Below are positions 1-64,000 of a DNA stretch of 64,000 nucleotides, piece after piece (the first letter of the stretch is position 1; each line of letters begins with the position of its first letter). The translations under genes and the position numbers were made by a program. Below the pieces are notes generated by a model. The model was not told the origin of the DNA and searched no databases. It was given only the letters and a program-made list of their open reading frames with translations. The stretch comes from Candidatus Edwardsbacteria bacterium RifOxyA12_full_54_48 (GTDB lineage: Bacteria > Edwardsbacteria > AC1 > EtOH8). The DNA lies in assembly GCA_001777915.1 (NCBI GenBank), contig MFFN01000001.1:1-64000 (forward strand). The letters are read 5' to 3'.

Positions 1-927
1 GAATACGACAACGGCTGGACGCAATACGAACGGAATATTTCCTACGCTTCCGGCGGGTTGTCAAAATATCCATCGGCTTGCGTCAGACAATTATGGCCCC
101 AATCCAAACTGTACATTCTCTGGACAGAAGACTTGCCAGACGCTAAAGCCATCATTCAAAAACCGGTAAAAATCTATGCCCAGGAAATAGAGCCGGTGCC
201 GTATTATTATGCCGATCTTGGCACAGAAGAAGCTTCAGTTTATACAATACAAAAAGAAGGCGTTTTGATCTACGGCCAAACGCCGGACTTGACCGTTGAT
301 TACCATTCCACCCAGCTAAAATACTCTTTCTCCGGCCTTGATCCCGCAAGGTCATACATGCTGAAGGCCGTTTACTACCATGAAACCAGCGATCGCATTC
401 AGCAGAAGATGAAAATTGACGGCCAGCAGTTCGATGTGGCCAACCTCAAGCCCAAGGAAAAGGTCGAGTTCAAACGGTGGCTGATGCCCAAACTTTACAG
501 CGACGGGCAGATTGACATCACAATAGACAAGCAGAAGGGCGAATATGCCGTTTGCGCGGTTTTATCCATCGAGGAATACGAGAAGGACTGCGACAACACC
601 AAGGACGGCGGCGCACAGGCAACTTTAAGCGAAACAAAGATCGTTGCCCACCGCTATGAATTATTGCCGAATTCACCCAATCCCGCCAGCGGCCAAACCA
701 CCTTCAGGTATCAATTAGCCCAATCTGGCAAGACCACATTTAAGGTTTACAATACTTTGGGGCAGGCGGTAAAGACCATCGTGGACGCTTACCAACAGCC
801 GGGCGTATACAGCGTCAACTGGGACGGCAAGGATACGCAAGGCAAAAAAGTGGCTAACGGCGTTTATTTCTACCGTATAAATTCCGGCGAATTTGACGCC
901 ACCAAGAAAATGGTGATATTGAAGTAA
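1..927 (+). CDS. C-terminal part of a secreted protein with FlgD-like/T9SS-type sorting domain (5' end outside window)
   Basis: The reading frame is open from the first base, so the gene begins upstream; the TTG at 58 is only an internal codon. About the first 200 visible residues are a beta-rich region I cannot assign; a stretch around LDPARSYMLKAVYYHE looks like a carbohydrate-binding or lectin-like fold, but this is a guess. The last about 85 residues are a clear FlgD-like Ig / type IX secretion C-terminal domain, starting near LLPNSPNPASGQT, with the usual YNTLGQ, NWDGKD and GVYFYR blocks and a basic KKMVILK end. In FCB bacteria such tails direct proteins through the outer membrane. The same tail type ends the LVIVD protein at 29.5-32.6 kb. 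Confidence 0.8.
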   Translation, partial: EYDNGWTQYERNISYASGGLSKYPSACVRQLWPQSKLYILWTEDLPDAKAIIQKPVKIYAQEIEPVPYYYADLGTEEASVYTIQKEGVLIYGQTPDLTVDYHSTQLKYSFSGLDPARSYMLKAVYYHETSDRIQQKMKIDGQQFDVANLKPKEKVEFKRWLMPKLYSDGQIDITIDKQKGEYAVCAVLSIEEYEKDCDNTKDGGAQATLSETKIVAHRYELLPNSPNPASGQTTFRYQLAQSGKTTFKVYNTLGQAVKTIVDAYQQPGVYSVNWDGKDTQGKKVANGVYFYRINSGEFDATKKMVILK

Positions 928-951
928 CCAATCCAAAACTCGTTATTCAAA

Positions 952-985
952 CAAGAAAGGCCGGTTTAGTAACCGGCCTTTCTTG
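952..985 (+). terminator. Intrinsic terminator after the secreted-protein gene
   Basis: A perfect 15-bp inverted repeat (CAAGAAAGGCCGGTT / AACCGGCCTTTCTTG) with a 4-nt TAGT loop starts 25 bases after the stop codon. The T-rich right arm and TTT after it make it a plausible Rho-independent terminator. It is nearly symmetrical, so it could work on either strand. Confidence 0.75.
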
Positions 986-1040
986 TTTACCGACCGGGCG
1001 GCGTAAGCCGTAACCTCTTTTTATCGGGGGCATTTTTGTA

Positions 1041-1070
1041 TTGCAAATGGGGCTTTAAATGAGATATAAT
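1041..1070 (+). promoter_or_regulatory. Sigma-70-like promoter of yggS
   Basis: TTGCAA (1041-1046), an 18-bp spacer and a perfect TATAAT (1065-1070). Transcription would begin around 1076-1079, at or next to the ATG at 1079. No Shine-Dalgarno sequence is visible, so the message may be leaderless. Confidence 0.55.
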
Positions 1071-1078
1071 AATATGTT

Positions 1079-1768
1079 ATGCAACAAGTAGGGTATAATC
1101 TAAAGCGGCTTGGCAAAAGCATCGACGATGCTTGTCGCGGTGCCGGGCGGCGACCGGAGGATGTTACCCTGGTGGCGGTCACCAAAACCTTCCCGGCCGA
1201 GATTATCGAGCTGGCCATCGCCGCCGGGGTGGACATCATCGGGGAGAACCGGGTGCAGGAGGCTCTGGAGAAATATTCCCGCATTGGTCCCAAGGTGCAG
1301 TGGCACCTGATAGGGCATCTGCAGTCCAACAAGGCCAAAAAAGCGGTGGAGATCTTTTCCCTGATCCACTCCGTAGATTCGGTAGATTTGGCCCGGGAGG
1401 TGGGCCGGAGGGCCGGACAGATCGGCAAAAACCAGGAGGTCCTGCTGGAGATAAACACCTCCGGGGAGTCCCAGAAGTACGGGTTTCAGCCGAATGATGT
1501 TCTAACGGTTTTAAAAGAGATAAATGATATTGCGGGGCTAAAAGTGCTGGGGTTGATGACAGTGGGGCCGCTGACCGATGATGTCGACAAGATCAGAAAT
1601 TCGTTCAAGATGCTGAAAAAAATATTCGATGAGATCAGGCTTCAAGCCATGCCCAACATCGAAATGAAACACCTGTCCATGGGGATGTCGGGAGATTATC
1701 GGATGGCCATCGAGGAGGGCTCAACCATGATCCGGGTGGGCAGCGCCATCTTCGGGAGCAGGGATTGA
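1079..1768 (+). CDS. yggS: YggS/PLPBP family pyridoxal phosphate-binding protein
   Basis: 229 residues, the normal length of the PLP homeostasis protein family (YggS/ProSC). It is a single-domain TIM barrel that carries PLP without known catalysis and balances vitamin B6 and amino-acid pools. The PLP lysine is K36 in LVAVTKTFP; other family blocks are WHLIGHLQSNK, GLMTVGP and the C-terminal SMGMSGDYRMAI followed by IRVGSAIFG. The ATG at 1079 is chosen because it sits directly after a good -10 box and gives a full N-terminus. As in many bacteria, yggT and a divIVA-like gene follow, a cluster tied to cell division and envelope growth. Confidence 0.95.
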   Translation: MQQVGYNLKRLGKSIDDACRGAGRRPEDVTLVAVTKTFPAEIIELAIAAGVDIIGENRVQEALEKYSRIGPKVQWHLIGHLQSNKAKKAVEIFSLIHSVDSVDLAREVGRRAGQIGKNQEVLLEINTSGESQKYGFQPNDVLTVLKEINDIAGLKVLGLMTVGPLTDDVDKIRNSFKMLKKIFDEIRLQAMPNIEMKHLSMGMSGDYRMAIEEGSTMIRVGSAIFGSRD

Positions 1769-1773
1769 ATTTG

Positions 1774-1798
1774 CCACTGAGACACAAAGGCACAAAGG
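1774..1798 (+). repeat. Interspersed CACAAAGG-type repeat, copy 1
   Basis: The stretch CCACTGAGACACAAAGG followed by CACAAAGG lies between yggS and yggT. A close relative occurs at 4812-4837 after the pfkB gene. Both are in short intergenic gaps just after a stop codon. Function unknown. Confidence 0.45.
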
Positions 1799-1925
1799 TT
1801 TTTACGTCAAGAAAAGGCAATTGCGAACAGACGTCTAAGCCTAACAAATGAAACAATCCGGCCCATCATTTTCGGGTAAACGGGAATCTAGATAATGTAT
1901 TTTTAAAAGAAATCGAATAATCCTT

Positions 1926-2222
1926 TTGACAAATTTCATAATCGCACTGGGAAAAGCGCTGGCCCTGGCGTTGGATGTTTACATGTGGGTGATCATAATC
2001 CGGGCGCTGATCTCGTGGGTCAACCCCGATCCCTTCAATCCCATCGTCCGGCTGCTGGCCAGGCTGACCGATCCGGTATTAAGGCCCATCAGGAGGGTGA
2101 TCCCGCTGGGGAACAGCGGGCTGGACCTCTCTCCGATGCTGGCCATACTGGCCATATTCTTCATCAGGAATTTTCTGGTGGCCAGCCTGATCGAATACGG
2201 CTATCGTTTAAAAATCTATTGA
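1926..2222 (+). CDS. yggT: YggT family integral membrane protein
   Basis: 98 residues with two membrane segments (about 4-28 and 68-92) separated by a basic loop. The family blocks RALISWVNPDPFNPIVR and LTDPVLRPIRR are present. YggT proteins are small inner-membrane proteins, encoded next to yggS and division genes, with links to osmotic shock and envelope assembly; their exact role is unsettled. The start is a TTG at 1926, the only start that gives a complete first membrane segment, and no strong ribosome-binding site is visible. The gene is 18 bp upstream of the DivIVA-domain gene. Confidence 0.9.
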   Translation: MTNFIIALGKALALALDVYMWVIIIRALISWVNPDPFNPIVRLLARLTDPVLRPIRRVIPLGNSGLDLSPMLAILAIFFIRNFLVASLIEYGYRLKIY

Positions 2223-2240
2223 AATTAAGGAGGAGTCGCC

Positions 2241-2972
2241 ATGAAACTGACCCCCTTGGATATAAGAAAACAGACCTTCAAGAAGAAGCCCATGGGCGGG
2301 CTGGACCCGGCCGAGGTGCAGGCCTTCCTGGAGATGGTGGCCGGAGAGTTCGAAGAACTGATCCGGGAGAACACCAGCCTGGCCGAGAGGATGCAGGGGC
2401 TGGACGGCAAGATAGACGATTACCGCCGGATGGAGAAGACCCTGCAGGACACCCTGATGTCGGCCCAGAAGACCTCGGACGAACTGCGGGACAACGCCGA
2501 GCGGCGGGGCGAACTGTTCATCAAAGAGGCCCAGTTCAAGGCCGACCAGATCATCGGAGAGGCCCGGGCCCGGCTGATGGATTTGCAGCGCCAGATAGCC
2601 GACCTTAAGAACGTTCGCAGCAGCTACCTGGCCAAGCTGCGCAGCCTGGTGGATTCGCATCTGGAAATGCTGCAGACCCAGGAGATGGATTCGGGCATCA
2701 GGATCCAGACCAATATATTCTCGGCCATGAAGAAGGAAGAGCGGGCCGGGAGCCAGCCGCCGGAGCAGCCCCAGCCGGAGATCTCCCAAGATGAGCCCAG
2801 CTTGGCCGATATGAAGAAGATGCTGAGCACCTTGATGAGCACCGCCAAGATCCGCGAGTCCGATGAAATTCCGGCGGCCGAGTCCGAGAAGGACGACCTG
2901 CCGCCGCTGATCAACGACGGGCCGGAGTCCCCAGGAGAGATCGATCACAGCGACAGAGAGGAAGCGAAATGA
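2241..2972 (+). CDS. DivIVA domain-containing protein
   Basis: 243 residues. The N-terminus (MKLTPLDIRKQTFKKKPMGG then LDPAEVQAFLEMVAGEFEEL) is a DivIVA-type membrane-curvature-binding domain with its coiled-coil start. Residues about 40-155 are coiled coil, and the last about 80 are acidic, Pro/Glu-rich and probably disordered. DivIVA proteins scaffold at negatively curved membrane and recruit division or envelope factors. A strong AAGGAGG (2227-2233) precedes the ATG. The stop overlaps the next start (ATGA), so it is translationally coupled to the phosphorylase gene. The role is inferred from the family; partners are not evident. Confidence 0.88.
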   Translation: MKLTPLDIRKQTFKKKPMGGLDPAEVQAFLEMVAGEFEELIRENTSLAERMQGLDGKIDDYRRMEKTLQDTLMSAQKTSDELRDNAERRGELFIKEAQFKADQIIGEARARLMDLQRQIADLKNVRSSYLAKLRSLVDSHLEMLQTQEMDSGIRIQTNIFSAMKKEERAGSQPPEQPQPEISQDEPSLADMKKMLSTLMSTAKIRESDEIPAAESEKDDLPPLINDGPESPGEIDHSDREEAK

Positions 2973-3793
2973 GCGATATGATCAAGATGATAGGCCAGGC
3001 GGCCGATCACATAAAAGGCAAAACCAGGATCAGCCCCAGGATCGGCATCATCCTGGGCACCGGCCTGGGCGGGCTGGTCAAGGAGATAGACATCCAGGAT
3101 ACCATCCCCTATCAGGAGATCCCCCATTTTCCGGTGTCCACCGTGGAGAGCCACGCCGGCAAGCTGATATTCGGGCATCTCTCGGGAAAACCGGTGATGG
3201 CCATGCAGGGCCGCTTCCATTACTATGAGGGCTACAACATGCAGCAGGTGACCTTCCCGGTGCGGGTGATGAAGGCCCTGGGGGTGGAGATCATGATTGT
3301 CTCCAATGCCTGCGGCGGGGTCAATCCGGCCCACCAGGCCGGCGACATCATGCTGATCTCGGACCATATCAACCTGATGGGGGACCATCCCCTGATCGGC
3401 CAAAATTTCAACCAGCTGGGCCCCAGATTTCCCGACATGTACAACCTCTACGATATGGACCTGCAGAAGCTGGCCGAGCAGACCGCCCTGGAGGAAAAGA
3501 TCAAACTGCAGAAAGGCGTCTACCTGGCGCTGACCGGCCCCACCCTGGAGACCGGGGCCGAATACCGGATGGTCCGCCTGCTGGGGGCCGACGTGGTGGG
3601 GATGTCCACGGTGCCGGAGGTGATAGTGGCCCGCCATTCGGGAATGAAGGTGATGGGTTTTTCCATCATCACCGACATGGGCTTTCCCGAGGCCATGAGA
3701 TCGGTCAGCCTGGAGGAGGTCATAGCGGTGGCCGGCCAGGCCGAGAAAAAGTTCGTACAGCTGGTCAAGAGCGTGATGGCTAAAATAAAGTGA
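2969..3793 (+). CDS. Purine nucleoside phosphorylase
   Basis: 274 residues of the trimeric (mammalian-type) purine nucleoside phosphorylase family, which cleaves guanosine/inosine with phosphate to base and ribose-1-phosphate. Visible motifs are the phosphate loop GTGLGGLV (about 29-36), STVESHAGK, GRFHYYEGY, SNACGGVNP, the base-binding TGPTLETGAEYRM and GMSTVPEVIVARH. Length is typical. The start overlaps the preceding stop by ATGA. The PfkB kinase that follows 90 bp later could act on a sugar or nucleoside from the same salvage route. Confidence 0.95.
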   Translation: MSDMIKMIGQAADHIKGKTRISPRIGIILGTGLGGLVKEIDIQDTIPYQEIPHFPVSTVESHAGKLIFGHLSGKPVMAMQGRFHYYEGYNMQQVTFPVRVMKALGVEIMIVSNACGGVNPAHQAGDIMLISDHINLMGDHPLIGQNFNQLGPRFPDMYNLYDMDLQKLAEQTALEEKIKLQKGVYLALTGPTLETGAEYRMVRLLGADVVGMSTVPEVIVARHSGMKVMGFSIITDMGFPEAMRSVSLEEVIAVAGQAEKKFVQLVKSVMAKIK

Positions 3794-3801
3794 TGTCGCA
3801 T

Positions 3802-3841
3802 CGGTTTGAGCTGTTTGAAAAGTGAGAAACAGCTCGAACCG
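3802..3841 (+). repeat. Intergenic hairpin (CGGTTTGAGCTGTTT / AAACAGCTCGAACCG)
   Basis: A 15-bp arm with one mismatch and a 10-nt loop lies between the phosphorylase and kinase genes. There is no T-run after it, so it is a weak terminator candidate; it may be a palindromic repeat. Confidence 0.45.
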
Positions 3842-3882
3842 TTTCAAACCATTAAACTTATAAACTATAGTGAGACTTTGTC

Positions 3883-4797
3883 ATGCCTATGTTAGTGGTC
3901 GGTTCCATCGCATTGGATTCCGTCAAAACACCCTTCGGGGAGACCAAGGAGGCCCTGGGGGGAAGCGCCCTCTATTTTTCCTCGGCCGCCAGTTTTTTCA
4001 CCCAGGTCAGCTTGGTGGGGGTGGTGGGGGAGGATTTCCCAAAAGATAATATCGAGTTTCTGGCCAAGCGGGGGGTCGATCTCTCCGGGCTGGAAGTGGT
4101 GCCGGGCAAGACCTTCCGCTGGGCGGGTTCCTACCAATACGATATGAACGAGGCCAAGACCCATGCCACCGACCTGAACGTCTTCGAGGGATTCCGGCCC
4201 AAGCTGAAGCCGGAGCATGAAAATGCCGAATTTCTCTTTCTGGCCAATATCGACCCGGTGCTGCAACAGGACGTCATCTCCAAGGTCAAGGGACCGAAAG
4301 CCATCGGCTGCGACACCATGAACTTCTGGATAAGCGGCAAGAAGGACGAACTGTTGAAGACCATCAAAAAAGTGGATATCATGTTCATCAATGACGCCGA
4401 GGCCCGGCAGCTGGCCGGGGTGCCCAACCTGATAAAGGCGGCCAAGGCCATCAGAGCCATGGGCCCCAAGATCCTGGTGATAAAAAAAGGCGAGCACGGG
4501 GCCATTCTGCTGACAGATGATACGGCCTTCACCGTGCCGGCCTATCCCCTGGAGGACGTGTTCGATCCCACCGGTGCGGGCGATTCCTTCGCCGGCGGGT
4601 TCATGGGATATCTGTCATCCAAGGGAGAGATAAACGACCGAAACCTCCGCCGGGCCATGATCTACGGCAGCGTGATGGCCTCCTTCAACGTGGAGAGCTT
4701 CTCCATGGATCGGCTGAAGACATTGACCAGGGAGGAGATCGAAAAACGCTTCCAGGAGTTCAAGAAACTGTCGCATTTCGAGGAATGCGAGGTTTGA
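3883..4797 (+). CDS. PfkB family sugar/nucleoside kinase
   Basis: 304 residues of the ribokinase/PfkB fold. The N-terminus MLVVGSIALDSVKTPFG with GGSALYFSSAASFF is the substrate side; DPTGAGDSFAGGFMGYL (about 226-242) carries the anion hole and the catalytic aspartate of GAGD. The C-terminus YGSVMASFNVESF is typical of a subgroup common in anaerobes whose substrate is usually left open. Next to a purine nucleoside phosphorylase, a ribose, ribose-phosphate or nucleoside substrate is plausible but not shown. The start has only a weak ribosome-binding site. Confidence 0.88.
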   Translation: MPMLVVGSIALDSVKTPFGETKEALGGSALYFSSAASFFTQVSLVGVVGEDFPKDNIEFLAKRGVDLSGLEVVPGKTFRWAGSYQYDMNEAKTHATDLNVFEGFRPKLKPEHENAEFLFLANIDPVLQQDVISKVKGPKAIGCDTMNFWISGKKDELLKTIKKVDIMFINDAEARQLAGVPNLIKAAKAIRAMGPKILVIKKGEHGAILLTDDTAFTVPAYPLEDVFDPTGAGDSFAGGFMGYLSSKGEINDRNLRRAMIYGSVMASFNVESFSMDRLKTLTREEIEKRFQEFKKLSHFEECEV

Positions 4798-4811
4798 AGC
4801 TGAGATTTTAA

Positions 4812-4837
4812 CCACAAAGGCACTAAGGCACAAAGGT
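4812..4837 (+). repeat. Interspersed CACAAAGG-type repeat, copy 2
   Basis: The stretch CCACAAAGGCACTAAGG followed by CACAAAGGTT lies just after the kinase gene and is related to the copy at 1774-1798. Unknown function; probably a dispersed non-coding repeat of this genome. Confidence 0.45.
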
Positions 4838-4943
4838 TCCATTAAAGTATTTGTAAAAGATCCAATACTCTACGTTAGTAAGATAATCGGAAGTGTATCT
4901 TGTATCATATAAACCGGATGTTAATCGAAATGGGGGAAGGGTA

Positions 4944-5822
4944 ATGAAAAAAACTCTGATGTCGGCAATAATTTTGATCATGACAGCATCGGTCGTTCTG
5001 GCACAGACCGCCAATAAAACCGCGGTGGCGGTGATGCCGCTGCGCGGTTCGGACATCTCCGAGACCGAATCCAAGTTCCTGACCGAGCGCCTGACCATCG
5101 AACTGCAGAGGACCGACAGCTTCGACGTGCTGGAGCGGGACAAGATGGATGAGATCCTCAAGGAGCAGGGTTTCCAGCAGACCGGGGCCTGCGACGAGAC
5201 CGCCTGCCTGGTGGAGGCCGGAAGGCTGCTGCCGGTGCAGAAGATGGTCGGCGGTTCGGCCGGCAAGGTGGGCAACATCTACTCGGCCCAGGTCCGGCTG
5301 ATAGATCTCAAGACCGGCAAGGTGGAAAAAACAGCCACCAGGGATTATCAGGGTCAGCTGGATTTCCTGCTGACCGCCGGCATGCGGGAATCGGCCGAGG
5401 AACTGGCCGGGATACTCAAGCCCCAGGAGAAGGTCCCGGTCCAGCAGCAGATGAACCAGCAGACCGAGACCATGATGCGGGGCTTCATGGAGGCACAGTA
5501 CGAGGACAAATCCAAATCGAAGGGTTGGGCTATCTTTTGGTCGGTGATCCCAGGTTGCGGCAACTTTTACGCCAAAAATTACAAAGCGGGGGTGCTTTTC
5601 CTGACGGCCGGGCTGATGACCCAAAGTTTATGGGTTGAGAAACAGGACGAATCGAAAAAGACTTGGGGGTTTATCCATTTGGGCGTCAGGGTGACCGACT
5701 GCGTGGTGGCGGTGAAAAGCGTAAGCAGTTATAATGCCAACCTTCGTAAAAAACTGGGCCTGAGCTTTCAGGTCACGCCTTTCGATAAACGCCCGGCGTT
5801 GGCGTTAAGCAAAGAATTCTAA
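4944..5822 (+). CDS. Exported CsgG/LpoB-like protein with C-terminal membrane segments
   Basis: 292 residues. The ATG at 4944 is preferred over an in-frame ATG at 4893 because it follows a GGAAGGG-type ribosome site and opens a clean signal peptide (MKKTLMSAIILIMTASVVLA, cut near LAQ). Residues about 25-150 match the CsgG-like fold of outer-membrane lipoprotein assembly factors (VAVMPLRG, FDVLERDKMDEILKEQGFQQ, then GRLLPVQKMVGGSAG). After a Gln-rich linker the C-terminus has one or two hydrophobic helices (WAIFWSVIPGCGNFYAKNY and a following one), like small membrane domains attached to envelope proteins. There is no lipobox cysteine, so it is not a classical lipoprotein. Its target is unknown. 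Confidence 0.75.
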   Translation: MKKTLMSAIILIMTASVVLAQTANKTAVAVMPLRGSDISETESKFLTERLTIELQRTDSFDVLERDKMDEILKEQGFQQTGACDETACLVEAGRLLPVQKMVGGSAGKVGNIYSAQVRLIDLKTGKVEKTATRDYQGQLDFLLTAGMRESAEELAGILKPQEKVPVQQQMNQQTETMMRGFMEAQYEDKSKSKGWAIFWSVIPGCGNFYAKNYKAGVLFLTAGLMTQSLWVEKQDESKKTWGFIHLGVRVTDCVVAVKSVSSYNANLRKKLGLSFQVTPFDKRPALALSKEF

Positions 5823-5871
5823 ATTCAGATGACACAAATATAACCCTCAGTATCACTCAACAAGGCAGACA

Positions 5872-8800
5872 ATGTACCAAAGCGTTCCCCAAAATCTGGA
5901 CTTTCCCGAACTGGAAAAACGGATACAAAAGTTCTGGGAAGACAACAGGACCTTCGAAAAGCTGGCGGCCCGCAATCGGGGTTCGGCTCAAAAATTCCGT
6001 TTCATTGACGGGCCGATCACCGCCAACAATCCCATGGGGGTGCATCACGCCTGGGGCCGCACCTACAAGGACCTGTACCACCGCTACAAGGCCATGCAGG
6101 GCTATGATGCCCGCTATCAGAACGGCTTCGACTGCCAGGGTCTGTGGGTGGAGGTGGAGGTGGAAAAAGAGCTGGGCTTCAAGTCCAAGAAGGACATCGA
6201 AACCTACGGCATAGATAGGTTCGTGGAGAAATGCAAGGAGCGGGTTGACAAGTTCTCCCAGGTCCAGACCGAGCAGTCCAGGCGGCTGGGCTACTGGATG
6301 GACTGGGACAACTCCTATTTCACCATGGCCCCGGACAACAACTACGCCATCTGGCATTTTCTGAAAAAATGCCACGACCAGGGGTGGATCTACCGGGGCA
6401 CCGATGTGATGCCCTGGTGCACCCGCTGCGGCATCGCCCTCTCGGACATGGAGATCGCCACCGAGGGCTACCAGGAGATGACCCACAAGAGCGTCTACAT
6501 CCGGCTGCCCATCCAGGGCCGCGCTAAGGAATATCTGCTGGTCTGGACCACCACCCCCTGGACATTGACCTCCAACACCGCGGTGGCGGTGCATCCCGAC
6601 TTCATCTATCTCAAAGTGCGCCAGGAGGGCAATGTCTATTACCTGGCCAAGGGCCGCAAGGAGGTCCTGAAAAATGATTACCAGATCCTAAGCGAATTGC
6701 CAGGCCGGGAGTTGGTGGGCCTTAAATATGAAGGGCCGTTCGATCACCTGCCGGCCCAGAAGGGCATCGAGCACCGCACCGTGGCCTGGAAGGAAGTGAC
6801 CGAAGAGGACGGCACCGGAATGGTGCACATCGCCCCGGGCTGCGGCAAGGAGGACTTTGCCCTCTCCAAGATCGAAAACCTGAAAGTAGTGGCTCCCCTA
6901 GACGAGGCCGGTGTCTATCTGCCAGGCTTCGACTGGCTGACCGGCCAGAACGTCGGCCAAGCGGCCGAGGCCATCGTCGAGGACCTGAAGAAACGGGGGG
7001 TGCTGTACTACGCCCACAAGTTCACCCACCGCTATCCCGAATGCTGGCGCTGCCACTCGGAGCTGGTGTTCCGCCTGGTGGACGAATGGTTCATCAGCAT
7101 GGGCCCGGTCTACGACAAACCCTACGGCCAGGTGACGGCCGAGGAGAAAAACAAAAGCCTGCGCTACCGGATCATGGATTCGGTCAAAACCGCCCGCTGG
7201 ATCCCGGACTACGGCCTGGACCGGGAGCTGGACTGGCTGAAGAACATGGGCGACTGGTGCATCTCAAAAAAACGCTACTGGGGGCTGGCCCTGCCCATCT
7301 TCCAATGCACCTGCGGTAGTTTCGAGGTGGTTGGCGGTTACCAGGACCTGAAGACCCGGGCCGCCTCCGGCTGGGATAAGTTCGACGGCCATACCCCGCA
7401 CCGGCCCTGGGTGGACCAGGTCAGGGTAAAATGCTCCAAGTGCGGGAAGGACGCCTCGCGCATCCACGATGTGGGCAATCCCTGGCTGGACGCCGGGATC
7501 GTGATGTTCTCCACGGTGATGCCGCCGGAGAAGTGCTACACCCCCGACAAGGACAGATCGGGAAAGTATCGCTACGATCCCTCCCAGGCCTATCCCGCCA
7601 ACCGGGAGTACTGGCAGCAGTGGTTCCCGGCCGAATTCATCACCGAGAGCCTGCAGGGCCAGTTCCGCAACTGGTTCTATGCCATTCTGACCATGAGCAC
7701 CGTGCTGGAGGGAAGGGCGCCTTTCCAATGCCTGTTGGGCCACGCCCAGGTCAAGGACGAGAAGGGCGATGACATGCACAAGTCGGCCGGCAACTCCATC
7801 CCCTTCGACGAGGCGGCCGGAAAGATCGGGGCCGACCTGATGCGCTGGGTGTTCTGCTGCCAGAACCCGGTGATCAACCTGAATTTCGGCTACCACATGG
7901 CCACCGAGTTCAAACGCAAACTGCTGACCCTGCACAACGTCTATTCCTTCTACATCACCTACGCCAAGCTGGATGGGTTCGTTCCCCGGGGTAAAAGCCT
8001 GGACAAATGCCAGCTGACACTGCTGGACCGCTGGATCCTCTCCGAACTCAACCTGCTGGTCAGGGAAGCCCGCCAGAAGCTGGACCAATACGATGCGGCC
8101 TCTGTCTGCAAGCGACTGGAAGCCTTCACCGAGGACCTCTCCACCTGGTATGTGCGGCGGTCCCGGCGCCGGTTCTGGAAATCTGAATCCGACTCCGACA
8201 AGGAGGCCGCCTATCTGACGCTGTACACCTGCCTGGAGACCATGATAAGACTGATGGCGCCCATCATGCCGTTCTGGGCCGAGGAGATGTACCAGAACCT
8301 GGTAAGGTCAGCCGATGCCTCCGCCCCGGAGAGCGTCCATCTGGCGCAATACCCGGAGGCAAACGAAAAATTCATCGATCAACAGTTGTCTCAGGAGATG
8401 GCTTTGGTGCGCAAAGCTGTATCTCTAGGTCACGCCGCCCGCAAAGACTCTAAGCTCAAGGTCCGCCAGCCACTGGCCCGTTTGCTCTATAAAGGCGAAA
8501 AACAGAAGGATTGGACGGTCGTTGAGAAATATCAGGATATAATCAAGGATGAGGTGAACGTCAAAACTGTGGAAGCCATCGATGATCCGGAAAAGCTGAT
8601 CCAATACAGGGCAAAAGGGCTGGTCTCGAAGCTTGGTCCTAGATATAAAAATCTGGCGGGCATTGTCAAAGACAAGGTGCCAGGCATGACCAGCGAACAG
8701 GTCAAGCAGCTCATGCAGGATGGTAAATATACATTAGAGACGGCTTCAATGCCGGTGGAAGTATTTATCGAGGATATGGAAATAACGACCGAGTCAAAGC

Positions 8801-9126
8801 CGGGGTTCAGCGTCAAGAATGAAGGCCAGGACCTGGTGGCTTTGGAGACCGTTCTGACCCCGGAACTTTTATCCGAAGGCCTTGCCCGGGAGCTGGTGCA
8901 CAAGATTCAGAACCTGCGGAAGGATTCCGGCCTGGAGGTGGCCGACCGGATCGGGATAACCTACTCGGGCGACGGGGAACTGGAGGCGGCCATGAAAGGG
9001 CATGACCGTTATATCAGAGCGGAGACGCTGGCGGTGACCCTGCAGCAGGACGGCATTGTGACAGGGCAAAAAATTGAGATCAACGGCAAAGAAATAACAA
9101 TAGCAATCAATCACGCACAAACCTAA
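5872..9126 (+). CDS. ileS: Isoleucine--tRNA ligase
   Basis: 1084 residues; charges tRNA-Ile with isoleucine in the cytoplasm. Order of parts: catalytic Rossmann domain with the HIGH region, CP1 editing domain with LVWTTTPWTLTSNTAVAV (about 223-240), KMSKS region, then the anticodon-binding and C-terminal domains. The signature motifs are unusual: the HIGH region reads PMGVHHAWGRT (about 55-65) and the KMSKS region DMHKSAGN (about 634-641). From memory, these variants occur in an IleRS lineage of Chloroflexi and some candidate phyla, so I read them as lineage features rather than damage. Two CxxC pairs (WCTRCG, CWRCH) and others may bind zinc. A DksA-type gene and lspA follow closely. Confidence 0.95.
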   Translation: MYQSVPQNLDFPELEKRIQKFWEDNRTFEKLAARNRGSAQKFRFIDGPITANNPMGVHHAWGRTYKDLYHRYKAMQGYDARYQNGFDCQGLWVEVEVEKELGFKSKKDIETYGIDRFVEKCKERVDKFSQVQTEQSRRLGYWMDWDNSYFTMAPDNNYAIWHFLKKCHDQGWIYRGTDVMPWCTRCGIALSDMEIATEGYQEMTHKSVYIRLPIQGRAKEYLLVWTTTPWTLTSNTAVAVHPDFIYLKVRQEGNVYYLAKGRKEVLKNDYQILSELPGRELVGLKYEGPFDHLPAQKGIEHRTVAWKEVTEEDGTGMVHIAPGCGKEDFALSKIENLKVVAPLDEAGVYLPGFDWLTGQNVGQAAEAIVEDLKKRGVLYYAHKFTHRYPECWRCHSELVFRLVDEWFISMGPVYDKPYGQVTAEEKNKSLRYRIMDSVKTARWIPDYGLDRELDWLKNMGDWCISKKRYWGLALPIFQCTCGSFEVVGGYQDLKTRAASGWDKFDGHTPHRPWVDQVRVKCSKCGKDASRIHDVGNPWLDAGIVMFSTVMPPEKCYTPDKDRSGKYRYDPSQAYPANREYWQQWFPAEFITESLQGQFRNWFYAILTMSTVLEGRAPFQCLLGHAQVKDEKGDDMHKSAGNSIPFDEAAGKIGADLMRWVFCCQNPVINLNFGYHMATEFKRKLLTLHNVYSFYITYAKLDGFVPRGKSLDKCQLTLLDRWILSELNLLVREARQKLDQYDAASVCKRLEAFTEDLSTWYVRRSRRRFWKSESDSDKEAAYLTLYTCLETMIRLMAPIMPFWAEEMYQNLVRSADASAPESVHLAQYPEANEKFIDQQLSQEMALVRKAVSLGHAARKDSKLKVRQPLARLLYKGEKQKDWTVVEKYQDIIKDEVNVKTVEAIDDPEKLIQYRAKGLVSKLGPRYKNLAGIVKDKVPGMTSEQVKQLMQDGKYTLETASMPVEVFIEDMEITTESKPGFSVKNEGQDLVALETVLTPELLSEGLARELVHKIQNLRKDSGLEVADRIGITYSGDGELEAAMKGHDRYIRAETLAVTLQQDGIVTGQKIEINGKEITIAINHAQT

Positions 9127-9141
9127 GGGGGAAAAATTGGT

Positions 9142-9540
9142 ATGAACAAAAAAGACCTGCAGCATTACGAGCAGAAACTGATCGCGGAGAGAAAACTCTG
9201 CCTGTCGGAGCTTAGCAGCATCGAGAACGGCGAACTGATGGTGAACCAGAAAGAGGCCTCCGGCGACCTGTCTTCGTACTCCTTTCATATGGCTGATCAG
9301 GGCTCCGATACCATGGAGAAGGAGAAGAGCGTTTTCCTGGTTTCCTCCAAAGGGAAGGACCTCTACGAGATCGACCAGGCTCTGTATCGGATGAAGGACG
9401 GCAAGTTCGGACCCTGCGAAAAGTGCGGCAAGGAGATCGAGAAGGACCGGTTGGATGCGGTGCCCTACGCCAAGCTGTGCATAAAATGCCGGATCGCTGA
9501 GGAGACCGAGATCAAGAATAAGAACAACCAATCTCGCTAG
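9142..9540 (+). CDS. TraR/DksA family C4 zinc-finger protein
   Basis: 132 residues. An N-terminal coiled coil (about 1-75) is followed by a C4 zinc finger: CEKCG at about 93-97 and CIKC at about 113-116. Members insert the coiled coil into the RNA polymerase secondary channel or act as general regulators. The coiled coil holds the acidic SDTMEKEKS segment typical of the short DksA-like (YocK/YteA) subgroup rather than E. coli DksA. It lies 15 bp after ileS with a GGGGGAAAAA leader and 7 bp before lspA, an arrangement seen in other bacteria. Confidence 0.9.
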   Translation: MNKKDLQHYEQKLIAERKLCLSELSSIENGELMVNQKEASGDLSSYSFHMADQGSDTMEKEKSVFLVSSKGKDLYEIDQALYRMKDGKFGPCEKCGKEIEKDRLDAVPYAKLCIKCRIAEETEIKNKNNQSR

Positions 9541-9547
9541 ACAGCCG

Positions 9548-10096
9548 GTGACCAACAACAGCCTCAATAACCGGGTGATCCTGATGGCAGTGGCCATTGT
9601 GGTCTTCTTTCTGGATCAGGCCAGCAAGATACTGGTGCAGGGTTCCATGGCGCTGGGAGAGAGCCGGCAGGTGCTGGGCGACCTGCTGCGTTTCAGCTAC
9701 ATTCTCAATCCCAACGGATTGATGGGCCTTTCCTTTGGCCCCTGGACCCGATATCTGTTGCTGCCGCTTTCCCTGGTGGCCCTGGCGGCCATAATATATT
9801 TCTATTATCGCTGGCAGGGAAGGAATGTTCTGGCGGCGGTGTCCCTGGGGATGATCCTGGCCGGGGCGGCCGGCAACCTGCTGGACCGTTTCCGCCAGGG
9901 GGCGGTGGTGGACTTCATCGACTGCGAGTTTCCCAATATCAGTCTGGCTCCCTTCAAGTGGGGCTTTATCAAGTTCGGCGGCTATCACCTGGAGCGCTGG
10001 TATACCTTCAATATTGCCGACAGCGCGGTGCTGATAGGGGTGATAATGCTGCTGCTGATCACCCTCAAGGAGGAATCGCAGTCCCCGCCCGAATGA
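9548..10096 (+). CDS. lspA: Lipoprotein signal peptidase (signal peptidase II)
   Basis: 182 residues, four predicted membrane helices; inner-membrane aspartyl protease that removes prolipoprotein signal peptides. The two catalytic aspartates are in GNLLDRFRQGAVVDFID (about D112) and FNIADSAV (about D158), with FFLDQASK near the N-terminus and LNPNGLMGLSFG where most families have NxGAAFG. The start is a GTG at 9548, 7 bp after the zinc-finger gene. The window encodes several lipobox proteins as substrates (24.1, 24.8 and 36.8 kb). It is slightly longer than E. coli LspA because of an insertion (FPNISLAPFKWGFIKFGG) before the second aspartate. Confidence 0.95.
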   Translation: MTNNSLNNRVILMAVAIVVFFLDQASKILVQGSMALGESRQVLGDLLRFSYILNPNGLMGLSFGPWTRYLLLPLSLVALAAIIYFYYRWQGRNVLAAVSLGMILAGAAGNLLDRFRQGAVVDFIDCEFPNISLAPFKWGFIKFGGYHLERWYTFNIADSAVLIGVIMLLLITLKEESQSPPE

Positions 10097-10184
10097 AGGC
10101 GCCCTGCGGGAGTTGATCATCCTTGTTTTTGAAGGTTTTCTATAAACCCTATTCATCATTGCAACACCCAATGTATTGCGGATA

Positions 10185-12587
10185 ATGAACCGTTTTTCAA
10201 ATATATGCTGGCGGCAGCCTTCAAAAAGCTGGCCGCTGTTGTTGTTTATCGGGTGCTTGATCCTGTATCCCCCGACATCCGGTCAGGCCCAAGAGCCGGA
10301 GATATTATTCGATGACATGCTTCAGAACGAAAACTCCAACACTGCGCCTGCCCCTCTTGAAACCCAGGGCGACAGCCTCCGGACAGCAGCCGACGACCCC
10401 TGGGAACTGCCCGGCGACGACAGCAGCCGGACGGCCATCAGGTACCGGGCCAACACTATAGAATACGATGTCGGGAACAGCCTGATCCAGCTGTCGGGCG
10501 ATGCCCAGGTGCGCTACAAGGATATCAAGGTGGTGGGCGACACCATCGAATTCGACACCAGGCGGCAGACCCTGACGGTGCGGAAGGACCCGGTGCTGTA
10601 CGACCGCAGCGACTCCATCTACGGCGACCGGATGGTGTATGACTTCAAGGCCCGAAGGGGCTGGATATACAACGGCCGGACCAAGTTCGACCGGGGGCGC
10701 TACTGGGGGAGGAAGATCCGGCAGGTGGAGGCGCGCACCCTGAATGTCGACTATGGAAAATACACCACCTGCGACGCCGACACTCCTCATTACTATTTTT
10801 GGTCCCGGCGGATGAAGATCTATCTGGATGACAAGATCGTCGTTCAGCCGGTGGTGCTGTGCTTCAGCGATGTCCCGGTGCTGGCCATTCCCTTTTGGTT
10901 CTTTCCCTTAAGAAGGGACCGGCACTCCGGCTTCATGGTGCCGCGCTTCGGGTCCAGCGCCTACGAGGGGGTGTTCGCCAAGAACATCGCCTATTACCAG
11001 GTGATCAGCGACCAGGCCGACGCCATGGTGGCGGTGGACATGCTGGAGAAGGTGGGTTGGCGCGGCAATTTGGAGGCCCGCTACATCCGCCCGGGAAAAA
11101 TCTCCTCCAACCTCAATTTTTCCTACCTGGAGGACAAGGCCCCGCTCCGCAAAAGATGGACCCTGAACGGCCTCTATCAGCATACCCTGGGAAGAAGGAC
11201 CTCCATCTCCGGTGCTGGTAATTTTGTCAGCGACAAATCCTACAGCCGGGATTTCTCCGAATCCCTGGAGGAGAGACTGGATCGGAACCTGCACTCCTAT
11301 TTTTCCTTCAACCACTCCTGGAGCCGGGCATCAATGCGGGCGGCGCTGGACCATTACGATAATCTGGACCTCCAGACCACCTCCAGCCGGCTGCCGGAGG
11401 TTTCCTTCAGCCTGTACCAGAAGGAGCTGATACCGGGCATTCTCAACCTATCCGGCAACAGCCTGGCCCTGGTGCAGAGGAACAGCGATTCCCTGAGCGT
11501 CAGCCTGAGGGAGGGCTGGGATAACCGGGCCGAGCTGGGCTCCAACATCAAGCTTCTCCGATGGATCAGCCTGAATCCGCGGCTGACCCTGAGGGGCACC
11601 TGGTTCGACCGGGACGTCTTCGGCCGGCCCAACGCCTGGCGCTGGCTGTATTCCGGCGGCCTTTCGGCCACCACCACCCTGTATGGCATCCTGCCCCTGA
11701 AGATCGGCCCGTTGCATGGTTTTCGGCACGTGCTCCAGCCCAGCCTGTCCTATTCCTACGCCCCGGAGATCAACCAGTCCCGGTTCCAAAACTTCGGCTC
11801 CATCGGAGGTATGTACCGCCAGAGCTCAATGAGCCTGTCGTTGAACAATAGTTTCCAGACCCGGTATCCCAAGGGAAAGGAGACGGTCAAGCTGGACCTG
11901 GCCTCGGCATCGCTGGGGGCCAACTACAACTATCTCAGCACCGATAAAAAATGGTCCAGCATCAGCTTCAACAGCAGCCTGCTTCCCGGCAACCGATATT
12001 TTGATTGCCGTCTCAGTTCCTATTACGATCCCTATCTGCGGCGGTCCGATAACACCAGTCTGTATCTGGGGCTGAGGTTCTCCGGGACCTGGCTGGGCAA
12101 AAAAGAGATTGTGCCCGATTCCGTCGGGCGGGACACCTCGGTTGTTTCGCCCCAGGATGAGGCCAGCATTGACCTGCCGGATTCACTATTGACTGCCTCC
12201 ATTGATACCCTGAAAGCAGATTCACTTAAAGCGGATAGCCTGACCATTAGGGAAGCCCCGCCCAAGGCCAAGAACGGCCTGCCCTGGTCGTTCAATCTGG
12301 GCTACGACCAGAACTGGAGCCGCTATTACGACAACGCCAATCTGCAGGGGACATTGAACTTTGACATCACCAAGAACTGGAAGGTCAGCTACGGCAAGTA
12401 TTACAATTTTAAGGCCGGGGAGATGGTGTCCGAGAGCTACTCTATCTATCGGGACCTGCACTGCTGGGAGGCCAGGTTTAGCAGCACCCGAAGCGGCGTT
12501 TACTGGTCATACGAATTCCGGATAAACCTGAAGGCCATTCCGGAGCTGAAGATCCACATACCAAAATCGGGCAGTTCGGGGTACTAA
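10185..12587 (+). CDS. lptD: LPS-assembly protein LptD-like outer-membrane protein
   Basis: 800 residues from the ATG at 10185; a TTG three codons upstream (10176) is possible. A signal peptide (SWPLLLFIGCLILYPPTSGQA) is followed by an acidic linker, then an OstA/LptA-like beta-jellyroll (about 90-195, IRYRANTIEYDVGNSLIQL), the LptD boundary motif YTTCDADTPHYYFWSRRMKI, and a long beta-barrel rich in Tyr/Trp/Ser strands. It resembles LptD-like proteins of the FCB group. It would insert lipopolysaccharide in the outer leaflet; the cysteine pattern of E. coli LptD is missing. The gene stands 88 bp after lspA; the LpxH-like gene at 23.2 kb supports a lipid A-bearing outer membrane. Confidence 0.85.
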   Translation: MNRFSNICWRQPSKSWPLLLFIGCLILYPPTSGQAQEPEILFDDMLQNENSNTAPAPLETQGDSLRTAADDPWELPGDDSSRTAIRYRANTIEYDVGNSLIQLSGDAQVRYKDIKVVGDTIEFDTRRQTLTVRKDPVLYDRSDSIYGDRMVYDFKARRGWIYNGRTKFDRGRYWGRKIRQVEARTLNVDYGKYTTCDADTPHYYFWSRRMKIYLDDKIVVQPVVLCFSDVPVLAIPFWFFPLRRDRHSGFMVPRFGSSAYEGVFAKNIAYYQVISDQADAMVAVDMLEKVGWRGNLEARYIRPGKISSNLNFSYLEDKAPLRKRWTLNGLYQHTLGRRTSISGAGNFVSDKSYSRDFSESLEERLDRNLHSYFSFNHSWSRASMRAALDHYDNLDLQTTSSRLPEVSFSLYQKELIPGILNLSGNSLALVQRNSDSLSVSLREGWDNRAELGSNIKLLRWISLNPRLTLRGTWFDRDVFGRPNAWRWLYSGGLSATTTLYGILPLKIGPLHGFRHVLQPSLSYSYAPEINQSRFQNFGSIGGMYRQSSMSLSLNNSFQTRYPKGKETVKLDLASASLGANYNYLSTDKKWSSISFNSSLLPGNRYFDCRLSSYYDPYLRRSDNTSLYLGLRFSGTWLGKKEIVPDSVGRDTSVVSPQDEASIDLPDSLLTASIDTLKADSLKADSLTIREAPPKAKNGLPWSFNLGYDQNWSRYYDNANLQGTLNFDITKNWKVSYGKYYNFKAGEMVSESYSIYRDLHCWEARFSSTRSGVYWSYEFRINLKAIPELKIHIPKSGSSGY

Positions 12588-12600
12588 AATATTATTTTGA

Positions 12601-13353
12601 ATGAATATGATACAAGTAACTAACCTGTCAAAACATTTTACCGATAAGAAACTGGGGCTGATTAAGGCAGTTGACAATGTCAACTTTACCTGCACCGCCA
12701 GCAGAATATTCGGATTATTGGGGCCCAATGGAGCAGGAAAGACAACCACCCTGCGGATGATAGCGACAATACTGAACCCAACCGGTGGTATGATAAAAGT
12801 CGGAGGGTTCGATACCGTAAGCCAATCGGATAAAGTACGAAACCTTATTGGTTTTTTAACCGGCGATACCGGTTTATACGACAGAATGACGGGCCGCGAG
12901 ACGCTGTATTATTTCGGTAAATTGTATGGCTTTGGCAATGATGAAATAAGACAGCAATTGGAAAAGCTTTCAGAGCAATTCGGCCTGGCGGATTTTATCG
13001 ACCGACGAGTCGGCATGATGTCCACCGGGATGAAACAGAAAATATCGCTGGCCCGGACCATGATCCACAATCCCAGGGTGCTGATATTAGACGAACCGAC
13101 AACCGGACTTGATATCATAACGACCAGAAATATCGTAAATTTCATACATCATTGCCGGGATGAAGGAAAGTGCATCTTGTTCTCAACGCATATTATGTAC
13201 GAAGCCGAGGCCCTGTGCGATGAAATTGCTTTTATAAATAAAGGAAGGATTTTGGATTGCGGCAGCGCTGCAGAATTGAAGATGCGCTATAAACAGACAA
13301 ACCTGGAGGATGTTTTTTTTAATCTGATGGGGGTTTCCAATGAAACTCATTAA
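12601..13353 (+). CDS. ABC transporter ATP-binding protein (NatA/ABC-2 type)
   Basis: 250 residues, one nucleotide-binding domain. Walker [11 protein letters not shown] (about 41-50), signature [12 protein letters not shown] (about 140) and Walker [13 protein letters not shown] (about 160-171) are all intact. The next gene, overlapping by 14 bp, is an ABC-2 permease of the NatB/YhaP kind, so the pair forms an exporter. NatAB pumps sodium in Bacillus, but the substrate cannot be read here. Codon use is more AT-rich than in the genes on either side, which suggests later acquisition. Confidence 0.9.
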
Positions 13354-14524
13354 AATAAAAACCGTTTTTATTAAAGAATTGCGGGATACAATAAGGGACA
13401 GGAGCACCATTTTTACTGTTATATTGCTGCCGCTGGTCATCTACCCGCTAATGTTTCTCGGAATGGGTTTGTTATTAGGGAGACAATCGCTTAAAGAGGA
13501 AGGCAAGATCTCGCAAATTGCCGTGCAGAATAACGCCGCCCCGCCCCGCCTGATAGAATTGATCGAAGCCGATAAAAAGTTAAAAATAACCAATAACACC
13601 AACCCCCAATCCGCCCTGAATGGAGGCAAAATTCAGGCGGTGATAAACATTTCAGAAGATAGCGTATCCTCCGGGAATGCTCGGACTAAATTAAGTGTTT
13701 TATACGATGCCTCCAGCCGAAATTCCAAAGTTGCCATGGATCGGCTGCGGGGATTATTCGAAAAGTATCGTCATCAATTGATAATAGACCGATTGATTCA
13801 AAGCAGGATGGATACGATAATTATAAACCCATTCCAGACAGATTTTCAAAATATCGCCTCATCCCAAAAGATGGGTGGATTTCTGATGGGGACAATCATT
13901 CCGTATATGATAGTTATGCTGATCTGCATCGGAGCTGTTTATCCCGCCATGGACATTACCGCCGGTGAAAAAGAACGAAAAACCATTGAAACACTGCTGG
14001 TCAGCAATATAAGCCGCAATGAGATCGTAACCGGGAAAATGCTGACGGTGATAACCTTGGGCCTTGTCACTGCGGTGCTTGGTTTAATGAGCCTGGCTCT
14101 GACCATACTTTCCGGCCTTTCCGTCTTTTCAGTAAATAAAATCCAAACCAGCCTTTCAATTTCACCGGGCGCGGTGGCTTTTTCTTTGCTTACACTCATT
14201 CCAACCGCAATCGTAATCGTTTCCGTGATGCTGATGATAGGCAGCTATGCCCGCACGGTTAAGGAGGGGAGCGCTTACGGATCTTATTTTATGATGGCTG
14301 TTATAATGTTAGCCATGGGTTCGATGGTTCCGATGGAAGCATCTTCCAACTTATTCGCGATTCCGATATTAAATACGGCGCTGTGCCAAAAAGAACTTTT
14401 GATGGGAGTTTTTAATTGGCAGCATATTATGTTAGCGGTACTGACCAGCAGCTTTTTGGCTTGTATTTCCGTAGGGATAACTGTAGCTATATTCAAACAA
14501 GAGAGTGTATTGTTTCGAAGTTAA
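13340..14524 (+). CDS. ABC-2 type permease (NatB-like)
   Basis: 394 residues: one N-terminal membrane helix (about 22-45), a soluble extracytoplasmic domain (about 50-180) and about five to six C-terminal helices. The block DITAGEKERKTIETLLVSN followed by GKMLTV is the hallmark cytoplasmic loop of the NatB / ABC-2 family. Its start overlaps the end of the ATPase gene by 14 bp. Like its partner it is AT-richer than the surrounding housekeeping genes. Substrate unknown. Confidence 0.88.
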   Translation: MKLIKIKTVFIKELRDTIRDRSTIFTVILLPLVIYPLMFLGMGLLLGRQSLKEEGKISQIAVQNNAAPPRLIELIEADKKLKITNNTNPQSALNGGKIQAVINISEDSVSSGNARTKLSVLYDASSRNSKVAMDRLRGLFEKYRHQLIIDRLIQSRMDTIIINPFQTDFQNIASSQKMGGFLMGTIIPYMIVMLICIGAVYPAMDITAGEKERKTIETLLVSNISRNEIVTGKMLTVITLGLVTAVLGLMSLALTILSGLSVFSVNKIQTSLSISPGAVAFSLLTLIPTAIVIVSVMLMIGSYARTVKEGSAYGSYFMMAVIMLAMGSMVPMEASSNLFAIPILNTALCQKELLMGVFNWQHIMLAVLTSSFLACISVGITVAIFKQESVLFRS

Positions 14525-14621
14525 TATTCCCATTAGCAAATCAGTTAATTTTGTATATCTACTAACATAAACAGCAACCCAAGGTATTATTTTACAGCCC
14601 ATTGATCCCCAGCCGTTTATC

Positions 14622-14650
14622 TTGACGGTATAATTTTTATCTGTTATAAT
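14622..14650 (+). promoter_or_regulatory. Strong sigma-70-like promoter of tRNA-Leu
   Basis: TTGACG (14622-14627), a 17-bp spacer and a perfect TATAAT (14645-14650), 25 bp upstream of the tRNA. The rest of the gap 14525-14621 shows nothing I can name. Confidence 0.75.
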
Positions 14651-14674
14651 CATCTTTTATATCAATAATATCCA

Positions 14675-14759
14675 GCGAGGGTGGCGGAACTGGCAGACGC
14701 GCCAGACTTAGGATCTGGTGCCGCAAGGCGTGGGGGTTCAAATCCCCCCCTTCGTACCA
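14675..14759 (+). tRNA. tRNA-Leu (anticodon TAG)
   Basis: 85 nt including an encoded CCA. The acceptor stem GCGAGGG pairs with CCTTCGT (two G-U pairs). The anticodon stem CCAGA/TCTGG encloses the loop CTTAGGA with TAG at 14709-14711. A long variable arm (TGCCGCAAGGCGT) marks it as a class II tRNA. The T arm GGGGGTTCAAATCCCCC is normal. Confidence 0.95.
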
Positions 14760-14762
14760 AAA

Positions 14763-14867
14763 TCACCTCTCCCCTATCCCTCTCCTAAAGTTCAGCCTTC
14801 GTAGCCGCAGCATACTTTTTTGGGTCAAGGCTCACTACGGCGAAGTAGGCCGTTAGGAGAGGGAAGT
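14763..14867 (+). repeat. Dispersed palindrome of the CCTCTCCTAA/TTAGGAGAGG type, carrying an internal insertion
   Basis: Outer arms CCTCTCCTAAAG and TTAGGAGAGGGAAGTG match the compact copy near 63.3 kb, where only a few bases separate the arms. Here about 60 bases intervene, themselves flanked by imperfect inverted ends (GCCTTCGTAGC and GCGAAGTAGGC). The element begins directly after the tRNA; it holds no gene. Confidence 0.55.
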
Positions 14868-14965
14868 GCCTGCACTGAGTAAAGCAAACCAAATAACATA
14901 CGAAGTGGTGAGGTCCGCCGACAAAGAGAAACAAAAAATTCAATATACAAATCTAAGGAGCCGTT

Positions 14966-16279
14966 TTGAAAGTCGAGATCAAAGAGCCCAAATCCTGGCA
15001 GAGGATATTCGAGATAGAGGTGCCCAGCCAGCAGTTGAATGAGGCCATCGAGGACCTGTACCAGGAGTACGGCCGAAAGGCCAAGATTCCGGGCTTCCGC
15101 CCCGGCAGGGTGCCCCGGACGGTGCTGGAGGCCAGGTTCGGCAAGGGCATCGAGGCCGAGGCCATCGAGCGTCTGGTGCCGGAATCGTATGAAAAGGCCC
15201 TGGTGGAGAACAAGCTGGTGCCGGTCAACCGGGCGGTGATCTCGGACCTGGACATCACCGGAGATAAAATACTGAAATTCAAGGCCACCTTCGAGGTCCT
15301 GCCGGCCATCACCCTCAAACGATACCAGGGCCTGCCGGCGGTCAAGCGTTTGCGCCAGGTGGCCGATGAAGACGTGGTCCGGGAGATCGAGTTCCTGCAG
15401 AACATCTACGCCGAGTACAACACGGTGGACCGAGCTTCGGCCCAGGGCGACCGGGTGATCATCGATTTCAAACCGGTCTCCGGGGTGGACCACCCCGAGA
15501 AATCCCAGGGTGAGAATTATACCATCGATCTGGGGGCGGCCCAGGTGCTGCCGGAGTTCAATGACAATCTGACCGGGGTCAAGGCCGGCGACGTCAAGGA
15601 TATATCGGTCCAGTACAAGAATGACTACCAGGCCCAGGAGCTGGCCGGCAAGACGGTGGTCTTCCAGGTGACGGTCAAGGAGATCAAGCAGAAGAAACAG
15701 CCGGAGCTGAACGATGATTTCGCCAAGAAGGTCAGCGAGTACCAGACCATAGGGGAACTTCGGGAGAAGATCAAATCAGGCATGATCGCCCGGGCCGAGG
15801 CCGAGGCCATGGAGGGGGTGCGGATCCAGGCGGTCAACGCCATGATAGACGAGAACCCGGTGGAGCTGCCGGAATCTCTGGTAAAGGAGCAGACCCAGAG
15901 CATGGTGGCCGAGGCCAAGGAAAGACACCTGCGCCAGCACAACCATCCCGACAAAAAGGACTGCCCGGAATGCGGCTGGGACCAGGAGAAGATGCTGGCC
16001 CAGTATAAGCCGGCCGCCCTGTGGAAGATAAAGGAGGACCTGTTCCTGGCCCAGGTGGTCAAGGCCGAGAACATCCAGGCCGGGCCGGAGGAGATCGAAG
16101 AGGCCATAGAGGACTGGGCCCGGCACAACCGCACCGATCCGGCCGAGATCAGAAAGGTATTGCAAAAAAATCCGGAGCGGATGGACGACCTCAAGGACCG
16201 CCTGGCCGCCAACAAAGCCGGGCAGATGCTGGCCCAGTGGGCCGAGGTCAAACTGGAGAAGATCGCGGACAAGAAATAA
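14966..16279 (+). CDS. tig: Trigger factor (ribosome-associated chaperone / prolyl isomerase)
   Basis: 437 residues. The ribosome-binding N-domain has the signature GFRPGRVPRTVLEARFG (about 45-61). A PPIase-like middle domain (about 150-235, from GDRVIIDFKPVSG) and a helical C-domain follow. It binds nascent chains at the ribosomal exit tunnel. The start is TTG 14966 behind TAAGGAG (14953-14959); no ATG fits. Oddity: in the C-domain, residues about 321-336 contain HLRQHNHPDKKDCPEC, a pair of histidines followed by CxxC, a possible zinc site not found in classical trigger factor. The PPIase active-site region is divergent. Confidence 0.93.
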   Translation: MKVEIKEPKSWQRIFEIEVPSQQLNEAIEDLYQEYGRKAKIPGFRPGRVPRTVLEARFGKGIEAEAIERLVPESYEKALVENKLVPVNRAVISDLDITGDKILKFKATFEVLPAITLKRYQGLPAVKRLRQVADEDVVREIEFLQNIYAEYNTVDRASAQGDRVIIDFKPVSGVDHPEKSQGENYTIDLGAAQVLPEFNDNLTGVKAGDVKDISVQYKNDYQAQELAGKTVVFQVTVKEIKQKKQPELNDDFAKKVSEYQTIGELREKIKSGMIARAEAEAMEGVRIQAVNAMIDENPVELPESLVKEQTQSMVAEAKERHLRQHNHPDKKDCPECGWDQEKMLAQYKPAALWKIKEDLFLAQVVKAENIQAGPEEIEEAIEDWARHNRTDPAEIRKVLQKNPERMDDLKDRLAANKAGQMLAQWAEVKLEKIADKK

Positions 16280-16310
16280 TCAATAATTCAACCTAAATGG
16301 GGGCCGAGTA

Positions 16311-17720
16311 ATGTCCAACGATAGCAGCAAACTGATGCTGGAGAATAAAAGCGTCTGGGAGCGGGCCGACGCCAAACTGCGGGAAAGATATTTCGGCTTT
16401 GCCAGGGAATACGCCGGGTTTCTGGATGCCGGCCGCACCGAAAGACTGGCGGTGGAACGCCTGAAGGAGCTGGCCGAGCAGCAGGGCTTCCTGCCGGTGG
16501 AGAAGGTCAAGTCCTGGAAGGCCGGGCAGAAGGTCTATGCCATCAACCGCGGCAAGAACATCTTCCTGGCGGTGCTGGGACAGGAACCTCTGGAGAACGG
16601 CGCCAACCTGGTGGCCTCCCACCTGGACGTGCCCCGGCTGGACCTGAAACAAAGGCCGCTGTATCAGGATGACGAACTGGGACAGGCCCTGCTGCGCACC
16701 CATTATTACGGCGGGGTCAAGAAGTACCAGTGGGTGAACATCCCGCTGGGGCTGTACGGCAAGGTGATACTGCGAAACGGCCAGGAGGTGGACCTGGCCA
16801 TCGGCCACGACGACGATGATCCCTGTTTCGTGATCACCGACATCCTGCCCCATCTCAACAAGAAGGAACAGGCCGACCGCAAATCCGGGGAGACCATCAA
16901 GGGTGAGGAGCTGGTGGTGCTGTGCGGCGGGATCCCGGTGGACGACGCCGAGGCCAAGAGCCGGGTCAAGCTGGCGGTGCTGGAGCACCTGAACAAGAAA
17001 TACGGGATGGAAGAGGAGGACCTGATCAGCTCCGAGATCGAGATGGTGCCGCTGATCAAATCCCGCTTCATCGGATTCGACAGAAGCTTCCTGGGGGGCT
17101 ACGGCCACGATGACCGGGTCTGCAGCTATACCTCGGCCCGGGCCATCTTCGACGTCAGGGATCCCAAGAAGACAGTAGTGGCGGCCTGCGTGGACAAGGA
17201 GGAGATCGGCTCCGAGGGAAACACCGGGATGCAGGCCATGTTCCTGTGGAACTTTTTGGGCGACCTGATGGCCCTGAACAAGCCGGATTATTCCGAGGCG
17301 GCCCTCCGGAGATGCCTGTCCCGCTCCCGGGTGCTCTCGGCCGACACCAATGCCGCGGTGGAGCCAAATTTCAAGGGGGTGCATGAGATGTCCAACGCCG
17401 GCCGGGCGGGCTACGGCCTGATGATGATCAAATACACCGGGCACGGCGGAAAGAGCGGGGCCAGCGACGCCAACGCCGAGTTCGTGGGCTGGGTCAGGAA
17501 GATATTCAACGATAACCACATCCCCTGGCAATGCGGCGCCATGGGCAAGGTGGACGAGGGCGGCGGCGGCACGGTGGCCAAATTCCTGGCCAAGCTGGGG
17601 ATGGAGGTGCTGGACTGCGGCCCGGCGGTGATGTCCCTGCATTCGCCCTTCGAGGTGGTATCGGTGGCCGATATCTATGCCAGCTACCAGGGCTACCTGG
17701 CGTTTTACCAGGCGGGTTGA
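16311..17720 (+). CDS. M18 family aminopeptidase
   Basis: 469 residues of the aspartyl aminopeptidase (M18) family, cytoplasmic di-zinc enzymes that form large tetrahedral complexes. The metal and catalytic motifs are SHLDVPRLD (about 103-111), GHDDRVCSY (about 265), DKEEIGSEGNTG (about 295-306) and the last histidine in SLHSPFEVVS (about 442-451). Length is normal. A clear ribosome site (TGGGGG, 16298-16303) precedes the ATG, 31 bp after trigger factor. Probably works on peptides from general protein turnover. Confidence 0.93.
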   Translation: MSNDSSKLMLENKSVWERADAKLRERYFGFAREYAGFLDAGRTERLAVERLKELAEQQGFLPVEKVKSWKAGQKVYAINRGKNIFLAVLGQEPLENGANLVASHLDVPRLDLKQRPLYQDDELGQALLRTHYYGGVKKYQWVNIPLGLYGKVILRNGQEVDLAIGHDDDDPCFVITDILPHLNKKEQADRKSGETIKGEELVVLCGGIPVDDAEAKSRVKLAVLEHLNKKYGMEEEDLISSEIEMVPLIKSRFIGFDRSFLGGYGHDDRVCSYTSARAIFDVRDPKKTVVAACVDKEEIGSEGNTGMQAMFLWNFLGDLMALNKPDYSEAALRRCLSRSRVLSADTNAAVEPNFKGVHEMSNAGRAGYGLMMIKYTGHGGKSGASDANAEFVGWVRKIFNDNHIPWQCGAMGKVDEGGGGTVAKFLAKLGMEVLDCGPAVMSLHSPFEVVSVADIYASYQGYLAFYQAG

Positions 17721-17798
17721 CGATGGTCGGTCGCCAAAATACAAAACAAGCGATAAGTTAATCTAAAAATCAGGAATAAAACAGGGAGATAAGCGGAT

Positions 17799-19613
17799 AT
17801 GATAATGAAGGCAATGCGCAGCCAGATGAAGGTGATCATGTGGATCGTGGCCGTGGCCATGGTGGTGGGCTTCGGGTTCATCATTACCGGGACCGGCGGG
17901 AACCTGGGCAAGAGCCAGAGCAAGCTGGCCCAGGGCATCGTGGGCGAGGTTGACGGACAGTCCATCAGCCTGCGGCAATACCAGGAGATATACCGGCAGA
18001 ACCTGCAGAACTACCGCCAGCAGTCGGGCGGCGAGCCGGATGAGGCCACCGCCAAGCAGATAGAGAACCAGACCTGGCAGTCGCTGGTGGAGGAGATGCT
18101 GTTGCAGCAGGCCTACCGCAAGCTGGGAATAAAGACCTTTGATGAAGAAGTGGTCAGCATTATCAGGAACAGCCCGCCCCAGGAGCTGAGGGGCAACGAA
18201 AACCTGATGACCAACGGGGTTTTCGACATCCAGAAATACCATGCCTTTATCAGCCATCCCCAGAGCATGCCCTGGCTGCTGGATTACGAAATCCAGATCA
18301 AAAAGCAGCTGCCCCTGCAAAAACTGAGGCTGCAGCTGGTGGCCGGCATCCGGGTCACCGACCAGGAGCTCAAGGAGGCCTTCATTGACAAATTTGACCG
18401 GGTCAGGGCCAGCTATATAGCCATCCCCTTGGGGGCTTTTTACAACCCCAACCAGGAGATATCCCAAGACCGGATCGCCGGATATTACCAGGAGCACCGT
18501 TCAGAATACCAGGCTCCGGAGAGGGCCAACCTGGAGTTCGTGGCCTTTGCCCACAGCCCCACCGAAAAGGACCTTCAGGCCGTCAAGGACCGGATAGGGG
18601 AGATATACCAGGAGGCCAGGACCCCGGGGGCCGATTTCGCCGAACTGGCCATGACCTACTCCGAGGATCCGGGAACCACCGAAAAGGGCGGAGACCTGGG
18701 TTTCTTCGGCCGGGGGCAGATGATCCCCGAGTTCGAGAAGGTGGCTTTCGAAATGGCGCCGGGGAAGGTATCCCCGCCCTTCCAGACCCAGTTCGGGTGG
18801 CATATAGTCAAGGTGGAGGAGAAGAAGACCGAGCAGGGGAAGCCCATGGTCCGGGCCAGGCACATCCTGCTTCGCATCAAGGCCAGCGAGGAGACCCTGG
18901 CCGACCTGCGGATCAAATCCGATATCTTCAACGATGCTGTCAAGGAGCAGGGATTTGAAAAGGCCGCCGCCGAGCAGGGATTGGAGATCGTCAAGACCGG
19001 CTTCTTCCCCAGGGGTTTTTATGTGCCCCGACTGGGCTCTATGCCGGAGTTGGTTAATTTTGCCTTCGACGAGAGCCAGGGGAGCGTCAGCCCGGTGCTG
19101 GACAACGGGCAGAGCTATGTGGTGGCCAGGATACTGGACCGCCAGAAGAAGGGCATCAAGCCACTGGCCGAGGTGGAGCAGCTGATAAGGTCCAAGATAT
19201 TGATGGAGATGGCCAAAGCCGAGGCCCAGGCCATGGCTCAGAACCTTCGTTCCCAGATCGCAAATCCCGGCGAGCTGGAGAAGGCGGCCAAAGCCGCCAA
19301 TGCCAAGCTGGAGACCACCGGCGAATTCAGCCGGGCTGATTTCCTGCCCAACGTGGGGAACCAGAACGAATTCTTCGCCGCCGCTTTTTCCCTGGCCCCG
19401 GGAACGGTGTCGGGCCCGGTGGCCACCGACCAGGCGGTCTATATCATCCGGGTGGACAGCCACAATCCCATCAACCAGGAGCTGTTCAACCAGGAGGCCG
19501 GGAAGCTGGAGCAGGAATTGATACAGAAGAAACAGAATGAGGCCATTCAGAACTGGTACCAGAGCCTGCAGAATAACGCCAATATCCGGGATTACCGGGT
19601 GGCCGGGATGTAG
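17799..19613 (+). CDS. PpiD/SurA-like periplasmic peptidylprolyl isomerase
   Basis: 604 residues. One N-terminal membrane anchor (VIMWIVAVAMVVGFGFIIT, about 12-30) followed by a SurA_N-type helical chaperone domain (VDGQSISLRQYQEIYRQNLQ), a PpiC-type parvulin domain (about 230-345, with DPGTTEKGGDLGFFGRGQMI and FGWHIVKVEE), and a second degenerate parvulin-like repeat to about 450 (starting ARHILLRI). The layout is that of PpiD, an inner-membrane-anchored foldase facing the periplasm that assists outer-membrane proteins, such as the LptD- and OmpA-like proteins here. The ATG at 17799 is close to a GGGAGATAAG site. Confidence 0.88.
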   Translation: MIMKAMRSQMKVIMWIVAVAMVVGFGFIITGTGGNLGKSQSKLAQGIVGEVDGQSISLRQYQEIYRQNLQNYRQQSGGEPDEATAKQIENQTWQSLVEEMLLQQAYRKLGIKTFDEEVVSIIRNSPPQELRGNENLMTNGVFDIQKYHAFISHPQSMPWLLDYEIQIKKQLPLQKLRLQLVAGIRVTDQELKEAFIDKFDRVRASYIAIPLGAFYNPNQEISQDRIAGYYQEHRSEYQAPERANLEFVAFAHSPTEKDLQAVKDRIGEIYQEARTPGADFAELAMTYSEDPGTTEKGGDLGFFGRGQMIPEFEKVAFEMAPGKVSPPFQTQFGWHIVKVEEKKTEQGKPMVRARHILLRIKASEETLADLRIKSDIFNDAVKEQGFEKAAAEQGLEIVKTGFFPRGFYVPRLGSMPELVNFAFDESQGSVSPVLDNGQSYVVARILDRQKKGIKPLAEVEQLIRSKILMEMAKAEAQAMAQNLRSQIANPGELEKAAKAANAKLETTGEFSRADFLPNVGNQNEFFAAAFSLAPGTVSGPVATDQAVYIIRVDSHNPINQELFNQEAGKLEQELIQKKQNEAIQNWYQSLQNNANIRDYRVAGM

Positions 19614-19647
19614 CTTAGCTATCAGCTGATAGTTGTCAGGCAACAGA

Positions 19648-19680
19648 AGAGCCGGAGTCTTAAGACTCCGGCTCTTTATA
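19648..19680 (+). terminator. Intrinsic terminator after ppiD-like gene
   Basis: A perfect 13-bp inverted repeat (AGAGCCGGAGTCT / AGACTCCGGCTCT) with a 2-nt loop, followed by TTATATTTT. A strong hairpin 35 bp after the stop codon. Confidence 0.8.
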
Positions 19681-19698
19681 TTTTGCCCATAAAAAAGC

Positions 19699-19727
19699 TT
19701 GACGTGAATGTTATCTTGTAATATTCT
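19699..19727 (+). promoter_or_regulatory. Sigma-70-like promoter of the AT-rich orphan gene
   Basis: TTGACG (19699-19704), 17-bp spacer, TATTCT (19722-19727), with a leader of about 65 nt before the ATG at 19799. It follows the terminator of the previous operon, so the AT-rich gene is an independent unit. Confidence 0.5.
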
Positions 19728-19798
19728 TATAGGGTAGTGACGAGTTCTTATCTCCTCTCATAAAAAGTAAGAAATATAATCATAAAAGGAAAACGGAA

Positions 19799-21034
19799 AT
19801 GAAACGGTTTAAAATCGTAATGACAATATTCGTGACATTAGCAATATTGTTTGGCATTAAGACGTATGCTCAAAAAGCACCGATGGATTCTTTAACCAAG
19901 GCCATAAAGAGTAATATGCATACTGTGCAGCTTGCCATTGAGGATTGTGCCCTTCGCCACGGCGGTATTTACCCTTCATCAGTGAAGGATGTTATAACGC
20001 TTTTACCGAAAAAATTTACCAATCCCTGCAACACAAAACTCCCAGCAGTAGCAGATGGCGAGAGCGATATCCCCGGGCAAGCGATGTACATTTCTGGGGG
20101 GCCAAATAATTATACTGTCTTAGGGAATGACGAGCGCGGCCAAAGGATGAAGTTGAGACTGGCAGGAGCGCCTGTTAACCGGACTGTAATTCAGAAGCCA
20201 TTGAAGGAAGTTGCTAAAAACACAGCTTCTGAGGCAGACAGCCTGCCGGAAAAGTATGTTAAAAAAGTTTTGATCGAAGCCAAGTGGGGTGATAAACCAG
20301 GAGAATTTAAATTAGATCCCATTAATGAAACACATGAGTGGAAAACATTTATAGCACTTGACAAATGGTATAATATATATATAGTTGACCCTAATAATTT
20401 CAGAATAAATATATTTAATAAAGAAGGTAATTTTAAAAAAGCTGTACAATTATCTGAAAAAGAAAGGATAATAATAACAGGCATTGCTGTTGATCCCAGA
20501 GAGCATATATTTATAACCTCTTCTGCACCAATAAGTGGTCAAGTAATTATAGAGATAAACAGAAAAAGTCAGATTATTGATAAATTTGAATTACCAGGCG
20601 TTTGGGTTGGCCTTTCGAAATTTAGCGAAGACAGTGAAGGGAATATTTATGTACGTAGACGCAGAACGGATTCTATTTCTGTACCGTTATCTTTGGCAAG
20701 TAAACGAAAAGACAGTAAGGACGTAATTAATAAAATAAAGGAATTAAAATTATTAAAAAATCATTCTAAAGAAAAAATAACAAAATGCGGTTTAATTGCT
20801 TCTGTAGATAATACAGGACAAATTATTTTTAAAGATAAAAAAGGTGAAACTTTATTTAGTAAAAGACAATATGATATAGTTGATAATCATTCGTTTAATT
20901 ACAAACATTATAATGATATCATGGCGACAGCTATTGCTATTGTTGATGACAATGGAAATTTCTATATAGTCCAAGGGACAGCACAAGGGCTTCAGGTGCT
21001 AAAATGCACCCCCCAGTTCGAAGAATTAAAATGA
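19799..21034 (+). CDS. Exported protein with pseudopilin-like N-terminal region and beta-propeller-like body
   Basis: 411 residues, not assigned to a named family. An N-terminal signal peptide (MKRFKIVMTIFVTLAILFGI, then KTYAQ) is followed at about 30-90 by a segment like the C-terminal part of GspG-type pseudopilins (IKSNMHTVQLAIEDCALRHG, GIYPSS, NPCN), including a likely Cys pair. From about 135 the sequence has repeated WYNIYIVDPNN / IAVDPREHIFI / GNIYVRR / GNFYIVQ units, suggesting an NHL-type beta-propeller. The second half is much more AT-rich than the neighbours. The ATG is preceded by AAAGGAAAA. It may be a surface or fibre-associated protein; foreign origin is inferred from composition. 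Confidence 0.6.
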   Translation: MKRFKIVMTIFVTLAILFGIKTYAQKAPMDSLTKAIKSNMHTVQLAIEDCALRHGGIYPSSVKDVITLLPKKFTNPCNTKLPAVADGESDIPGQAMYISGGPNNYTVLGNDERGQRMKLRLAGAPVNRTVIQKPLKEVAKNTASEADSLPEKYVKKVLIEAKWGDKPGEFKLDPINETHEWKTFIALDKWYNIYIVDPNNFRINIFNKEGNFKKAVQLSEKERIIITGIAVDPREHIFITSSAPISGQVIIEINRKSQIIDKFELPGVWVGLSKFSEDSEGNIYVRRRRTDSISVPLSLASKRKDSKDVINKIKELKLLKNHSKEKITKCGLIASVDNTGQIIFKDKKGETLFSKRQYDIVDNHSFNYKHYNDIMATAIAIVDDNGNFYIVQGTAQGLQVLKCTPQFEELK

Positions 21035-21126
21035 ATAAGAAGTTATCCAGCTTGATTTTGTGCCTTTTATTGCTTTTGTCAAGCAGTTTTGGCGGAACAA
21101 AAAAGCCAGACTATGTCTGGCTTTAA
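21031..21126 (+). pseudogene. Orphan signal-peptide ORF truncated by a duplicated tRNA terminator
   Basis: A 31-codon ORF starting with ATGA overlap on the preceding stop. The first about 22 residues form a signal peptide (MNKKLSSLILCLLLLLSSSF). The frame then runs directly into a copy of the tRNA-Met terminator hairpin, which encodes KKPDYVWL and a stop. The mature part of the protein is missing, so this is the 5' stump of an exported protein that was coupled to the preceding gene. A real 31-residue peptide cannot be excluded. Confidence 0.55.
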
Positions 21127-21152
21127 TTTTTCTGGTAGCGGCTCAGGGATTT
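21099..21152 (-). repeat. Duplicated tRNA-Met 3' end plus terminator (copy 1)
   Basis: The hairpin AAAGCCAGA-CTATG-TCTGGCTTT (21102-21124) and, after 8 bases, TGGTAGCGGCTCAGGGATTT (21133-21152) repeat the terminator and last 20 nt of the intact tRNA-Met at 21293-21349. The orientation is the same. The 140 bp between this copy and the second hairpin hold no gene. They contain an imperfect inverted pair TCCGCCGGCG / CGTCGGCGGA (21153-21162, 21226-21235) and a second tRNA-like fragment GAACCCCGGAC close to 21280, so the locus looks like a disrupted tRNA copy. Confidence 0.7.
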
Positions 21153-21292
21153 TCCGCCGGCGCCATAAATGTCCCAGCGCTGACAGTAGTCCGCCGTAGG
21201 AGGACAGGAATGATTATCTGCCAAGCGTCGGCGGACCCGCCGTCGCCTTACTTTGAAGCCGGGTTGCCGGAGGGGAACCCCGGACGATCAAT

Positions 21293-21320
21293 AAAAAAAG
21301 CCAGACATATGTCTGGCTTT
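21293..21320 (-). terminator. Intrinsic terminator of the minus-strand tRNA pair
   Basis: The inverted repeat AAAGCCAGACAT / ATGTCTGGCTTT (21297-21320) with an A-run on the plus strand (21293-21299), which is a U-run on the minus-strand transcript. It lies 10 bp beyond the tRNA-Met CCA end. Confidence 0.75.
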
Positions 21321-21329
21321 GGTATTTTC

Positions 21330-21406
21330 TGGTAGCGGCTCAGGGATTTGAACCCCGGACACGCGGATTATGATTCCGCTGCTCTAACCAACTGAGCTAA
21401 GCCGCC
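21330..21406 (-). tRNA. tRNA-Met (anticodon CAT, elongator type)
   Basis: 77 nt with encoded CCA. On the minus strand the acceptor GGCGGCT pairs with AGCCGCT; the anticodon stem GCGGA/TCCGC encloses the loop ATCATAA with CAT. The T arm is CCGGGGTTCAAATCCCTG. It has the TTAGCTCAG D-arm of elongator tRNAs rather than initiator features. A lysidine-modified tRNA-Ile(CAT) is an alternative because it has the same anticodon; overall similarity favours Met. Confidence 0.88.
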
Positions 21407-21479
21407 ACTATCGGGGGACATTTAAAAACCCCAGTAAAGTTTCTAGTGCCTCTAAACTCATTACTAGGGCCTATATTTA

Positions 21480-21556
21480 TGGTAGCGGGGGGAGGATTCG
21501 AACCTCCGACCTTTGGGTTATGGGCCCAACGAGCTACCAGGCTGCTCCACCCCGCG
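21480..21556 (-). tRNA. Initiator tRNA-fMet (anticodon CAT)
   Basis: 77 nt with encoded CCA. On the minus strand it starts CGCGGGGTGGAGCAGCCTGG, the classical initiator D-arm with a mismatched first pair (C1-A72 type), and has three G-C pairs in the anticodon stem around loop CCATAAC. It is transcribed before tRNA-Met from a common promoter at 21581-21609. Confidence 0.95.
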
Positions 21557-21580
21557 ACGTTTATTAAGATCGACCATGCA

Positions 21581-21609
21581 ATGATACCAAAGAACCGGCC
21601 CAAAGTCAA
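21581..21609 (-). promoter_or_regulatory. Promoter of the fMet/Met tRNA pair
   Basis: Read on the minus strand: TTGACT (plus-strand 21604-21609), 17-bp spacer, TATCAT (21581-21586). The -35 box overlaps the last codons of the ftsB-like gene upstream. Confidence 0.65.
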
Positions 21610-21932
21610 GGTCTTTTCTTGAGCGAGTCGGCCGGGTAGAAACGGTACGAGGTCTCTCCGGCCCTGGTCATCCCCAGCTTCTCCCGGGCCTGGGATTCCA
21701 GATAAAAGCTGTCGGTCTTCAGACGCCTGATCTCCCGGCACAGGATCTCGCTGTGGGCCAGGTTGGCCAGCATCTCCTTTTTTATCCGCTTCTGCTGGCG
21801 GTCCACCCGGAGCATGGTAATCCAGCCGTAGCGTCCCATCCCGAACATCAGGATCACGATCACAAACGAGGATATCACCAGGGCCAGAACGGCCTTGGTG
21901 GAGCTGCTCCTATGTGCGCCGGAACGGGGCAT
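21606..21932 (-). CDS. Septum formation initiator family protein (FtsB/DivIC-like)
   Basis: 108 residues: a short cytoplasmic tail, one membrane helix (about 14-34, VLALVISSFVIVILMFGMGR), a coiled coil (VDRQQKRIKKEMLANLAHSE) and the family ending (YLESQAREKLGMTRAGETSYRF). This is the layout of FtsB/DivIC, which with FtsL and FtsQ bridges the septal synthase and the Z-ring. It follows eno on the minus strand by 9 bp, a pairing found in many bacteria, and this supports the call. Confidence 0.88.
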   Translation of the reverse strand: MPRSGAHRSSSTKAVLALVISSFVIVILMFGMGRYGWITMLRVDRQQKRIKKEMLANLAHSEILCREIRRLKTDSFYLESQAREKLGMTRAGETSYRFYPADSLKKRP

Positions 21933-21941
21933 GGTGCTGTA

Positions 21942-23965
<2,024 letters not shown>

Positions 23966-24049
23966 CTTGACATTTTCAAATATTTCATGCTAATGTTATC
24001 AACAGGTAAGACTATAGCATATGGTTTATTAAAAGGCAATATATTTTTA

Positions 24050-24078
24050 TTGACATTTGCCGCCGGTATGCATAAAAT
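24050..24078 (+). promoter_or_regulatory. Sigma-70-like promoter of the lipoprotein pair
   Basis: TTGACA (24050-24055), 17-bp spacer, TAAAAT (24073-24078). It covers the in-frame ATG at 24069, so translation must begin at the ATG at 24108. Confidence 0.7.
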
Positions 24079-24107
24079 GGATTATCGACATTTCGAATGA
24101 GGGTAAA

Positions 24108-24788
24108 ATGAAACAGAAAGCGTGGGCCAAGTGCACAGCGATGGTCCTGACACTGACGATTATGGCCGCCCTGGGCTGCGGCAAAAAAAAGGCCGCTGTC
24201 TCCCAGGGCATAACCCCCAATGTCCTGAACTTTTATATCCTGCATCAGGAGATAGGAGCCATCAGGGGCAAGGTCGGAGCTTCGACCCCCGAGCAGAAGG
24301 CCCAATACCTTCCCAGTTATAACGAGCTTATCGGCCGCAGCCAGAAGATGATCCAGGACAACCAAACCTCCCAGGAATTGAAAAAATATCCGGCCATAGA
24401 TGCGGCCATGGATTCCTGCCTTAATGCCGGGGTGGCATTCCTCATCCTGGAGGCCAAGGCGGTTGAGACCATCAGCAGGCTGGCTGATGTAAAACAGCAG
24501 TTGTCCGATCTCAGGCAATCAACCAGGAACAACAGCCTGCTGGCCAAGAAACAAAAGCCCAAGATGGACGCCCTGGCCAAACAGCAGGCCAGCCTGCAGA
24601 AACAGCTTGACGGCCATAAGCCGGGCTTAAGCCGAAACAGCCAGACCTGCCGGGCCTTATTGAAAAGCTACAACAACCTGGTTTTGCAGGGAAAGATACT
24701 GGAATACACCAACGATGTAAAATTGTTTGCCTTGTTCTCCTGGGAAAAGCCGGCCCCGGTCAAAACGGTAAAGAAAAAGCGGAAATGA
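24108..24788 (+). CDS. Lipoprotein with coiled coil, unknown function
   Basis: 226 residues from the ATG at 24108, chosen because it lies about 24 bp after the predicted transcription start and carries a GAGGG site. The signal peptide ends in the lipobox AALGC (cysteine at about 23), so LspA would process it. The body is helical and Gln/Lys-rich: heptad-like stretches occur around TISRLADVKQQLSDLRQS and LAKQQASLQKQLDGHK. A basic tail (VKTVKKKRK) ends it. No family recognised. The stop overlaps the start of the next lipoprotein (ATGA), so both are made together. Confidence 0.7.
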   Translation: MKQKAWAKCTAMVLTLTIMAALGCGKKKAAVSQGITPNVLNFYILHQEIGAIRGKVGASTPEQKAQYLPSYNELIGRSQKMIQDNQTSQELKKYPAIDAAMDSCLNAGVAFLILEAKAVETISRLADVKQQLSDLRQSTRNNSLLAKKQKPKMDALAKQQASLQKQLDGHKPGLSRNSQTCRALLKSYNNLVLQGKILEYTNDVKLFALFSWEKPAPVKTVKKKRK

Positions 24789-25960
24789 GCCGGTTGATAA
24801 GGGCCGCCACGGTCTCGCTCCTGATATTCGCTGCTTTGGGCTGCGGAGACCGCAGGGCCGTAAGCAAAGGCCGGGAGTTCCTGGAGATGGGCGATCTCTC
24901 CCGAGCCCTGGCTCAATTCGAACAGGCCGTGTCCCACAATCCCCGTAACGCCCTCGCCCACTATCTGCTGGCCAGAACCTACTGCCTGTGCGACTCGGCG
25001 GCACTGGCCATAAAGGAATATTCCCTGCTGGCGCAGCTGGACCGGGAGATGGCTGACGACACCTTGCTGCGCCAGAGGATATCACTGTACCTGGGGCTGG
25101 AGCCCTACCCTTCGCTCAGGCTGACCGGGGCCAAAGGCAATGACGCCTTTCCCTGCATCTCGGGGGATGGGAAAAGGATCGCCTTTTCCTCCAAACGGGA
25201 CGGCAATGCCGAACTTTACATCATGTCCGGCGACGGCGGGGACCAGCAGAGGCTCACCAGCCACCCGGCGGTGGATTACGGGCCGTCGTTCTCGCCCGAT
25301 GGCAGCAAACTGCTGTTCGTCTCCGACCGCGAGGGCAACGATGAGGTATATCTCTACGACCTGTCCGCCAAAAAGGAAACCAGGCTGACCTACAGCAAAA
25401 GCGATGACTGGCTGCCATGCTTTTCGCCCGACGGCCAGGAGGTCTTCTGGGTCTCCGACCGCTCGGGCAGATATGCCGTGTGGAGGATGTCCCTGGGGGC
25501 CGGCAACCCCGAAAAAGAAAACTCACCCCAGGTTCTTTTTGAGGATCAGACCGGAGAGGTGGCCTATTTCGGGCTCTGCTCCGGCCGCCTGGTGGTGCAG
25601 AGAGAGAGCCAGAACCAAAGCTTCCTGCTGTCGGTTGATATCAGCGACGGCCGGACGGCCGAGATCGATATTCCGTCATTTCGTTCGGGGATACCGACCA
25701 TAGTTCTGCCGGATGGCAGATCCATAGCCTATGTCTCTGCCTGTGACGGCAACGACGAGATCTATCTCTACCAGCCGGATCAGAAGCGTTCCCTCAGGCT
25801 GACCAACAATGCTTCGGAGGATTTCGTCTTCGGCTTCACCCCCGATGGCAAAAAGATGCTGTACGATTCGGACCGGGGCGGCGACCGCGATGTCTACCTG
25901 ATGCAGCTGGACAGGCTGATCGCCCGGGATCAATTGCTGAGCAGGATCACCAAACTTTAA
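24785..25960 (+). CDS. Lipoprotein with TPR-like and TolB/PD40 beta-propeller domains
   Basis: 391 residues. Signal peptide with lipobox AALGC; then a short TPR-like pair (about 27-95, SRALAQFEQAVSHNPRNALA), then a six-bladed WD40-like (PD40/TolB) propeller with repeated FSPDG blades such as FPCISGDGKRIAFSSKRDG, YGPSFSPDGSKLLFVSDREG and FGFTPDGKKMLYDSDRGG. TolB-type propellers bind other envelope proteins; this one is not TolB itself, as it lacks the TolB N-domain and tol neighbours. Coupled to the coiled-coil lipoprotein by ATGA, suggesting that the two interact. Confidence 0.82.
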   Translation: MSRLIRAATVSLLIFAALGCGDRRAVSKGREFLEMGDLSRALAQFEQAVSHNPRNALAHYLLARTYCLCDSAALAIKEYSLLAQLDREMADDTLLRQRISLYLGLEPYPSLRLTGAKGNDAFPCISGDGKRIAFSSKRDGNAELYIMSGDGGDQQRLTSHPAVDYGPSFSPDGSKLLFVSDREGNDEVYLYDLSAKKETRLTYSKSDDWLPCFSPDGQEVFWVSDRSGRYAVWRMSLGAGNPEKENSPQVLFEDQTGEVAYFGLCSGRLVVQRESQNQSFLLSVDISDGRTAEIDIPSFRSGIPTIVLPDGRSIAYVSACDGNDEIYLYQPDQKRSLRLTNNASEDFVFGFTPDGKKMLYDSDRGGDRDVYLMQLDRLIARDQLLSRITKL

Positions 25961-25987
25961 TACAAAAAACACAATGGCGAGGGCATC

Positions 25988-26182
25988 ATGAAGCTCAAGT
26001 GCAACGTTTGCGGCTACATCTACGATCCGGAGGCCGGCGACCCCGACGGAGACGTCAGGCCGGGAACATATTTTGACAATCTTCCGCTGGACTGGGTCTG
26101 CCCGGACTGTGGCGCGTCGCAGGATATTTTCGAGATCATCGACGACGATTTTGAGGAGGAAGGCGGGGAGGAGGATGAGTAG
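25988..26182 (+). CDS. Rubredoxin
   Basis: 64 residues. The two iron-binding CxxCG/CxxCG knuckles are [17 protein letters not shown] (Cys 5 and 8) and [14 protein letters not shown] (Cys 38 and 41). The spacing and the aromatic residues (Y11, W36) match classical rubredoxins, small one-electron carriers of anaerobes. The end is very acidic. A GGCGAGGG site precedes the ATG. Not obviously co-transcribed with an oxidase or reductase; the MBL-fold gene follows after 168 bp. Confidence 0.95.
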
Positions 26183-26350
26183 TCCTCTTCCCGTTTCTTT
26201 TTCGGAAGCAAGGGGCAAGCAGCCACAATATCATCCGGCCAGTCAGCGATGCCTTCGGCCGGGGGATGGGGCTGGCGATGAAAATCTGTCTGAAATACCA
26301 GGAGATATAAATTTTGTCGGTTATATAGTTAATACAACTGGGAGGGACGA

Positions 26351-27175
26351 ATGAAGGTCACTTTTTACGGGGTGCGGGGCTCTATCCCGGCGCCGGGCGC
26401 CGACACCTACCGCTACGGCGGCAACACCACCTGCGCCGAGGTGATCACCTCCAGCGGCTACCGGATGATCATCGACTGCGGCACCGGGATCCGGAAGCTG
26501 GGGCTAAAACTGCTCAAGGAAAAGGATCCGGCCGCCATCCCCATCTTCATCACCCACGCCCATTGGGACCATGTCCAGGGGCTGCCGTTCTTCCTTCCCA
26601 TTTATATGCCCCGTTTCAAACTGATGTTCGTCAGCGCCAACGACAGCTTCGACCGGCTGTATCAGACCCTCTACAATCAGATGGACGGATACGTGTTTCC
26701 GGCCGACCTGCAGGAGGTGCAATCCCAGGTCAAGTTCGAGATAATAGACTCCAAGGGCTTCGATTTCGGCGGGGTGCATTTCGACACCATCCTGAACAAC
26801 CATCCGGTGCCCACCCACGGCCTGCGGATAAAGGACGGGGAGAAGACCTTCGTCTTCATCACCGACAACGAATTGCGGGCGGAGAAGCCGGCCACCCCTT
26901 ACCAGGATTTTGCGGCCTTCTGCCGGGGGGCGGACATTCTGGTGCACGACGCCCAGTACACCGAGGAGGACATGAAGAAGACCCGGGGCTGGGGGCATTC
27001 CACCTTCGGCGAAGCCGTAAAACTGGCCGAGGAGGCCGGGGTCAAGCGGCTGGGGTTCTTCCACCACGATCCGGAGCGGACCGACGATCAGCTGGATGAG
27101 ATCATAAAACAGATGCAGGGGACCACCCAGGTCAAATTGTTCGGGACCCGGGAGGGTGAGGTGCTGGAACTTTAG
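26351..27175 (+). CDS. MBL-fold metallo-hydrolase
   Basis: 274 residues of the metallo-beta-lactamase fold. Metal ligands are THAHWDH (about 67-73), the histidine in NHPVPTHG and the aspartate/histidine near LVHDAQYTEED and GWGHST. The start MKVTFYGVRGSIPAPG and YGGNTTC are typical of the subgroup often fused to or found near signalling proteins (cAMP phosphodiesterase / PhnP-like), active on phosphodiesters. The exact substrate is unknown. It follows a GGGAGGGACGA ribosome site, and a GC-rich palindrome separates it from the korA gene. Confidence 0.88.
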   Translation: MKVTFYGVRGSIPAPGADTYRYGGNTTCAEVITSSGYRMIIDCGTGIRKLGLKLLKEKDPAAIPIFITHAHWDHVQGLPFFLPIYMPRFKLMFVSANDSFDRLYQTLYNQMDGYVFPADLQEVQSQVKFEIIDSKGFDFGGVHFDTILNNHPVPTHGLRIKDGEKTFVFITDNELRAEKPATPYQDFAAFCRGADILVHDAQYTEEDMKKTRGWGHSTFGEAVKLAEEAGVKRLGFFHHDPERTDDQLDEIIKQMQGTTQVKLFGTREGEVLEL

Positions 27176-27180
27176 ACCTA

Positions 27181-27212
27181 ACCCCCGCCCCTTCCCCAAG
27201 GGGGAAGGGGTC
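27181..27212 (+). repeat. Dispersed GC-rich palindrome (CCCCTTCCCC / GGGGAAGGGG)
   Basis: A perfect 10-bp hairpin (27188-27197 and 27201-27210) with a 3-nt loop directly after the MBL-fold gene. The preceding CTAACCCCCG resembles the leader of the palindromes near 14.77 and 63.3 kb (CCTCACCCCTGCC), so the three probably belong to one family. There is no T-run, so it is not a good terminator. Confidence 0.5.
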
Positions 27213-27247
27213 CAGTATAAAAAAAAGAAAATCAAATGGTATAAAAT

Positions 27248-29014
27248 ATGGTCGATCTGACCATCAAAATAGCCGGGGCGGCCGGGCAGGGGATGCAGAC
27301 CATCTCCACCATCCTGGCCAGATCACTCACCCGGCAGGGCTATTACGTCTACTGCTACCAGGATCTGATGTCCCGGATCCGGGGCGGGCATAATTACGCC
27401 ACCATCCGCATCTCCGACCACCCGGTGGGCGGACTGTCCGAGGAGAGCAACATCCTGATAGCCCTGAATGCGGAATCCGTCAAACTTCACTCCGGGGAGA
27501 TGATCCCCAACGGGGTCATTGTATACGACGACAAATTGCAACCCTTCGACAAAGCTCAGGGCAAGAATGAAGATCTTGAAATTCAAAATGATGAATTGAA
27601 TCTATTTCCGGTGCCGATGGAAAAACTGGCGGTGGAGGCCGGACAGAACAAGATTCTGGTCAATTCGGTGGCCTGCGGGGTGTGCTTCAACCTGATGGAA
27701 TACGATTTCGATGTCCTGGCCGATACCTTGGGGGATATATTTGCCGCCAAGGGCGACGCCATGGTGGAGGCCAACATCCGGGCGGCCCGGGCGGGCTACG
27801 AATATGCCCGGAAAAATTTCCCGGAAGGAACCTGCCCCTATTGTCAGTTAAAACTTGAAAGGGAAAAGTCGAAAGCCCGGTTGCTGATGAACGGCAGCCA
27901 AGCCGCCGGACTGGGGGCCATCCTGTCCGGGCTTAAATTCATGTCGGCCTATCCCATGTCTCCATCCACCGGAATCATGGAATATATCGCTTCCCAGCAG
28001 GTGGAATTGGGGATCATCATGGAACAGGCCGAGGACGAAATCGCGGCCATCAATATGGCGCTGGGGGCCTCTTTCGCCGGGGTGCGCAGCATGACCGCCA
28101 CCTCGGGCGGCGGCTTCGCCCTGATGACCGAGGGGCTGTCGCTGGCCGGGATGACCGAGACCCCGCTGGTCATCTTCTTGGCCCAGCGGCCCGGCCCGGC
28201 CACCGGGCTTCCCACCCGCACCGAGCAGGGCGACCTGATGTTCGCCCTGTACGGCGGGCACGGCGAATTCCCCCGGGCCATCCTGGCTCCCGGCGATGCC
28301 GAGGAGACCGTACATTGCATGAACCGGGCCTTCAACCTGGCGGACCGCTACCAGATCCCGGTGATAATCCTGGGCGACCAGAACCTGAACGATTCTTTCT
28401 GGACGGTGGATGCTATCGATCCCGGGCGCTTCTCCATAGACCGTGGGAAGCTACTCGATAAATGGGATGAAACCCAGGAGGAATACAAGAGGTATCACCT
28501 GACACCCGACGGCATCTCGCCCCGGCTGATCCCCGGCAGCCCCGGAGCGGTGGGCTACTGGGACAGCGACGAACACACCGAGGAGGGGCACATCGCCGAG
28601 AGCGCCTCGGTCAGGCGGCAGATGACGGCCAAGAGGATGAAGAAAATCCAGTCCCTGCAGGCGGAAGCCCTGGCCCCCGTAATGTGCGGCACCGGCGACC
28701 AGGTGCTGCTGATCGGTTTCGGCACCACCAAGTGGCCGGTCATGAAGGCCGTGGAGGCTTTGGCCAGAAAGGGCGAAAAGATATCCGGCCTGCATATAAA
28801 ACAGCCGTACCCTCTGTCATCGGAGATCAGAACGATATCGGAAGGTTTTTCCAAGATAATCGTGGTGGAGCAGAACGCCACCGGGCAGCTGGAAAAACTG
28901 CTGTTGACAGAATCGGGCATCAAAGCCTCCGGGTCCATCAGAAAATTCGACGGCCGGCCGATCACGGCCAAATATATAGTTGATAGTTACGAAACCGTAA
29001 GACAAACTCTATAA
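27248..29014 (+). CDS. korA: 2-oxoacid:ferredoxin oxidoreductase, fused gamma-alpha subunit
   Basis: 588 residues. Residues 1-about 180 are the gamma domain (KIAGAAGQGMQTISTILARS and MSRIRGGHNYATIRIS). About 205-440 is the TPP-binding alpha N-domain (SAYPMSPSTGIMEY, EQAEDEIAAINMALGASFAG, TATSGGGFALM). The rest is the alpha C-domain, ending GRPITAKYIVDSYETVRQTL. This gamma-alpha fusion with a separate beta subunit is the layout of 2-oxoglutarate (KorAB) and related enzymes, which oxidise a 2-oxoacid with CoA and reduce ferredoxin. The beta subunit at 32.6 kb has no 4Fe-4S delta partner nearby. An AT-rich stretch about 100-125 (DKAQGKNEDLEIQNDELN) is an insertion. Confidence 0.93.
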   Translation: MVDLTIKIAGAAGQGMQTISTILARSLTRQGYYVYCYQDLMSRIRGGHNYATIRISDHPVGGLSEESNILIALNAESVKLHSGEMIPNGVIVYDDKLQPFDKAQGKNEDLEIQNDELNLFPVPMEKLAVEAGQNKILVNSVACGVCFNLMEYDFDVLADTLGDIFAAKGDAMVEANIRAARAGYEYARKNFPEGTCPYCQLKLEREKSKARLLMNGSQAAGLGAILSGLKFMSAYPMSPSTGIMEYIASQQVELGIIMEQAEDEIAAINMALGASFAGVRSMTATSGGGFALMTEGLSLAGMTETPLVIFLAQRPGPATGLPTRTEQGDLMFALYGGHGEFPRAILAPGDAEETVHCMNRAFNLADRYQIPVIILGDQNLNDSFWTVDAIDPGRFSIDRGKLLDKWDETQEEYKRYHLTPDGISPRLIPGSPGAVGYWDSDEHTEEGHIAESASVRRQMTAKRMKKIQSLQAEALAPVMCGTGDQVLLIGFGTTKWPVMKAVEALARKGEKISGLHIKQPYPLSSEIRTISEGFSKIIVVEQNATGQLEKLLLTESGIKASGSIRKFDGRPITAKYIVDSYETVRQTL

Positions 29015-29460
29015 GGAAGCCAGGAATGCAGGAAAATCGAATACATGGGGAAATTGGTTTTGGATGTGGAAAGGGACCAAGCAAAATAATTCCTGTCTTC
29101 ATGGTTTCATTATAAGGGATTCTATAAGGAAGCCAGGAATACAGGAGAATCGGATACGCGGTTTTAGGGAGTTGGAATGTGAAAAAAGTCTCGCTTATCC
29201 CTAATAATTCCTGCCTTCATGGTTTCATTATAAGGGATTCTATAAGGAAGCCAGGAATACAGGAAAATGGATGCACGGGTAAAGTGGTTTTCGCTTTGAA
29301 AAGGGTGATCTCAAAATAATTCCTGCCTTCATGGTTTCATTATAAGGGATTCTATAAGGAAGCCAGGAATACAGGAAAATGGATACACGGGTAAATTGGT
29401 TTTCGATTTGAAATGGGTGATATCAAAGTAATTCCTGCCTTCAGGGATTCCTAACAAAAG
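29008..29460 (+). repeat. Four-copy tandem array of a 112-118 bp inverted-repeat unit
   Basis: Units start at 29008, 29121, 29239 and 29351 with TCTATAAGGAAGCCAGGAAT and end with AATTCCTGCCTTCATGG followed by TTTCATTATAAGGGAT; the last is cut short at 29460. The left arm GAAGCCAGGAAT pairs with ATTCCTGCCTTC except for one mismatch, and the right arm of one unit can also pair with the left arm of the next. Units 3 and 4 are almost the same; unit 2 differs most in its middle. The first unit contains the korA stop codon. The array fills the gap from korA to the relic ORF and has no gene. Confidence 0.9.
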
Positions 29461-29466
29461 GGATAT

Positions 29467-29550
29467 ATGAGGGACGTTAATATATACAAAAGCGGAGACG
29501 GGCGGCCCATAACGGCAAAATATATTGCGGATAGTTATAAATCGTTATGA
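29467..29550 (+). pseudogene. 27-codon ORF related to the KorA C-terminus
   Basis: A short ORF with its own ATG (29467) behind AAAAGGG, encoding MRDVNIYKSGDGRPITAKYI then ADSYKSL. The block DGRPITAKYI plus DSY matches the end of KorA at 28950-29000 with one substitution in between. Codons differ mainly at third positions, so the two copies diverged as coding sequence. The stop overlaps the ATG of the next gene (ATGA). It is either the remnant of a lost korA paralogue or a coupled leader peptide. It is shown as a pseudogene; function unproven. Confidence 0.6.
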
Positions 29551-32500
29551 AAAAAATACTGGCCATATCGATATTCCTGCTGTCAGTCTTGCCGGGTGGG
29601 GAGTGTCTGGCCCAGGATTCCCTCAACCTGAGGACCGTGGGGGTCTGGCCCTACGGGCTTACCAATGCCGTAAATAAATACATCAGCGGCGGTCATGATT
29701 ACATCCTGATGGGCAGCGGCCGGCGCATCAGTTTGCTGAACGTGGACGACCCCGCCCATCCCTGCATCACCGGCGAGACCGGCGTTGCCGACGATATCAA
29801 CAAGATATGGGCCGATGGCAATTACGCCTATACGGCCCACGGCCACTCCGGGGTCAGCATCATTGACCTTACCGATCCCCACCACATCCGGGGATCCTAT
29901 AAAACAGAGGGGCCGGCCAAGGACATCGAGGTCAGATGGCCCTATGCCTACGTGGCGGTGGACAGCCAAGGCCTGACGGTGCTGAACATATCCGATCCGG
30001 CCGATCCCTTTCTGGTTTCGAGATTGAATTTTTCCGGGGAGACCATCGGCATCGGGCTGGGCGGGAATTACGCCTTTCTGGCCTCGGGCGGCAACGGGGT
30101 CAGGGTGCTGAATATCGGCAATCCGAATGTCCCAACGCTTATCGCCAGCTGCAACAGCCTGGGTTATGTTTACGATGTCTCCGTTTCCGGCAGCTATGCC
30201 TACGTGGCGGCCGGAGATTCCGGCCTGAGGGTCATGGATATCTCCAATATCTCCGCCCCGGTGCCGTCATCGAAGTTCAAATTCCAGAACAAGGCCAGAG
30301 CGGCGGTGAGGTCCGGGGACAATGTCTTTGTGGCCGGGGATTTTGCCGGGCTGAGGATCATCAATGCGGCCACTCCCGGTAAGATCGGGGAGGTGGGATA
30401 TTTTAAAACCGCCTATAATGTGGTGGACCTGTGTATGATAGGCGACCATGCCTTCCTGGCCGACAGAGCCGGCGGACTGCGGGTTATAGACGTCTCACAG
30501 ATAAAGAATCCGGTCCTGGCCGGCCAGTTCGACACCCCGGGATATGCCAAGAACCTGCTGATAAAAAACGGCTATGCCTACATCAGCGACGGAGATTCCG
30601 GCCTGTGCATCGCTGACATCAGCGATCCGGTGGCGCCGGTTGCCGTGGGGCGGTATCATTCGCCAGGCTTTGTCTCGGCGGCCGATATCCCCGGCAGACA
30701 TGCCTACCTGGCGGCCGGCGGTGCCGGGCTGAGAATTGTTGATATCCTGGACCCGGCCAATCCGGTGGAGACAGGTTTCTGGGACAGCCCCGGCCAGGCC
30801 AACGATGTGTTGCTCCAGACCATGGATGATGAAAGGAGGTATGCCCTCCTGGCCGACGGGGATTCCGGCATATCCCTGGTATATGTACATGATCCTTACA
30901 ATCCGGTGGATACCGCCAGGCTCGATTCGGTCGGCCATGCCTGCGGCTTGACAACCGTTAGTATCTTGGGTGGCAGCAGTATCCTTGGGGCGATGGGAAC
31001 CCATGATTTCACCGGTATAGATATCTGGCAGATCTATCCCGACAGCTTGGATTCAAGCAAGGTAACCTATGCCCTAAATGCCGGCAGCGGTCCGGCTGCC
31101 GATTACAACTACTCAGTCAGCTTCAATGATAACAAGCTCTGCATATCCAATGGCAATCAGGGGCTCAGTATTAGAAATCTCATCATTGAAAACCTCAATG
31201 GTGTGTGGATATACTGGTTTTCCCCCGGGGGAACTTATTATACCTCAACCAAGACCAAGGATGCGGCGATTTCCGGCAACTACGCCTATGTCACCGACAA
31301 ATATTCGGGTCTGCAGGTGGCCGACTTTACTGACCAGGGAAATCGGGGAGGGATCGGGTTTTATGCCGTGCCCGATTCCATGGAAACGGCGCTTCTCTAC
31401 GGCAATTATGCCTATCTGCTGTGCGGCCAGGCCGGCATCAGGATCGTGGACGTCACCCAAAAATCCATCATCACCGAAGCCGGGGCCTACGACATCCCCC
31501 TGGCTGTCTACGGTCTGCAGGCGAGGGACAGCCTGGCCTACGCGGCGGACGTGAATTCGGGGATAAGGGTGCTGGATATATCCGATGCGGCCCATCCCCG
31601 GGAGATAGGCTACTGCCGGACAGCGGGCACCCCTTTCGGGCTGGACATCGCGGACAGCATCATCGGGGTGGCCGACGGGGAGTTCGGGCTGGCATTGATA
31701 AACGCCAAAGACCCGGTCAGTCCGGTGGTGGTCGGCAGCTGGAACAGCCCCGGGTTTGCCTACAAGGTAAAGATGGACGGAAATTCCGCATACCTGGCCG
31801 ACGAGTCCGCCGGATTGCGGATAATAGATATCAGCGACAAAGCGATGCCGGTTGAAACAGGCTTCTATAACACTTTGGGCAATGCCTACGGGCTGGATAT
31901 CAAAGGCGGCCACGCTTACGTCGCAGACGGGTCCAATGGATTGCAGGTGATCGACATTACGAATAAAGCCGATCCTACGCTGACCGCCAGCTTGAGCCTG
32001 CCGGGGACGGCCTACGATGTGGCCATCTCGGGGAATTATGCCTACCTGGCTGCCGGATATTACGGCCTGAGGATCGTCAATATCGCCGATCCCAACCATC
32101 CCGCCGAGACCGGATATTGCAACACCGCCGGCTATGCCCGGGGACTGGCAGTCAACGGCAGCACGGCCTATGTGGCCGACGGCCACAACGGACTGGCATC
32201 GATTGACGTGTCTGATCCCACCGCCCCCCGGCAGACCGGGCGGTATTACAGCGGGAGCAGTGTCTGGGCGGCGGCCGTTTCCGGAGAGAACATACTTCTT
32301 TCGGACGGCAACTATATATTAAGGGTCTTGGAGACCTGGCAATCACCGCTGCCACCGGAAAAAAGATACGAATCTCTGGTATCCCAGAATTATCCCAATC
32401 CTTTTAAGGCCGGGACTCGTATCAATTATTCCGTTTCGATTTTCGGCCGGGTCTCAATTTCGATCTACAACGCATACGGACAGAAAGTGATCGAGCTGGT

Positions 32501-32645
32501 GAACCAGGAGAAAAACGGCGGGCAGTATTCGGCTTATTGGGATGGCCGGGACCAGCAGGGCCGTCCCGTCCCCTGCGGCGTTTATTTCTACCGGGTCAGC
32601 ACTCCCGATCTTACCCGGACCAAGAAGATGATGATAATCAGGTGA
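29547..32645 (+). CDS. Secreted LVIVD-repeat beta-propeller protein with T9SS-type C-terminal domain
   Basis: 1032 residues. A signal peptide (MKKILAISIFLLSVLPGGECLA) is followed by about twenty repeats of roughly 40 residues of the LVIVD type (for example GNYAYLAAGYYGLRIVNIAD, then PNHPAETG), forming one or more large propellers. The final about 85 residues from YESLVSQNYPNPFKAGTRIN are the FlgD-like/type IX sorting domain (YNAYGQKV, YWDGRDQQGRPV, GVYFYRV, KKMMIIR). It is probably exported to the cell surface. Its position between the alpha and beta subunit genes of a cytoplasmic oxidoreductase is odd. Start overlaps the relic ORF. Confidence 0.9.
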   Translation: MKKILAISIFLLSVLPGGECLAQDSLNLRTVGVWPYGLTNAVNKYISGGHDYILMGSGRRISLLNVDDPAHPCITGETGVADDINKIWADGNYAYTAHGHSGVSIIDLTDPHHIRGSYKTEGPAKDIEVRWPYAYVAVDSQGLTVLNISDPADPFLVSRLNFSGETIGIGLGGNYAFLASGGNGVRVLNIGNPNVPTLIASCNSLGYVYDVSVSGSYAYVAAGDSGLRVMDISNISAPVPSSKFKFQNKARAAVRSGDNVFVAGDFAGLRIINAATPGKIGEVGYFKTAYNVVDLCMIGDHAFLADRAGGLRVIDVSQIKNPVLAGQFDTPGYAKNLLIKNGYAYISDGDSGLCIADISDPVAPVAVGRYHSPGFVSAADIPGRHAYLAAGGAGLRIVDILDPANPVETGFWDSPGQANDVLLQTMDDERRYALLADGDSGISLVYVHDPYNPVDTARLDSVGHACGLTTVSILGGSSILGAMGTHDFTGIDIWQIYPDSLDSSKVTYALNAGSGPAADYNYSVSFNDNKLCISNGNQGLSIRNLIIENLNGVWIYWFSPGGTYYTSTKTKDAAISGNYAYVTDKYSGLQVADFTDQGNRGGIGFYAVPDSMETALLYGNYAYLLCGQAGIRIVDVTQKSIITEAGAYDIPLAVYGLQARDSLAYAADVNSGIRVLDISDAAHPREIGYCRTAGTPFGLDIADSIIGVADGEFGLALINAKDPVSPVVVGSWNSPGFAYKVKMDGNSAYLADESAGLRIIDISDKAMPVETGFYNTLGNAYGLDIKGGHAYVADGSNGLQVIDITNKADPTLTASLSLPGTAYDVAISGNYAYLAAGYYGLRIVNIADPNHPAETGYCNTAGYARGLAVNGSTAYVADGHNGLASIDVSDPTAPRQTGRYYSGSSVWAAAVSGENILLSDGNYILRVLETWQSPLPPEKRYESLVSQNYPNPFKAGTRINYSVSIFGRVSISIYNAYGQKVIELVNQEKNGGQYSAYWDGRDQQGRPVPCGVYFYRVSTPDLTRTKKMMIIR

Positions 32646-32648
32646 TAT

Positions 32649-33503
32649 ATGCTTGACCCCGAAATCTATAACAGCCAAGATGAGATAGCCTGGTGCCCCG
32701 GCTGTTTCAACCACTCCATCCTGAAGGCTCTCAAGCAGGCCCTATCCGACCTGGAAATACCGCCCCATCGGGCGGTCTTCAGCTCCGGGATCGGCCAGGC
32801 GGCCAAGCTGCCGCATTATATCAAATGCAACCTTTTCAACGGGCTGCACGGCCGGGCCCTGCCGGTGGCCACCGGGATCAAGCTGGCCAATCACCATCTC
32901 CAGGTCATTGCCGAGGGTGGCGACGGAGACGGCTATGCCGAGGGGGGCAATCATTTCATCCACGCCATGCGGCGGAACATCGGCCTTACCTATCTGGTGC
33001 ACAACAATCAGGTCTACGGGCTGACCAAGGGCCAGACCTCGCCCACTTCCGAGTCTGGCTTCATCAGCATCACCACCCCGCTGGGCAATTTCAGTTTCCC
33101 GGAACAGCCCCTGACCATGGCCATTGCCGCCGAATGCTCCTTGGTGGCCCGTGGTTTTGCCGGGGATTCCGATCATCTGGCCGGGCTGATAGTAGAGGGG
33201 CTCAGGAACCCGGGCTTTTCGTTCATCGACATCCTCCAGCCCTGCATCACCTTTAACAAGGTCAATACTTTCAAGTGGTACCAGGAAAGGGTTTATAAAC
33301 TGCCGCCGGAGTACGACCCCTACGACAAGACAGCGGCCTTTGCCATGGCCCAGGAGTGGGGGGACAAAATACCGACCGGCATCATCTACAGAAACAACCG
33401 GGTCCCCTTGGAAAAACAGCTGCCCCAGATTTCCCGGACATCCCTACTGAATCTGGAGATCGAGCAGGAAAAAAGAATTTCACTGATAAATGATTTTAAA
33501 TGA
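32649..33503 (+). CDS. korB: 2-oxoacid:ferredoxin oxidoreductase, beta subunit
   Basis: 284 residues. It has the CPGC of the 4Fe-4S/TPP beta subunit (DEIAWCPGCFNHSILKAL, about 12-29), GIGQAAKLPHYIKCN, HGRALPVATGIKLAN and the TPP motif GDGDGYAEGGNHFIHA. NNQVYGLTKGQTSPTS is the usual post-TPP block. It would pair with the fused gamma-alpha subunit at 27.2 kb, although a 3.6-kb interval separates them. Starts 3 bp after the LVIVD gene and overlaps the next ORF's first possible ATG. Confidence 0.95.
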   Translation: MLDPEIYNSQDEIAWCPGCFNHSILKALKQALSDLEIPPHRAVFSSGIGQAAKLPHYIKCNLFNGLHGRALPVATGIKLANHHLQVIAEGGDGDGYAEGGNHFIHAMRRNIGLTYLVHNNQVYGLTKGQTSPTSESGFISITTPLGNFSFPEQPLTMAIAAECSLVARGFAGDSDHLAGLIVEGLRNPGFSFIDILQPCITFNKVNTFKWYQERVYKLPPEYDPYDKTAAFAMAQEWGDKIPTGIIYRNNRVPLEKQLPQISRTSLLNLEIEQEKRISLINDFK

Positions 33504-33517
33504 CCGGAGGGAGTAAT

Positions 33518-33883
33518 TTGGAAAGAGTATCTTTTGTAAAACACAAAAACAGGGACATCCTGGTGGTGGATATCTCCGGCATCAGAAATGTGGAAGAGAG
33601 CATTGCCACCCTGCAGAACGCCACCCGGCTGGTGAAGACCCAGGCACCGGGATCGCTTCTGATGCTGACCAACGTCAGCGGCACCCATTACGACAAGGCC
33701 GGGGCCGATGCCATCAAAACCTATTCCCGGGAGAACACTCCTTTCGTCAAGGCCAGTGCGGTGGTGGGAGTGTCCGGCATCAAGCGTTTGGTGCTGAACA
33801 CCATAGTCAAGATCACCGGGCGGAGGATCATGCCCTTCGACGACGCGGAGGCGGCCAAGGATTGGCTGGCCGGGCAGCAGTAA
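33518..33883 (+). CDS. STAS/SEC14 (SpoIIAA-like) domain protein, paralogue 1
   Basis: 121 residues from a TTG at 33518. An in-frame ATG at 33500 overlaps the korB stop, but the TTG sits behind GGAGGGAG (33507-33513) and makes the protein start LERVSFVKHKNRDIL, which aligns with MDRVKYLNHKGREIL of the next gene. The fold looks like the SpoIIAA-like STAS/SEC14 family (VVGVSGIKRLVLNTIVKITG and PFDDAEAAKDWLAGQQ at the end). These small cytoplasmic proteins have unknown roles. It is followed by its own paralogue. Confidence 0.75.
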   Translation: MERVSFVKHKNRDILVVDISGIRNVEESIATLQNATRLVKTQAPGSLLMLTNVSGTHYDKAGADAIKTYSRENTPFVKASAVVGVSGIKRLVLNTIVKITGRRIMPFDDAEAAKDWLAGQQ

Positions 33884-33904
33884 TAATCAACCAGGAGGCG
33901 ATAG

Positions 33905-34270
33905 ATGGATAGGGTGAAATATCTTAACCATAAAGGCCGGGAGATCCTGGTACAGGACCTGACCGACTCCAAGAACATCGATGAGAACATTGCCGTCTTC
34001 GACCGGACCCAGGGCATCATCGCCGGCCGCCCGGAGAAATCGGTGTTGCTGCTGACCGTCCTGGTAAACACCCATTATTCGCCCCAGGCGGTGGACCGAC
34101 TGAAGAGATTCTCGGTGGAGGTGACCCCCCATATCAAGGCCAGCGCGGCGGTGGGGATCACCGGCATCAAGAAGGTGGTCTACCAGACGCTGTCAGCGCT
34201 TATCGGGCGCAAGATCCACCTTTTTGACAGCATTGACCGGGCCCTGGATTGGCTGGCGGAACAGGAATAA
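33905..34270 (+). CDS. STAS/SEC14 (SpoIIAA-like) domain protein, paralogue 2
   Basis: 121 residues, a tandem paralogue of the preceding gene with the same length and key blocks (KASAAVGITGIKKVVYQTLS, HLFDSIDRALDWLAEQE). The ATG follows CAGGAGG (33891-33897). The pair suggests a heterodimer or divergence after duplication. No catalytic motif is seen. The association with ferredoxin-linked enzymes is not explained by what is known of the family. Confidence 0.75.
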   Translation: MDRVKYLNHKGREILVQDLTDSKNIDENIAVFDRTQGIIAGRPEKSVLLLTVLVNTHYSPQAVDRLKRFSVEVTPHIKASAAVGITGIKKVVYQTLSALIGRKIHLFDSIDRALDWLAEQE

Positions 34271-34294
34271 TAAACCATAAGGCGAGGAATATCC

Positions 34295-34804
34295 ATGGCA
34301 AGCCAGTTTAAAAATATCGACCCCGAGCAGATCGGCGATAATGCTTTCAAGCTCATCAACAAGGATTGGATGCTGATAACTGCCGGCAAAGCGGGTTCCT
34401 TCAATACCATGACCGCCAGCTGGGGCGGACTGGGGATACTGTGGCACAAGCCGGTGGCTTTCTGCTTTGTCCGCCCCAACCGCCATACCTACGGGTTCAT
34501 GGAGCGGGAGCAGTATTACAGCCTTTCGGTTTACCCGGAGAAATACCGGAAGGTGCTGGAGCTCTGTGGCACCAAGTCCGGACGGAACATCGACAAGGTC
34601 AAGGAGACCGGGCTGACCCCGCTTTCGGGGGTAACCGGGGCGGTATATTATGAACAGGCCCGTCTGGTGCTGGAATGCCGCAAGATATATTATCACGATA
34701 TCGATCCCCAGAAATTTCTGGACCCCGAGATCCACAAGAACTACCCCATCAAGGATTATCACCGGATGTATGTGGGAGAGGTGCTTAACTGTCTGGTAAA
34801 ATAA
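34295..34804 (+). CDS. Flavin reductase-like FMN-binding protein
   Basis: 169 residues of the flavin reductase-like split-barrel family. Blocks are LITAGKAGSFNTMTASWGGLG (about 27-47), KPVAFCFVRPNRHTYGFME and HRMYVGEVLNCLVK. Members bind FMN and reduce it with NAD(P)H, or serve as flavoredoxin-like electron carriers in anaerobes. A flavoredoxin-type carrier would fit the adjacent redox genes. Not diagnostic for the exact partner. Confidence 0.88.
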   Translation: MASQFKNIDPEQIGDNAFKLINKDWMLITAGKAGSFNTMTASWGGLGILWHKPVAFCFVRPNRHTYGFMEREQYYSLSVYPEKYRKVLELCGTKSGRNIDKVKETGLTPLSGVTGAVYYEQARLVLECRKIYYHDIDPQKFLDPEIHKNYPIKDYHRMYVGEVLNCLVK

Positions 34805-34838
34805 AATGACCATAAAAATAAATTTAAGGAGGCAAAAA

Positions 34839-35474
34839 ATGAAAAAACTTATTTTGATTTCGTTAAGCCTTTTATCGGCTTCGTTCTGCTGGGCCCAAAG
34901 CAAACCGCACGGGATACTGAACCTGAACACGGTAAACGTCAAGGTAGACGGGCAGGTGGGGCCGGAGGAATACCCCACCAATTTCGTGGATTCCCAGACC
35001 GGCATCGGCGTCAGCTGGGTGAGCGACGGCAGGCTGCTGTATGTCGCCCTGCAGAGCCCGGCCCGGGGATGGGTGGCCATCGCTTTCGGCAACAGCAAGA
35101 TCAGGGGGACCTCCATGGTCATCGGATACCACAAACCAGGCGGCGGAAGGGTGGACGAACATGTAGGCAGCTGGGTCTCCACCCACAAGCCCATAGACAA
35201 GCCCTCCCTGGTGAACTTTGCCACCGGATCCAATCCCACGGGCACCGTCATAGAATTCGCCATGCCCCTGACCCTTTCCAACGGGCAGGTGATCGTGCCG
35301 GGCCAGCCCATGTCTTACGTTCTGGCCCACCACGCCAAAAAGACCTCCTTCAAGGGCCGCCCGTCCAAGAAGAGCGCCGGCACCCTGCTGCTGGGAAAAC
35401 CGGAGAGGGCCGACGAGATGCCGGTGCAGACCAGCCCGTCGGCCGATACCATCAAAAAATCCGATGAAAAATAA
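34839..35474 (+). CDS. Exported DOMON domain protein, paralogue 1
   Basis: 211 residues from ATG 34839 behind AAGGAGG (34826-34832). Signal peptide (MKKLILISLSLLSASFCWA) is followed by a DOMON-type jelly-roll (VKVDGQVGPEEYPTNFVDSQ, LYVALQSPARGWVAIAFGN, then ARGWV and GTVIEFAMPL). DOMON domains bind heme or sugar and take part in extracytoplasmic electron transfer; the usual Met/His ligands are not certain here. The C-terminal about 45 residues are Lys/Ser-rich. Its paralogue follows after 19 bp. Confidence 0.82.
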   Translation: MKKLILISLSLLSASFCWAQSKPHGILNLNTVNVKVDGQVGPEEYPTNFVDSQTGIGVSWVSDGRLLYVALQSPARGWVAIAFGNSKIRGTSMVIGYHKPGGGRVDEHVGSWVSTHKPIDKPSLVNFATGSNPTGTVIEFAMPLTLSNGQVIVPGQPMSYVLAHHAKKTSFKGRPSKKSAGTLLLGKPERADEMPVQTSPSADTIKKSDEK

Positions 35475-35493
35475 TCTCCCAGGGAGGATCGAA

Positions 35494-36072
35494 ATGAAGA
35501 CAGTGTTACCGATATTCTGTCTGCTGCTGCCGATAGCGGCCTGGGGCGGAGAGACCATATGCCTGCCTCAATATGATCGATGCGCCAGCACGGTGGACGG
35601 CAAGATAGATAAGGACGAGTACCGGCATTCTTTTACCGATCCCGTTACCGGCATCATGGTTTTCTGGCAGGCCGACAGCTTCAACCTCCAGGCGGCCCTG
35701 AAAAGTCCGGGATCGGGCTGGCTGGCCATCGGACTGGGGTCGGGCAAGATGAACGGGGCCGACATGATAATAGGCTTTAAGGATGGCGCCGGGCAGTGGG
35801 TGGCGGAGGAGCATCTGGGAAAGGCTTTCTTTCGCCATGCCCCGGTTGAAAAGCCCAAATTGGCGGCCGGAAAAGCGGCAGCGGCGGAGGGCCGGACAAT
35901 ATTGGAATTTATCCTCCCCCTGAAGCTTTCCAACGGCAAGGAGATCAAGCCGGGACAAAACTTCCCGTTCCTGCTGGCCTATCATAAGGACAAAGTAAAA
36001 ATTTCCAAGCATACCAAGAAGTCGGCAAATATGCTGATGCTGGCCAGGGAAGCCGAGAAAACCGGCAAGTGA
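35494..36072 (+). CDS. Exported DOMON domain protein, paralogue 2
   Basis: 192 residues from ATG 35494, with an AGGGAGG site at 35481-35487. Signal peptide MKTVLPIFCLLLPIAAWG, then a DOMON fold related to the previous gene: STVDGKIDKDEYRHSFTDPV, LQAALKSPGSGWLAIGLGSG and ILEFILPLKLSNGKEIKPGQ. It carries two extra cysteines (about 23 and 30) near the N-terminus. Together the two copies could be periplasmic carriers or sensors fed by the redox genes next to them; that is inference. Confidence 0.82.
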   Translation: MKTVLPIFCLLLPIAAWGGETICLPQYDRCASTVDGKIDKDEYRHSFTDPVTGIMVFWQADSFNLQAALKSPGSGWLAIGLGSGKMNGADMIIGFKDGAGQWVAEEHLGKAFFRHAPVEKPKLAAGKAAAAEGRTILEFILPLKLSNGKEIKPGQNFPFLLAYHKDKVKISKHTKKSANMLMLAREAEKTGK

Positions 36073-36081
36073 GGAGTTGTT

Positions 36082-36360
36082 ATGGCCAACAAAGTCAAAG
36101 GGGCCAACCGGGTCCACCAGATCATGCTGTATGCCCTGTCCACCTGCGTTTGGTGCCGGAAGACGAAAAAACTGCTGGACACCCTTGATGTCGAATATGA
36201 ATACATCTTCGTCGACCTGCTGGATGGGGTGGAAGAGGAGCGGGCGATGGACCAGTTGGAGCGGTACAACCCCGGCCGGACCTTCCCCACCATGGTGATA
36301 GATGGCAAACGGGTTATAGTGGGCTTCAAGGAGCCGGAGATCAGGAAGGCATTGTCATGA
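36082..36360 (+). CDS. Glutaredoxin-family protein
   Basis: 92 residues, thioredoxin fold with redox motif CVWC (Cys 22, 25), unlike the CPYC of classical glutaredoxin. Substrate-binding features FPTMVIDGKRVIVGF and a C-terminal KPEIRKAL-like helix are normal. It overlaps the next gene by ATGA, so the fused ferredoxin-thioredoxin reductase catalytic domain that follows may reduce it. Confidence 0.92.
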   Translation: MANKVKGANRVHQIMLYALSTCVWCRKTKKLLDTLDVEYEYIFVDLLDGVEEERAMDQLERYNPGRTFPTMVIDGKRVIVGFKEPEIRKALS

Positions 36361-36857
36361 GGAAGATAAAAGAGATCGAGGCCGAGGTCCGGGAGCTGGC
36401 CGATAAAGAGGGATATCTGCTGAATTCCGACCGGGAGATCCTTGAGGGTATCATCGAGGGTCTGGCTATCAACGAGGAAAAACTGGGTTACTGGTCTTGC
36501 CCCTGCCGTAAGGCTTCGGGAGACAGAATGCAGGATCTGGACATAATCTGCCCCTGCCAGTACCGCGACCCGGACCTGGCGGAATACGGGCGCTGCTATT
36601 GCGCGCTGTATGTCACTCAGGGATATGTCGACCAGGGCTCATCCCCTGAACCGATCCCGGAAAGAAGGGAAAAGGAAATCAAGTCCGGATCCAAGGATTC
36701 GGAGGCTCATAATGAGATCCCCGAAGATCAAGGGGAAAATAAAATAAAGACCTGGCGATGCCAGGTCTGCGGGTATCTCTGCGCCAGGCCGGAGGTCCCC
36801 CCGGTCTGTCCCATCTGCCGGGCCAAGAAGGAGAGGTTTGAGGAATATCGGATTTAG
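36357..36857 (+). CDS. Ferredoxin-thioredoxin reductase catalytic domain fused to a rubredoxin-like domain
   Basis: 166 residues. Residues 1-about 95 are the ferredoxin-thioredoxin reductase catalytic subunit fold with CPC (48-50), CPC (65-67) and CYC (80-82), holding a 4Fe-4S cluster and disulfide. The third motif is CYC where plant enzymes have CHC. After an acidic linker, residues about 132-158 are a rubredoxin-type iron site (WRCQVCGYLC, then VCPICRAKKERF; Cys 135, 138, 151, 154). Ferredoxin-thioredoxin reductases transfer electrons from ferredoxin to thioredoxin-like proteins. Start overlaps the glutaredoxin (ATGA), and the lipoprotein gene overlaps its end. Confidence 0.9.
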   Translation: MRKIKEIEAEVRELADKEGYLLNSDREILEGIIEGLAINEEKLGYWSCPCRKASGDRMQDLDIICPCQYRDPDLAEYGRCYCALYVTQGYVDQGSSPEPIPERREKEIKSGSKDSEAHNEIPEDQGENKIKTWRCQVCGYLCARPEVPPVCPICRAKKERFEEYRI

Positions 36858-38070
36858 CAAAAGAACGATCTTTCGGCTGGCTTTTGCTTTTGCCGGACTG
36901 GTGATATTTGCCGGGTGCCAGCATAATCCAGTGTATCCCGATATCGGCTCGGTATACATCTACAGCGACCCCGATAAGGCCGAGGTGCTGATGGACGGAC
37001 AAATGCTGCGCCTGATCACGCCGGTAAAGATAGACGGGATACCGGTGGGGCTGCATACCTTTACTCTGAGGCATAACAATTACAAGGTAATGAACTTTAC
37101 CATGGAGGTAAAACCGGGTCAGACCAGGACGGTCTACAAAAAACTTTCTACTATCTCCCTGCAAAGGAAGGACACATTATCCATATCGGCCGGCGATATG
37201 GACCTAACCAGCGAGGGAGTGATATTTTTAACCAATCTCTGGAGCGGCAATATCACCATTGCCCGGATAGCCGACAACGGTCAAATTTCTACGATCGACC
37301 AGATTGATGTGGGGGCTCCCCAGCGGCTGATCGCCGCAAACGAATCTGCCAACCGGGTATTTGTCACCAGGCAGAAACCCGACGGCGAGGAGGACCTGGT
37401 GGGGCTGGAGATACTGTCCCATAAAATAATCCGTTCAATATACCTTAACAACATTAAACATTACTCCGCTCTGGCCATTTCCCCGGACGGGAATATACTG
37501 GCAGCCGCCGACAGTTTAAATAAAAGACTGGTTTTGATAGACAGCCGGCTTTGCACCGTGATAAAAACCATAAGCACCACCGGCTTCCCGACGGATCTGT
37601 CTTTTGACAGAAATAATTCTTTGCAGATTTATGTCACTCAAAGCGGGATAAACCGATTTGATCTGGTGAACCTGGAGACCGGAGAGGTGGCAAACAGTGT
37701 TGCTACCGGCAATTCCCCCGGAGGGATCTTCTGGAATAATCACTGTACCCAGGTGGGTTTCTGCAACCGTACGGACATTACCTATACGGTCGTCAACATC
37801 GGCAATTGGACCACCGCCACTTCCGGTCAGGATGTTGTCGGAAAGATTATTGTCGGGGCCTGCTGGAGCAGCAGCGATGTATACGTACTGTGGGCCATGG
37901 ATCATAATGTGGGGATAATGTATATTCCCAACTGGCAGCAGACATCAAAGATCTACAATTATGTGCCGGTGGGGGGTGGTCAACTGGTTGAAATATCATT
38001 GACCGGCGATCAAAGATACCTGCTGATGCTGAATGATGCACAGCTGGTCACGGTGGAATTGGGCCTGTGA
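36838..38070 (+). CDS. Lipoprotein with PEGA domain and propeller-like repeats
   Basis: 410 residues from a TTG at 36838, overlapping the previous gene by 20 bp. The lipobox IFAGC ends the signal peptide (cysteine about 25). Residues about 33-105 are a PEGA domain (GSVYIYSDPDKAEVLMDGQM, IPVGLHTFTLRHNNYKV), often found in envelope proteins. The rest has blades like YVTQSGINRFDLVNLETGEV, likely a beta-propeller. Function unknown; its place after the redox genes may be chance, as the overlap suggests only co-transcription. Confidence 0.75.
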   Translation: MRNIGFSKRTIFRLAFAFAGLVIFAGCQHNPVYPDIGSVYIYSDPDKAEVLMDGQMLRLITPVKIDGIPVGLHTFTLRHNNYKVMNFTMEVKPGQTRTVYKKLSTISLQRKDTLSISAGDMDLTSEGVIFLTNLWSGNITIARIADNGQISTIDQIDVGAPQRLIAANESANRVFVTRQKPDGEEDLVGLEILSHKIIRSIYLNNIKHYSALAISPDGNILAAADSLNKRLVLIDSRLCTVIKTISTTGFPTDLSFDRNNSLQIYVTQSGINRFDLVNLETGEVANSVATGNSPGGIFWNNHCTQVGFCNRTDITYTVVNIGNWTTATSGQDVVGKIIVGACWSSSDVYVLWAMDHNVGIMYIPNWQQTSKIYNYVPVGGGQLVEISLTGDQRYLLMLNDAQLVTVELGL

Positions 38071-38226
38071 GCCATACCCGGATCATCACATACTAAGCAG
38101 ATGCATCACCGGGTTTAAAACGCTGGAATATTAGGCTGTTTTGTGATATATTCTACAAAGTTAAGCATAGGATATGATAATTTTTGTCGGCCGTCCCCGT
38201 TACTTAAAACCAAAATATCAGAAAAA

Positions 38227-39198
38227 ATGACCCTACAGATAAAAGTTTATAAAAGCAACCTCCGGACCCAATGGGAGGAATTCGTGGCGACTGCCAATAA
38301 CGGCACGGTATTTCACCGGCAGCAGTTTTTGGATTATCATCCCCAGGGCCGGTTTGACAACCATCACCTGATGCTGTACGACGGTGCGCGGCTGGCTGCC
38401 GTGATGCCGGCCCTGATAAAGGACGAGCAGGGCAGCAAAACGGTGATATCCTACGGCGGGGCCTCCTATGGCGGCCTGGTGGTCGCCGCAGGATCGGGAA
38501 TCGCCGAGATAAACCGGATGGCCGAAGCGGCCACCGAATATTGGTCCCGCCAGGGGGCCAAGCGGATATTGATCACCCAGCCTCCGCTGATCTATATGCA
38601 GCAACCCAATCAATACATCGATTTCAGCCTGTCTAAATTGGGCTATTCTTATCTGAAGAGGGAGATAACCGCCGTCATCCTCCTGGAATTCCCCGGGGAG
38701 GAGGCCATCGCAAGTAGCTTCAAACCGGAGACCAGGACCGCCCTCAGAAAATCATACAGATCAGGCGTCACGGTCAGGGTCAGAGAAGATATCGATGAGT
38801 TCTATCATATATTGGAGAAGAACCTGAGTGCCCGGCATAACGTCAAACCCACCCATACTCTGGCAGAGTTGAAGAGGTTGAAAAAACTGCTGCCGAAGAA
38901 CATGCTTCAATTTACCTCCTACCTGGGGAAGACCCCGGTGGCCGGAATGACGGTCTTCATCTGCAATCCCAGGGTCCTTTTGGCCTTCTACATCAGCCAC
39001 GACCAGGATTACCAGGAGCATCGCCCGGTGAACTCGGTCTATCACCAGGTGATAAAATGGGGCTGGGAGAGCGGGTTCAAATACCTGGACCTGGGCACCT
39101 TCACCCTGAACATGCAGCCCAACTGGGGCCTGGGACGGTTCAAGGAGGGTTTCGGGGCCCGGGGGTATTTGCGGGAAACATTTGAATTAAGATTTTAA
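38227..39198 (+). CDS. FemAB/GNAT-type acyltransferase
   Basis: 323 residues from ATG 38227; the preceding 28 in-frame codons lack a signal or ribosome site. The C-terminal half (YLGKTPVAGMTVFICNPRVL, YHQVIKWGWESGFKYLDLGT then FKEGFGA) matches the GNAT fold of FemAB-like peptidoglycan or exopolysaccharide transferases, which move aminoacyl or acyl groups. A glycosyltransferase and an amidase follow, so cell-envelope modification is likely. The exact substrate is unknown. Confidence 0.82.
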   Translation: MTLQIKVYKSNLRTQWEEFVATANNGTVFHRQQFLDYHPQGRFDNHHLMLYDGARLAAVMPALIKDEQGSKTVISYGGASYGGLVVAAGSGIAEINRMAEAATEYWSRQGAKRILITQPPLIYMQQPNQYIDFSLSKLGYSYLKREITAVILLEFPGEEAIASSFKPETRTALRKSYRSGVTVRVREDIDEFYHILEKNLSARHNVKPTHTLAELKRLKKLLPKNMLQFTSYLGKTPVAGMTVFICNPRVLLAFYISHDQDYQEHRPVNSVYHQVIKWGWESGFKYLDLGTFTLNMQPNWGLGRFKEGFGARGYLRETFELRF

Positions 39199-39207
39199 AG
39201 ATCCAGC

Positions 39208-40278
39208 ATGCGGATACTTCATATCGCGCCATACAACACCGCCGGGGTTCCCATAACCTTCGTCAAGGCCGAAAAAGAGCTGGGACACTACAGCCGCCTG
39301 CTTACCCTGCACCACGACGGCCGGGGATACCAAGAGGATATCTGCCTGAAGCTGCCCCTTTGGCAGCCGGAAATTGTTGCCAAATTGAAAAAAATATGTT
39401 ATCCTAAACCCAGGCTTTTGCAGGATACCGGCCTGGCCCAGCCCCGCCAGATCCCGCCAGTCTGGAAGCCGGCCAATCAATTGGCCGGCCTTCTATTAAA
39501 TGTCCGGGACCGGATGACCCGGCCGTTGATAAAGGGATATATAAAAAAATACCGGCTGGATTCGTTCGATGCCTACCAGCTGGACGGCGGCCACGGGTTT
39601 TTAAAGAACGATGATTTCATTTCCAAATGGCATCAGGACGGCAAAAAAGTGATCTGTTGTTATCTGGGCAGCGATCTCCGGCGAAGAGGCGTCATGCCGG
39701 GCATGGATAAGATATCCGATCTGACCCTGACCCTGGAGTGGGACCATTTGAAACTATATCCCGGCATCAAGCACCTATATTTTCCGTTTGATATTTCCGG
39801 CTTCAAGGTCGCAGATTCATCGCTCGGGAAAAAGGTCAGGATCGGTCATTCCCCCACCAACCGGGCGGCCAAGGGCTCGGACCGGATCATTGACGCCGTG
39901 AATAAATTGTCGCAAAGATATCCGGTGGAGCTGGTGCTGATCGAGAACCGGCCGCATCTCCGGGCCCTGGAGCTGAAGGCCACCTGCGATATCGGTATAG
40001 ACCAGCTGGGCGATCTGGGGTACGGCATCAGCGCCCTGGAGTGGTTGGCCATGGGGATCCCGGCGGCCAGCAGCATCGCTTCAGAGATGGAGGCGGCCGG
40101 AATCAGCCATCCCATTGTTTCGATAAACGAACAGAATATCGAGCAAAAACTGGAGCCGCTGATCAATAGCCGGGAGCAGCGTATAAAACTGGGCCGGGCG
40201 GGCCGCCAATGGCTGGAACAGAATCACGATGCGCAAAAGATAGTCAAACAGATCCACCAATCAGCAGGTTTGAATTGA
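39208..40278 (+). CDS. Glycosyltransferase family 4-like protein
   Basis: 356 residues. N-terminus MRILHIAPYNTAGVPITFVK is a GT-B opening with a nucleotide-sugar region later (IGHSPTNRAAKGSDRIIDAV, DIGIDQLGDLGYGISALEWL, MGIPAAS). The latter is the GT4 donor-binding pattern with E at the usual ExxxxxxxE start. It starts 10 bp after the FemAB-like gene and ends in TTGA overlap with the amidase. Probably adds a sugar to a surface glycan. Confidence 0.85.
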   Translation: MRILHIAPYNTAGVPITFVKAEKELGHYSRLLTLHHDGRGYQEDICLKLPLWQPEIVAKLKKICYPKPRLLQDTGLAQPRQIPPVWKPANQLAGLLLNVRDRMTRPLIKGYIKKYRLDSFDAYQLDGGHGFLKNDDFISKWHQDGKKVICCYLGSDLRRRGVMPGMDKISDLTLTLEWDHLKLYPGIKHLYFPFDISGFKVADSSLGKKVRIGHSPTNRAAKGSDRIIDAVNKLSQRYPVELVLIENRPHLRALELKATCDIGIDQLGDLGYGISALEWLAMGIPAASSIASEMEAAGISHPIVSINEQNIEQKLEPLINSREQRIKLGRAGRQWLEQNHDAQKIVKQIHQSAGLN

Positions 40279-41477
40279 AAAAAACAGCAGTTATCCTCTG
40301 GTTATTATTGGTCAATGCTTGCCTCTACGGGCAAACCAACATCACTCTGATAGACGCCAAAGGCGGCACCACGGTGGTCGGTGCTCTATCATTCGATCAT
40401 GAAGAATATCTGTCCCTGGCTGACCTGATGGGCCCCTGGTCCGGTCAGGCTGCCTGGTCGGATATCGAGGGCCGGGTCGAGGTTAAACTGCCGGGCCATA
40501 CCTTAAGGCTTTCGGCGGAGAACACCTTCTTTTTGATGGACGGCAAATCTTACAATCTCTACCACCCGGTAAGGCTGTATGACTCCGGGCTGTGGGTGCC
40601 CCTGGAGATGTTCACCCGCTTTCTGATCCCCATCTGGGGCAAGGGGGTGGGCTGGGATCCCCAGGGCCGCAAATTAAGTCTGGGAATGCTGGATCCCCGC
40701 GAGGTCAGCATCCCGCAGGCCAGGCCGCGGCTGCCCCAGAAGGCCAGGGTGATCGAGAAAGTGGTGATCGATGCCGGACACGGCGGAAAGGACCCGGGGG
40801 CGGTGGGCCCCAGCCGCCTGCTGGAGAAGGATGTCAACCTGGATATCGCCTTCCGGCTGAAGACCATCCTGGAGGACAAGTACGGGGTCAAGGTGGTGAT
40901 GACCCGGGATGAAGATGTCTTCATCCCTTTGGGCGACCGCACCGCCATTGCCAACCGGGAGGCGGCCGACATCTTCATCAGCATCCACTGCAATGCCGCT
41001 CCCAAGAAGAAACGCAACCGGAGCACCACCCGGGGGGTGGAGACCTATTTCCTGTCGCTGGCCAAGACCGACGACGCCCGGGCCACCGCCGCCATGGAAA
41101 ACTCCGCCATCCAGTTCGAACAGCCGGACAAGAAGAACGCCAATTTCGACGACATTCAGCTGATACTGTGGGACGTGATGCAGAACGAATTCCTGAAAGA
41201 ATCCAGCGACCTGGCGGAGTGGATCCAGGAGGCGCTGTCGGCCGGACTGGCGGTCCCCAACCGGGGGGTCAACCAGGCCGGATTCTATGTGCTCAACGGA
41301 GCCTATATGCCGTCGGTGCTGGTGGAGACATCCTTCATCTCGCATCCCGAGGAGGAGAGGCTGCTGAAGAAGACCACTTTCAGGCAGAGCGTGGCCGAAG
41401 GGATCGCCCAGGGCCTGAGAGAATTCGCCAAACGGTATAAATGCAAGTTCGGCAGGATAGAGCCGCGAGAGCAATAG
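40275..41477 (+). CDS. N-acetylmuramoyl-L-alanine amidase
   Basis: 400 residues from TTG 40275, which overlaps the previous stop (TTGA). A signal peptide (LKKTAVILWLLLVNACLYG) is followed by a copper amine oxidase N-terminal-like domain (about 25-145) and an Amidase_3 catalytic domain (about 165-390). Zinc ligands and catalytic residues are in VVIDAGHGGKDPGA, LLEKDVNLD, ISIHCNAA and LVETSFIS. It cleaves the bond between N-acetylmuramate and the stem peptide in the periplasm. Upstream alternatives start inside the previous gene and lack a signal. Confidence 0.9.
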   Translation: MKKTAVILWLLLVNACLYGQTNITLIDAKGGTTVVGALSFDHEEYLSLADLMGPWSGQAAWSDIEGRVEVKLPGHTLRLSAENTFFLMDGKSYNLYHPVRLYDSGLWVPLEMFTRFLIPIWGKGVGWDPQGRKLSLGMLDPREVSIPQARPRLPQKARVIEKVVIDAGHGGKDPGAVGPSRLLEKDVNLDIAFRLKTILEDKYGVKVVMTRDEDVFIPLGDRTAIANREAADIFISIHCNAAPKKKRNRSTTRGVETYFLSLAKTDDARATAAMENSAIQFEQPDKKNANFDDIQLILWDVMQNEFLKESSDLAEWIQEALSAGLAVPNRGVNQAGFYVLNGAYMPSVLVETSFISHPEEERLLKKTTFRQSVAEGIAQGLREFAKRYKCKFGRIEPREQ

Positions 41478-41529
41478 GTTTTCCCGCGAAAAAACGCGAA
41501 ATTTTGATAATATTATATGTTGGGCAATA

Positions 41530-41898
41530 ATGAATGAAGAAAAGATTGAAAAAATAATTTACGAACTTGAAAGTAAATTGTTGCTGCCCGAAGTTCGCAA
41601 TTCATCAGAGGAAGTTTCCCGTCTGCTAAGTAAAGAGTTTATTGAATATTGCAGCTCCGGGGCCATATATAAATATAAAGCCAACGATTGTTTTCCCTGC
41701 CAGGGCATCGATTTCAGGATATATGATTTTGCCGTTAAAATATTGACAGAAGATTTTGTGCTAGCCACTTTTAAACTAATAAAACATTCCGAGCTGGATG
41801 AAAGCAAAAAATACTCCCTGCGCAGTTCCATCTGGCAGTTGGTTGACGGGCAATGGAAAATGATATTCCATCAGGGGACCCTTACAAAAATGTTTTGA
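41530..41898 (+). CDS. Small NTF2-like (DUF4440-type) protein
   Basis: 122 residues. The pattern (ELESKLLLPEVRNSSEEVSR, FVLATFKLIKH, SSIWQLVDGQWKMIFHQGTL) fits a DUF4440/NTF2-like alpha-beta cone. These often bind small ligands and are found as stand-alone proteins. More AT-rich than the genes around it. It follows a CGCGAAAAAACGCGAAA repeat, a dispersed element, within the 52-bp gap. No function can be assigned. Confidence 0.6.
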   Translation: MNEEKIEKIIYELESKLLLPEVRNSSEEVSRLLSKEFIEYCSSGAIYKYKANDCFPCQGIDFRIYDFAVKILTEDFVLATFKLIKHSELDESKKYSLRSSIWQLVDGQWKMIFHQGTLTKMF

Positions 41899-41994
41899 AA
41901 AAATCAATAACACCAACGATCTCCATTTAATATCCCAACCAACGCCCATTGGCATATTCTACTCTGTTTTCGGCGGACTGACTACTTTCAAAAC

Positions 41995-42795
41995 ATGATA
42001 TTCGATAAAATAACAAACCGAGACCTCGACAGTCTCGGCCCGTTGCAGCCCGAGGGCTGGGGCGATATCGTCCCGAGCTTCAAATTCTATCTGGAATTGC
42101 CGTTCTGTTTCCCGGTAAAAACTATCGTCAACGAAAAGATAGCCGGCATCGGGGCGGCCATCATCCTGGAGGGCACGGCCTGGCTGGCCCACATCATCGT
42201 CGGCCCCGAAAACCGGAAACAGGGGATTGGCAGCGAAATAACCGGCCATTTGCTGGAGCTTACCCGGGAACAGGGATGCAAAACCGTTTCCCTTATTGCC
42301 ACCGCAATGGGCCGCCCGGTCTACCAAAAGATTGGATTTGCCGACCAGGAAGAGTATGTCTTTTATCAAAGGGAAACTCCTTTGGCGGACCGGAGGGTCC
42401 CGGACAGCATTTCCGGTTTCCGGGAGGAGAACCGGGCCGGTATTTTGGAGCTGGACCGGGCCCTGTCGGGCGAAGGGCGAAGCCGGCTGCTGGAGAAACA
42501 TTTGCGGAATTCATATCTCCATCTATCCAGCGGACGGATGGACGGCTATTACCTCCCCGGCCTGGGCGAGGGCCTGATCATGGCGGAGAACCAACGGGCT
42601 GGCATTGAACTGCTAAAGCTGAAATTATCACTCTCCGTCAAGAATGTGCTGCCCGCCGGCAACCGGCCGGGGGTGGCCTTTATGCAGGAAATCGGTTTTA
42701 GGGAGACCAAGCGGGCCACCAGGATGGTTTGGGGCCAAAGGTTTCCCTGGCAGCCGGACAATATGTTCGGCAGGATCGCGGGGAACCTGGGATGA
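41995..42795 (+). CDS. GNAT family N-acetyltransferase
   Basis: 266 residues. The N-terminal half is a GNAT fold with acetyl-CoA loop VGPENRKQGIGSEITGHLL (about 64-82) and IATAMGRPVYQKIGFADQEE. The second half, ending FMQEIGFRETKRATRMVWGQ, looks like a degenerate second GNAT domain. Acetyl acceptor unknown. It is followed 35 bp later by murI. Confidence 0.85.
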   Translation: MIFDKITNRDLDSLGPLQPEGWGDIVPSFKFYLELPFCFPVKTIVNEKIAGIGAAIILEGTAWLAHIIVGPENRKQGIGSEITGHLLELTREQGCKTVSLIATAMGRPVYQKIGFADQEEYVFYQRETPLADRRVPDSISGFREENRAGILELDRALSGEGRSRLLEKHLRNSYLHLSSGRMDGYYLPGLGEGLIMAENQRAGIELLKLKLSLSVKNVLPAGNRPGVAFMQEIGFRETKRATRMVWGQRFPWQPDNMFGRIAGNLG

Positions 42796-42830
42796 CCGTT
42801 AATACCCGATCATATATATAAGAAAATATA

Positions 42831-43724
42831 ATGTCCCATCATTCACCCATAGGTATCTTCGACTCCGGGTTCGGCGGGCTGACCATCTTCCGCAAGATCC
42901 GGGAGCTGATGCCGCAGTACGATTACATCTATCTGGGCGACAACGCCCGGACACCATACGGCAATCGCTCATTCGAGACGGTGCTAAAATTCACCGCCGA
43001 GGGGGTGCAGTATCTGTTCTCCCAGGGATGCCCGCTGATCATCATCGCCTGCAATACCGCCAGCGCCAAGGCCCTGCGCAGCATCCAGCAGCAGTATCTG
43101 CCCAAGACCTACCCCGAACGGAGGGTGCTGGGGGTGATCCGGCCCACGGTGGAGTCCATTCAAAGTAAAACCCTGACCGACAGCGTAGCCCTGTGGGGAA
43201 CGGCCGGAACGGTCAACTCCGGGAGCTTCGTGATGGAGATGGCCAATCACGCTCCCTCGGTGAAGCTGGTCCAGCAGGCCTGCCCCCTGCTGGTGCCTTT
43301 GGTGGAGGCCGGAGAACTTGAGGGAGAGGGGCTGGACTTTTTCATAAAAAAATACTGGAAGCAAACCGAGATCCAAAATTGCAAAATTGATACACTGTTA
43401 TTGGCCTGCACCCATTATCCGCTGCTCAAAAAGCAGATCGCAAAGATCATACCTCGGAACATCAATATCCTTTCTCAGGATGAGCTGGTGGCGCCCAGCC
43501 TGGCCGAGTATTTTAAGCGCCATCCGGAGATGGAGCTGCTGGTGACCACCGGGGGCGGTTGCCGGTACCTGACCACCGACCAGTGCGGCCATTTTGACAA
43601 CCTGGCCAAAATCTTCATGGGACAGGAGATCTCTTCCGAGAAGATAGAACTCAAAGAAGTAAAATTGCTGGATAACCCCCGGCATATGCCGCTGAACGCC
43701 GAAAATGAAGGTGCTCCGGGATGA
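42831..43724 (+). CDS. murI: Glutamate racemase
   Basis: 297 residues; interconverts L- and D-glutamate for peptidoglycan. The catalytic pair of cysteines is in IACNTASAKALR (about 76) and LACTHYPLLKKQI (about 191), with the N-terminal IGIFDSGFGGLTIFRKI and LGDNARTPYGNRS motifs. Full length and intact. The stop overlaps the start of the next gene by ATGA, coupling it to the large fusion protein. Confidence 0.96.
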   Translation: MSHHSPIGIFDSGFGGLTIFRKIRELMPQYDYIYLGDNARTPYGNRSFETVLKFTAEGVQYLFSQGCPLIIIACNTASAKALRSIQQQYLPKTYPERRVLGVIRPTVESIQSKTLTDSVALWGTAGTVNSGSFVMEMANHAPSVKLVQQACPLLVPLVEAGELEGEGLDFFIKKYWKQTEIQNCKIDTLLLACTHYPLLKKQIAKIIPRNINILSQDELVAPSLAEYFKRHPEMELLVTTGGGCRYLTTDQCGHFDNLAKIFMGQEISSEKIELKEVKLLDNPRHMPLNAENEGAPG

Positions 43725-46700
43725 ATATTTTCCAAAGAGATAAAAACCAGAAAACGGCCGCCGTCATGGAAAAGCCCGGCCATACCTATGAAAACCGGCT
43801 TTCGGAGAACGATCTTAATAACTATCTCACCAAGATCGGCCAGTTCACCGATCTGCTTCCGGCCATCATGGAGGGCATCAAGCAGCTTTCGGCGGCCGAC
43901 AATGTCCATCTGACCGTCATTCAGGAATTCCAGGATAAACTTACCGAGATATTCCGGGGACAGGAGGAGATCGCCGGATATTCCGCCATGGTGCTGGATA
44001 CCAGCCTGGATTACAACCAGGTGATCCTGGAGACCGAGGCGGTCCTCAAATCGCTGATAACATCCTTCGACCAATCGCTGGAACTTAACCGCCAACTGAC
44101 CATCGGCTTGGAGAGCCTGTCGGAGATATCCAAACAACTGCAGGACCTGGTGGCGGTGATGACCGAGATGTCCCTGGCCATCAGCCAGGTCTCCCGCAAC
44201 GCCGAGATAAAGGCCTTTCATGCCGGCACTGTGGGCCGGGGCTTCGGGGTGATCGCCGAGAACATGAACCTGCTGTCCCAGGAGCTGAGGAAAACCGCGG
44301 GGAAAGCCCCCGAGCTGGACTCATCCCTGAAGGAAAAGATCACCCGGGCCGTCCAGGGTTTAAGCCGGGCCAAGGACCTGGCGGCCAGCCTTAAGGAGAG
44401 CTCGACAGCCATGGAGGCCGAACTGTCGGATATCTACCAGGCCAACCAGCTGATAGTGCAGGGATTTCAGGAGATGCGCCGGCATTCAGACAGCCAGCAG
44501 GAGATAAAGGACCGGTTGCTGTCCGGCATTGCCGATATCAGCCAGATCACTGCAAATTTGGGCATAAGCCAGGAGGTGGTGGCCTCGGTGCTGACCACCG
44601 AGATGGCCAGCGTGGGGCAGATAGAGTTTGTCCGCGAGCAGCTGGAGACGGCCCGGGCGGTATGGCAGAAACGGCCCGCCCCTTCCATCCTGCGGGAGAT
44701 AGCCATAAAATTGAAACATCTCCAATCGGCCTTGGGGTCTTCCGTCAGCCACTGGCACGGCCTGCAGGAATCGGTCATCGGGCTTAAAAGCACCGCCCTG
44801 CAGGAGGAGAAGATCTCCACCCAGGTATGGGCCGAAATGGAACGGCTGTTCGGGGACATCGACGGATTGGGCAACGGGGTGCAGCAAGTAGTGCTGATGC
44901 TGGAGTCGGTGACCAGCCGGGCCGATGGCCTTCAGAAAAACCTGAAAATCTCCACCGAGAACCTGGGATTGCTCCGCAGCCTGCTGGATGAATTCAGGGC
45001 CACCAGCGCCGGCATCTCCCGGGACCTGGCCGAGCTTCAGGAGACCGGCCAGGGGATCCGTTCTTTTGCGGAGCAGGTCAAGCTGCTGGCCTTCTACTCG
45101 GCGGTAGAGGTGGCCGATATGGGGCAATGGACCAAGGAGCTGGAGCCGATAGTCTCCCAGACCAGAGGCCTGGCCCTGCAGGCCGAAAGCGATTCGGCCA
45201 AGATGACGCCGATGCTGGCGGAACTCCAGAAGCAGTTCCTGAACACCGTGTTGCTGCTGGACCGGAATATAGAAATGGTCGGCCTCAATTTGACCGATAT
45301 CTCGCAGGCCGATATCTCCCTGAACAAAGTGCTGGAGGAGACCGGAAGACTGTCCGCCATCGGGAGCAGCGCCAAGATCGGGATAGACGCCCAGGCGGCC
45401 GACCGCAACGGCCTGGTGGAGGTATATTCCCACTACGCCAACTCATTCCGGGCGGTCAGCAGCAACCTGGAGATGGTCCAGCGGCTGTTCAAACAGGCCC
45501 ATGAATCGTTGTTGGGCTTCGGGCAGATCGCCGGACAGCTGTTCGGCCAGATAGACGAACGGATCATAAAAGAGGATTTCGGCGGGGTATTGAAATTAAC
45601 CCTGCCCTCGGAGCCCCTGACCCTGGACCCGGCTATGAGGACCGACGCCACCTCCAATGAAGTGGTGGCCCAGATATACGAGGGCCTGGTGCAGTTCGAT
45701 GCCGGGGTCAACGTGCTGCCTGCCATCGCCACCCACTGGAGCATATCCGGCGACGGCCAGGAATGGACCTTCAATATCAAGAAAGGGGTCAAATTCCACA
45801 ACGGCAGGGAACTGACCTCCGATGATGTGAGATACACCCTGGAGAGGCTTTTGAGCCCGGGCCTGAATTCTCCCAACGCCTATTTCGTGGATATGATAGA
45901 GGGGGCGGCCGATTTCCGGGCCAGCCGGACCAATTCCGTCAAGGGGATCAGGATCATTGATTCCCACACCCTGATCATCCGGCTGGAATCGGCCTATATG
46001 CCCTTTCTGGCAAATCTGGCATCCTCGGTAACGGCCATTGTCCCCAAGGAGGAAGTGTTGAAGGCCGGGGACAATTTAAGCAGTAATCCCATCGGAACCG
46101 GTCCCTTTAAGTTTAAGGAATGGATACCCGGCAGTAAAATCGAGCTTGAAAGGTTCAACGACTATTACGAGCAGAAGGTCTCCCTGAGGGGGATCATTTA
46201 CCATATAAACATTTCCGATGACCAGCGGAGCGAAAAGCTGGAGCGCCGGGAGATAGACCAGCTGGAGGTCAGGGGCAAGGAGAGGGAGGCGATCTGCTCC
46301 CTGGGAAGCTGCCTGGTGGAAAAGCTTCCGGCCCTGAACATCCAGTATGTCTGCATAAACGTCAGCATGGCTACACCCTTCGTGGACAAGCGGGTGAGGC
46401 AGGCCCTGAACTATGCCATAAATAAGAACAACCTGATCGATGCCAGCAGCCTGCGGGCCGAGGCCACGGTGGCCAGGGGGGTTTTCCCGCCGGGACTGGC
46501 GGCCCACAACCCCGATCTGAAGGGATATGACTACAGCCCGGAAAAGACCAAAGCCCTGCTGGCCCAGGCCGGCTACGCCGGCGGCCTGCCGGGCGAATAT
46601 CTGATGGATATCCGGGACAACCGGGAGCAGATGGAGAGGGCCGAGATAATGATCAACGATTGCCGCAAGGCGGGCATAATGCTGAGGGCCAATCCCCTGC

Positions 46701-47077
46701 CCTGGAAGGAGCTGTTGGAGAGATCCTACGAAGGGCAGGCGGTCCTGTCGGTCCGGGGCTGGTCCTCCGATAACGGCGATCCCGACAATTTCCTCTATCC
46801 GCTGTTCCACTCCAAGAACTGGGGCCGGCCGGGGAATACCTCGTTCTATAGATCTTTGAAAGTAGACGAGATGCTGATCCGGGCCCTGGCGATGAGAAAC
46901 CCGGTGGAACGCCTGAATTTCTACCGGGAGATAGAGCGGCTGGTGGTGGAGGATGCCCCCTGGGTATTTCTCTACCATTCCATGAAATATACCGCCACCA
47001 ATCCTTACGTCCACGGCTGCCGGATCCGCCCCATGGGGGCGGCCCGGCTGAAGGACTGCTGGATGGAGACGGAATGA
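43721..47077 (+). CDS. MCP-like coiled-coil domain fused to a family-5 extracellular solute-binding domain
   Basis: 1118 residues. Residues about 1-600 are nearly all helical and contain two chemoreceptor-like hairpin tips: SRNAEIKAFHAGTVGRGFGV and IAENM at about 158-182, and FAEQVKLLAFYSAVEVADMG at about 447-466. Residues about 620-1118 are a SBP_bac_5 domain (LTLPSEPLTLDPAMRTDATS, WTFNIKKGVKFHNGRELTSDD). Family-5 binding proteins normally bind oligopeptides or nickel in the periplasm. No signal peptide, lipobox or membrane segment is seen, so it is predicted cytoplasmic. The start overlaps the murI stop. No kinase or CheW nearby. The role is unknown. Confidence 0.8.
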   Translation: MNIFQRDKNQKTAAVMEKPGHTYENRLSENDLNNYLTKIGQFTDLLPAIMEGIKQLSAADNVHLTVIQEFQDKLTEIFRGQEEIAGYSAMVLDTSLDYNQVILETEAVLKSLITSFDQSLELNRQLTIGLESLSEISKQLQDLVAVMTEMSLAISQVSRNAEIKAFHAGTVGRGFGVIAENMNLLSQELRKTAGKAPELDSSLKEKITRAVQGLSRAKDLAASLKESSTAMEAELSDIYQANQLIVQGFQEMRRHSDSQQEIKDRLLSGIADISQITANLGISQEVVASVLTTEMASVGQIEFVREQLETARAVWQKRPAPSILREIAIKLKHLQSALGSSVSHWHGLQESVIGLKSTALQEEKISTQVWAEMERLFGDIDGLGNGVQQVVLMLESVTSRADGLQKNLKISTENLGLLRSLLDEFRATSAGISRDLAELQETGQGIRSFAEQVKLLAFYSAVEVADMGQWTKELEPIVSQTRGLALQAESDSAKMTPMLAELQKQFLNTVLLLDRNIEMVGLNLTDISQADISLNKVLEETGRLSAIGSSAKIGIDAQAADRNGLVEVYSHYANSFRAVSSNLEMVQRLFKQAHESLLGFGQIAGQLFGQIDERIIKEDFGGVLKLTLPSEPLTLDPAMRTDATSNEVVAQIYEGLVQFDAGVNVLPAIATHWSISGDGQEWTFNIKKGVKFHNGRELTSDDVRYTLERLLSPGLNSPNAYFVDMIEGAADFRASRTNSVKGIRIIDSHTLIIRLESAYMPFLANLASSVTAIVPKEEVLKAGDNLSSNPIGTGPFKFKEWIPGSKIELERFNDYYEQKVSLRGIIYHINISDDQRSEKLERREIDQLEVRGKEREAICSLGSCLVEKLPALNIQYVCINVSMATPFVDKRVRQALNYAINKNNLIDASSLRAEATVARGVFPPGLAAHNPDLKGYDYSPEKTKALLAQAGYAGGLPGEYLMDIRDNREQMERAEIMINDCRKAGIMLRANPLPWKELLERSYEGQAVLSVRGWSSDNGDPDNFLYPLFHSKNWGRPGNTSFYRSLKVDEMLIRALAMRNPVERLNFYREIERLVVEDAPWVFLYHSMKYTATNPYVHGCRIRPMGAARLKDCWMETE

Positions 47078-47085
47078 AAATATAG

Positions 47086-48060
47086 ATGGCGATCCCCAGC
47101 GACATCACCGTATCCTCCCAGCAGACCCCGGTCCGGCTGGACCGGTATCTTATCTGCCAGGGCCTGAATATCTCCCGCAACCGGATACAGGGCCTGATCC
47201 AATCCGGCAACATCACCGTCAACGGCCGCCGGTCGGCCCCCTCCTATCTGGTCCGGCCCGGCGACCAGGTCCACCTCCGGCAGGAGACCGGACCCTTAAA
47301 AAGAGACCGGCCCCAGGCAGAGGACCTCCCGCTGGAGGTGGTGTTCGAGGACGGCGACCTGATGGTGGTCAACAAGCCGGCCGGTATGGTGGTCCATCCG
47401 GCGGCCGGCAATTACAGCGGGACGCTGGTCAACGCCCTGCTTCATCACTCCGATCAACTTTCGGATGCCGGAGACGGCCAGCGGCCCGGCATACTGCACC
47501 GGCTGGACAAGGACACCTCGGGTCTGCTGCTGGTGGCCAAGTCCGACCAGGCCCACGCCGTCCTGGCCCGGCAGATGGGGGCCCGCAAGATCACCCGGCG
47601 TTATCAGGCGCTGGCCTGGGGCCTGATGGCGGCGGCGGAGGGAACCATCAATGCCCCCATCGGCCGGTCCGCCTTCGACCGCAAGAAAATGGATGTCTCG
47701 GCCATCCGGGGCCGGAATGCAATCACCCATTACCGGGTGCTGGGAGAGTACAGGATAGCCAGCCATCTGGAGCTGAAGTTGGAGACCGGCCGCACCCATC
47801 AGATAAGGGTCCATCTCAAACATCTGGGGCATCCCATAGTGGGTGATATTACTTACGGCGGCACCGGAAAACAGGTGATAACAACTTTTGCCCGGCGCGA
47901 TCCCGGCTCGGCCGAAAGTATTCTGTCATCCATCGGCCGCCAAGCCCTGCATGCCGCGGTCCTGGGGTTCATCCACCCCGTCACCGGAAAATACCTGGAG
48001 TTTTCATCTCCGCTTCCGAACGATATCCAGGGGCTGATCAAAACCCTGAAAGCCCTTTAA
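47086..48060 (+). CDS. RluA-family pseudouridine synthase (RluD-like)
   Basis: 324 residues. An N-terminal S4 RNA-binding domain (VRLDRYLICQGLNISRNRIQ and GLIQSGNITVNG) is followed by the RluA catalytic domain. The catalytic aspartate lies in LHRLDKDTSGLLLVAKSDQA (about 143-146); KPAGMVVHPAAG and ETGRTHQIRVHLKHLGHP are other family blocks. Likely modifies uridines of large-subunit rRNA. It starts 8 bp after the fusion gene. Confidence 0.94.
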   Translation: MAIPSDITVSSQQTPVRLDRYLICQGLNISRNRIQGLIQSGNITVNGRRSAPSYLVRPGDQVHLRQETGPLKRDRPQAEDLPLEVVFEDGDLMVVNKPAGMVVHPAAGNYSGTLVNALLHHSDQLSDAGDGQRPGILHRLDKDTSGLLLVAKSDQAHAVLARQMGARKITRRYQALAWGLMAAAEGTINAPIGRSAFDRKKMDVSAIRGRNAITHYRVLGEYRIASHLELKLETGRTHQIRVHLKHLGHPIVGDITYGGTGKQVITTFARRDPGSAESILSSIGRQALHAAVLGFIHPVTGKYLEFSSPLPNDIQGLIKTLKAL

Positions 48061-48063
48061 CCC

Positions 48064-48093
48064 TTGACAAGCAGGATAATAAATTGGTATATT
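48064..48093 (+). promoter_or_regulatory. Sigma-70-like promoter of ompA-like gene
   Basis: TTGACA (48064-48069), 18-bp spacer, TATATT (48088-48093). The leader to the ATG at 48140 contains GGTAGGAGG. Confidence 0.6.
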
Positions 48094-48139
48094 TAAGCTT
48101 GTCATATTTTTGGCACAAATAACTGGTAGGAGGAATATC

Positions 48140-50182
48140 ATGAGGTTCATCAAAACGCTGACATTGTCGGCAATAATGTCTGCATTATTAATTGCTACCG
48201 GGCAGGCTTATAATCCGCCGGCCTTCGACGGAGGCTGCGGGACCTTCAAGGTCTCATCGGCCCGAACCCTGGGACGGGGAATGCTGGGAGTGGGCTTTTT
48301 GGAGTCGGACCTCTCCTCCCGGTCGCTGATAAAGGGCGATCTTCTTTTTCAAGGGGACACCATGACCGGAGGCAAAGGAGACCAGCACTACACGGCCTGG
48401 TCCCGGCTTTCAATAACCTATGCTCCGCTGGATTATTTTGAATTCTCCATCGCCCCGCGGATGTACGCGGTATATGACAAGCACTCCAACGTCGAAGGGG
48501 TCATCTCCGACCGGATCCGTTATGACGGCATCAACAACGACCTGGCAAAGTTCTGGCTGAGGGATCTGTTGATAAAGGTCAAAGGCAGTTATCCTTCCAA
48601 GGTTTATGGCCGGGCCAGATTTTCGTATGCCGTCGGCCTGGAGCCGTTTATTTCCATAGGCTTTCCCGGCACCACCGAATATATATATACCGACAATACC
48701 ACCTTGGCCGAGCAGCCGGACTCTTTTTTGGCCACCCATGGCTTCGGCAATCTGATCCCCCACAGCACCGATTTGGGAGCCAAGTTTTTGACCACTTTGT
48801 CTCTGGGCCCGGCCTCGCTGCACGGCAACATCGGGTATCTAAAAGCCGGCAGTGCCAAGCCAGCTTTTATGGTTGATTATTCCCAGCTGGTTCCTGCCCG
48901 GGACACCCTGCCGATGGATTCAACCGCCCGCCGGTGGTATGTGGATTCGGTGCTGATGGTGGATCCGGACAGCTGGACCCATCCCGCCAAGGAAACCACC
49001 GTGGTCAGGGAAAATCAGATACTTTGGGGTCTCGGACTGGAGATAGACGCCGGTCCTTATGTTACCTTCGTTCTTGAAGCCGGTGGAGAAAAACTCAGCG
49101 GTAAAAAGTCATTCTTCTACAACAGTCCGGCCAGGATCACCCCAGGTATCCGATTCAAGACCCCGGGCGGCTTCACCATCGACGGCGGCTGCGAGTTCAA
49201 AATGGGCAGCCACTCCTCGGCTCCGGAGTGGAACGCCCTGTTCGGCTTCTCGGTCTCCTCCCAGACCCTGGCCAAGGCCAAGCCGGTGCCCCAGGGGGTG
49301 ATCTCGGGCAAGGTGCTGATCGCCAACACCGATTCCCTTCTGATGGCCACCATCACCATGCCGGGCTACCTGGTGGACTCCGCCGGGCAGGCCAAACCGA
49401 TCCTGCAGAAGATAGACGGCAGCTTCTCCATCACCGTTCCTCCGGGAACCTACCGGATGAGGGTGTCGGCCGGAGACTCCTTCCTGTGGCAGGAGCGCCC
49501 GGCAATCGTGGCCGACGGCCAGACCCTGATGCTGGACTTTCCCGTCAAGCGTAAGGAATTCCCCAAGGGGACCATCACCGGAAAAGTGGTGGACAAGAAG
49601 ACCGGCAACCCCATGGGCGCCACATTATATTTCTACGGCCCGGATAGGAAGGCCATGGACAACCCGGCCACCAGCGATTTGCTGACCGGCATCTACAGCA
49701 TCCAGCTGCCTCCCAACATCTACAACATCCAGGCCCATGCCGAGGGCTACAACATCGAGACCGCCCCGGCCCCGGTCAACGACAAGCAGACCTTCATCCA
49801 GAACTTCGAGATGCGGATGATCCCCAAGAAGGGCGAGAAGGTGGTGCTATCCGGGATCAAGTTCCGTACCGGCAAGGCCGACATCATGGCCAGTTCAATG
49901 CTGATTCTTGACGGGGCCGCCAAGCTGCTGAAGGAGAATCCCACCATCAAGGTGGAGATCGGCGGGCATACCGACAGCCGGGGCAGCAGAGTCAGGAACC
50001 AGAAGCTTTCCGAGGCCAGGGCTTACTCGGTCCGCAATTACCTGATCAACAAGCATGGCATAGCCGGAGAACGGCTGACCGCGGTGGGCTACGGCGAGGA
50101 TATGCCGATGGAGACCAACAAGACGGTAAGGGGCCGGGCGGCCAACCGCCGGATAGAGTTCGTGGTGATGAGCCAGCAGTAA
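48140..50182 (+). CDS. OmpA-family outer-membrane protein with carboxypeptidase-regulatory-like repeats
   Basis: 680 residues from ATG 48140 (GGTAGGAGG at 48125-48133); a start at 48110 would lie upstream of that site. Signal peptide (IKTLTLSAIMSALLIATGQA), then a region with beta-barrel-like strands (about 25-380), two carboxypeptidase-regulatory-like (Ig-like) domains (about 390-560; GVISGKVLIANTDSLLMATI, GTITGKVVDKKTGNPMGATL) and a C-terminal OmpA peptidoglycan-binding domain (about 570-680; IKVEIGGHTDSRGS, NQKLSEARAYSVRNYL, AANRRIEFVV). It would anchor the outer membrane to the cell wall. Confidence 0.88.
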   Translation: MRFIKTLTLSAIMSALLIATGQAYNPPAFDGGCGTFKVSSARTLGRGMLGVGFLESDLSSRSLIKGDLLFQGDTMTGGKGDQHYTAWSRLSITYAPLDYFEFSIAPRMYAVYDKHSNVEGVISDRIRYDGINNDLAKFWLRDLLIKVKGSYPSKVYGRARFSYAVGLEPFISIGFPGTTEYIYTDNTTLAEQPDSFLATHGFGNLIPHSTDLGAKFLTTLSLGPASLHGNIGYLKAGSAKPAFMVDYSQLVPARDTLPMDSTARRWYVDSVLMVDPDSWTHPAKETTVVRENQILWGLGLEIDAGPYVTFVLEAGGEKLSGKKSFFYNSPARITPGIRFKTPGGFTIDGGCEFKMGSHSSAPEWNALFGFSVSSQTLAKAKPVPQGVISGKVLIANTDSLLMATITMPGYLVDSAGQAKPILQKIDGSFSITVPPGTYRMRVSAGDSFLWQERPAIVADGQTLMLDFPVKRKEFPKGTITGKVVDKKTGNPMGATLYFYGPDRKAMDNPATSDLLTGIYSIQLPPNIYNIQAHAEGYNIETAPAPVNDKQTFIQNFEMRMIPKKGEKVVLSGIKFRTGKADIMASSMLILDGAAKLLKENPTIKVEIGGHTDSRGSRVRNQKLSEARAYSVRNYLINKHGIAGERLTAVGYGEDMPMETNKTVRGRAANRRIEFVVMSQQ

Positions 50183-50200
50183 ACGGCTATCATCATGATC

Positions 50201-50239
50201 AAGGCGGAGGATGGAGACATCCTTCGCCTTTTTGTTATT
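50201..50239 (+). terminator. Intrinsic terminator after ompA-like gene
   Basis: AAGGCGGAGGATG pairs with CATCCTTCGCCTT (one mismatch), loop GAGA, then TTTGTTATTT. It starts 18 bases after the stop. Confidence 0.8.
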
Positions 50240-50259
50240 TTACATGCCAGCTTTTCAGG

Positions 50260-50289
50260 TTGACAATAACCCCGCAATTAGGCTATTAT
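50260..50289 (+). promoter_or_regulatory. Sigma-70-like promoter of the sugar-nucleotide operon
   Basis: TTGACA (50260-50265), 18-bp spacer, TATTAT (50284-50289). The predicted transcription start is near 50296; this leaves little room for the first ATG at 50308 and favours the second, at 50323. Confidence 0.6.
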
Positions 50290-50322
50290 TAACCATCTAT
50301 CAACCCGATGGTAATCAGTCAA

Positions 50323-51555
50323 ATGCATAATATCATCTTATACGAGGATCATCTGTATCCCGAGCTGTATCCCCTGACCTATCTCCGGCCGGTCTGGGAC
50401 TTGAAGTGCGGGGCTTTTTCGCTGAAACAGCGGATGGAAAAAGGCGTCAAGCCGGCAATCGTTCACCAATGGACCAGCCGGGAAAGGATCGCTTTTTCCG
50501 CCAGCCCGGCATTCGGCCAGGGGCCGGTGGTTCTGGTCAACGGGAGGGCCTTCATCTCCCAAAAGGATTTGTCCGCATTGCTGAAAGCCAAAGGGAAGGC
50601 GGCGGTCACCGGCGACGGCTTTATCGCCGCGCTGAAGCTGGACGATGCCTCGGGCATCGGGAAAATATTGTCCTCCGACCCGGATGAAAGCCTTTTGCTC
50701 AAGCTGGCCGAAGGGGCCAGGAGGATATCATCATCAGCAAAATTGTTCCGCCACCTGTGGGAGGTGGTGGAGCACAACGGACCGGCCATAGAACACGATG
50801 CCGGTTATTTCAAGAGCAGTTCCCTCCCAATGTCCAAAGGTTCATACCTGCTGGGGAAACGCAGCGATCTGAAATCATCCGCCAAGGCCGTCATCGAGCC
50901 GGGATCGGTCATAGACACCCGGCAGGGTCCGGTGATCATCGAAGCCGGGGCGGTGATCCGGCCCTTCAGCCGGATAGATGGGCCCTGCTACATCGGGCCG
51001 GATTGCCTGATAGACGGTGCCAAGCTCCGGCCCGGGGTTTCCGCCGGGCGGGGCTGCAAGCTGGCCGGGGAGATAGAGGCAACGGTGATCTTGGATTTCT
51101 CCAACAAACACCACGACGGATTTCTGGGCCACAGCTATCTGGGCAGCTGGGTGAACCTGGGGGCCCAGACCTGCAACTCCGATCTCAAGAACAACTACGG
51201 CAATATCATCGTCTGGGCCAACGATAAACATATCGATTCCGGCCGGATCAAGGCGGGCTGTTTCATCGGCGACCACAGCAAGACCGCCATCGGCACCATG
51301 ATCAACACCGGAACGGTGGTGGGGATCGGCTGCAACATCTTCGGCGGTCCGGTGAAAAAATACCTGCCATCCTTCAGCTGGGGCTGCAGCGACCTGTTCC
51401 ACGACCACAAGCTGGAGAAGGTCCTGGCCACCTGCCGGATGGTAATGGCCAGGAGAAAAATGGAGATGCCGGAGAGGGATGTCGAGCTGATGAAAAAGAT
51501 CTTTGAGGCTACGGCCCGGGACCGGGAAAATATATCCGGAGGGAAGCAGCGATGA
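50323..51555 (+). CDS. GlmU-like putative sugar nucleotidyltransferase / acetyltransferase
   Basis: 410 residues from ATG 50323; ATG 50308 is possible but close to the predicted transcription start. The N-terminal half (NIILYEDHLYPELYPLTYLR, PVWDLKCGAF) and the C-terminal left-handed beta-helix (VIEPGSVIDTRQGPVIIEAG, then FLGHSYLGSWVNLGAQTCNS) match the alternative bacterial GlmU group often annotated as UDP-GlcNAc diphosphorylase / GlcN-1-P acetyltransferase. The usual GxGxRM nucleotide loop is absent in that family. It overlaps the next gene by ATGA. Confidence 0.85.
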   Translation: MHNIILYEDHLYPELYPLTYLRPVWDLKCGAFSLKQRMEKGVKPAIVHQWTSRERIAFSASPAFGQGPVVLVNGRAFISQKDLSALLKAKGKAAVTGDGFIAALKLDDASGIGKILSSDPDESLLLKLAEGARRISSSAKLFRHLWEVVEHNGPAIEHDAGYFKSSSLPMSKGSYLLGKRSDLKSSAKAVIEPGSVIDTRQGPVIIEAGAVIRPFSRIDGPCYIGPDCLIDGAKLRPGVSAGRGCKLAGEIEATVILDFSNKHHDGFLGHSYLGSWVNLGAQTCNSDLKNNYGNIIVWANDKHIDSGRIKAGCFIGDHSKTAIGTMINTGTVVGIGCNIFGGPVKKYLPSFSWGCSDLFHDHKLEKVLATCRMVMARRKMEMPERDVELMKKIFEATARDRENISGGKQR

Positions 51556-54056
51556 AGGCGATCATCATGGCCGGGGGCTTCGGCACCCGCTTAAGGCCGC
51601 TTACCTGCCAGATCCCCAAGCCGATGGTGCCCATGGTCAACCGGCCGATGATGGAGCATATCATCATGCTTTTGAAGGAGCACCAGATCACCGAGATGGT
51701 GGCCCTGCTGTTCCACCAAGCGGAGAGCATCTCCGACTACTTCGGCGACGGCACGGGCTTCGGGGTCAAGATAGAATACATCCGGCCGGACTCCGATTAC
51801 GGCACCGCCGGGGCGGTGGGCATGGCCCGGGAGCTTTTGAAGGAGCCGTTCATCGTCATCTCCGGCGATCTGCTGACCGACTTCGACCTGGGCGGGATCA
51901 TTGCCTTTCACAATAAAAAGAAGGCCCTGGCCACCATCACTCTGACCCGGGTGGCCAATCCATTGGAATACGGGATAGTGATCACTGACCAGGATGACCG
52001 GATCAGCCGCTTTCTGGAGAAGCCCACCTGGGGACAGGTGTTCTCCGACACCATCAACACCGGGATCTATGTCTTTCAGCCGGAGATCTTCGACCTGATA
52101 CCTGTTAAAAAAGAATTCGATTTTTCCCAGGACCTTTTTCCTCTGATCCTGTCCCAGAACAAGCCGCTCTATGGCTGCATCACCAACGGATACTGGCGGG
52201 ACATCGGCAATATCACCGAGTACCGCCAGGCCCATCTGGACGCCCTGAAGGGCGAGGTCCGGGTGGACATCGAGGGCGACCGCTTAAACCTGATCGGCAA
52301 GGACATCTGGGTGGGCAAGGGCTCCAGCATCAACGCCAAGAATTCCCGGCTGACCGGGGCGGTGATCATGGGCCGGAACGTCACGGTGGGCCAGGGGACC
52401 CACCTGCATGACGTGGTCGTCGGCAATGACTGCCATATCGGCCAGGACGCCTTCATCGAGCATTCCATCATCTGGTCGGGCTGTCATATAGGAGATAAAG
52501 CCCGGGTCGAGGAGGCCATCGTCTGCGACGGGGTGGAGATCGGCAGCCAGGCGGTGATCGAACAGCACGCCATTCTCAGCAGCCAGGTGAAGATCGGCAG
52601 CCAGGCCCGGGTCAGCGCCAATGTCAAGGTGTGGCCGGGAAAATCGGTGGATGACCAGGCGGTGCTGACCTCCAGCCTGATCTGGGGCGACCGCTGGTTC
52701 AAGGAGTTCTTTGCCGGGCCCCGGGTGACCGGGCTGGCCAACATGGAGATGACCCCGGAGTTCGCCGCCAAACTGGGGGCGGCCTACGGAGCGCTGTTGG
52801 GCAAGGGATCGGTGGTGCTGACCAGCCGGGACAGCCACCCGGTCAGCCGGATGATCAACCGGGCGGTGATATCCGGGCTTCTTTCGGCCGGGGTCAAGGT
52901 CCACGAGCTGCGGGCCCTGCCCATCCCCATCGTCCGCTACCAACTCAAGACCGGCGGGGACCAGGGCGGGCTGCACACCAGAAAATCGCCCTTCGATCCC
53001 AAGATGGTGGACATCATCTTCTTCGACAAGGACGGCAAGGACCTCCCGGCCGGGAAGATCAAGAACCTGGAGCGGATGTTTTTGCGGGAGGATTTTTCAA
53101 GGGCCCAGCCCGAGGACACCGGGGTGATTGAATTCCCCCACCGGGTGATGGAGGGCTACCGGGAGGGCCTGCTGTCATACATCGACACCCAGGCCATCCG
53201 GGAGGCCAAATACAAAGTGGTGATAGATTACGCCTACGGGGCGGCGGCCGGGATCTTTCCCTCCATCCTGGGGGAGCTGGGCATCGAGGTGGTGGCCCTG
53301 AACGCCTTTGAGAACCCGGAGAAGCTCACCAAGAGCGGGGATGATTTCGTGGCCTCCCAGCAGAGGCTGTCCCAGATGGTGCAGTCCATAAAGGCCGATG
53401 TGGGCTTTCTTTTGGACAGCGGGGCGGAGCGGGTCTTCTTAGTGGACGAGCAGGGAAAGATAATGGACGAGGACCAGGCCCTGGCGGCGGTCTGCCTGCT
53501 GGTGATGAAGGGCCGGACGGTCAAGGAACTGGCGGTGCCGGTGACGGCCTCCCGGGCCATCGAGGAGATGGCCCAGAAATACCAGGTCAGGGTCAAGCGC
53601 AGCCGGATAGACAACCGGTCGCTGATTGAAGAGGCCGCCAGCGAGAACGTGGCCTTTGTGGCCAGCCGCCGGGGCGGCTATATCTTCCCGGAATTCCAGC
53701 CGGCCTTCGACGCCATGCTGTCCATCACCAAGATACTGGAGCTGATGGCGCTGACCGGAAGCAAACTGGGGAGCATCACTTCCGAGATCCCCCCAAGCCA
53801 CATGGTCAAGAAGAACATCCCCTGCCCCTGGAGCAAGAAGGGCCTGGTCTTAAGGACCCTGATGGAGCAGACCAAGGACCACCCGGAGAAGCAGTTCATC
53901 GACGGCATCAAACTGTTCTACGGCCGGGACTGGGTGCAGGTGCTGCCCGATCCCAACCGGGAGCTGTTCCACATCAATGCCGAGGCCGACGATCAAAACC
54001 GGGCCCAAGAATTGGTGAATGAATACACCAGGAAGATAGAAGAATGCTTAAAGTAG
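51552..54056 (+). CDS. NDP-sugar pyrophosphorylase fused to a degenerate phosphomannomutase domain
   Basis: 834 residues. Part 1 (1-about 235) is a nucleotidyltransferase with MAGGFGTRLRPLTCQIPKPM and GDLLTDFDL. Part 2 (about 255-385) is a left-handed hexapeptide helix. Part 3 (about 410-830) is a phosphohexomutase-like domain, but its active sites are altered: TASHNP is replaced by LHTRKSP (about 475), and the metal-binding DGDADR becomes DSGAER (about 623). Fusions of this kind occur in several phyla and are annotated as mannose-1-phosphate guanylyltransferase; mutase activity here is doubtful. Coupled to the upstream GlmU-like gene, overlapped by the next. Confidence 0.85.
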   Translation: MKAIIMAGGFGTRLRPLTCQIPKPMVPMVNRPMMEHIIMLLKEHQITEMVALLFHQAESISDYFGDGTGFGVKIEYIRPDSDYGTAGAVGMARELLKEPFIVISGDLLTDFDLGGIIAFHNKKKALATITLTRVANPLEYGIVITDQDDRISRFLEKPTWGQVFSDTINTGIYVFQPEIFDLIPVKKEFDFSQDLFPLILSQNKPLYGCITNGYWRDIGNITEYRQAHLDALKGEVRVDIEGDRLNLIGKDIWVGKGSSINAKNSRLTGAVIMGRNVTVGQGTHLHDVVVGNDCHIGQDAFIEHSIIWSGCHIGDKARVEEAIVCDGVEIGSQAVIEQHAILSSQVKIGSQARVSANVKVWPGKSVDDQAVLTSSLIWGDRWFKEFFAGPRVTGLANMEMTPEFAAKLGAAYGALLGKGSVVLTSRDSHPVSRMINRAVISGLLSAGVKVHELRALPIPIVRYQLKTGGDQGGLHTRKSPFDPKMVDIIFFDKDGKDLPAGKIKNLERMFLREDFSRAQPEDTGVIEFPHRVMEGYREGLLSYIDTQAIREAKYKVVIDYAYGAAAGIFPSILGELGIEVVALNAFENPEKLTKSGDDFVASQQRLSQMVQSIKADVGFLLDSGAERVFLVDEQGKIMDEDQALAAVCLLVMKGRTVKELAVPVTASRAIEEMAQKYQVRVKRSRIDNRSLIEEAASENVAFVASRRGGYIFPEFQPAFDAMLSITKILELMALTGSKLGSITSEIPPSHMVKKNIPCPWSKKGLVLRTLMEQTKDHPEKQFIDGIKLFYGRDWVQVLPDPNRELFHINAEADDQNRAQELVNEYTRKIEECLK

Positions 54057-54505
54057 GCAAAAACAGGATCGTTTTGGCCGCTATTGTCCTGGCGGTCCTG
54101 ATCGTCTTTGCAGTTATCTATAATAATTGGCTGAGCCCCAAAGCCAAGGTCAAGGCCGTCGTGGAGCAGACCACCAAGGCCTTTCTGATTAAGAATAAAG
54201 CGCTGATCATGGAAAACATCAGCCCGGATTTCTATTGTGATCCTTTCGACAAGCCCAAGGTGGACACCAGCCTGACCCTGTTCTTCCGAGAGTTCGAAAA
54301 GGCCAAGGTCACCCTTAACGACCAGAAGGTTCAGGTAACGGGAGATGAGGCAACGGATACCATCGGGGTCATCGTAGTAGTGAGCCGGGGAGGCGAGCAG
54401 GGGTTCATTTTGGGATCTTTCGGCAATCCGGCCCGTTTGACCCTTAAATTGAAAAAACGTAAAAAATGGCAGATAACCGGGGTCGAGGGTTTGAAAATCT
54501 ATTGA
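54044..54505 (+). CDS. Membrane-anchored small protein of unknown function
   Basis: 153 residues, start overlapping the preceding gene by 13 bp. One N-terminal membrane helix (IVLAAIVLAVLIVFAVIYNN, about 9-28) is followed by a globular alpha-beta domain that resembles NTF2-like folds (KAVVEQTTKAFLIKNKALIM ... VTGDEATDTIGVIVVVSRGG). No motif gives a function. A terminator follows 31 bp after the stop, so this closes the sugar-nucleotide operon. Confidence 0.72.
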   Translation: MLKVGKNRIVLAAIVLAVLIVFAVIYNNWLSPKAKVKAVVEQTTKAFLIKNKALIMENISPDFYCDPFDKPKVDTSLTLFFREFEKAKVTLNDQKVQVTGDEATDTIGVIVVVSRGGEQGFILGSFGNPARLTLKLKKRKKWQITGVEGLKIY

Positions 54506-54535
54506 TTTTAAGGTATAATTACCGAGAACCAGACG

Positions 54536-54570
54536 ACACCGAACTGAAATTTTTAGGTTCGGTGTTTTTT
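54536..54570 (+). terminator. Intrinsic terminator of the sugar-nucleotide operon
   Basis: Perfect 9-bp stem ACACCGAAC / GTTCGGTGT with a 12-nt loop and a T6 run. It separates the operon from lysS. Confidence 0.85.
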
Positions 54571-54605
54571 ATACACTTCACCCAGCAGTAAACCAGGAGA
54601 ATCAA

Positions 54606-56081
54606 ATGTCCGAACATTTGGGAAACCAGATCCCGGAAAGGGCCGAGAGAATCCATAAGCTTGAAGAACTGAAAAAGATGGGGATAGATCTCTACCCCTA
54701 TTCCTATCAGGCCGACATCAAGGCGGCCGAGATACTGGCCGCCCCAGACCAGCTGATCGAATCGGGACGCGAGGTTAAGGCGGCCGGCCGGATAGTGGCC
54801 ATCCGGGGCCACGGCAAGGCGGCCTTTCTGCACCTGTCGGACGACAGCGGCAAGATACAATGCTACATCCGCCAGGACGAGGTGGGCGAAGAGAACTACA
54901 GGGCCTTCAAGCTGTATGATCTGGGTGACTTCATCGGCGTGGCGGGAAAGATCTTCCGGACCAAGACCGGGGAGGTAAGCATCCACGCCAAGGAGGTGGT
55001 CCTGCTGTCCAAGTCCCTGCTGCCCCTGCCGGAAAAATTTCACGGCCTGCAGGATGTGGAGCTGCGCTACCGCAAGAGATACCTGGACCTGATCGCCAAC
55101 CCGGAGGTCAAGCAGCTGTTCATCAAGCGCACCAGATTCGTCAAGGCCCTGCGCGATTTCATGGATGCCAAGGGGTTCATGGAGGTGGAGACGCCGTGTC
55201 TGGAGCTGATACCCGGCGGGGCCGACGCCCAGCCCTTCACCACCCATCACAACACCCTGGATATCGATATGTTCCTGCGGATATCGCTGGAGCTTCACCT
55301 CAAGCGGCTGATCGTGGGCGGTTATGACAAGGTCTACGAGATGGGCCGGGTGTTCCGCAACGAGGGGATGAGCCCCCAGCATCTGCAGGAATTCACCATG
55401 ATGGAGTTCTACTGGGCCTACGCCGATTACAACCAGCTGATGCCCTTGGTGGAGGAGATGTACATCACCCTGCTGGAAAAGACCTTCGGCAGTCTGGAGA
55501 TAACCTTCGAGGACAAGGTCCTCAATTTCAAAGGGCCCTGGCCCCGCTATGACTACCGCCAGCTGCTGATAGACAAGTCCGGGGTGGACCTGGACCAGTA
55601 TCCCACCACCGAATCGCTGATACCCAAGCTCAAGGAGATGGGCATCAAGCCCGATCCCAAGCTGGGACGGGGGCGCCTGATAGACCAGCTTTATAAAAAA
55701 TTCGTCCGGCCGGAGCTCACCCAGCCGTGCTTCCTGATAGATCATCCGCTGGACGTTTCGCCTTTGGCCAAGAAACATCCCACCCGCCAGGGATATGTCC
55801 AGCGCTTCCAGGTGCTGTTCGCCGGGGCCGAGGTGGGCAACGGTTTCTCCGAGCTCAACGATCCGCTGGACCAGCGGGCCAGGTTCGAGGAACAGGCCCG
55901 GCTGCGGGAGAAGGGCGACACCGAGGCCCAGATGTACGACCGGGATTTCGTCGAGGCCCTGGAACACGGGATGCCGCCCTGCGGCGGGTTCGGGGTGGGC
56001 ATGGACCGGTTCTTCGCCATCGTCAGCAATTCCACCTCGGTGCGGGAGATCGTGTTCTTTCCCACCATGAAGCCGGAATGA
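54606..56081 (+). CDS. lysS: Lysine--tRNA ligase (class II)
   Basis: 491 residues. N-terminal OB-fold anticodon-binding domain (about 55-160, VKAAGRIVAIRGHGKAAFLH), then the class II core: motif 1 around FMEVETPCLELIPGGADAQP (about 196-215), motif 2 around YEMGRVFRNEGMSPQHLQEF (about 245-264) and motif 3 GFGVGMDRFFAIV (about 462-474). Full length. The start has AGGAGA close upstream. Charges tRNA-Lys in the cytoplasm. Confidence 0.97.
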   Translation: MSEHLGNQIPERAERIHKLEELKKMGIDLYPYSYQADIKAAEILAAPDQLIESGREVKAAGRIVAIRGHGKAAFLHLSDDSGKIQCYIRQDEVGEENYRAFKLYDLGDFIGVAGKIFRTKTGEVSIHAKEVVLLSKSLLPLPEKFHGLQDVELRYRKRYLDLIANPEVKQLFIKRTRFVKALRDFMDAKGFMEVETPCLELIPGGADAQPFTTHHNTLDIDMFLRISLELHLKRLIVGGYDKVYEMGRVFRNEGMSPQHLQEFTMMEFYWAYADYNQLMPLVEEMYITLLEKTFGSLEITFEDKVLNFKGPWPRYDYRQLLIDKSGVDLDQYPTTESLIPKLKEMGIKPDPKLGRGRLIDQLYKKFVRPELTQPCFLIDHPLDVSPLAKKHPTRQGYVQRFQVLFAGAEVGNGFSELNDPLDQRARFEEQARLREKGDTEAQMYDRDFVEALEHGMPPCGGFGVGMDRFFAIVSNSTSVREIVFFPTMKPE

Positions 56082-56134
56082 TCCGCAAATAATTTCAACT
56101 TGATATTTTAAATTGTAAATTGCAAAATAATTGA

Positions 56135-57367
56135 ATGTCCTACGAATTTTTCATAGCCGTAAGGCACCTCAAGGCCAAGCGAAGGACCGGATTCATCTCG
56201 GTGGTCAGCTTGATCTCCCTGGCCGGGATCACCGTGGGCGTGGGGGCTCTGGTGATAGTCCTTTCGGTGATGAATGGTTTCCAGACCGACCTGCGCAACC
56301 GGATACTGGGGACCAACGCCCATGTGATAATCCTGAAATACCACAATCAGCCCATCGAAGGCTATCATGAACTGATCGCCCGGATAGATTCCCTGCCGGG
56401 CATCATCGGCAGTTCGCCTTTTATTTACACCAAGAGCATGATCGCGGTGGGCAGCCGGGTGGACGGGGTGGTCCTGCGGGGGGTGGATCCAGAGATTGAA
56501 AAATCCATAACCGATATCTCCCGCAATATGATCACCGGGGATTACGATTTCACGGCCTATTCCGACAGCCTTCCGGCCATAGTGCTGGGGGTGGACCTGG
56601 CCGACCGGCTGGTGGCCCACCTGGGCGACACCGTCACCGTGGCCTCACCCCAGGCCGCCCGGGCCACACCTTTGGGACTGGTGCCCCGGGCCAGGCAGTT
56701 CCGGCTGGTGGGGGTGTTCGATGCCGGAATGTACGAATATAATTCCACCCTGGCGTTCATCGGCCTCAACGAGGCCCAGGATTTTCTGGACATGGGCGCT
56801 GCGGTGACCGGCATCGAGGTCAAGATCACGGACATCTACCAGGCCCAGCAGGTGGGGCGGGAGATCGTCAAAAAGCTCGGCCCTGCCCAGTACCGCTATA
56901 ACGACTGGATACAGCTGAACTGGAGTCTTTTTTCGGCCCTCAAACTGGAGAAGACGGTGATGTTCCTGATCCTGGTGCTGATCATAATGGTGGCGGCCTT
57001 CAATATCATCTCCAGCCTGATCATGACGGTGATCGAGAAGACCCGGGAGATAGGCATCCTCAAATCCATGGGGGCCACCTCCCGCAGCATCATGCGGATA
57101 TTCGTCTACGAGGGGTTGATGATCGGCCTGGTGGGGACGCTGCTGGGGCTGGGGCTGGGCTATGTGATGTGCCTGCTGCTGGCCAAGTACCAGTTCATCG
57201 ATCTGCCGGCCGACGTCTATTTCATCAACAAGCTGCCGGTGCAGATCCAGCCCTGGGATTTCGTCTTGGTGGCGGCGGCGGCGGTGTTGATCAGCTTTCT
57301 GGCCACCATCTACCCGGCCTGGAAGGCATCGCGGCTGGACCCGGTGGAGGCCATAAGATATGAATAA
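56135..57367 (+). CDS. LolC/E-like ABC transporter permease
   Basis: 410 residues with the four-helix MacB/FtsX layout: helix 1 (FISVVSLISLAGITVGVGAL), a large periplasmic domain (about 50-265), then three helices (TVMFLILVLIIMVAAFNIIS, GLMIGLVGTLLGLGLGYVMC, DFVLVAAAAVLISFLATIYP). The N-terminus SYEFFIAVRHLKAKRR and C-terminus SRLDPVEAIRYE are typical of lipoprotein-releasing (LolC/E) permeases. No LolD ATPase gene is adjacent, so it must come from elsewhere. It would release lipoproteins from the inner membrane. Confidence 0.88.
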   Translation: MSYEFFIAVRHLKAKRRTGFISVVSLISLAGITVGVGALVIVLSVMNGFQTDLRNRILGTNAHVIILKYHNQPIEGYHELIARIDSLPGIIGSSPFIYTKSMIAVGSRVDGVVLRGVDPEIEKSITDISRNMITGDYDFTAYSDSLPAIVLGVDLADRLVAHLGDTVTVASPQAARATPLGLVPRARQFRLVGVFDAGMYEYNSTLAFIGLNEAQDFLDMGAAVTGIEVKITDIYQAQQVGREIVKKLGPAQYRYNDWIQLNWSLFSALKLEKTVMFLILVLIIMVAAFNIISSLIMTVIEKTREIGILKSMGATSRSIMRIFVYEGLMIGLVGTLLGLGLGYVMCLLLAKYQFIDLPADVYFINKLPVQIQPWDFVLVAAAAVLISFLATIYPAWKASRLDPVEAIRYE

Positions 57368-57390
57368 TAAACTCAGGTAAAATATTTAAA

Positions 57391-58425
57391 ATGAAAAACA
57401 AAACCATACTTTCCATCATTCTATCAACCTTATGGCTATCGGCACAGCCGGTAAGGGCCTTCGACCGGGTCTATACCATGGGCGATAAGATAGATTCCTC
57501 GCCGTTGATAGTCTATGCCAATGTGCAGGAAGCGAAGGAATTGGCGGCCAAAAAGAAAAAAAACAGCGGACCAGAGGAGATCGTCGGCGATTATCTTTAC
57601 CGGCTGAAGGTGCTGGAGGTGGTCAAGGGCAGCCCGAAGATAAAAGAGGTCATGGTCATCCAGTCCCCTGAATTCCGGGCCGATCCCCGGTATTTTACCC
57701 AGGGCCAGAATGTCATTGCCTTTTTAAAGCCCAACAGTCTTTCCGGGAAATTCCTGTCCAGATACCGCCTGCCGAGGATGGTCTATTACGAATGCTTCGC
57801 CAACAAGCAGGGAATGATGGCCCTAGCAGATTCTACCCGGGAATTCTACCTGGGAAGCATCAAAAAATACCTCTCGGCCAAGCGGGCCAAAAGATCCAAG
57901 AGGGCTGCAGAATGGGTCTCTTTGCTGGAAAACGCTCCGGACGAACTTAAAGAGAACGCCCTGTTGGAACTTTCAACCAGGCCGTATTATCCGGCCATAA
58001 ATATTTTCATACGATGTTTGGGCGAAGAAAATCTGACAACCCTGGCGCATAAAAATTTAAAACTTTTTCCACCGGACAGTTTGGAGGCCAGGCTCGATTC
58101 GTTGATGAAGTTTCAGAAAAGCGACTCAAGACTGGTCAGGGTAAACCTGATAAAATTGGTCTCGCCCATCCATGATGATAAGGTGTTTAAATTTCTGCAG
58201 AGATCATTGAAGGACGACAAGTTCGAGGTGAGGGCCACCGCCGCCCAGAGCCTGGAGGGTTGGACCGACAAGAAGGCCGTCAAGTCTCTCAAGAAAGCCC
58301 TGGACGACGATGACGATTATGTCCGCAGTGCGGCCTATGAGGCGCTGACCAAACAGGGATTCCAGATCGAAAAGAAGGACGACCTAACCTACAAGATCCT
58401 GCAGGAACCGGGAAAGAAAAATTAG
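57391..58425 (+). CDS. Exported HEAT-repeat protein
   Basis: 344 residues. Signal peptide (MKNKTILSIILSTLWLSAQPVRA); a basic, Lys-rich N-domain; then HEAT-like alpha repeats toward the C-terminus (for example VRVNLIKLVSPIHDDKVFKF and DDDDYVRSAAYEALTKQGF). It probably acts as a binding scaffold in the envelope. It follows the LolC/E-like gene by 23 bp, so it may be co-expressed. No enzyme motif seen. Confidence 0.8.
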   Translation: MKNKTILSIILSTLWLSAQPVRAFDRVYTMGDKIDSSPLIVYANVQEAKELAAKKKKNSGPEEIVGDYLYRLKVLEVVKGSPKIKEVMVIQSPEFRADPRYFTQGQNVIAFLKPNSLSGKFLSRYRLPRMVYYECFANKQGMMALADSTREFYLGSIKKYLSAKRAKRSKRAAEWVSLLENAPDELKENALLELSTRPYYPAINIFIRCLGEENLTTLAHKNLKLFPPDSLEARLDSLMKFQKSDSRLVRVNLIKLVSPIHDDKVFKFLQRSLKDDKFEVRATAAQSLEGWTDKKAVKSLKKALDDDDDYVRSAAYEALTKQGFQIEKKDDLTYKILQEPGKKN

Positions 58426-58445
58426 GATAAGGACTGATTAATTAG

Positions 58446-60281
58446 ATGATCGACAAGAAACTAAGGAATATCGCCATCATTGCCCACGTGGACCACGGCA
58501 AGACCACCCTGGTGGATGCCCTGCTCCGGCAGAGCGGGCTTTTCAGGGACAACCAGGAGGTGCCCGAACTGGTGATGGATTCCAACCCCCTGGAGCGGGA
58601 ACGCGGAATCACCATCTTCTCCAAGAACGCCTCCATCCATTACAACGGATATAAGATCAACATCGTAGACACCCCGGGCCATGCCGATTTCGGTTCCGAG
58701 GTGGAGCGGGTGCTGTCGATGGTGGACGGCGTTCTGCTGCTGGTGGATGCGGTGGACGGCCCCATGCCCCAGACCCGGTTCGTGCTGCAAAAGTCCCTCA
58801 AGCTTGACCTTAAGACCATAGTGGTGATAAACAAAATAGATAGGCCGGATTCCCGCCCCCATTGGGCGCTGGACCAGGTGTTCGACCTGTTCGTCTCCCT
58901 GGACGCCACCGATGAACAGCTGGATTTTCCGGTGGTATACGCTTCGGGGAAATCGGGCATTGCCACCATGGAATTGGAAAAACCGGGGAACAATATCATA
59001 CCCATTTTTGACGTGATAATAGATAAAGTGCCGTCTCCGCCGGGGGATCCCGACAAGCCGCTGCAGATGCTGGTGACCAGCATGGATTACAACGATTACG
59101 TGGGGCGGCTGGCCATCGGAAGGATCCTCAACGGGAGGATACGATCCGGACAGTCGGCGGCCCGGATAAAGAAGGACCGGACCACCAAGATCGAGAAAAT
59201 AACCCGGATCTACGGCTTCGAGGGCCTTAAGCGGATAGAGGTGCAGGACGTGACGGCCGGGGATATTCTGGCCCTGGCCGGATTTCCGGAGATCAACATC
59301 GGCGAGACCATCGCCGACTCGGTGGACCCCCAGGCCCTGCCCTATGTGGATATTGACCAGCCAACCATCTCCATGCTGTTCTCGGTGAACAACAGCCCCT
59401 TCTCCGGGCAGGACGGGGCCTACGTGACCTCCCGCCAGATAAGAGACCGGCTGGCCCGGGAGCTGAAATCTAACGTGGGGCTGAAGATAGAGGACACCGG
59501 ATCGCCGGATTCATTCAAGGTCTCCGGGCGGGGGGAGCTCCACCTTTCCATTCTGATAGAGACCATACGGCGGGAGGGCTACGAATTGCAGGTATCACGG
59601 CCCGAGGTCATCCTCAGGGAGATCGATGGAAAGACCTGCGAGCCCTTTGAGTATCTGGTGATAGACGTGGACGATGCCTATGTGGGCGCGGTGATGGAGA
59701 AACTGGGCCAGCGCAAGGCCGAGCTGCAGAACATGAAGGCCGATGGAAAGGGCCGAACCCGGTTAGAATTCAACATCCCGGCCCGAGGCCTGATAGGATT
59801 CCGGGGGCAGTTTCTGACCGACACCCGGGGGACCGGCATCATGCATCACAACTTTCTGGATTACCAGACCTACCGGGGCGAGATCAGCGCCCAGGTCAAC
59901 GGAGTGCTGGTGGCCATGGAGACCGGCACCGCCACCTCATACTCGCTGGATTCCATCCAGGAGCGGGGAATGCTGTTCGTGGCCCCGGGCGACCGGGCCT
60001 ACCAGGGAATGATAATCGGGGAAAGGCCCAAGGAGAACGATCTGGTGGTCAATGTCACCAGGGCCAAAAAGCTGGGCAACCAGCGGTCATCCACCTCGGA
60101 GGAGGCCATAAGGCTGACCCCGCCCAAGATCATGACCCTGGAGGAGGCGCTGGAGTTCATCGCCGATGACGAGCTGGTGGAGGTGACCCCCAAGGCCATC
60201 CGGTTAAGGAAGAAAATTTTATCGGATATCGACCGTCGCCGGTCGCGCCGGGTCAAGCCGGGTGCCGAGGCCGAGGAATAA
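58446..60281 (+). CDS. typA: Translational GTPase TypA/BipA
   Basis: 611 residues. The GTPase domain contains the P-loop [15 protein letters not shown] (about 12-26), [16 protein letters not shown] and [11 protein letters not shown]-Tu-like domain II and EF-G-like domains III/V follow, then the TypA-specific C-terminal domain (about 500-611). It binds the ribosome and affects stress and assembly. Complete, ATG start 20 bp after the HEAT-repeat gene. Confidence 0.97.
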
Positions 60282-60310
60282 AATAAGGTCAAAATAGAAA
60301 GCATTAGGAG

Positions 60311-62050
60311 ATGAAAATGAAAGAATATTCATATATTGAAACTTATAAAAGCAGGGTTGATTTAAAGCAATATAAGGAAAATGCGTTAATGCTTTTTGCA
60401 CTGCAAGTACGTTTTAATATTGAAGATATAGAAATGGTTGCAGAAACAAGCTTAACTGGAGATAATGATAAAAAAGCAGATCTTATATATATTGATGAAG
60501 AAAAAGCAGTGGCAGTAATTGCACAAGCTTATATATGTAAAAAACAAAAGAAAGGAGCAAAATCTAACAAAGCTGACGATTTAAATATCGCAGCCACTTG
60601 GTTACTTAATCAACCCATTGAAGAGTTGCCAAATGATATAAAAACGCATGCACAAGAATTAAGAACAGCAATAAAAGAAGAGAAAATAAACAGAATATAT
60701 TTTTGGTATGTGCATAATTTATCGGGATCTAAACCCGTTGAAAATGCGATTAAAAGTTCGGGGCGTACTGCCAGAACATTTATAAATAAATTAGTGCCAA
60801 AAAATAAAATTGAAATTATTGCAGCAGAAATAAGCCGTGATACTATCGAAGAGTGGTATAAGTCATTGAGTATGCCTGTATTAGTTACAGATAAATATGA
60901 TTTAACAATAAACGGCGGTTATGAAATAAAGAACGCAGAATGGAAAGCCTATGTAACTGCTATACCTGCAGTATGGCTTTACGAACGATATAAAGAGCAT
61001 AAAACAAAGCTTTTCTCGGCCAATATTAGAGATTATTTTGGTAGTAGAGATACAGATAAAGATATAAATAATGGGATTAAAAATACTGCATGTAAAGATC
61101 CCAAGCATTTTTGGGTTTATAATAACGGGATTACGGCATTGGTTAATAATTATAATTTCACGAAAATGAATATATTGCATATTGAAGGGATATCAATAGT
61201 TAATGGTGCACAAACAACTGGTGCAATAGGTTCATTAGATGTAAAACCTGGTAATGAAGTAATGGTCCCGATCAGATTTATAACCTGCCCTAATACAAAA
61301 ACAATTAGAGATATAGTGAAGTATAACAACTATCAAAATAAGATTGCTGCCCCAGATTTTAGAAGTAGCGATAGAATTCAAACGCGTATACTACAAGAAT
61401 TTAAAGACGATGTGAAATATATAAACTATGCACCTCGAAGGGGTGGTTCAGAAGATAAAAAAAGTAAAATATCAAATTTACTACCGTCAGTTACTGCAGG
61501 TCAAGTTCTTGCTGCTTTTCATGGTGACCCCGATATTGCATATCATCAAAAAAATCATATTTGGGAAGCAGATGAACTTTATGTAAAGTATTTTAATGAT
61601 AATACCACAGCTAAACATATTTATTTTGCCTATACATTGCTTAAAGCCATTGCATTGAAGAAAAAAGAACTGGTGGCTAAAGCTAAATCAGGTAAAATTC
61701 AAGAATTTGAGCAAACGCAATTAGATTATCTGCGTAAAAGGGGGGCGCACTTTTTACTAATTTCAGCAATAGCAAATAGTATGGAAGTATTTATTGATGA
61801 AAGTATTGCTAACTTATTTGAAATCAAATACATTAAAAATTTCAACCTTACCGACGCAATTTCCAAGTGGTACCCAATAGTAAATATATCAACTTCTTTT
61901 GTGATGCAATTAAACAGCGGACTTTCAGATGGCTTCAGAACAAAAGAAAAATATACTGAAGCAATAAGTAATTTTAAACAATTCATCAATAGCACAAGAG
62001 AACCAAATAAACAGTTATATAATTCTTTTAAAAGTTTGTTAAGATATTAA
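60311..62050 (+). CDS. AIPR family protein (abortive infection / phage resistance)
   Basis: 579 residues. The core block HFWVYNNGITALVNNYNF (about 258-275), IVNGAQTTGAIGSL and RFITCPNTKTIRDIVKYNNY matches the AIPR family, linked to abortive phage infection. Near the N-terminus KADLIYIDEEKAVAVIAQAY has the shape of a PD-(D/E)xK nuclease start with Q in place of E/D. The gene is strikingly AT-rich compared with typA and the following gene, consistent with horizontal transfer. ATG 60311 follows AGGAG. It is a lone defence gene here, with no restriction or toxin partner. Confidence 0.85.
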   Translation: MKMKEYSYIETYKSRVDLKQYKENALMLFALQVRFNIEDIEMVAETSLTGDNDKKADLIYIDEEKAVAVIAQAYICKKQKKGAKSNKADDLNIAATWLLNQPIEELPNDIKTHAQELRTAIKEEKINRIYFWYVHNLSGSKPVENAIKSSGRTARTFINKLVPKNKIEIIAAEISRDTIEEWYKSLSMPVLVTDKYDLTINGGYEIKNAEWKAYVTAIPAVWLYERYKEHKTKLFSANIRDYFGSRDTDKDINNGIKNTACKDPKHFWVYNNGITALVNNYNFTKMNILHIEGISIVNGAQTTGAIGSLDVKPGNEVMVPIRFITCPNTKTIRDIVKYNNYQNKIAAPDFRSSDRIQTRILQEFKDDVKYINYAPRRGGSEDKKSKISNLLPSVTAGQVLAAFHGDPDIAYHQKNHIWEADELYVKYFNDNTTAKHIYFAYTLLKAIALKKKELVAKAKSGKIQEFEQTQLDYLRKRGAHFLLISAIANSMEVFIDESIANLFEIKYIKNFNLTDAISKWYPIVNISTSFVMQLNSGLSDGFRTKEKYTEAISNFKQFINSTREPNKQLYNSFKSLLRY

Positions 62051-62121
62051 GCAGAAAGTAATAACCTATGGGCGTGGGGCATAGATTATTACGAGTATAA
62101 ATTAACTTACGTAAATTGTAT

Positions 62122-62985
62122 ATGAGCATTACCAAAAAAGGCATGGCCCTGTTCACCCTGGCCGGTGGGCTGGTTATATTCGGGATGAAGCTGGCGGCGT
62201 ATTTTCTATCCGGCTCGGTGGCCCTGCTGTCCGACGCCATGGAATCGGTGGTCAACATCATCGCCTCGGGGATAATGCTTTATGCCGTCTGCCTGGCAGA
62301 CTCACCGGCCGACAGCTCTCACAATTACGGCCACCAGAAGGTGGAGAACATCTCCAGCCTGATCGAGGGTTTCCTTATTCTGGTGGCGGCGGTGCTGATA
62401 ACCGAAAAGGCGGTGTTCCGGTTGCTGCATCCCACAGAATTGTCCAATGTCAACCTGGCACTGGTCGTCTCCCTGATGGCCACCGCTTTGAACGGCCTGC
62501 TGTCATGGATGCTTTTGAGAACCTCCCGCAAGTTCGGCTCCATAGCCCTGGAGGGAGATTCCAAGCATCTGCTCTCCGATGTGCTTTCATCAGTAGCCGT
62601 GGTGGCGGGGCTGATAGTGGCCAAGTTCACCGGGTGGGCTTTCCTGGATTCGGCTTTGGCCATCGGGGTGGCAATAGTGCTGGCAAAAATGGGAATAGAT
62701 CTGATAAAAAAATCATCCACTGGCCTGATGGATCAGTCCTGCCCCGAAGAGGAGGCCAGGATAGTAGAAATTCTGAAAAAACATGACGGCCTGTTCGTGG
62801 ATTTTCACGATATCAAGACCCGCCGCAGCGGAAACAAGGTTTTTAGCGAGCTGCATCTGACCGTCAAGGGCGATAAGACGGTGGAGGAGGCCCATAATCT
62901 GACCGATCATCTGGAGGAGGATCTCCAGAACGAGATGCCGGAAGTATCAATAACCATACACGTGGAAACCCCGCCCAAGAAATGA
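62122..62985 (+). CDS. Cation diffusion facilitator family transporter
   Basis: 287 residues from ATG 62122 (TTG 62116 is two codons upstream). Six-helix CDF fold with metal site in SDAMESVVNIIASG (about 35-48), HNYGHQKVENISSLIEG in the second part and DSALAIGVAIV near helix V. The cytoplasmic C-domain has FHDIKTRRSGNK and HLTVKGDKTVEEAHNL. Exports divalent metal (Zn, Fe, Mn or similar) in exchange for protons. Base composition returns to the genome's usual GC-rich state here. Confidence 0.9.
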   Translation: MSITKKGMALFTLAGGLVIFGMKLAAYFLSGSVALLSDAMESVVNIIASGIMLYAVCLADSPADSSHNYGHQKVENISSLIEGFLILVAAVLITEKAVFRLLHPTELSNVNLALVVSLMATALNGLLSWMLLRTSRKFGSIALEGDSKHLLSDVLSSVAVVAGLIVAKFTGWAFLDSALAIGVAIVLAKMGIDLIKKSSTGLMDQSCPEEEARIVEILKKHDGLFVDFHDIKTRRSGNKVFSELHLTVKGDKTVEEAHNLTDHLEEDLQNEMPEVSITIHVETPPKK

Positions 62986-63013
62986 ATAATTTTGGCTTTA
63001 TTAAAAATTTATC

Positions 63014-63042
63014 TTGACAAAATATACTATTTGGTATACAAT
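63014..63042 (+). promoter_or_regulatory. Near-consensus sigma-70 promoter
   Basis: TTGACA (63014-63019), 17-bp spacer, TACAAT (63037-63042). This is among the best promoters in the window and lies just after the cation-efflux gene, with no ORF in the following 190 bp. Predicted start near 63049. Confidence 0.75.
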
Positions 63043-63048
63043 CCGGTT

Positions 63049-63239
63049 GTCAACAAAAACCTTTAACCTTTTAAGTGCCGAGAGGGCGATAGCAAGAAAT
63101 GATTCACAATATGCTTAAATATCGCAATTTTGCAGTTCCCGCGACTGATCGTGGGATAGGTGCGCTCATCGGCCATACCGTATGATCTGAATAATTTTAC
63201 GGGCCATGGGTTCACCAAAACCTGTGGCCTTTTCCTTTT
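63049..63239 (+). ncRNA. Candidate structured non-coding RNA
   Basis: About 190 nt from the predicted transcription start to an intrinsic terminator. Visible pairings: GCCGA (63077-63081) with TCGGC (63169-63173), nearby GAG with CTC, and a 7-bp hairpin CCCGCGA-CTGA-TCGTGGG (63138-63155). Between them is a smaller GCAA/TTGC hairpin. The last 40 nt are the terminator. No good ORF is contained. It could be a regulatory RNA, a 6S-type RNA or a leader, but I do not recognise a known family. Confidence 0.4.
63202..63239 (+). terminator. Intrinsic terminator 1 of the candidate RNA
   Basis: GGCCATGGGTT pairs with AACCTGTGGCC over 11 bp (two G-U pairs), followed by TTTTCCTTTT. Confidence 0.7.
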
Positions 63240-63263
63240 GCCATTTTACGATGGTAAACCATA

Positions 63264-63300
63264 AAAGCCGCAGGAAAACAATAAAACCTGTGGCTTTTTT
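63264..63300 (+). terminator. Intrinsic terminator 2
   Basis: AAAGCCGCAGG pairs with CCTGTGGCTTT (one G-U pair), followed by T-rich sequence. Two terminators in 100 bp suggest strong transcriptional insulation of the downstream genes. Confidence 0.75.
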
Positions 63301-63303
63301 ATT

Positions 63304-63347
63304 TGACCTCACCCCTGCCCCTCTCCTAAAGCATTAGGAGAGGGAAA
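63304..63347 (+). repeat. Dispersed palindrome of the CCTCTCCTAA/TTAGGAGAGG type, compact copy
   Basis: GACCTCACCCCTGCCCCTCTCC is followed by TAAAGCATTAGGAGAGGG. The arms CCCTCTCCTAA and TTAGGAGAGGG form a hairpin of about 11 bp with a short loop. The same arms flank a longer insertion at 14.78-14.87 kb. Confidence 0.6.
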
Positions 63348-63390
63348 TGTAATGGCAAGTTCAGCCACGACAACGAAGGGAGGACAGAAT

Positions 63391-63522
63391 ATGCTGAAGA
63401 TATTGGAACAATGTCTTAAAAGCGACCCCGAATTGAATGAATTGTATGTGATCCAACAGATCATTAATAACAGTTTTTCAAACGATTCACGGGTCATCAG
63501 CGGCAAAACTCTGCTGAATTGA
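63391..63522 (+). CDS. Small ORF of 43 codons, unknown
   Basis: ATG 63391 behind a strong AGGGAGG (63377-63384), encoding a peptide beginning MLKILEQCLKSDPELNELYV and ending VISGKTLLN. Amphipathic helix-like first half. An upstream in-frame ATG at 63352 would add 13 residues but lacks such a site. It lies 78 bp before rsgA and may be co-transcribed. No homologue recognised. Confidence 0.45.
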   Translation: MLKILEQCLKSDPELNELYVIQQIINNSFSNDSRVISGKTLLN

Positions 63523-63600
63523 AAATGGATAGTGACCTTTGAAAACATATAGAACAGGCCAATGTCCAAAAACCAAACAGCACAATAAGGAAATCATACA

Positions 63601-64000
63601 ATGGACCTGAAAAATATCGGGTGGGATCCTTTCTTTGAGGACCATCTGAAACAAATAAAAAACAAGACCAAATACGATTATGACTTTTTGGTGGGGCGGG
63701 TTTCGGCCGTCCATACCAACTTATGCCAGGTCCTGACCGGGGGCGGCGAGATCACCGCCCAGGTATCGGGCAAAATGAGGGATAAGATCAACAACGAGAC
63801 CATCTCTCCGAACGGAGAGACACCGGAGTCGGCCTTTCCGGCAGTGGGCGACTGGGTGATGATGATCCATGACCAACAGCATAACTCCGGGATGATCAGG
63901 ATGATCCTGCCCCGGAAAACAAAGTTCTCGAGGAATGCCGCCGGCGCCACCTCGCAGGAACAGGTGATAGCTGCCAACATCGACTACGCTTTTATCGTGG
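63601..64000 (+). CDS. rsgA: Ribosome small subunit-dependent GTPase A, 5' part (3' end outside window)
   Basis: 133 codons present, open to the window edge. ATG 63601 is preceded by AAGGAAATC. The visible part covers the OB-fold (VGRVSAVHTNLCQVLTGGGE, PAVGDWVMMI) and the start of the GTPase domain (LPRKTKFSRNAAGATSQEQV, IAANIDYAFIV), which are typical of RsgA/YjeQ. The protein assists 30S maturation. The region before the first OB strand is longer than usual (MDLKNIGWDPFFEDHLKQIK), as in some RsgA-like paralogues. P-loop lies beyond the window. Confidence 0.85.
   Translation, partial: MDLKNIGWDPFFEDHLKQIKNKTKYDYDFLVGRVSAVHTNLCQVLTGGGEITAQVSGKMRDKINNETISPNGETPESAFPAVGDWVMMIHDQQHNSGMIRMILPRKTKFSRNAAGATSQEQVIAANIDYAFIV

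Follow-up and report, generated by a model that had tools for sequence, protein, structure and literature searches.

A 27-codon open reading frame (ORF) lies at 29467-29550 on the forward strand of a 64,000-nucleotide stretch of Candidatus Edwardsbacteria DNA (hereafter, the window), where it encodes MRDVNIYKSGDGRPITAKYIADSYKSL followed by a stop. Judging from comparison with relatives, it is an in-frame fusion of two genes of the surrounding operon, with the 5' end of korB (ribosome site, ATG and about 11 codons) joined to the 3' end of korA (about 16 codons and the stop). We interpret this fusion, with a probability of about 0.83, as a scar left by recombination between two layouts of the operon, in which the korB 5' end was fused to the korA 3' end at GACGG. 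This would explain an odd small ORF as a fossil, left when two layouts of a core metabolic operon recombined, and would show in readable form how overlaps of a stop with a start can outlast rearrangement. The scar is real but fairly ordinary.

We searched ten family genomes; the relatives found by name bear the name Candidatus Edwardsbacteria. G000 is the window genome, G001-G003 belong to the same genus (n = 4 genus genomes; G003 is Candidatus Edwardsbacteria DeMMO3_1), G006-G009 belong to other genera, and G010 is an outgroup. The features of the locus in the window are the following.

27248-29014, forward strand: korA, an intact 2-oxoacid:acceptor oxidoreductase gamma-alpha fusion of 588 aa (POR + POR_N; TIGR03710, 649.9 bits)
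28949-29014, forward strand: present korA 3' end (DGRPITAKYIVDSYETVRQTL, then the stop), of the type found beside the GxxExxY unit in relatives, from the comparison of tail identities
29008-29450, forward strand: a 112-bp unit repeated 3.9 times (TRF) between korA and the ORF, with ends matching the ends of the G001 and G003 GxxExxY units
29456-29499, forward strand: korB-derived part (AAAAGGG, ATG at 29467, MRDVNIYKSGD), aligned with the korB starts of G006, G008 and G009 and with the chimeras of G001 and G003
29467-29550, forward strand: chimeric ORF of 27 codons, a candidate leader coupled to the LVIVD gene (AAGG before its ATG; LVIVD ATG without a Shine-Dalgarno)
29497-29501, forward strand: junction GACGG, where korB (..AGC GRA GAC G..) meets korA (..TTC GAC GGC CG..)
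29497-29550, forward strand: korA-derived 3' end (DGRPITAKYIADSYKSL, then the stop that overlaps the next start), from the KorA-tail match
29547-32645, forward strand: LVIVD beta-propeller protein of 1032 aa with a C-terminal type IX secretion sorting domain (PF08309, 348 bits; TIGR04183)
32649-33503, forward strand: korB, 284 aa, intact, beginning MLDPEIYNSQDEIAWCPGCF (PF02775, PF12367; TIGR02177)

The LVIVD gene therefore stands between korA and korB in the window; its product carries a secretion sorting domain, yet the gene lies within a cytoplasmic oxidoreductase operon.

The KorA C-terminal tail of the window reads ASGSIRKFDGRPITAKYIVDSYETVRQTL, and the DGRP motif that starts at 28949 in korA starts again at 29497 in the ORF, a spacing of 548 bp. 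A reading of this DNA made from its letters alone (the sequence-only reading) had described the ORF as ending in a KorA-like tail, while allowing that an alignment might place the match within chance. We found that the KorA tail aligns to the 536-nt stretch after korA with a local BLOSUM62 score of 73, against a maximum of 42 in 1000 dinucleotide shuffles of the same stretch, so the tail match is far above chance; the 14 matched codons show six synonymous differences and one non-synonymous difference. Given the shuffle test, and the presence of the same fusion in a separate genome (G003), a chance match or an assembly artefact can practically be discounted. The match is confined to KorA residues 565-585, with the korA body missing. 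In the whole genome, the only full-length KorA match is korA itself, the ORF fragment being the last among the matches listed, and no second full korA was found elsewhere, the next matches being partial paralogues (at most 43%). The ORF also has the signals previously ascribed to it, namely its own ATG with an AAAAGGG ribosome site at 29456-29462, four bases 5' of the ATG at 29467, and a TGA stop that overlaps the LVIVD start as ATGA at 29547-29550. The third-position divergence of the two tails had been read as protein-level constraint on both copies. The differences are indeed mostly synonymous, but this divergence probably accumulated when each tail still closed a functional korA gene, and so it is no evidence of present selection on the 27 codons.

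The first 11 codons of the ORF, together with the untranslated bases 5' of them, align column by column with the korB starts of relatives, at a score reached by 0 of 1000 shuffles. Where relatives have the order korA-GxxExxY-korB, korB begins ML-D-(I/V)-NIYKSED. Both parents of the chimera are identifiable in relatives, the korB start in G006, G008 and G009 and the korA end in G002, G003 and others, and the join has 4-5 bases of microhomology, with GACG occurring both in korB (GAGGACGATG and GAAGACGAAA in G006 and G009) and in korA (TTCGACGGCC). It had been suggested earlier that a second korA-type gene once stood here and was lost except for its tail. The tail does stem from a second copy or allele of korA, the body of which has disappeared, but the start, the ribosome site and the first 11 codons are those of korB, and we rejected a plain korA pseudogene relic because the ribosome site and the first ~11 codons are korB-like. 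A korA origin of the tail is supported, and the korB origin of the head is new. The sequence-only reading had missed the korB-like first 11 codons, as well as korB 3' of the LVIVD gene and the array of 4 x 112 bp.

Two operon layouts occur in the family and outgroup, one with a GxxExxY gene between korA and korB and one in which korA directly overlaps the next gene. G006 and G007 have the order korA, GxxExxY gene (TIGR04256), korB, with korB beginning MLDINIYKSEDDVAWCPGC or MLDPEIYKSDDEVAWCPGC, and show no echo of the korA tail although the GxxExxY unit stands between korA and korB. In the outgroup G010, korA overlaps korB directly. G002 has the layout korA-ATGA-LVIVD-korB, with its only full korA directly 5' of LVIVD and with neither GxxExxY nor echo at the locus. 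An intact gamma-alpha gene before LVIVD, which the earlier reading had suggested looking for in relatives, is therefore present in G002, with the same ATGA overlap; G002 is also a case of the locus being kept in a relative that lacks the ORF, which was to count against that reading, but there the intact korA fills the coupling position. Firestonebacteria and other outgroups have korA then korB, with no GxxExxY or echo in the stretches read, and agree with a simple layout while adding no detail. G008 and G009 carry other inserted ORFs between korA and korB, and their korB starts read MLDVNIYK(S/I)ED. These inserted ORFs are unrelated (L062, L063), marking the korA/korB junction as an insertion hotspot; the G009 korA (L063) has two in-frame TAG codons.

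Within the genus, G003 shares the scar of the window; its fusion (MDVNIYKSGDGRPITAKYIIDSYGNL, then a stop) is the same, but the ATGA there opens korB. The fusion in G001 differs and contains more of korB (MLDINIYKSEDGVAWCPDCFNNSLRKSE joined to TAKYIRDGYKSL, then a stop); tblastn found KorB residues 1-27 in it, and it leads into LVIVD. G000 and G001 have in common the last codons (KSL and the stop) and the LVIVD gene. The fusion is 27 codons long in G000, 40 in G001 and 26 in G003, and is open, in frame and ends in ATGA in these three of the four genus genomes. Because the G000/G003 join differs from the G001 join, at least two events are needed. The G001 locus (L058, G001:C35) has further changes: korA is cut to its first ~10 and last ~66 codons and korB is without its middle, while the GxxExxY gene and LVIVD are open, a kor operon decaying while its passengers stay.

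Homology-facilitated illegitimate recombination (HFIR) is probably the mechanism of the scar. DNA carrying a korA tail, a GxxExxY unit and a korB start would have entered a locus of the layout korA-ATGA-LVIVD-korB, most likely through homologous pairing within korA at the left end and microhomology joining at GACGG at the right. The product would have been korA with a new tail, followed by the GxxExxY unit, eleven korB codons and the old korA tail, which was displaced downstream but kept its overlap with the start of LVIVD. In the lineage of the window, an internal deletion would afterwards have removed the GxxExxY gene, and what was left would have been amplified into the array of 4 x 112 bp. 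This order of events is a reconstruction that the four genus genomes do not fix.

Several comparisons point to recombination at the locus. The last 45 nt of the window korA share 91-93% identity with G001/G003 and 69% with G002, whereas the 132 nt before this tail are closer to G002 (87%) than to G001/G003 (77%), a switch in affinity supported by a Fisher p of 0.004. Over 275 informative sites, the window korA is a mosaic of G002-like and G003-like sequence, with 95 runs against 137 expected (shuffle minimum, 107); a single-breakpoint test gave p = 0.04 for the last 500 columns and 0.08 for the whole gene, which is marginal. At its start, the GxxExxY gene of G008 shares 89% identity with this genus but 68% with its congener G006; this difference of 0.21 compares with at most 0.05 by which korA windows of G008 favour this genus, and the flanking korA is 92% identical between G008 (L062, G008:C186) and G006 (L061, G006:C16). 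Cross-genus exchange of the G008 GxxExxY gene start is probable from these identities, and since its difference stands so far above the korA maximum, the segment from the korA tail to GxxExxY probably moved between lineages, here between genera. A further comparison counts against the recombination scar as we reconstruct it: over 45 nt, the echo tails of G000 and G003 are 71% and 78% identical to G002 and 80% and 76% identical to their own upstream korA, and so are not clearly closer to G002.

We lean slightly toward a horizontal donor rather than a tandem duplicate. The same scar could have arisen from a tandem duplication, korA-GxxExxY-korB-korA-LVIVD-korB, followed by one internal deletion that took out everything between codon ~11 of the upstream korB and the final codons of the downstream korA, again with GACGG microhomology. 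Internal deletions are common here (the G001 korA, the G001 korB and the window GxxExxY unit), which speaks for this route, but it requires a duplication plus a deletion, no tandem intermediate occurs in any of the 10 family genomes, and the switch of the present korA tail to the G001/G003/G008 type is left unexplained. It is the less likely of the two routes.

In the array between korA and the ORF, the 112-bp unit resembles the GxxExxY units of G001/G003 at both ends: its first ~45-70 bases match their 5' end and its last ~67 bases their 3' end, at 80-88%, with a deletion junction at ACATGG/GGAAATTGG. On these matches, the array goes back to a GxxExxY unit from which an internal deletion removed the gene; the remnant was then amplified in tandem. 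The unit ends, AAGGAAGCCAGGAAT and ATTCCTGCCTTCATGG, form an imperfect inverted repeat, and short sequences matching them are scattered across this genome and those of its relatives. GxxExxY genes are numerous (loci L068-L097 in G000 and the family genomes), with 11 matches in G000 and 13 in G003, and some copies in G006 and G008 appear flanked by a second kind of repeat. Mentions of GxxExxY in the papers searched were made in passing and were uninformative. The unit shows one gene, GxxExxY (TIGR04256), and no recombinase gene; it may be a mobile unit without a recognised recombinase.

Integrating elements can restore the 3' end of their target gene, as prophages do in icd, and insertion of the GxxExxY unit might likewise have made the tail copy. 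The copy lies just beyond the unit, and the unit is found at the korA 3' end in several genera. Among 28 surveyed GxxExxY loci that have a gene end upstream, however, a real echo occurs at one, the G003 korA locus; the only other hits in this survey (L072) were low-complexity matches from a spurious frame. With one real case in 28, GxxExxY insertion by itself does not account for the echo, and we rejected an icd/e14-type tail duplication by an integrating element. The units of G006 and G007 between korA and korB without an echo, the lack of a recombinase gene, and the korB sequence at the echo start, which this route does not predict, all stand against it, leaving insertion very improbable as the source of the tail copy.

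Any present-day role of the scar would be an addition to its origin and not an alternative. The 27 codons might be a selected, translationally coupled leader, with ribosomes starting at AAAAGGG/ATG, ending at ATGA and re-initiating on LVIVD, a role that is somewhat less likely than not. There is no match of at least 4 to the Shine-Dalgarno consensus 5' of the LVIVD ATG at 29547, whereas the ORF has a weak Shine-Dalgarno (AAGG) at a suitable distance 5' of its ATG. ATGA is kept before LVIVD in G000 and G001 and before korB in G003 despite the differing fusion lengths, and in G003, where the old ATG became ACG, codon 2 became ATG. Termination-reinitiation at ATGA is itself an established mechanism (PMC6728339). 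Against selection, the overlap is inherited from korA-LVIVD, as in G002, and its presence therefore needs no new selection; G000 and G003 show three synonymous and one non-synonymous codon differences over 14 codons, with three sequences being too few for dN/dS. In 28900-29700, we found no Rfam match and no unusual RNA fold (z = -1.26), so we rejected a structured or known RNA element there and see no sign of attenuation-type control. From its arrangement, the ATGA overlap may still couple LVIVD translation, and a coupled-leader role is plausible. That the chimera was kept as a replacement ribosome-delivery leader after recombination broke korA-LVIVD coupling, at least twice in the genus (the G000/G003 and G001 joins), is more doubtful again. 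If the leader role is true, the operon would have repaired its own translational coupling with scrap from its own genes.

The locus can be compared with three known systems. The first is homology-facilitated illegitimate recombination, a well-documented process (PMC3240628) that, according to one proposal, can leave the ends of genes displaced (PMC5361080). As in its products, the scar has one homologous side (korA) and one microhomology join (GACGG), with old sequence kept beside new; here, however, the process is deduced from species comparison. Displaced ends of effectors or toxins in T6SS and Rhs loci (PMC5361080 and works cited there) likewise have an old 3' end pushed downstream of its replacement. 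In contrast to those loci, the displaced end here belongs to a housekeeping metabolic operon, is a 16-codon piece fused in frame to the start of another gene, and involves no toxin or immunity gene. Gene pairs overlapping at ATGA can be coupled by termination-reinitiation (PMC6728339), and the ORF and LVIVD likewise have a four-base stop/start overlap and a downstream gene without a Shine-Dalgarno. The upstream partner in such pairs is a full gene, whereas here it is a 27-codon chimera whose coupling to LVIVD is putative.

Follow-up and report, generated by a model that had tools for sequence, protein, structure and literature searches.

A glutaredoxin and FTR-rubredoxin gene pair beside ferredoxin-reducing enzyme genes in a little-known bacterial lineage

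Do genes that lie closely packed on one strand, from an oxidoreductase subunit to a disulfide reductase, belong to one electron circuit? The question is raised by eight genes in a window of 64,000 nucleotides (the whole stretch of DNA analysed) from Candidatus Edwardsbacteria bacterium RifOxyA12_full_54_48, which the original prediction had read as a possible ferredoxin-linked electron-distribution operon. Using profile searches, structure models and comparison with relatives, we find two joined units, of which the second holds a widespread ferredoxin-thioredoxin reductase (FTR) pair.

Gene content of the locus

All eight genes, from korB to the FTR-rubredoxin fusion, lie on the + strand where they had been placed, with identities given by Pfam and TIGR matches and, for the STAS pair, by the fold of a model (Table 1). 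Close or overlapping starts were also found as described, with stop-to-next-start spacings between -4 and +34 bases (-4, 21, 24, 34, 19, 9 and -4, korB through FTR). The start of the unit had to be moved: the kor genes begin upstream of korB, at korA, and a large exported LVIVD-repeat gene separates the two. KorAB has its gamma, alpha and beta domains (TIGR03710 and TIGR02177, both above cut-off), as expected of a two-subunit 2-oxoacid:acceptor oxidoreductase, but differs from that system in the exported gene between the subunit genes. The gap downstream of korA is occupied by a GxxExxY gene in two relatives (G001 and G007), and this gene is frameshifted in a third (G003). Promoter-like sites (11 versus 8.8 in shuffles) and terminator-like sites (12 versus 12.8) occur at shuffle level, so an operon is neither backed nor broken by such sites. 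An Rfam search of positions 26000-39000 matched no RNA element.

Table 1. Features of the kor to FTR-rubredoxin region, in window coordinates.
Feature	Position	Strand	Description
korA	27248..29014	+	fused gamma and alpha subunit of 2-oxoacid:ferredoxin oxidoreductase; TIGR03710 above cut-off
korA–LVIVD gap	29015..29546	+	four short units carrying GxxExxY element ends, then second korA 3'-end copy
Exported LVIVD-repeat protein, type IX-like C-terminal sorting tail	29547..32645	+	between korA and korB
korB	32649..33503	+	thiamine-diphosphate subunit, partner of korA product; TIGR02177 above cut-off
STAS1	33500..33883	+	SpoIIAA-like fold; sub-threshold PF11964, structure model
STAS2	33905..34270	+	STAS1 paralogue, ~40% identical
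Flavin reductase-like / flavoredoxin-like protein	34295..34804	+	PF01613 above cut-off
DOMON1	34839..35474	+	N-terminal signal-like stretch; PF03351 just above cut-off
DOMON2	35494..36072	+	N-terminal signal-like stretch; PF03351 just above cut-off
Glutaredoxin	36082..36360	+	dithiol motif CVWC; PF00462 above cut-off
FTR-rubredoxin fusion (ferredoxin:disulfide reductase)	36357..36857	+	FeThRed_B PF02943 and C-terminal rubredoxin-like PF21349, one chain

The disulfide reductase and its glutaredoxin

The fusion aligns across both domains (residues 8-164 of 166, E 4.9e-47) to PDB 4tpu, the ferredoxin:disulfide reductase (FDR) of Methanosarcina acetivorans, which the chain table labels Rubredoxin. 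In both proteins a rubredoxin lies C-terminal to the FTR catalytic domain and a CYC motif is present; their gene contexts differ. Plant-type FTR has CHC where FDR has CYC, a Tyr replacing the active-site His. In the fusion this place is taken by Y81, which is invariant in 8/8 alignment rows, as are the motifs CPC (48-50), CPC (65-67) and CYC (80-82) and the four rubredoxin cysteines. We therefore predict, from sequence, a ferredoxin:disulfide reductase of the FTR-rubredoxin type that would transfer electrons from ferredoxin to a redoxin. FDR is covered in a review (PMC7278568), and a literature search for FTR with rubredoxin or Desulfotalea found nothing.

The glutaredoxin (Grx) has its C22 and C25 invariant in 11/11 rows, and the best PDB matches of its profile are 3nzn (5e-35), 5cax (methanoredoxin; 2e-34) and 7pwe (3e-21). 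The last is also matched by the FTR part of the fusion, and in its chain a glutaredoxin part (residues 3-82) precedes the FTR part, whereas here the glutaredoxin is a gene of its own. The locus shares with the methanoredoxin-like glutaredoxins 5cax and 3nzn and with the 7pwe chain a Grx paired or fused with FTR. Among named FTR loci of archaea and bacteria (the best 80 of 359 relatives), 77 of 80 have a glutaredoxin directly upstream of FTR. Grx with FTR-rubredoxin is thus a known and very widespread pair and nothing new, and it backs the predicted passage of electrons from the fusion to the glutaredoxin.

Conservation and loss of the two units

We compared 10 genomes of the family, in some of which contigs end inside the locus (G004, G007 and G005). 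The run is contiguous in G000 and G002, and its compact order, with some losses and one insertion, is retained in G002, G003, G004 and G007, making that order non-random. Genus g4 has the kor-STAS-flavin reductase genes at one locus and the DOMON-Grx-FTR genes at another. Scattering among relatives, which the original prediction had named as evidence against itself, was therefore found in part: one genus is split and gene order is retained in two genera.

Both korAB and FTR are present in 7/10 family genomes (G004 and G007 being partly cut by contig ends). In two genomes from different genera, G001 and G009, Grx-FTR is lost and korAB is disrupted. In G001, korA is reduced to 519-584, korB has a stop and a deletion, and an FTR remnant of 22 residues is left; in G009, korA is missing 1-111 and carries two stops, korB is frameshifted, and five neighbour genes on that contig each align in one piece. 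Since the g4 units lie at separate loci, the loss in G009 was not a single deletion. The remaining genome, G005 (89% complete), carries an FTR that runs into a contig end and lacks a korAB orthologue. The Fisher test of korAB against FTR gives 0.067 with G005 and 0.028 without it, for genomes that are not independent.

Outside the family (183 genomes), FTR was found in 8/21 genomes with a near KorA (E <= 1e-105, a cut chosen post hoc after inspection of the table), in 5/48 with a more distant KorA and in 5/114 without KorA. The difference between near and distant KorA has a Fisher value of 0.016, with anaerobic life as a confounder. Together with the co-loss, this association lends moderate support to a Kor-to-FTR link, and hence to the earlier proposal that KorAB supplies the ferredoxin; G005, with FTR and no korAB, stands against it.

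The same enrichment and co-loss speak against reading the locus as a housekeeping kor operon and a general Grx-FTR that uses any ferredoxin source, chance neighbours in g1 and g2. This explanation has a substantial, if less than even, chance of being right: it accounts for the split in g4, and 6/26 FTR genomes (193 genomes in total) have no korA at E <= 1e-60, including G012 and G026. Paralogues of korB are present in the compared genomes, where ferredoxin could be reduced by other oxidoreductases. By eye, g1 and g3 have similar genes downstream of FTR, which ties FTR to that side as well, as unrelated units would allow. STAS, DOMON and flavin reductase relatives are likewise found at 0/80 of the named FTR loci (best 80 of 359; 1,195,601 bases of fetched flanks), and we rejected a whole-set system elsewhere within that scope. 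Literature searches for SpoIIAA-like proteins with ferredoxin oxidoreductase, and for DOMON domains with glutaredoxin and ferredoxin, yielded no account of the gene set; the second search turned up work on an alga and on pepper leaves.

A strong korA does lie 2.3-5.3 kb downstream of FTR in 4/80 named loci, three from Chloroflexi and one from WOR-3. Intervening genes make this proximity loose, and we rejected a single kor-FTR operon there: a PEP-utilising enzyme gene sits between FTR and korA in the WOR-3 locus (L073), nitroreductases and other genes in L053 and L055, and rubrerythrin and other frames in L052.

Neighbouring genes and the proposed electron chain

The DOMON pair had been cast as possible extracytoplasmic acceptors of one circuit that takes in every gene, a reading we now consider very improbable. 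The contiguous run of G000 and G002 agrees with it, as does DOMON beside Grx-FTR in g1, g2 and g4. The nearest folds of the DOMON1 model (pLDDT 69) are DOMON domains, b-haem members (2ivf_C, 6jt6, 1d7b; Z 12.5-12.3) being among the best; top matches (Z 12.5-12.1) include ethylbenzene dehydrogenase gamma and the cellobiose dehydrogenase cytochrome. By this likeness of fold, haem in DOMON1 is a candidate, and the DOMON proteins, which are exported, are possibly b-haem proteins. M93 and H165, candidate axial haem ligands, are invariant in 11/11 DOMON rows, as are H108 and H116, and a PDB sequence search with the DOMON profile gave nothing credible. Against the single circuit, DOMON1 is intact in G001 and G009, which lack KorAB and Grx-FTR, and STAS and flavin reductase are likewise intact in G001. 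DOMON2 is missing in G003, only one DOMON is found in G004 and in G007, and DOMON is absent from the fetched flanks of the 80 named loci. By hydropathy, the cytoplasmic proteins of the run have no clear membrane span, and no membrane carrier is encoded in it. The DOMON proteins are thus dispensable to the electron chain proposed here, as neighbours of unproven role.

Against Pfam, the STAS pair reaches only sub-threshold PF11964 (E 0.0015-0.003). An AlphaFold2 model (pLDDT 90) matches the SpoIIAA-like DUF3478 protein 2q3l (TM 0.71, Foldseek E 1.7e-3); this is a predicted likeness of fold only, the STAS profile having no credible PDB sequence match. S52, T57 and S76 are invariant in the STAS rows; a SpoIIAA anti-sigma factor antagonist would have a phosphorylatable serine and an anti-sigma partner. 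STAS relatives occur in 15/386 genomes, nine of them family members; in the other six, the short stretches surrounding the hits showed neither kor nor flavin reductase. The flavin reductase profile partially matches flavoredoxin 2d5m (E 3e-06, residues 35-136), making an FMN split barrel role in electron transfer a candidate. Both are linked to kor by position only. They might instead form a redox-sensing or stress unit, in which STAS regulates, the flavoredoxin-like protein and Grx-FTR repair oxidised thiols, and Kor is a convenient electron source. The SpoIIAA-like fold would suit such a unit, as would ferritin-like genes, noted by eye, near the Grx-FTR unit of g4. We think it unlikely: neither an anti-sigma partner nor a sensor kinase turned up in the run, and the shuffle-level promoter-like sites show no regulated promoter.

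We infer instead a chain from Kor through ferredoxin and FTR-rubredoxin to glutaredoxin, across two joined units and with no need of DOMON, to which we give a probability of about 0.55. The first unit would comprise KorAB, one or two SpoIIAA-like proteins and the flavoredoxin-like protein, and the second the disulfide reductase and glutaredoxin, to which this family adds exported DOMON proteins. KorAB would oxidise a 2-oxoacid and pass electrons to ferredoxin, from which they would reach the rubredoxin centre, the putative [4Fe-4S] disulfide site of the FTR domain and then glutaredoxin, which would reduce protein disulfides. The grouping of the Grx-FTR pair with the remaining genes is a local arrangement that acts as one unit only partly. 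A stronger version, which we hold to be doubtful, is a dedicated pathway of the lineage by which 2-oxoacid oxidation sets the cell's thiol state. In it, the STAS pair and flavoredoxin-like protein would be lineage-specific controllers, and KorAB and the disulfide reductase would be kept or lost jointly even when encoded apart.

In this bacterium of a little-known lineage, a widespread, little-studied ferredoxin:disulfide reductase adjoins a defined source of reduced ferredoxin. G001 and G009 form a natural loss experiment that suggests which of the neighbour genes go with one another. Should the co-loss recur in further genomes, a ferredoxin donor would be identified for ferredoxin:disulfide reductase in bacteria.

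Gene content of the cluster

KorAB, a 2-oxoacid:ferredoxin oxidoreductase, heads a set of genes running from korA through the FTR-rubredoxin gene, all on one strand; from korB onward, adjacent genes overlap by 4 bases or are separated by 9 to 34 bases. The run from korB that the original prediction described as a possible ferredoxin-linked electron-distribution operon is present, with its genes identified by Pfam, TIGR or a structure model, but the description omitted korA and, also upstream of korB, the gene for an exported LVIVD protein of 1032 residues. STAS1 and STAS2 fall under the Pfam cut-off, and a predicted STAS structure (pLDDT 90) matches SpoIIAA-like 2q3l (TM 0.71, Foldseek E 1.7e-3). 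By hydropathy, both DOMON proteins and the LVIVD protein have signal-like N-terminal stretches, and a clear membrane span is absent from the Kor, STAS, flavin reductase, glutaredoxin (Grx) and FTR proteins.

Features of the kor cluster in the window
Feature	Position	Strand	Identification
Metallo-beta-lactamase fold gene	26351-27175		
korA, fused gamma-alpha subunit	starts 27248	+	TIGR03710, above cut-off
Gap after korA	29015-29546		
Second korA 3′ end	29460-29546		
LVIVD-repeat protein gene	29547-32645	+	
Run from korB to FTR-rubredoxin	32649-36857	+	
korB, beta subunit		+	TIGR02177, above cut-off
STAS1 and STAS2	33500-34270	+	
Flavin reductase		+	Pfam
DOMON1 and DOMON2		+	Pfam, just above cut-off
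Glutaredoxin		+	Pfam
FTR and rubredoxin domains, one gene	ends 36857	+	Pfam

The gap after korA, like its counterparts in relatives' loci (L029, 7233-7780; L034, 3594-4049; L039, 11835-12292), is a GxxExxY element site. A GxxExxY gene (TIGR04256, PF13366) with inverted ends fills the gap in G001 and G007 and is frameshifted in G003; the window instead carries four short tandem units in which both element ends are preserved but the gene is missing. The end sequence TATAAGGAARCCAGGAA has 8 copies across the window's genome, of which 4 lie in this gap, and occurs in 6 of 11 searched genomes (reversed control, 0). The korA 3′ end is duplicated after the element (in L039 at 11700-11850), and in G001 the second copy includes sequence resembling korB, as though an insertion had led to duplication and mixing of the ends. 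The LVIVD gene, which has a type IX-like sorting tail, separates the genes for the two subunits of a cytoplasmic enzyme in the window's genome and G002; it lies between kor remnants in G001, not between kor genes in G003, and G006 has a shorter relative located upstream of korA.

The glutaredoxin and FTR-rubredoxin pair

Residues 8 to 164 of the fusion align to 4tpu (E 4.9e-47), the ferredoxin:disulfide reductase of Methanosarcina acetivorans, which reduces methanoredoxin (5cax). The glutaredoxin profile matches 3nzn and 5cax, as well as the N-terminal part of 7pwe; since the FTR part of the fusion also aligns to 7pwe, the latter is a Grx-FTR fusion. Among the best 80 named FTR loci of 359 relatives, which span methanogens, Methanoperedens, Thermoplasmata, Chloroflexi, WOR-3, Spirochaetes and others, glutaredoxin is directly upstream of FTR in 77 and was not found there in three (L050, L061 and, close to the end of a contig, L125). 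Given these PDB matches and this pairing, the predicted step from fusion to glutaredoxin relies on an established type of pair, of which the window holds a further case. The review PMC7278568 gives the name methanoredoxin to a glutaredoxin-like protein of M. acetivorans.

Gene order and natural losses within family f1

Ten genomes of family f1 were compared, including the window's own. The predicted gene set recurs in the window's order in G002, LVIVD and PEGA genes included, but occupies two separate loci in genus g4 (G006, G008), with korA-korB-one STAS-flavin reductase and DOMON1-DOMON2-Grx-FTR on different contigs. This split is real in G006, because the two contigs are long (C16, 377 kb; C13, 209 kb). 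G003 has no DOMON2 and no LVIVD gene at the cluster, G004 and G007 have a single DOMON, and the Grx-FTR gap in G004 is 1.2 kb and contains an M23 peptidase gene. FTR is present at a contig end in G005, where a korAB orthologue was not found. The STAS gene adjoining korB is STAS2-like in G004 and G007 and STAS1 in genus g1, so that the order is swapped. The metallo-beta-lactamase fold gene that precedes korA in the window is retained beside it in G009 and lies about 4 kb upstream in G006, and therefore may belong to the kor unit.

Two genomes of different genera have lost much of the cluster. In G001, all that is left of korA is residues 519-584, with a stop; korB carries a stop and has suffered a deletion, Grx has been lost and FTR survives as 22 residues, while STAS1, STAS2, flavin reductase and DOMON1 contain no stops and show dN/dS values of 0.065 to 0.121 against G003, a divergence that may partly predate the loss. 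In G009, korA lacks its first 111 residues and has two stops, korB, STAS and flavin reductase are frameshifted, DOMON1 is intact, and DOMON2, Grx and FTR were not found; poor sequence is an unlikely cause, as five neighbouring genes on the contig each align in one piece. Since the two units lie apart in g4, the G009 losses need at least two events. Across the 10 genomes, 7 have KorAB and FTR, 2 neither and 1 FTR only (Fisher 0.067, or 0.028 with G005 left out, both uncorrected for kinship). The co-loss in G001 and G009 favours a working link from KorAB to Grx-FTR. These two genomes conflict over STAS and flavin reductase, intact in G001 and broken in G009.

The same losses speak against DOMON1 as a dependent part of KorAB/Grx-FTR; the original prediction had suggested the DOMON pair as possible extracytoplasmic acceptors. 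Both DOMON proteins look exported, ferredoxin is cytoplasmic, and a membrane-crossing carrier is not encoded within the run. With a pLDDT of 69, the DOMON1 model is of intermediate quality (33-49 for the other four models). Its top structural matches are DOMON domains, namely ethylbenzene dehydrogenase gamma and pyranose/cellobiose dehydrogenase cytochromes (Z 12.5 to 11.8) and that of dopamine beta-hydroxylase (Z 12.3), which is not known to carry haem, followed by nitrite oxidoreductase gamma (Z 11.2) and CBM9 sugar-binding domains (Z 10.2 to 9.6). Haem in DOMON1 is plausible from this model.

KorA and FTR outside the family

In a survey of 193 genomes (korA at E <= 1e-60, FTR at E <= 1e-20, some FTR matches spanning the FTR domain only), korA was found in 77, FTR in 26 and both in 20. 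Outside family f1, FTR occurs in 13/69 genomes with korA versus 5/114 without (Fisher 0.0036). By KorA type it occurs in 8/21 with a near match (E <= 1e-105), 5/48 with a distant one and 5/114 with none (near versus distant, 0.016; distant versus none, 0.16), with the near/distant boundary chosen after the list was seen. Anaerobic life could be the source of this association. A strong korA also lies 2.3-5.3 kb downstream of FTR in 4 of the 80 named loci (L052, L053, L055, L073); chance alone would place 0.2 to 0.4 such matches in the 1.2 million bases covered (about 87 korA matches by row count in the 193 genomes, giving an approximate density of 0.16-0.35 per million bases, estimated from rounded genome sizes). 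Unrelated genes separate FTR and korA in all four, and the independent cases are few because three of the four loci are Chloroflexi.

Among the loci examined, Grx/FTR-rubredoxin joined to the kor-STAS-flavin reductase unit is a variant found solely in family f1, and the Kor-to-FTR link is the part of the cluster worth testing.
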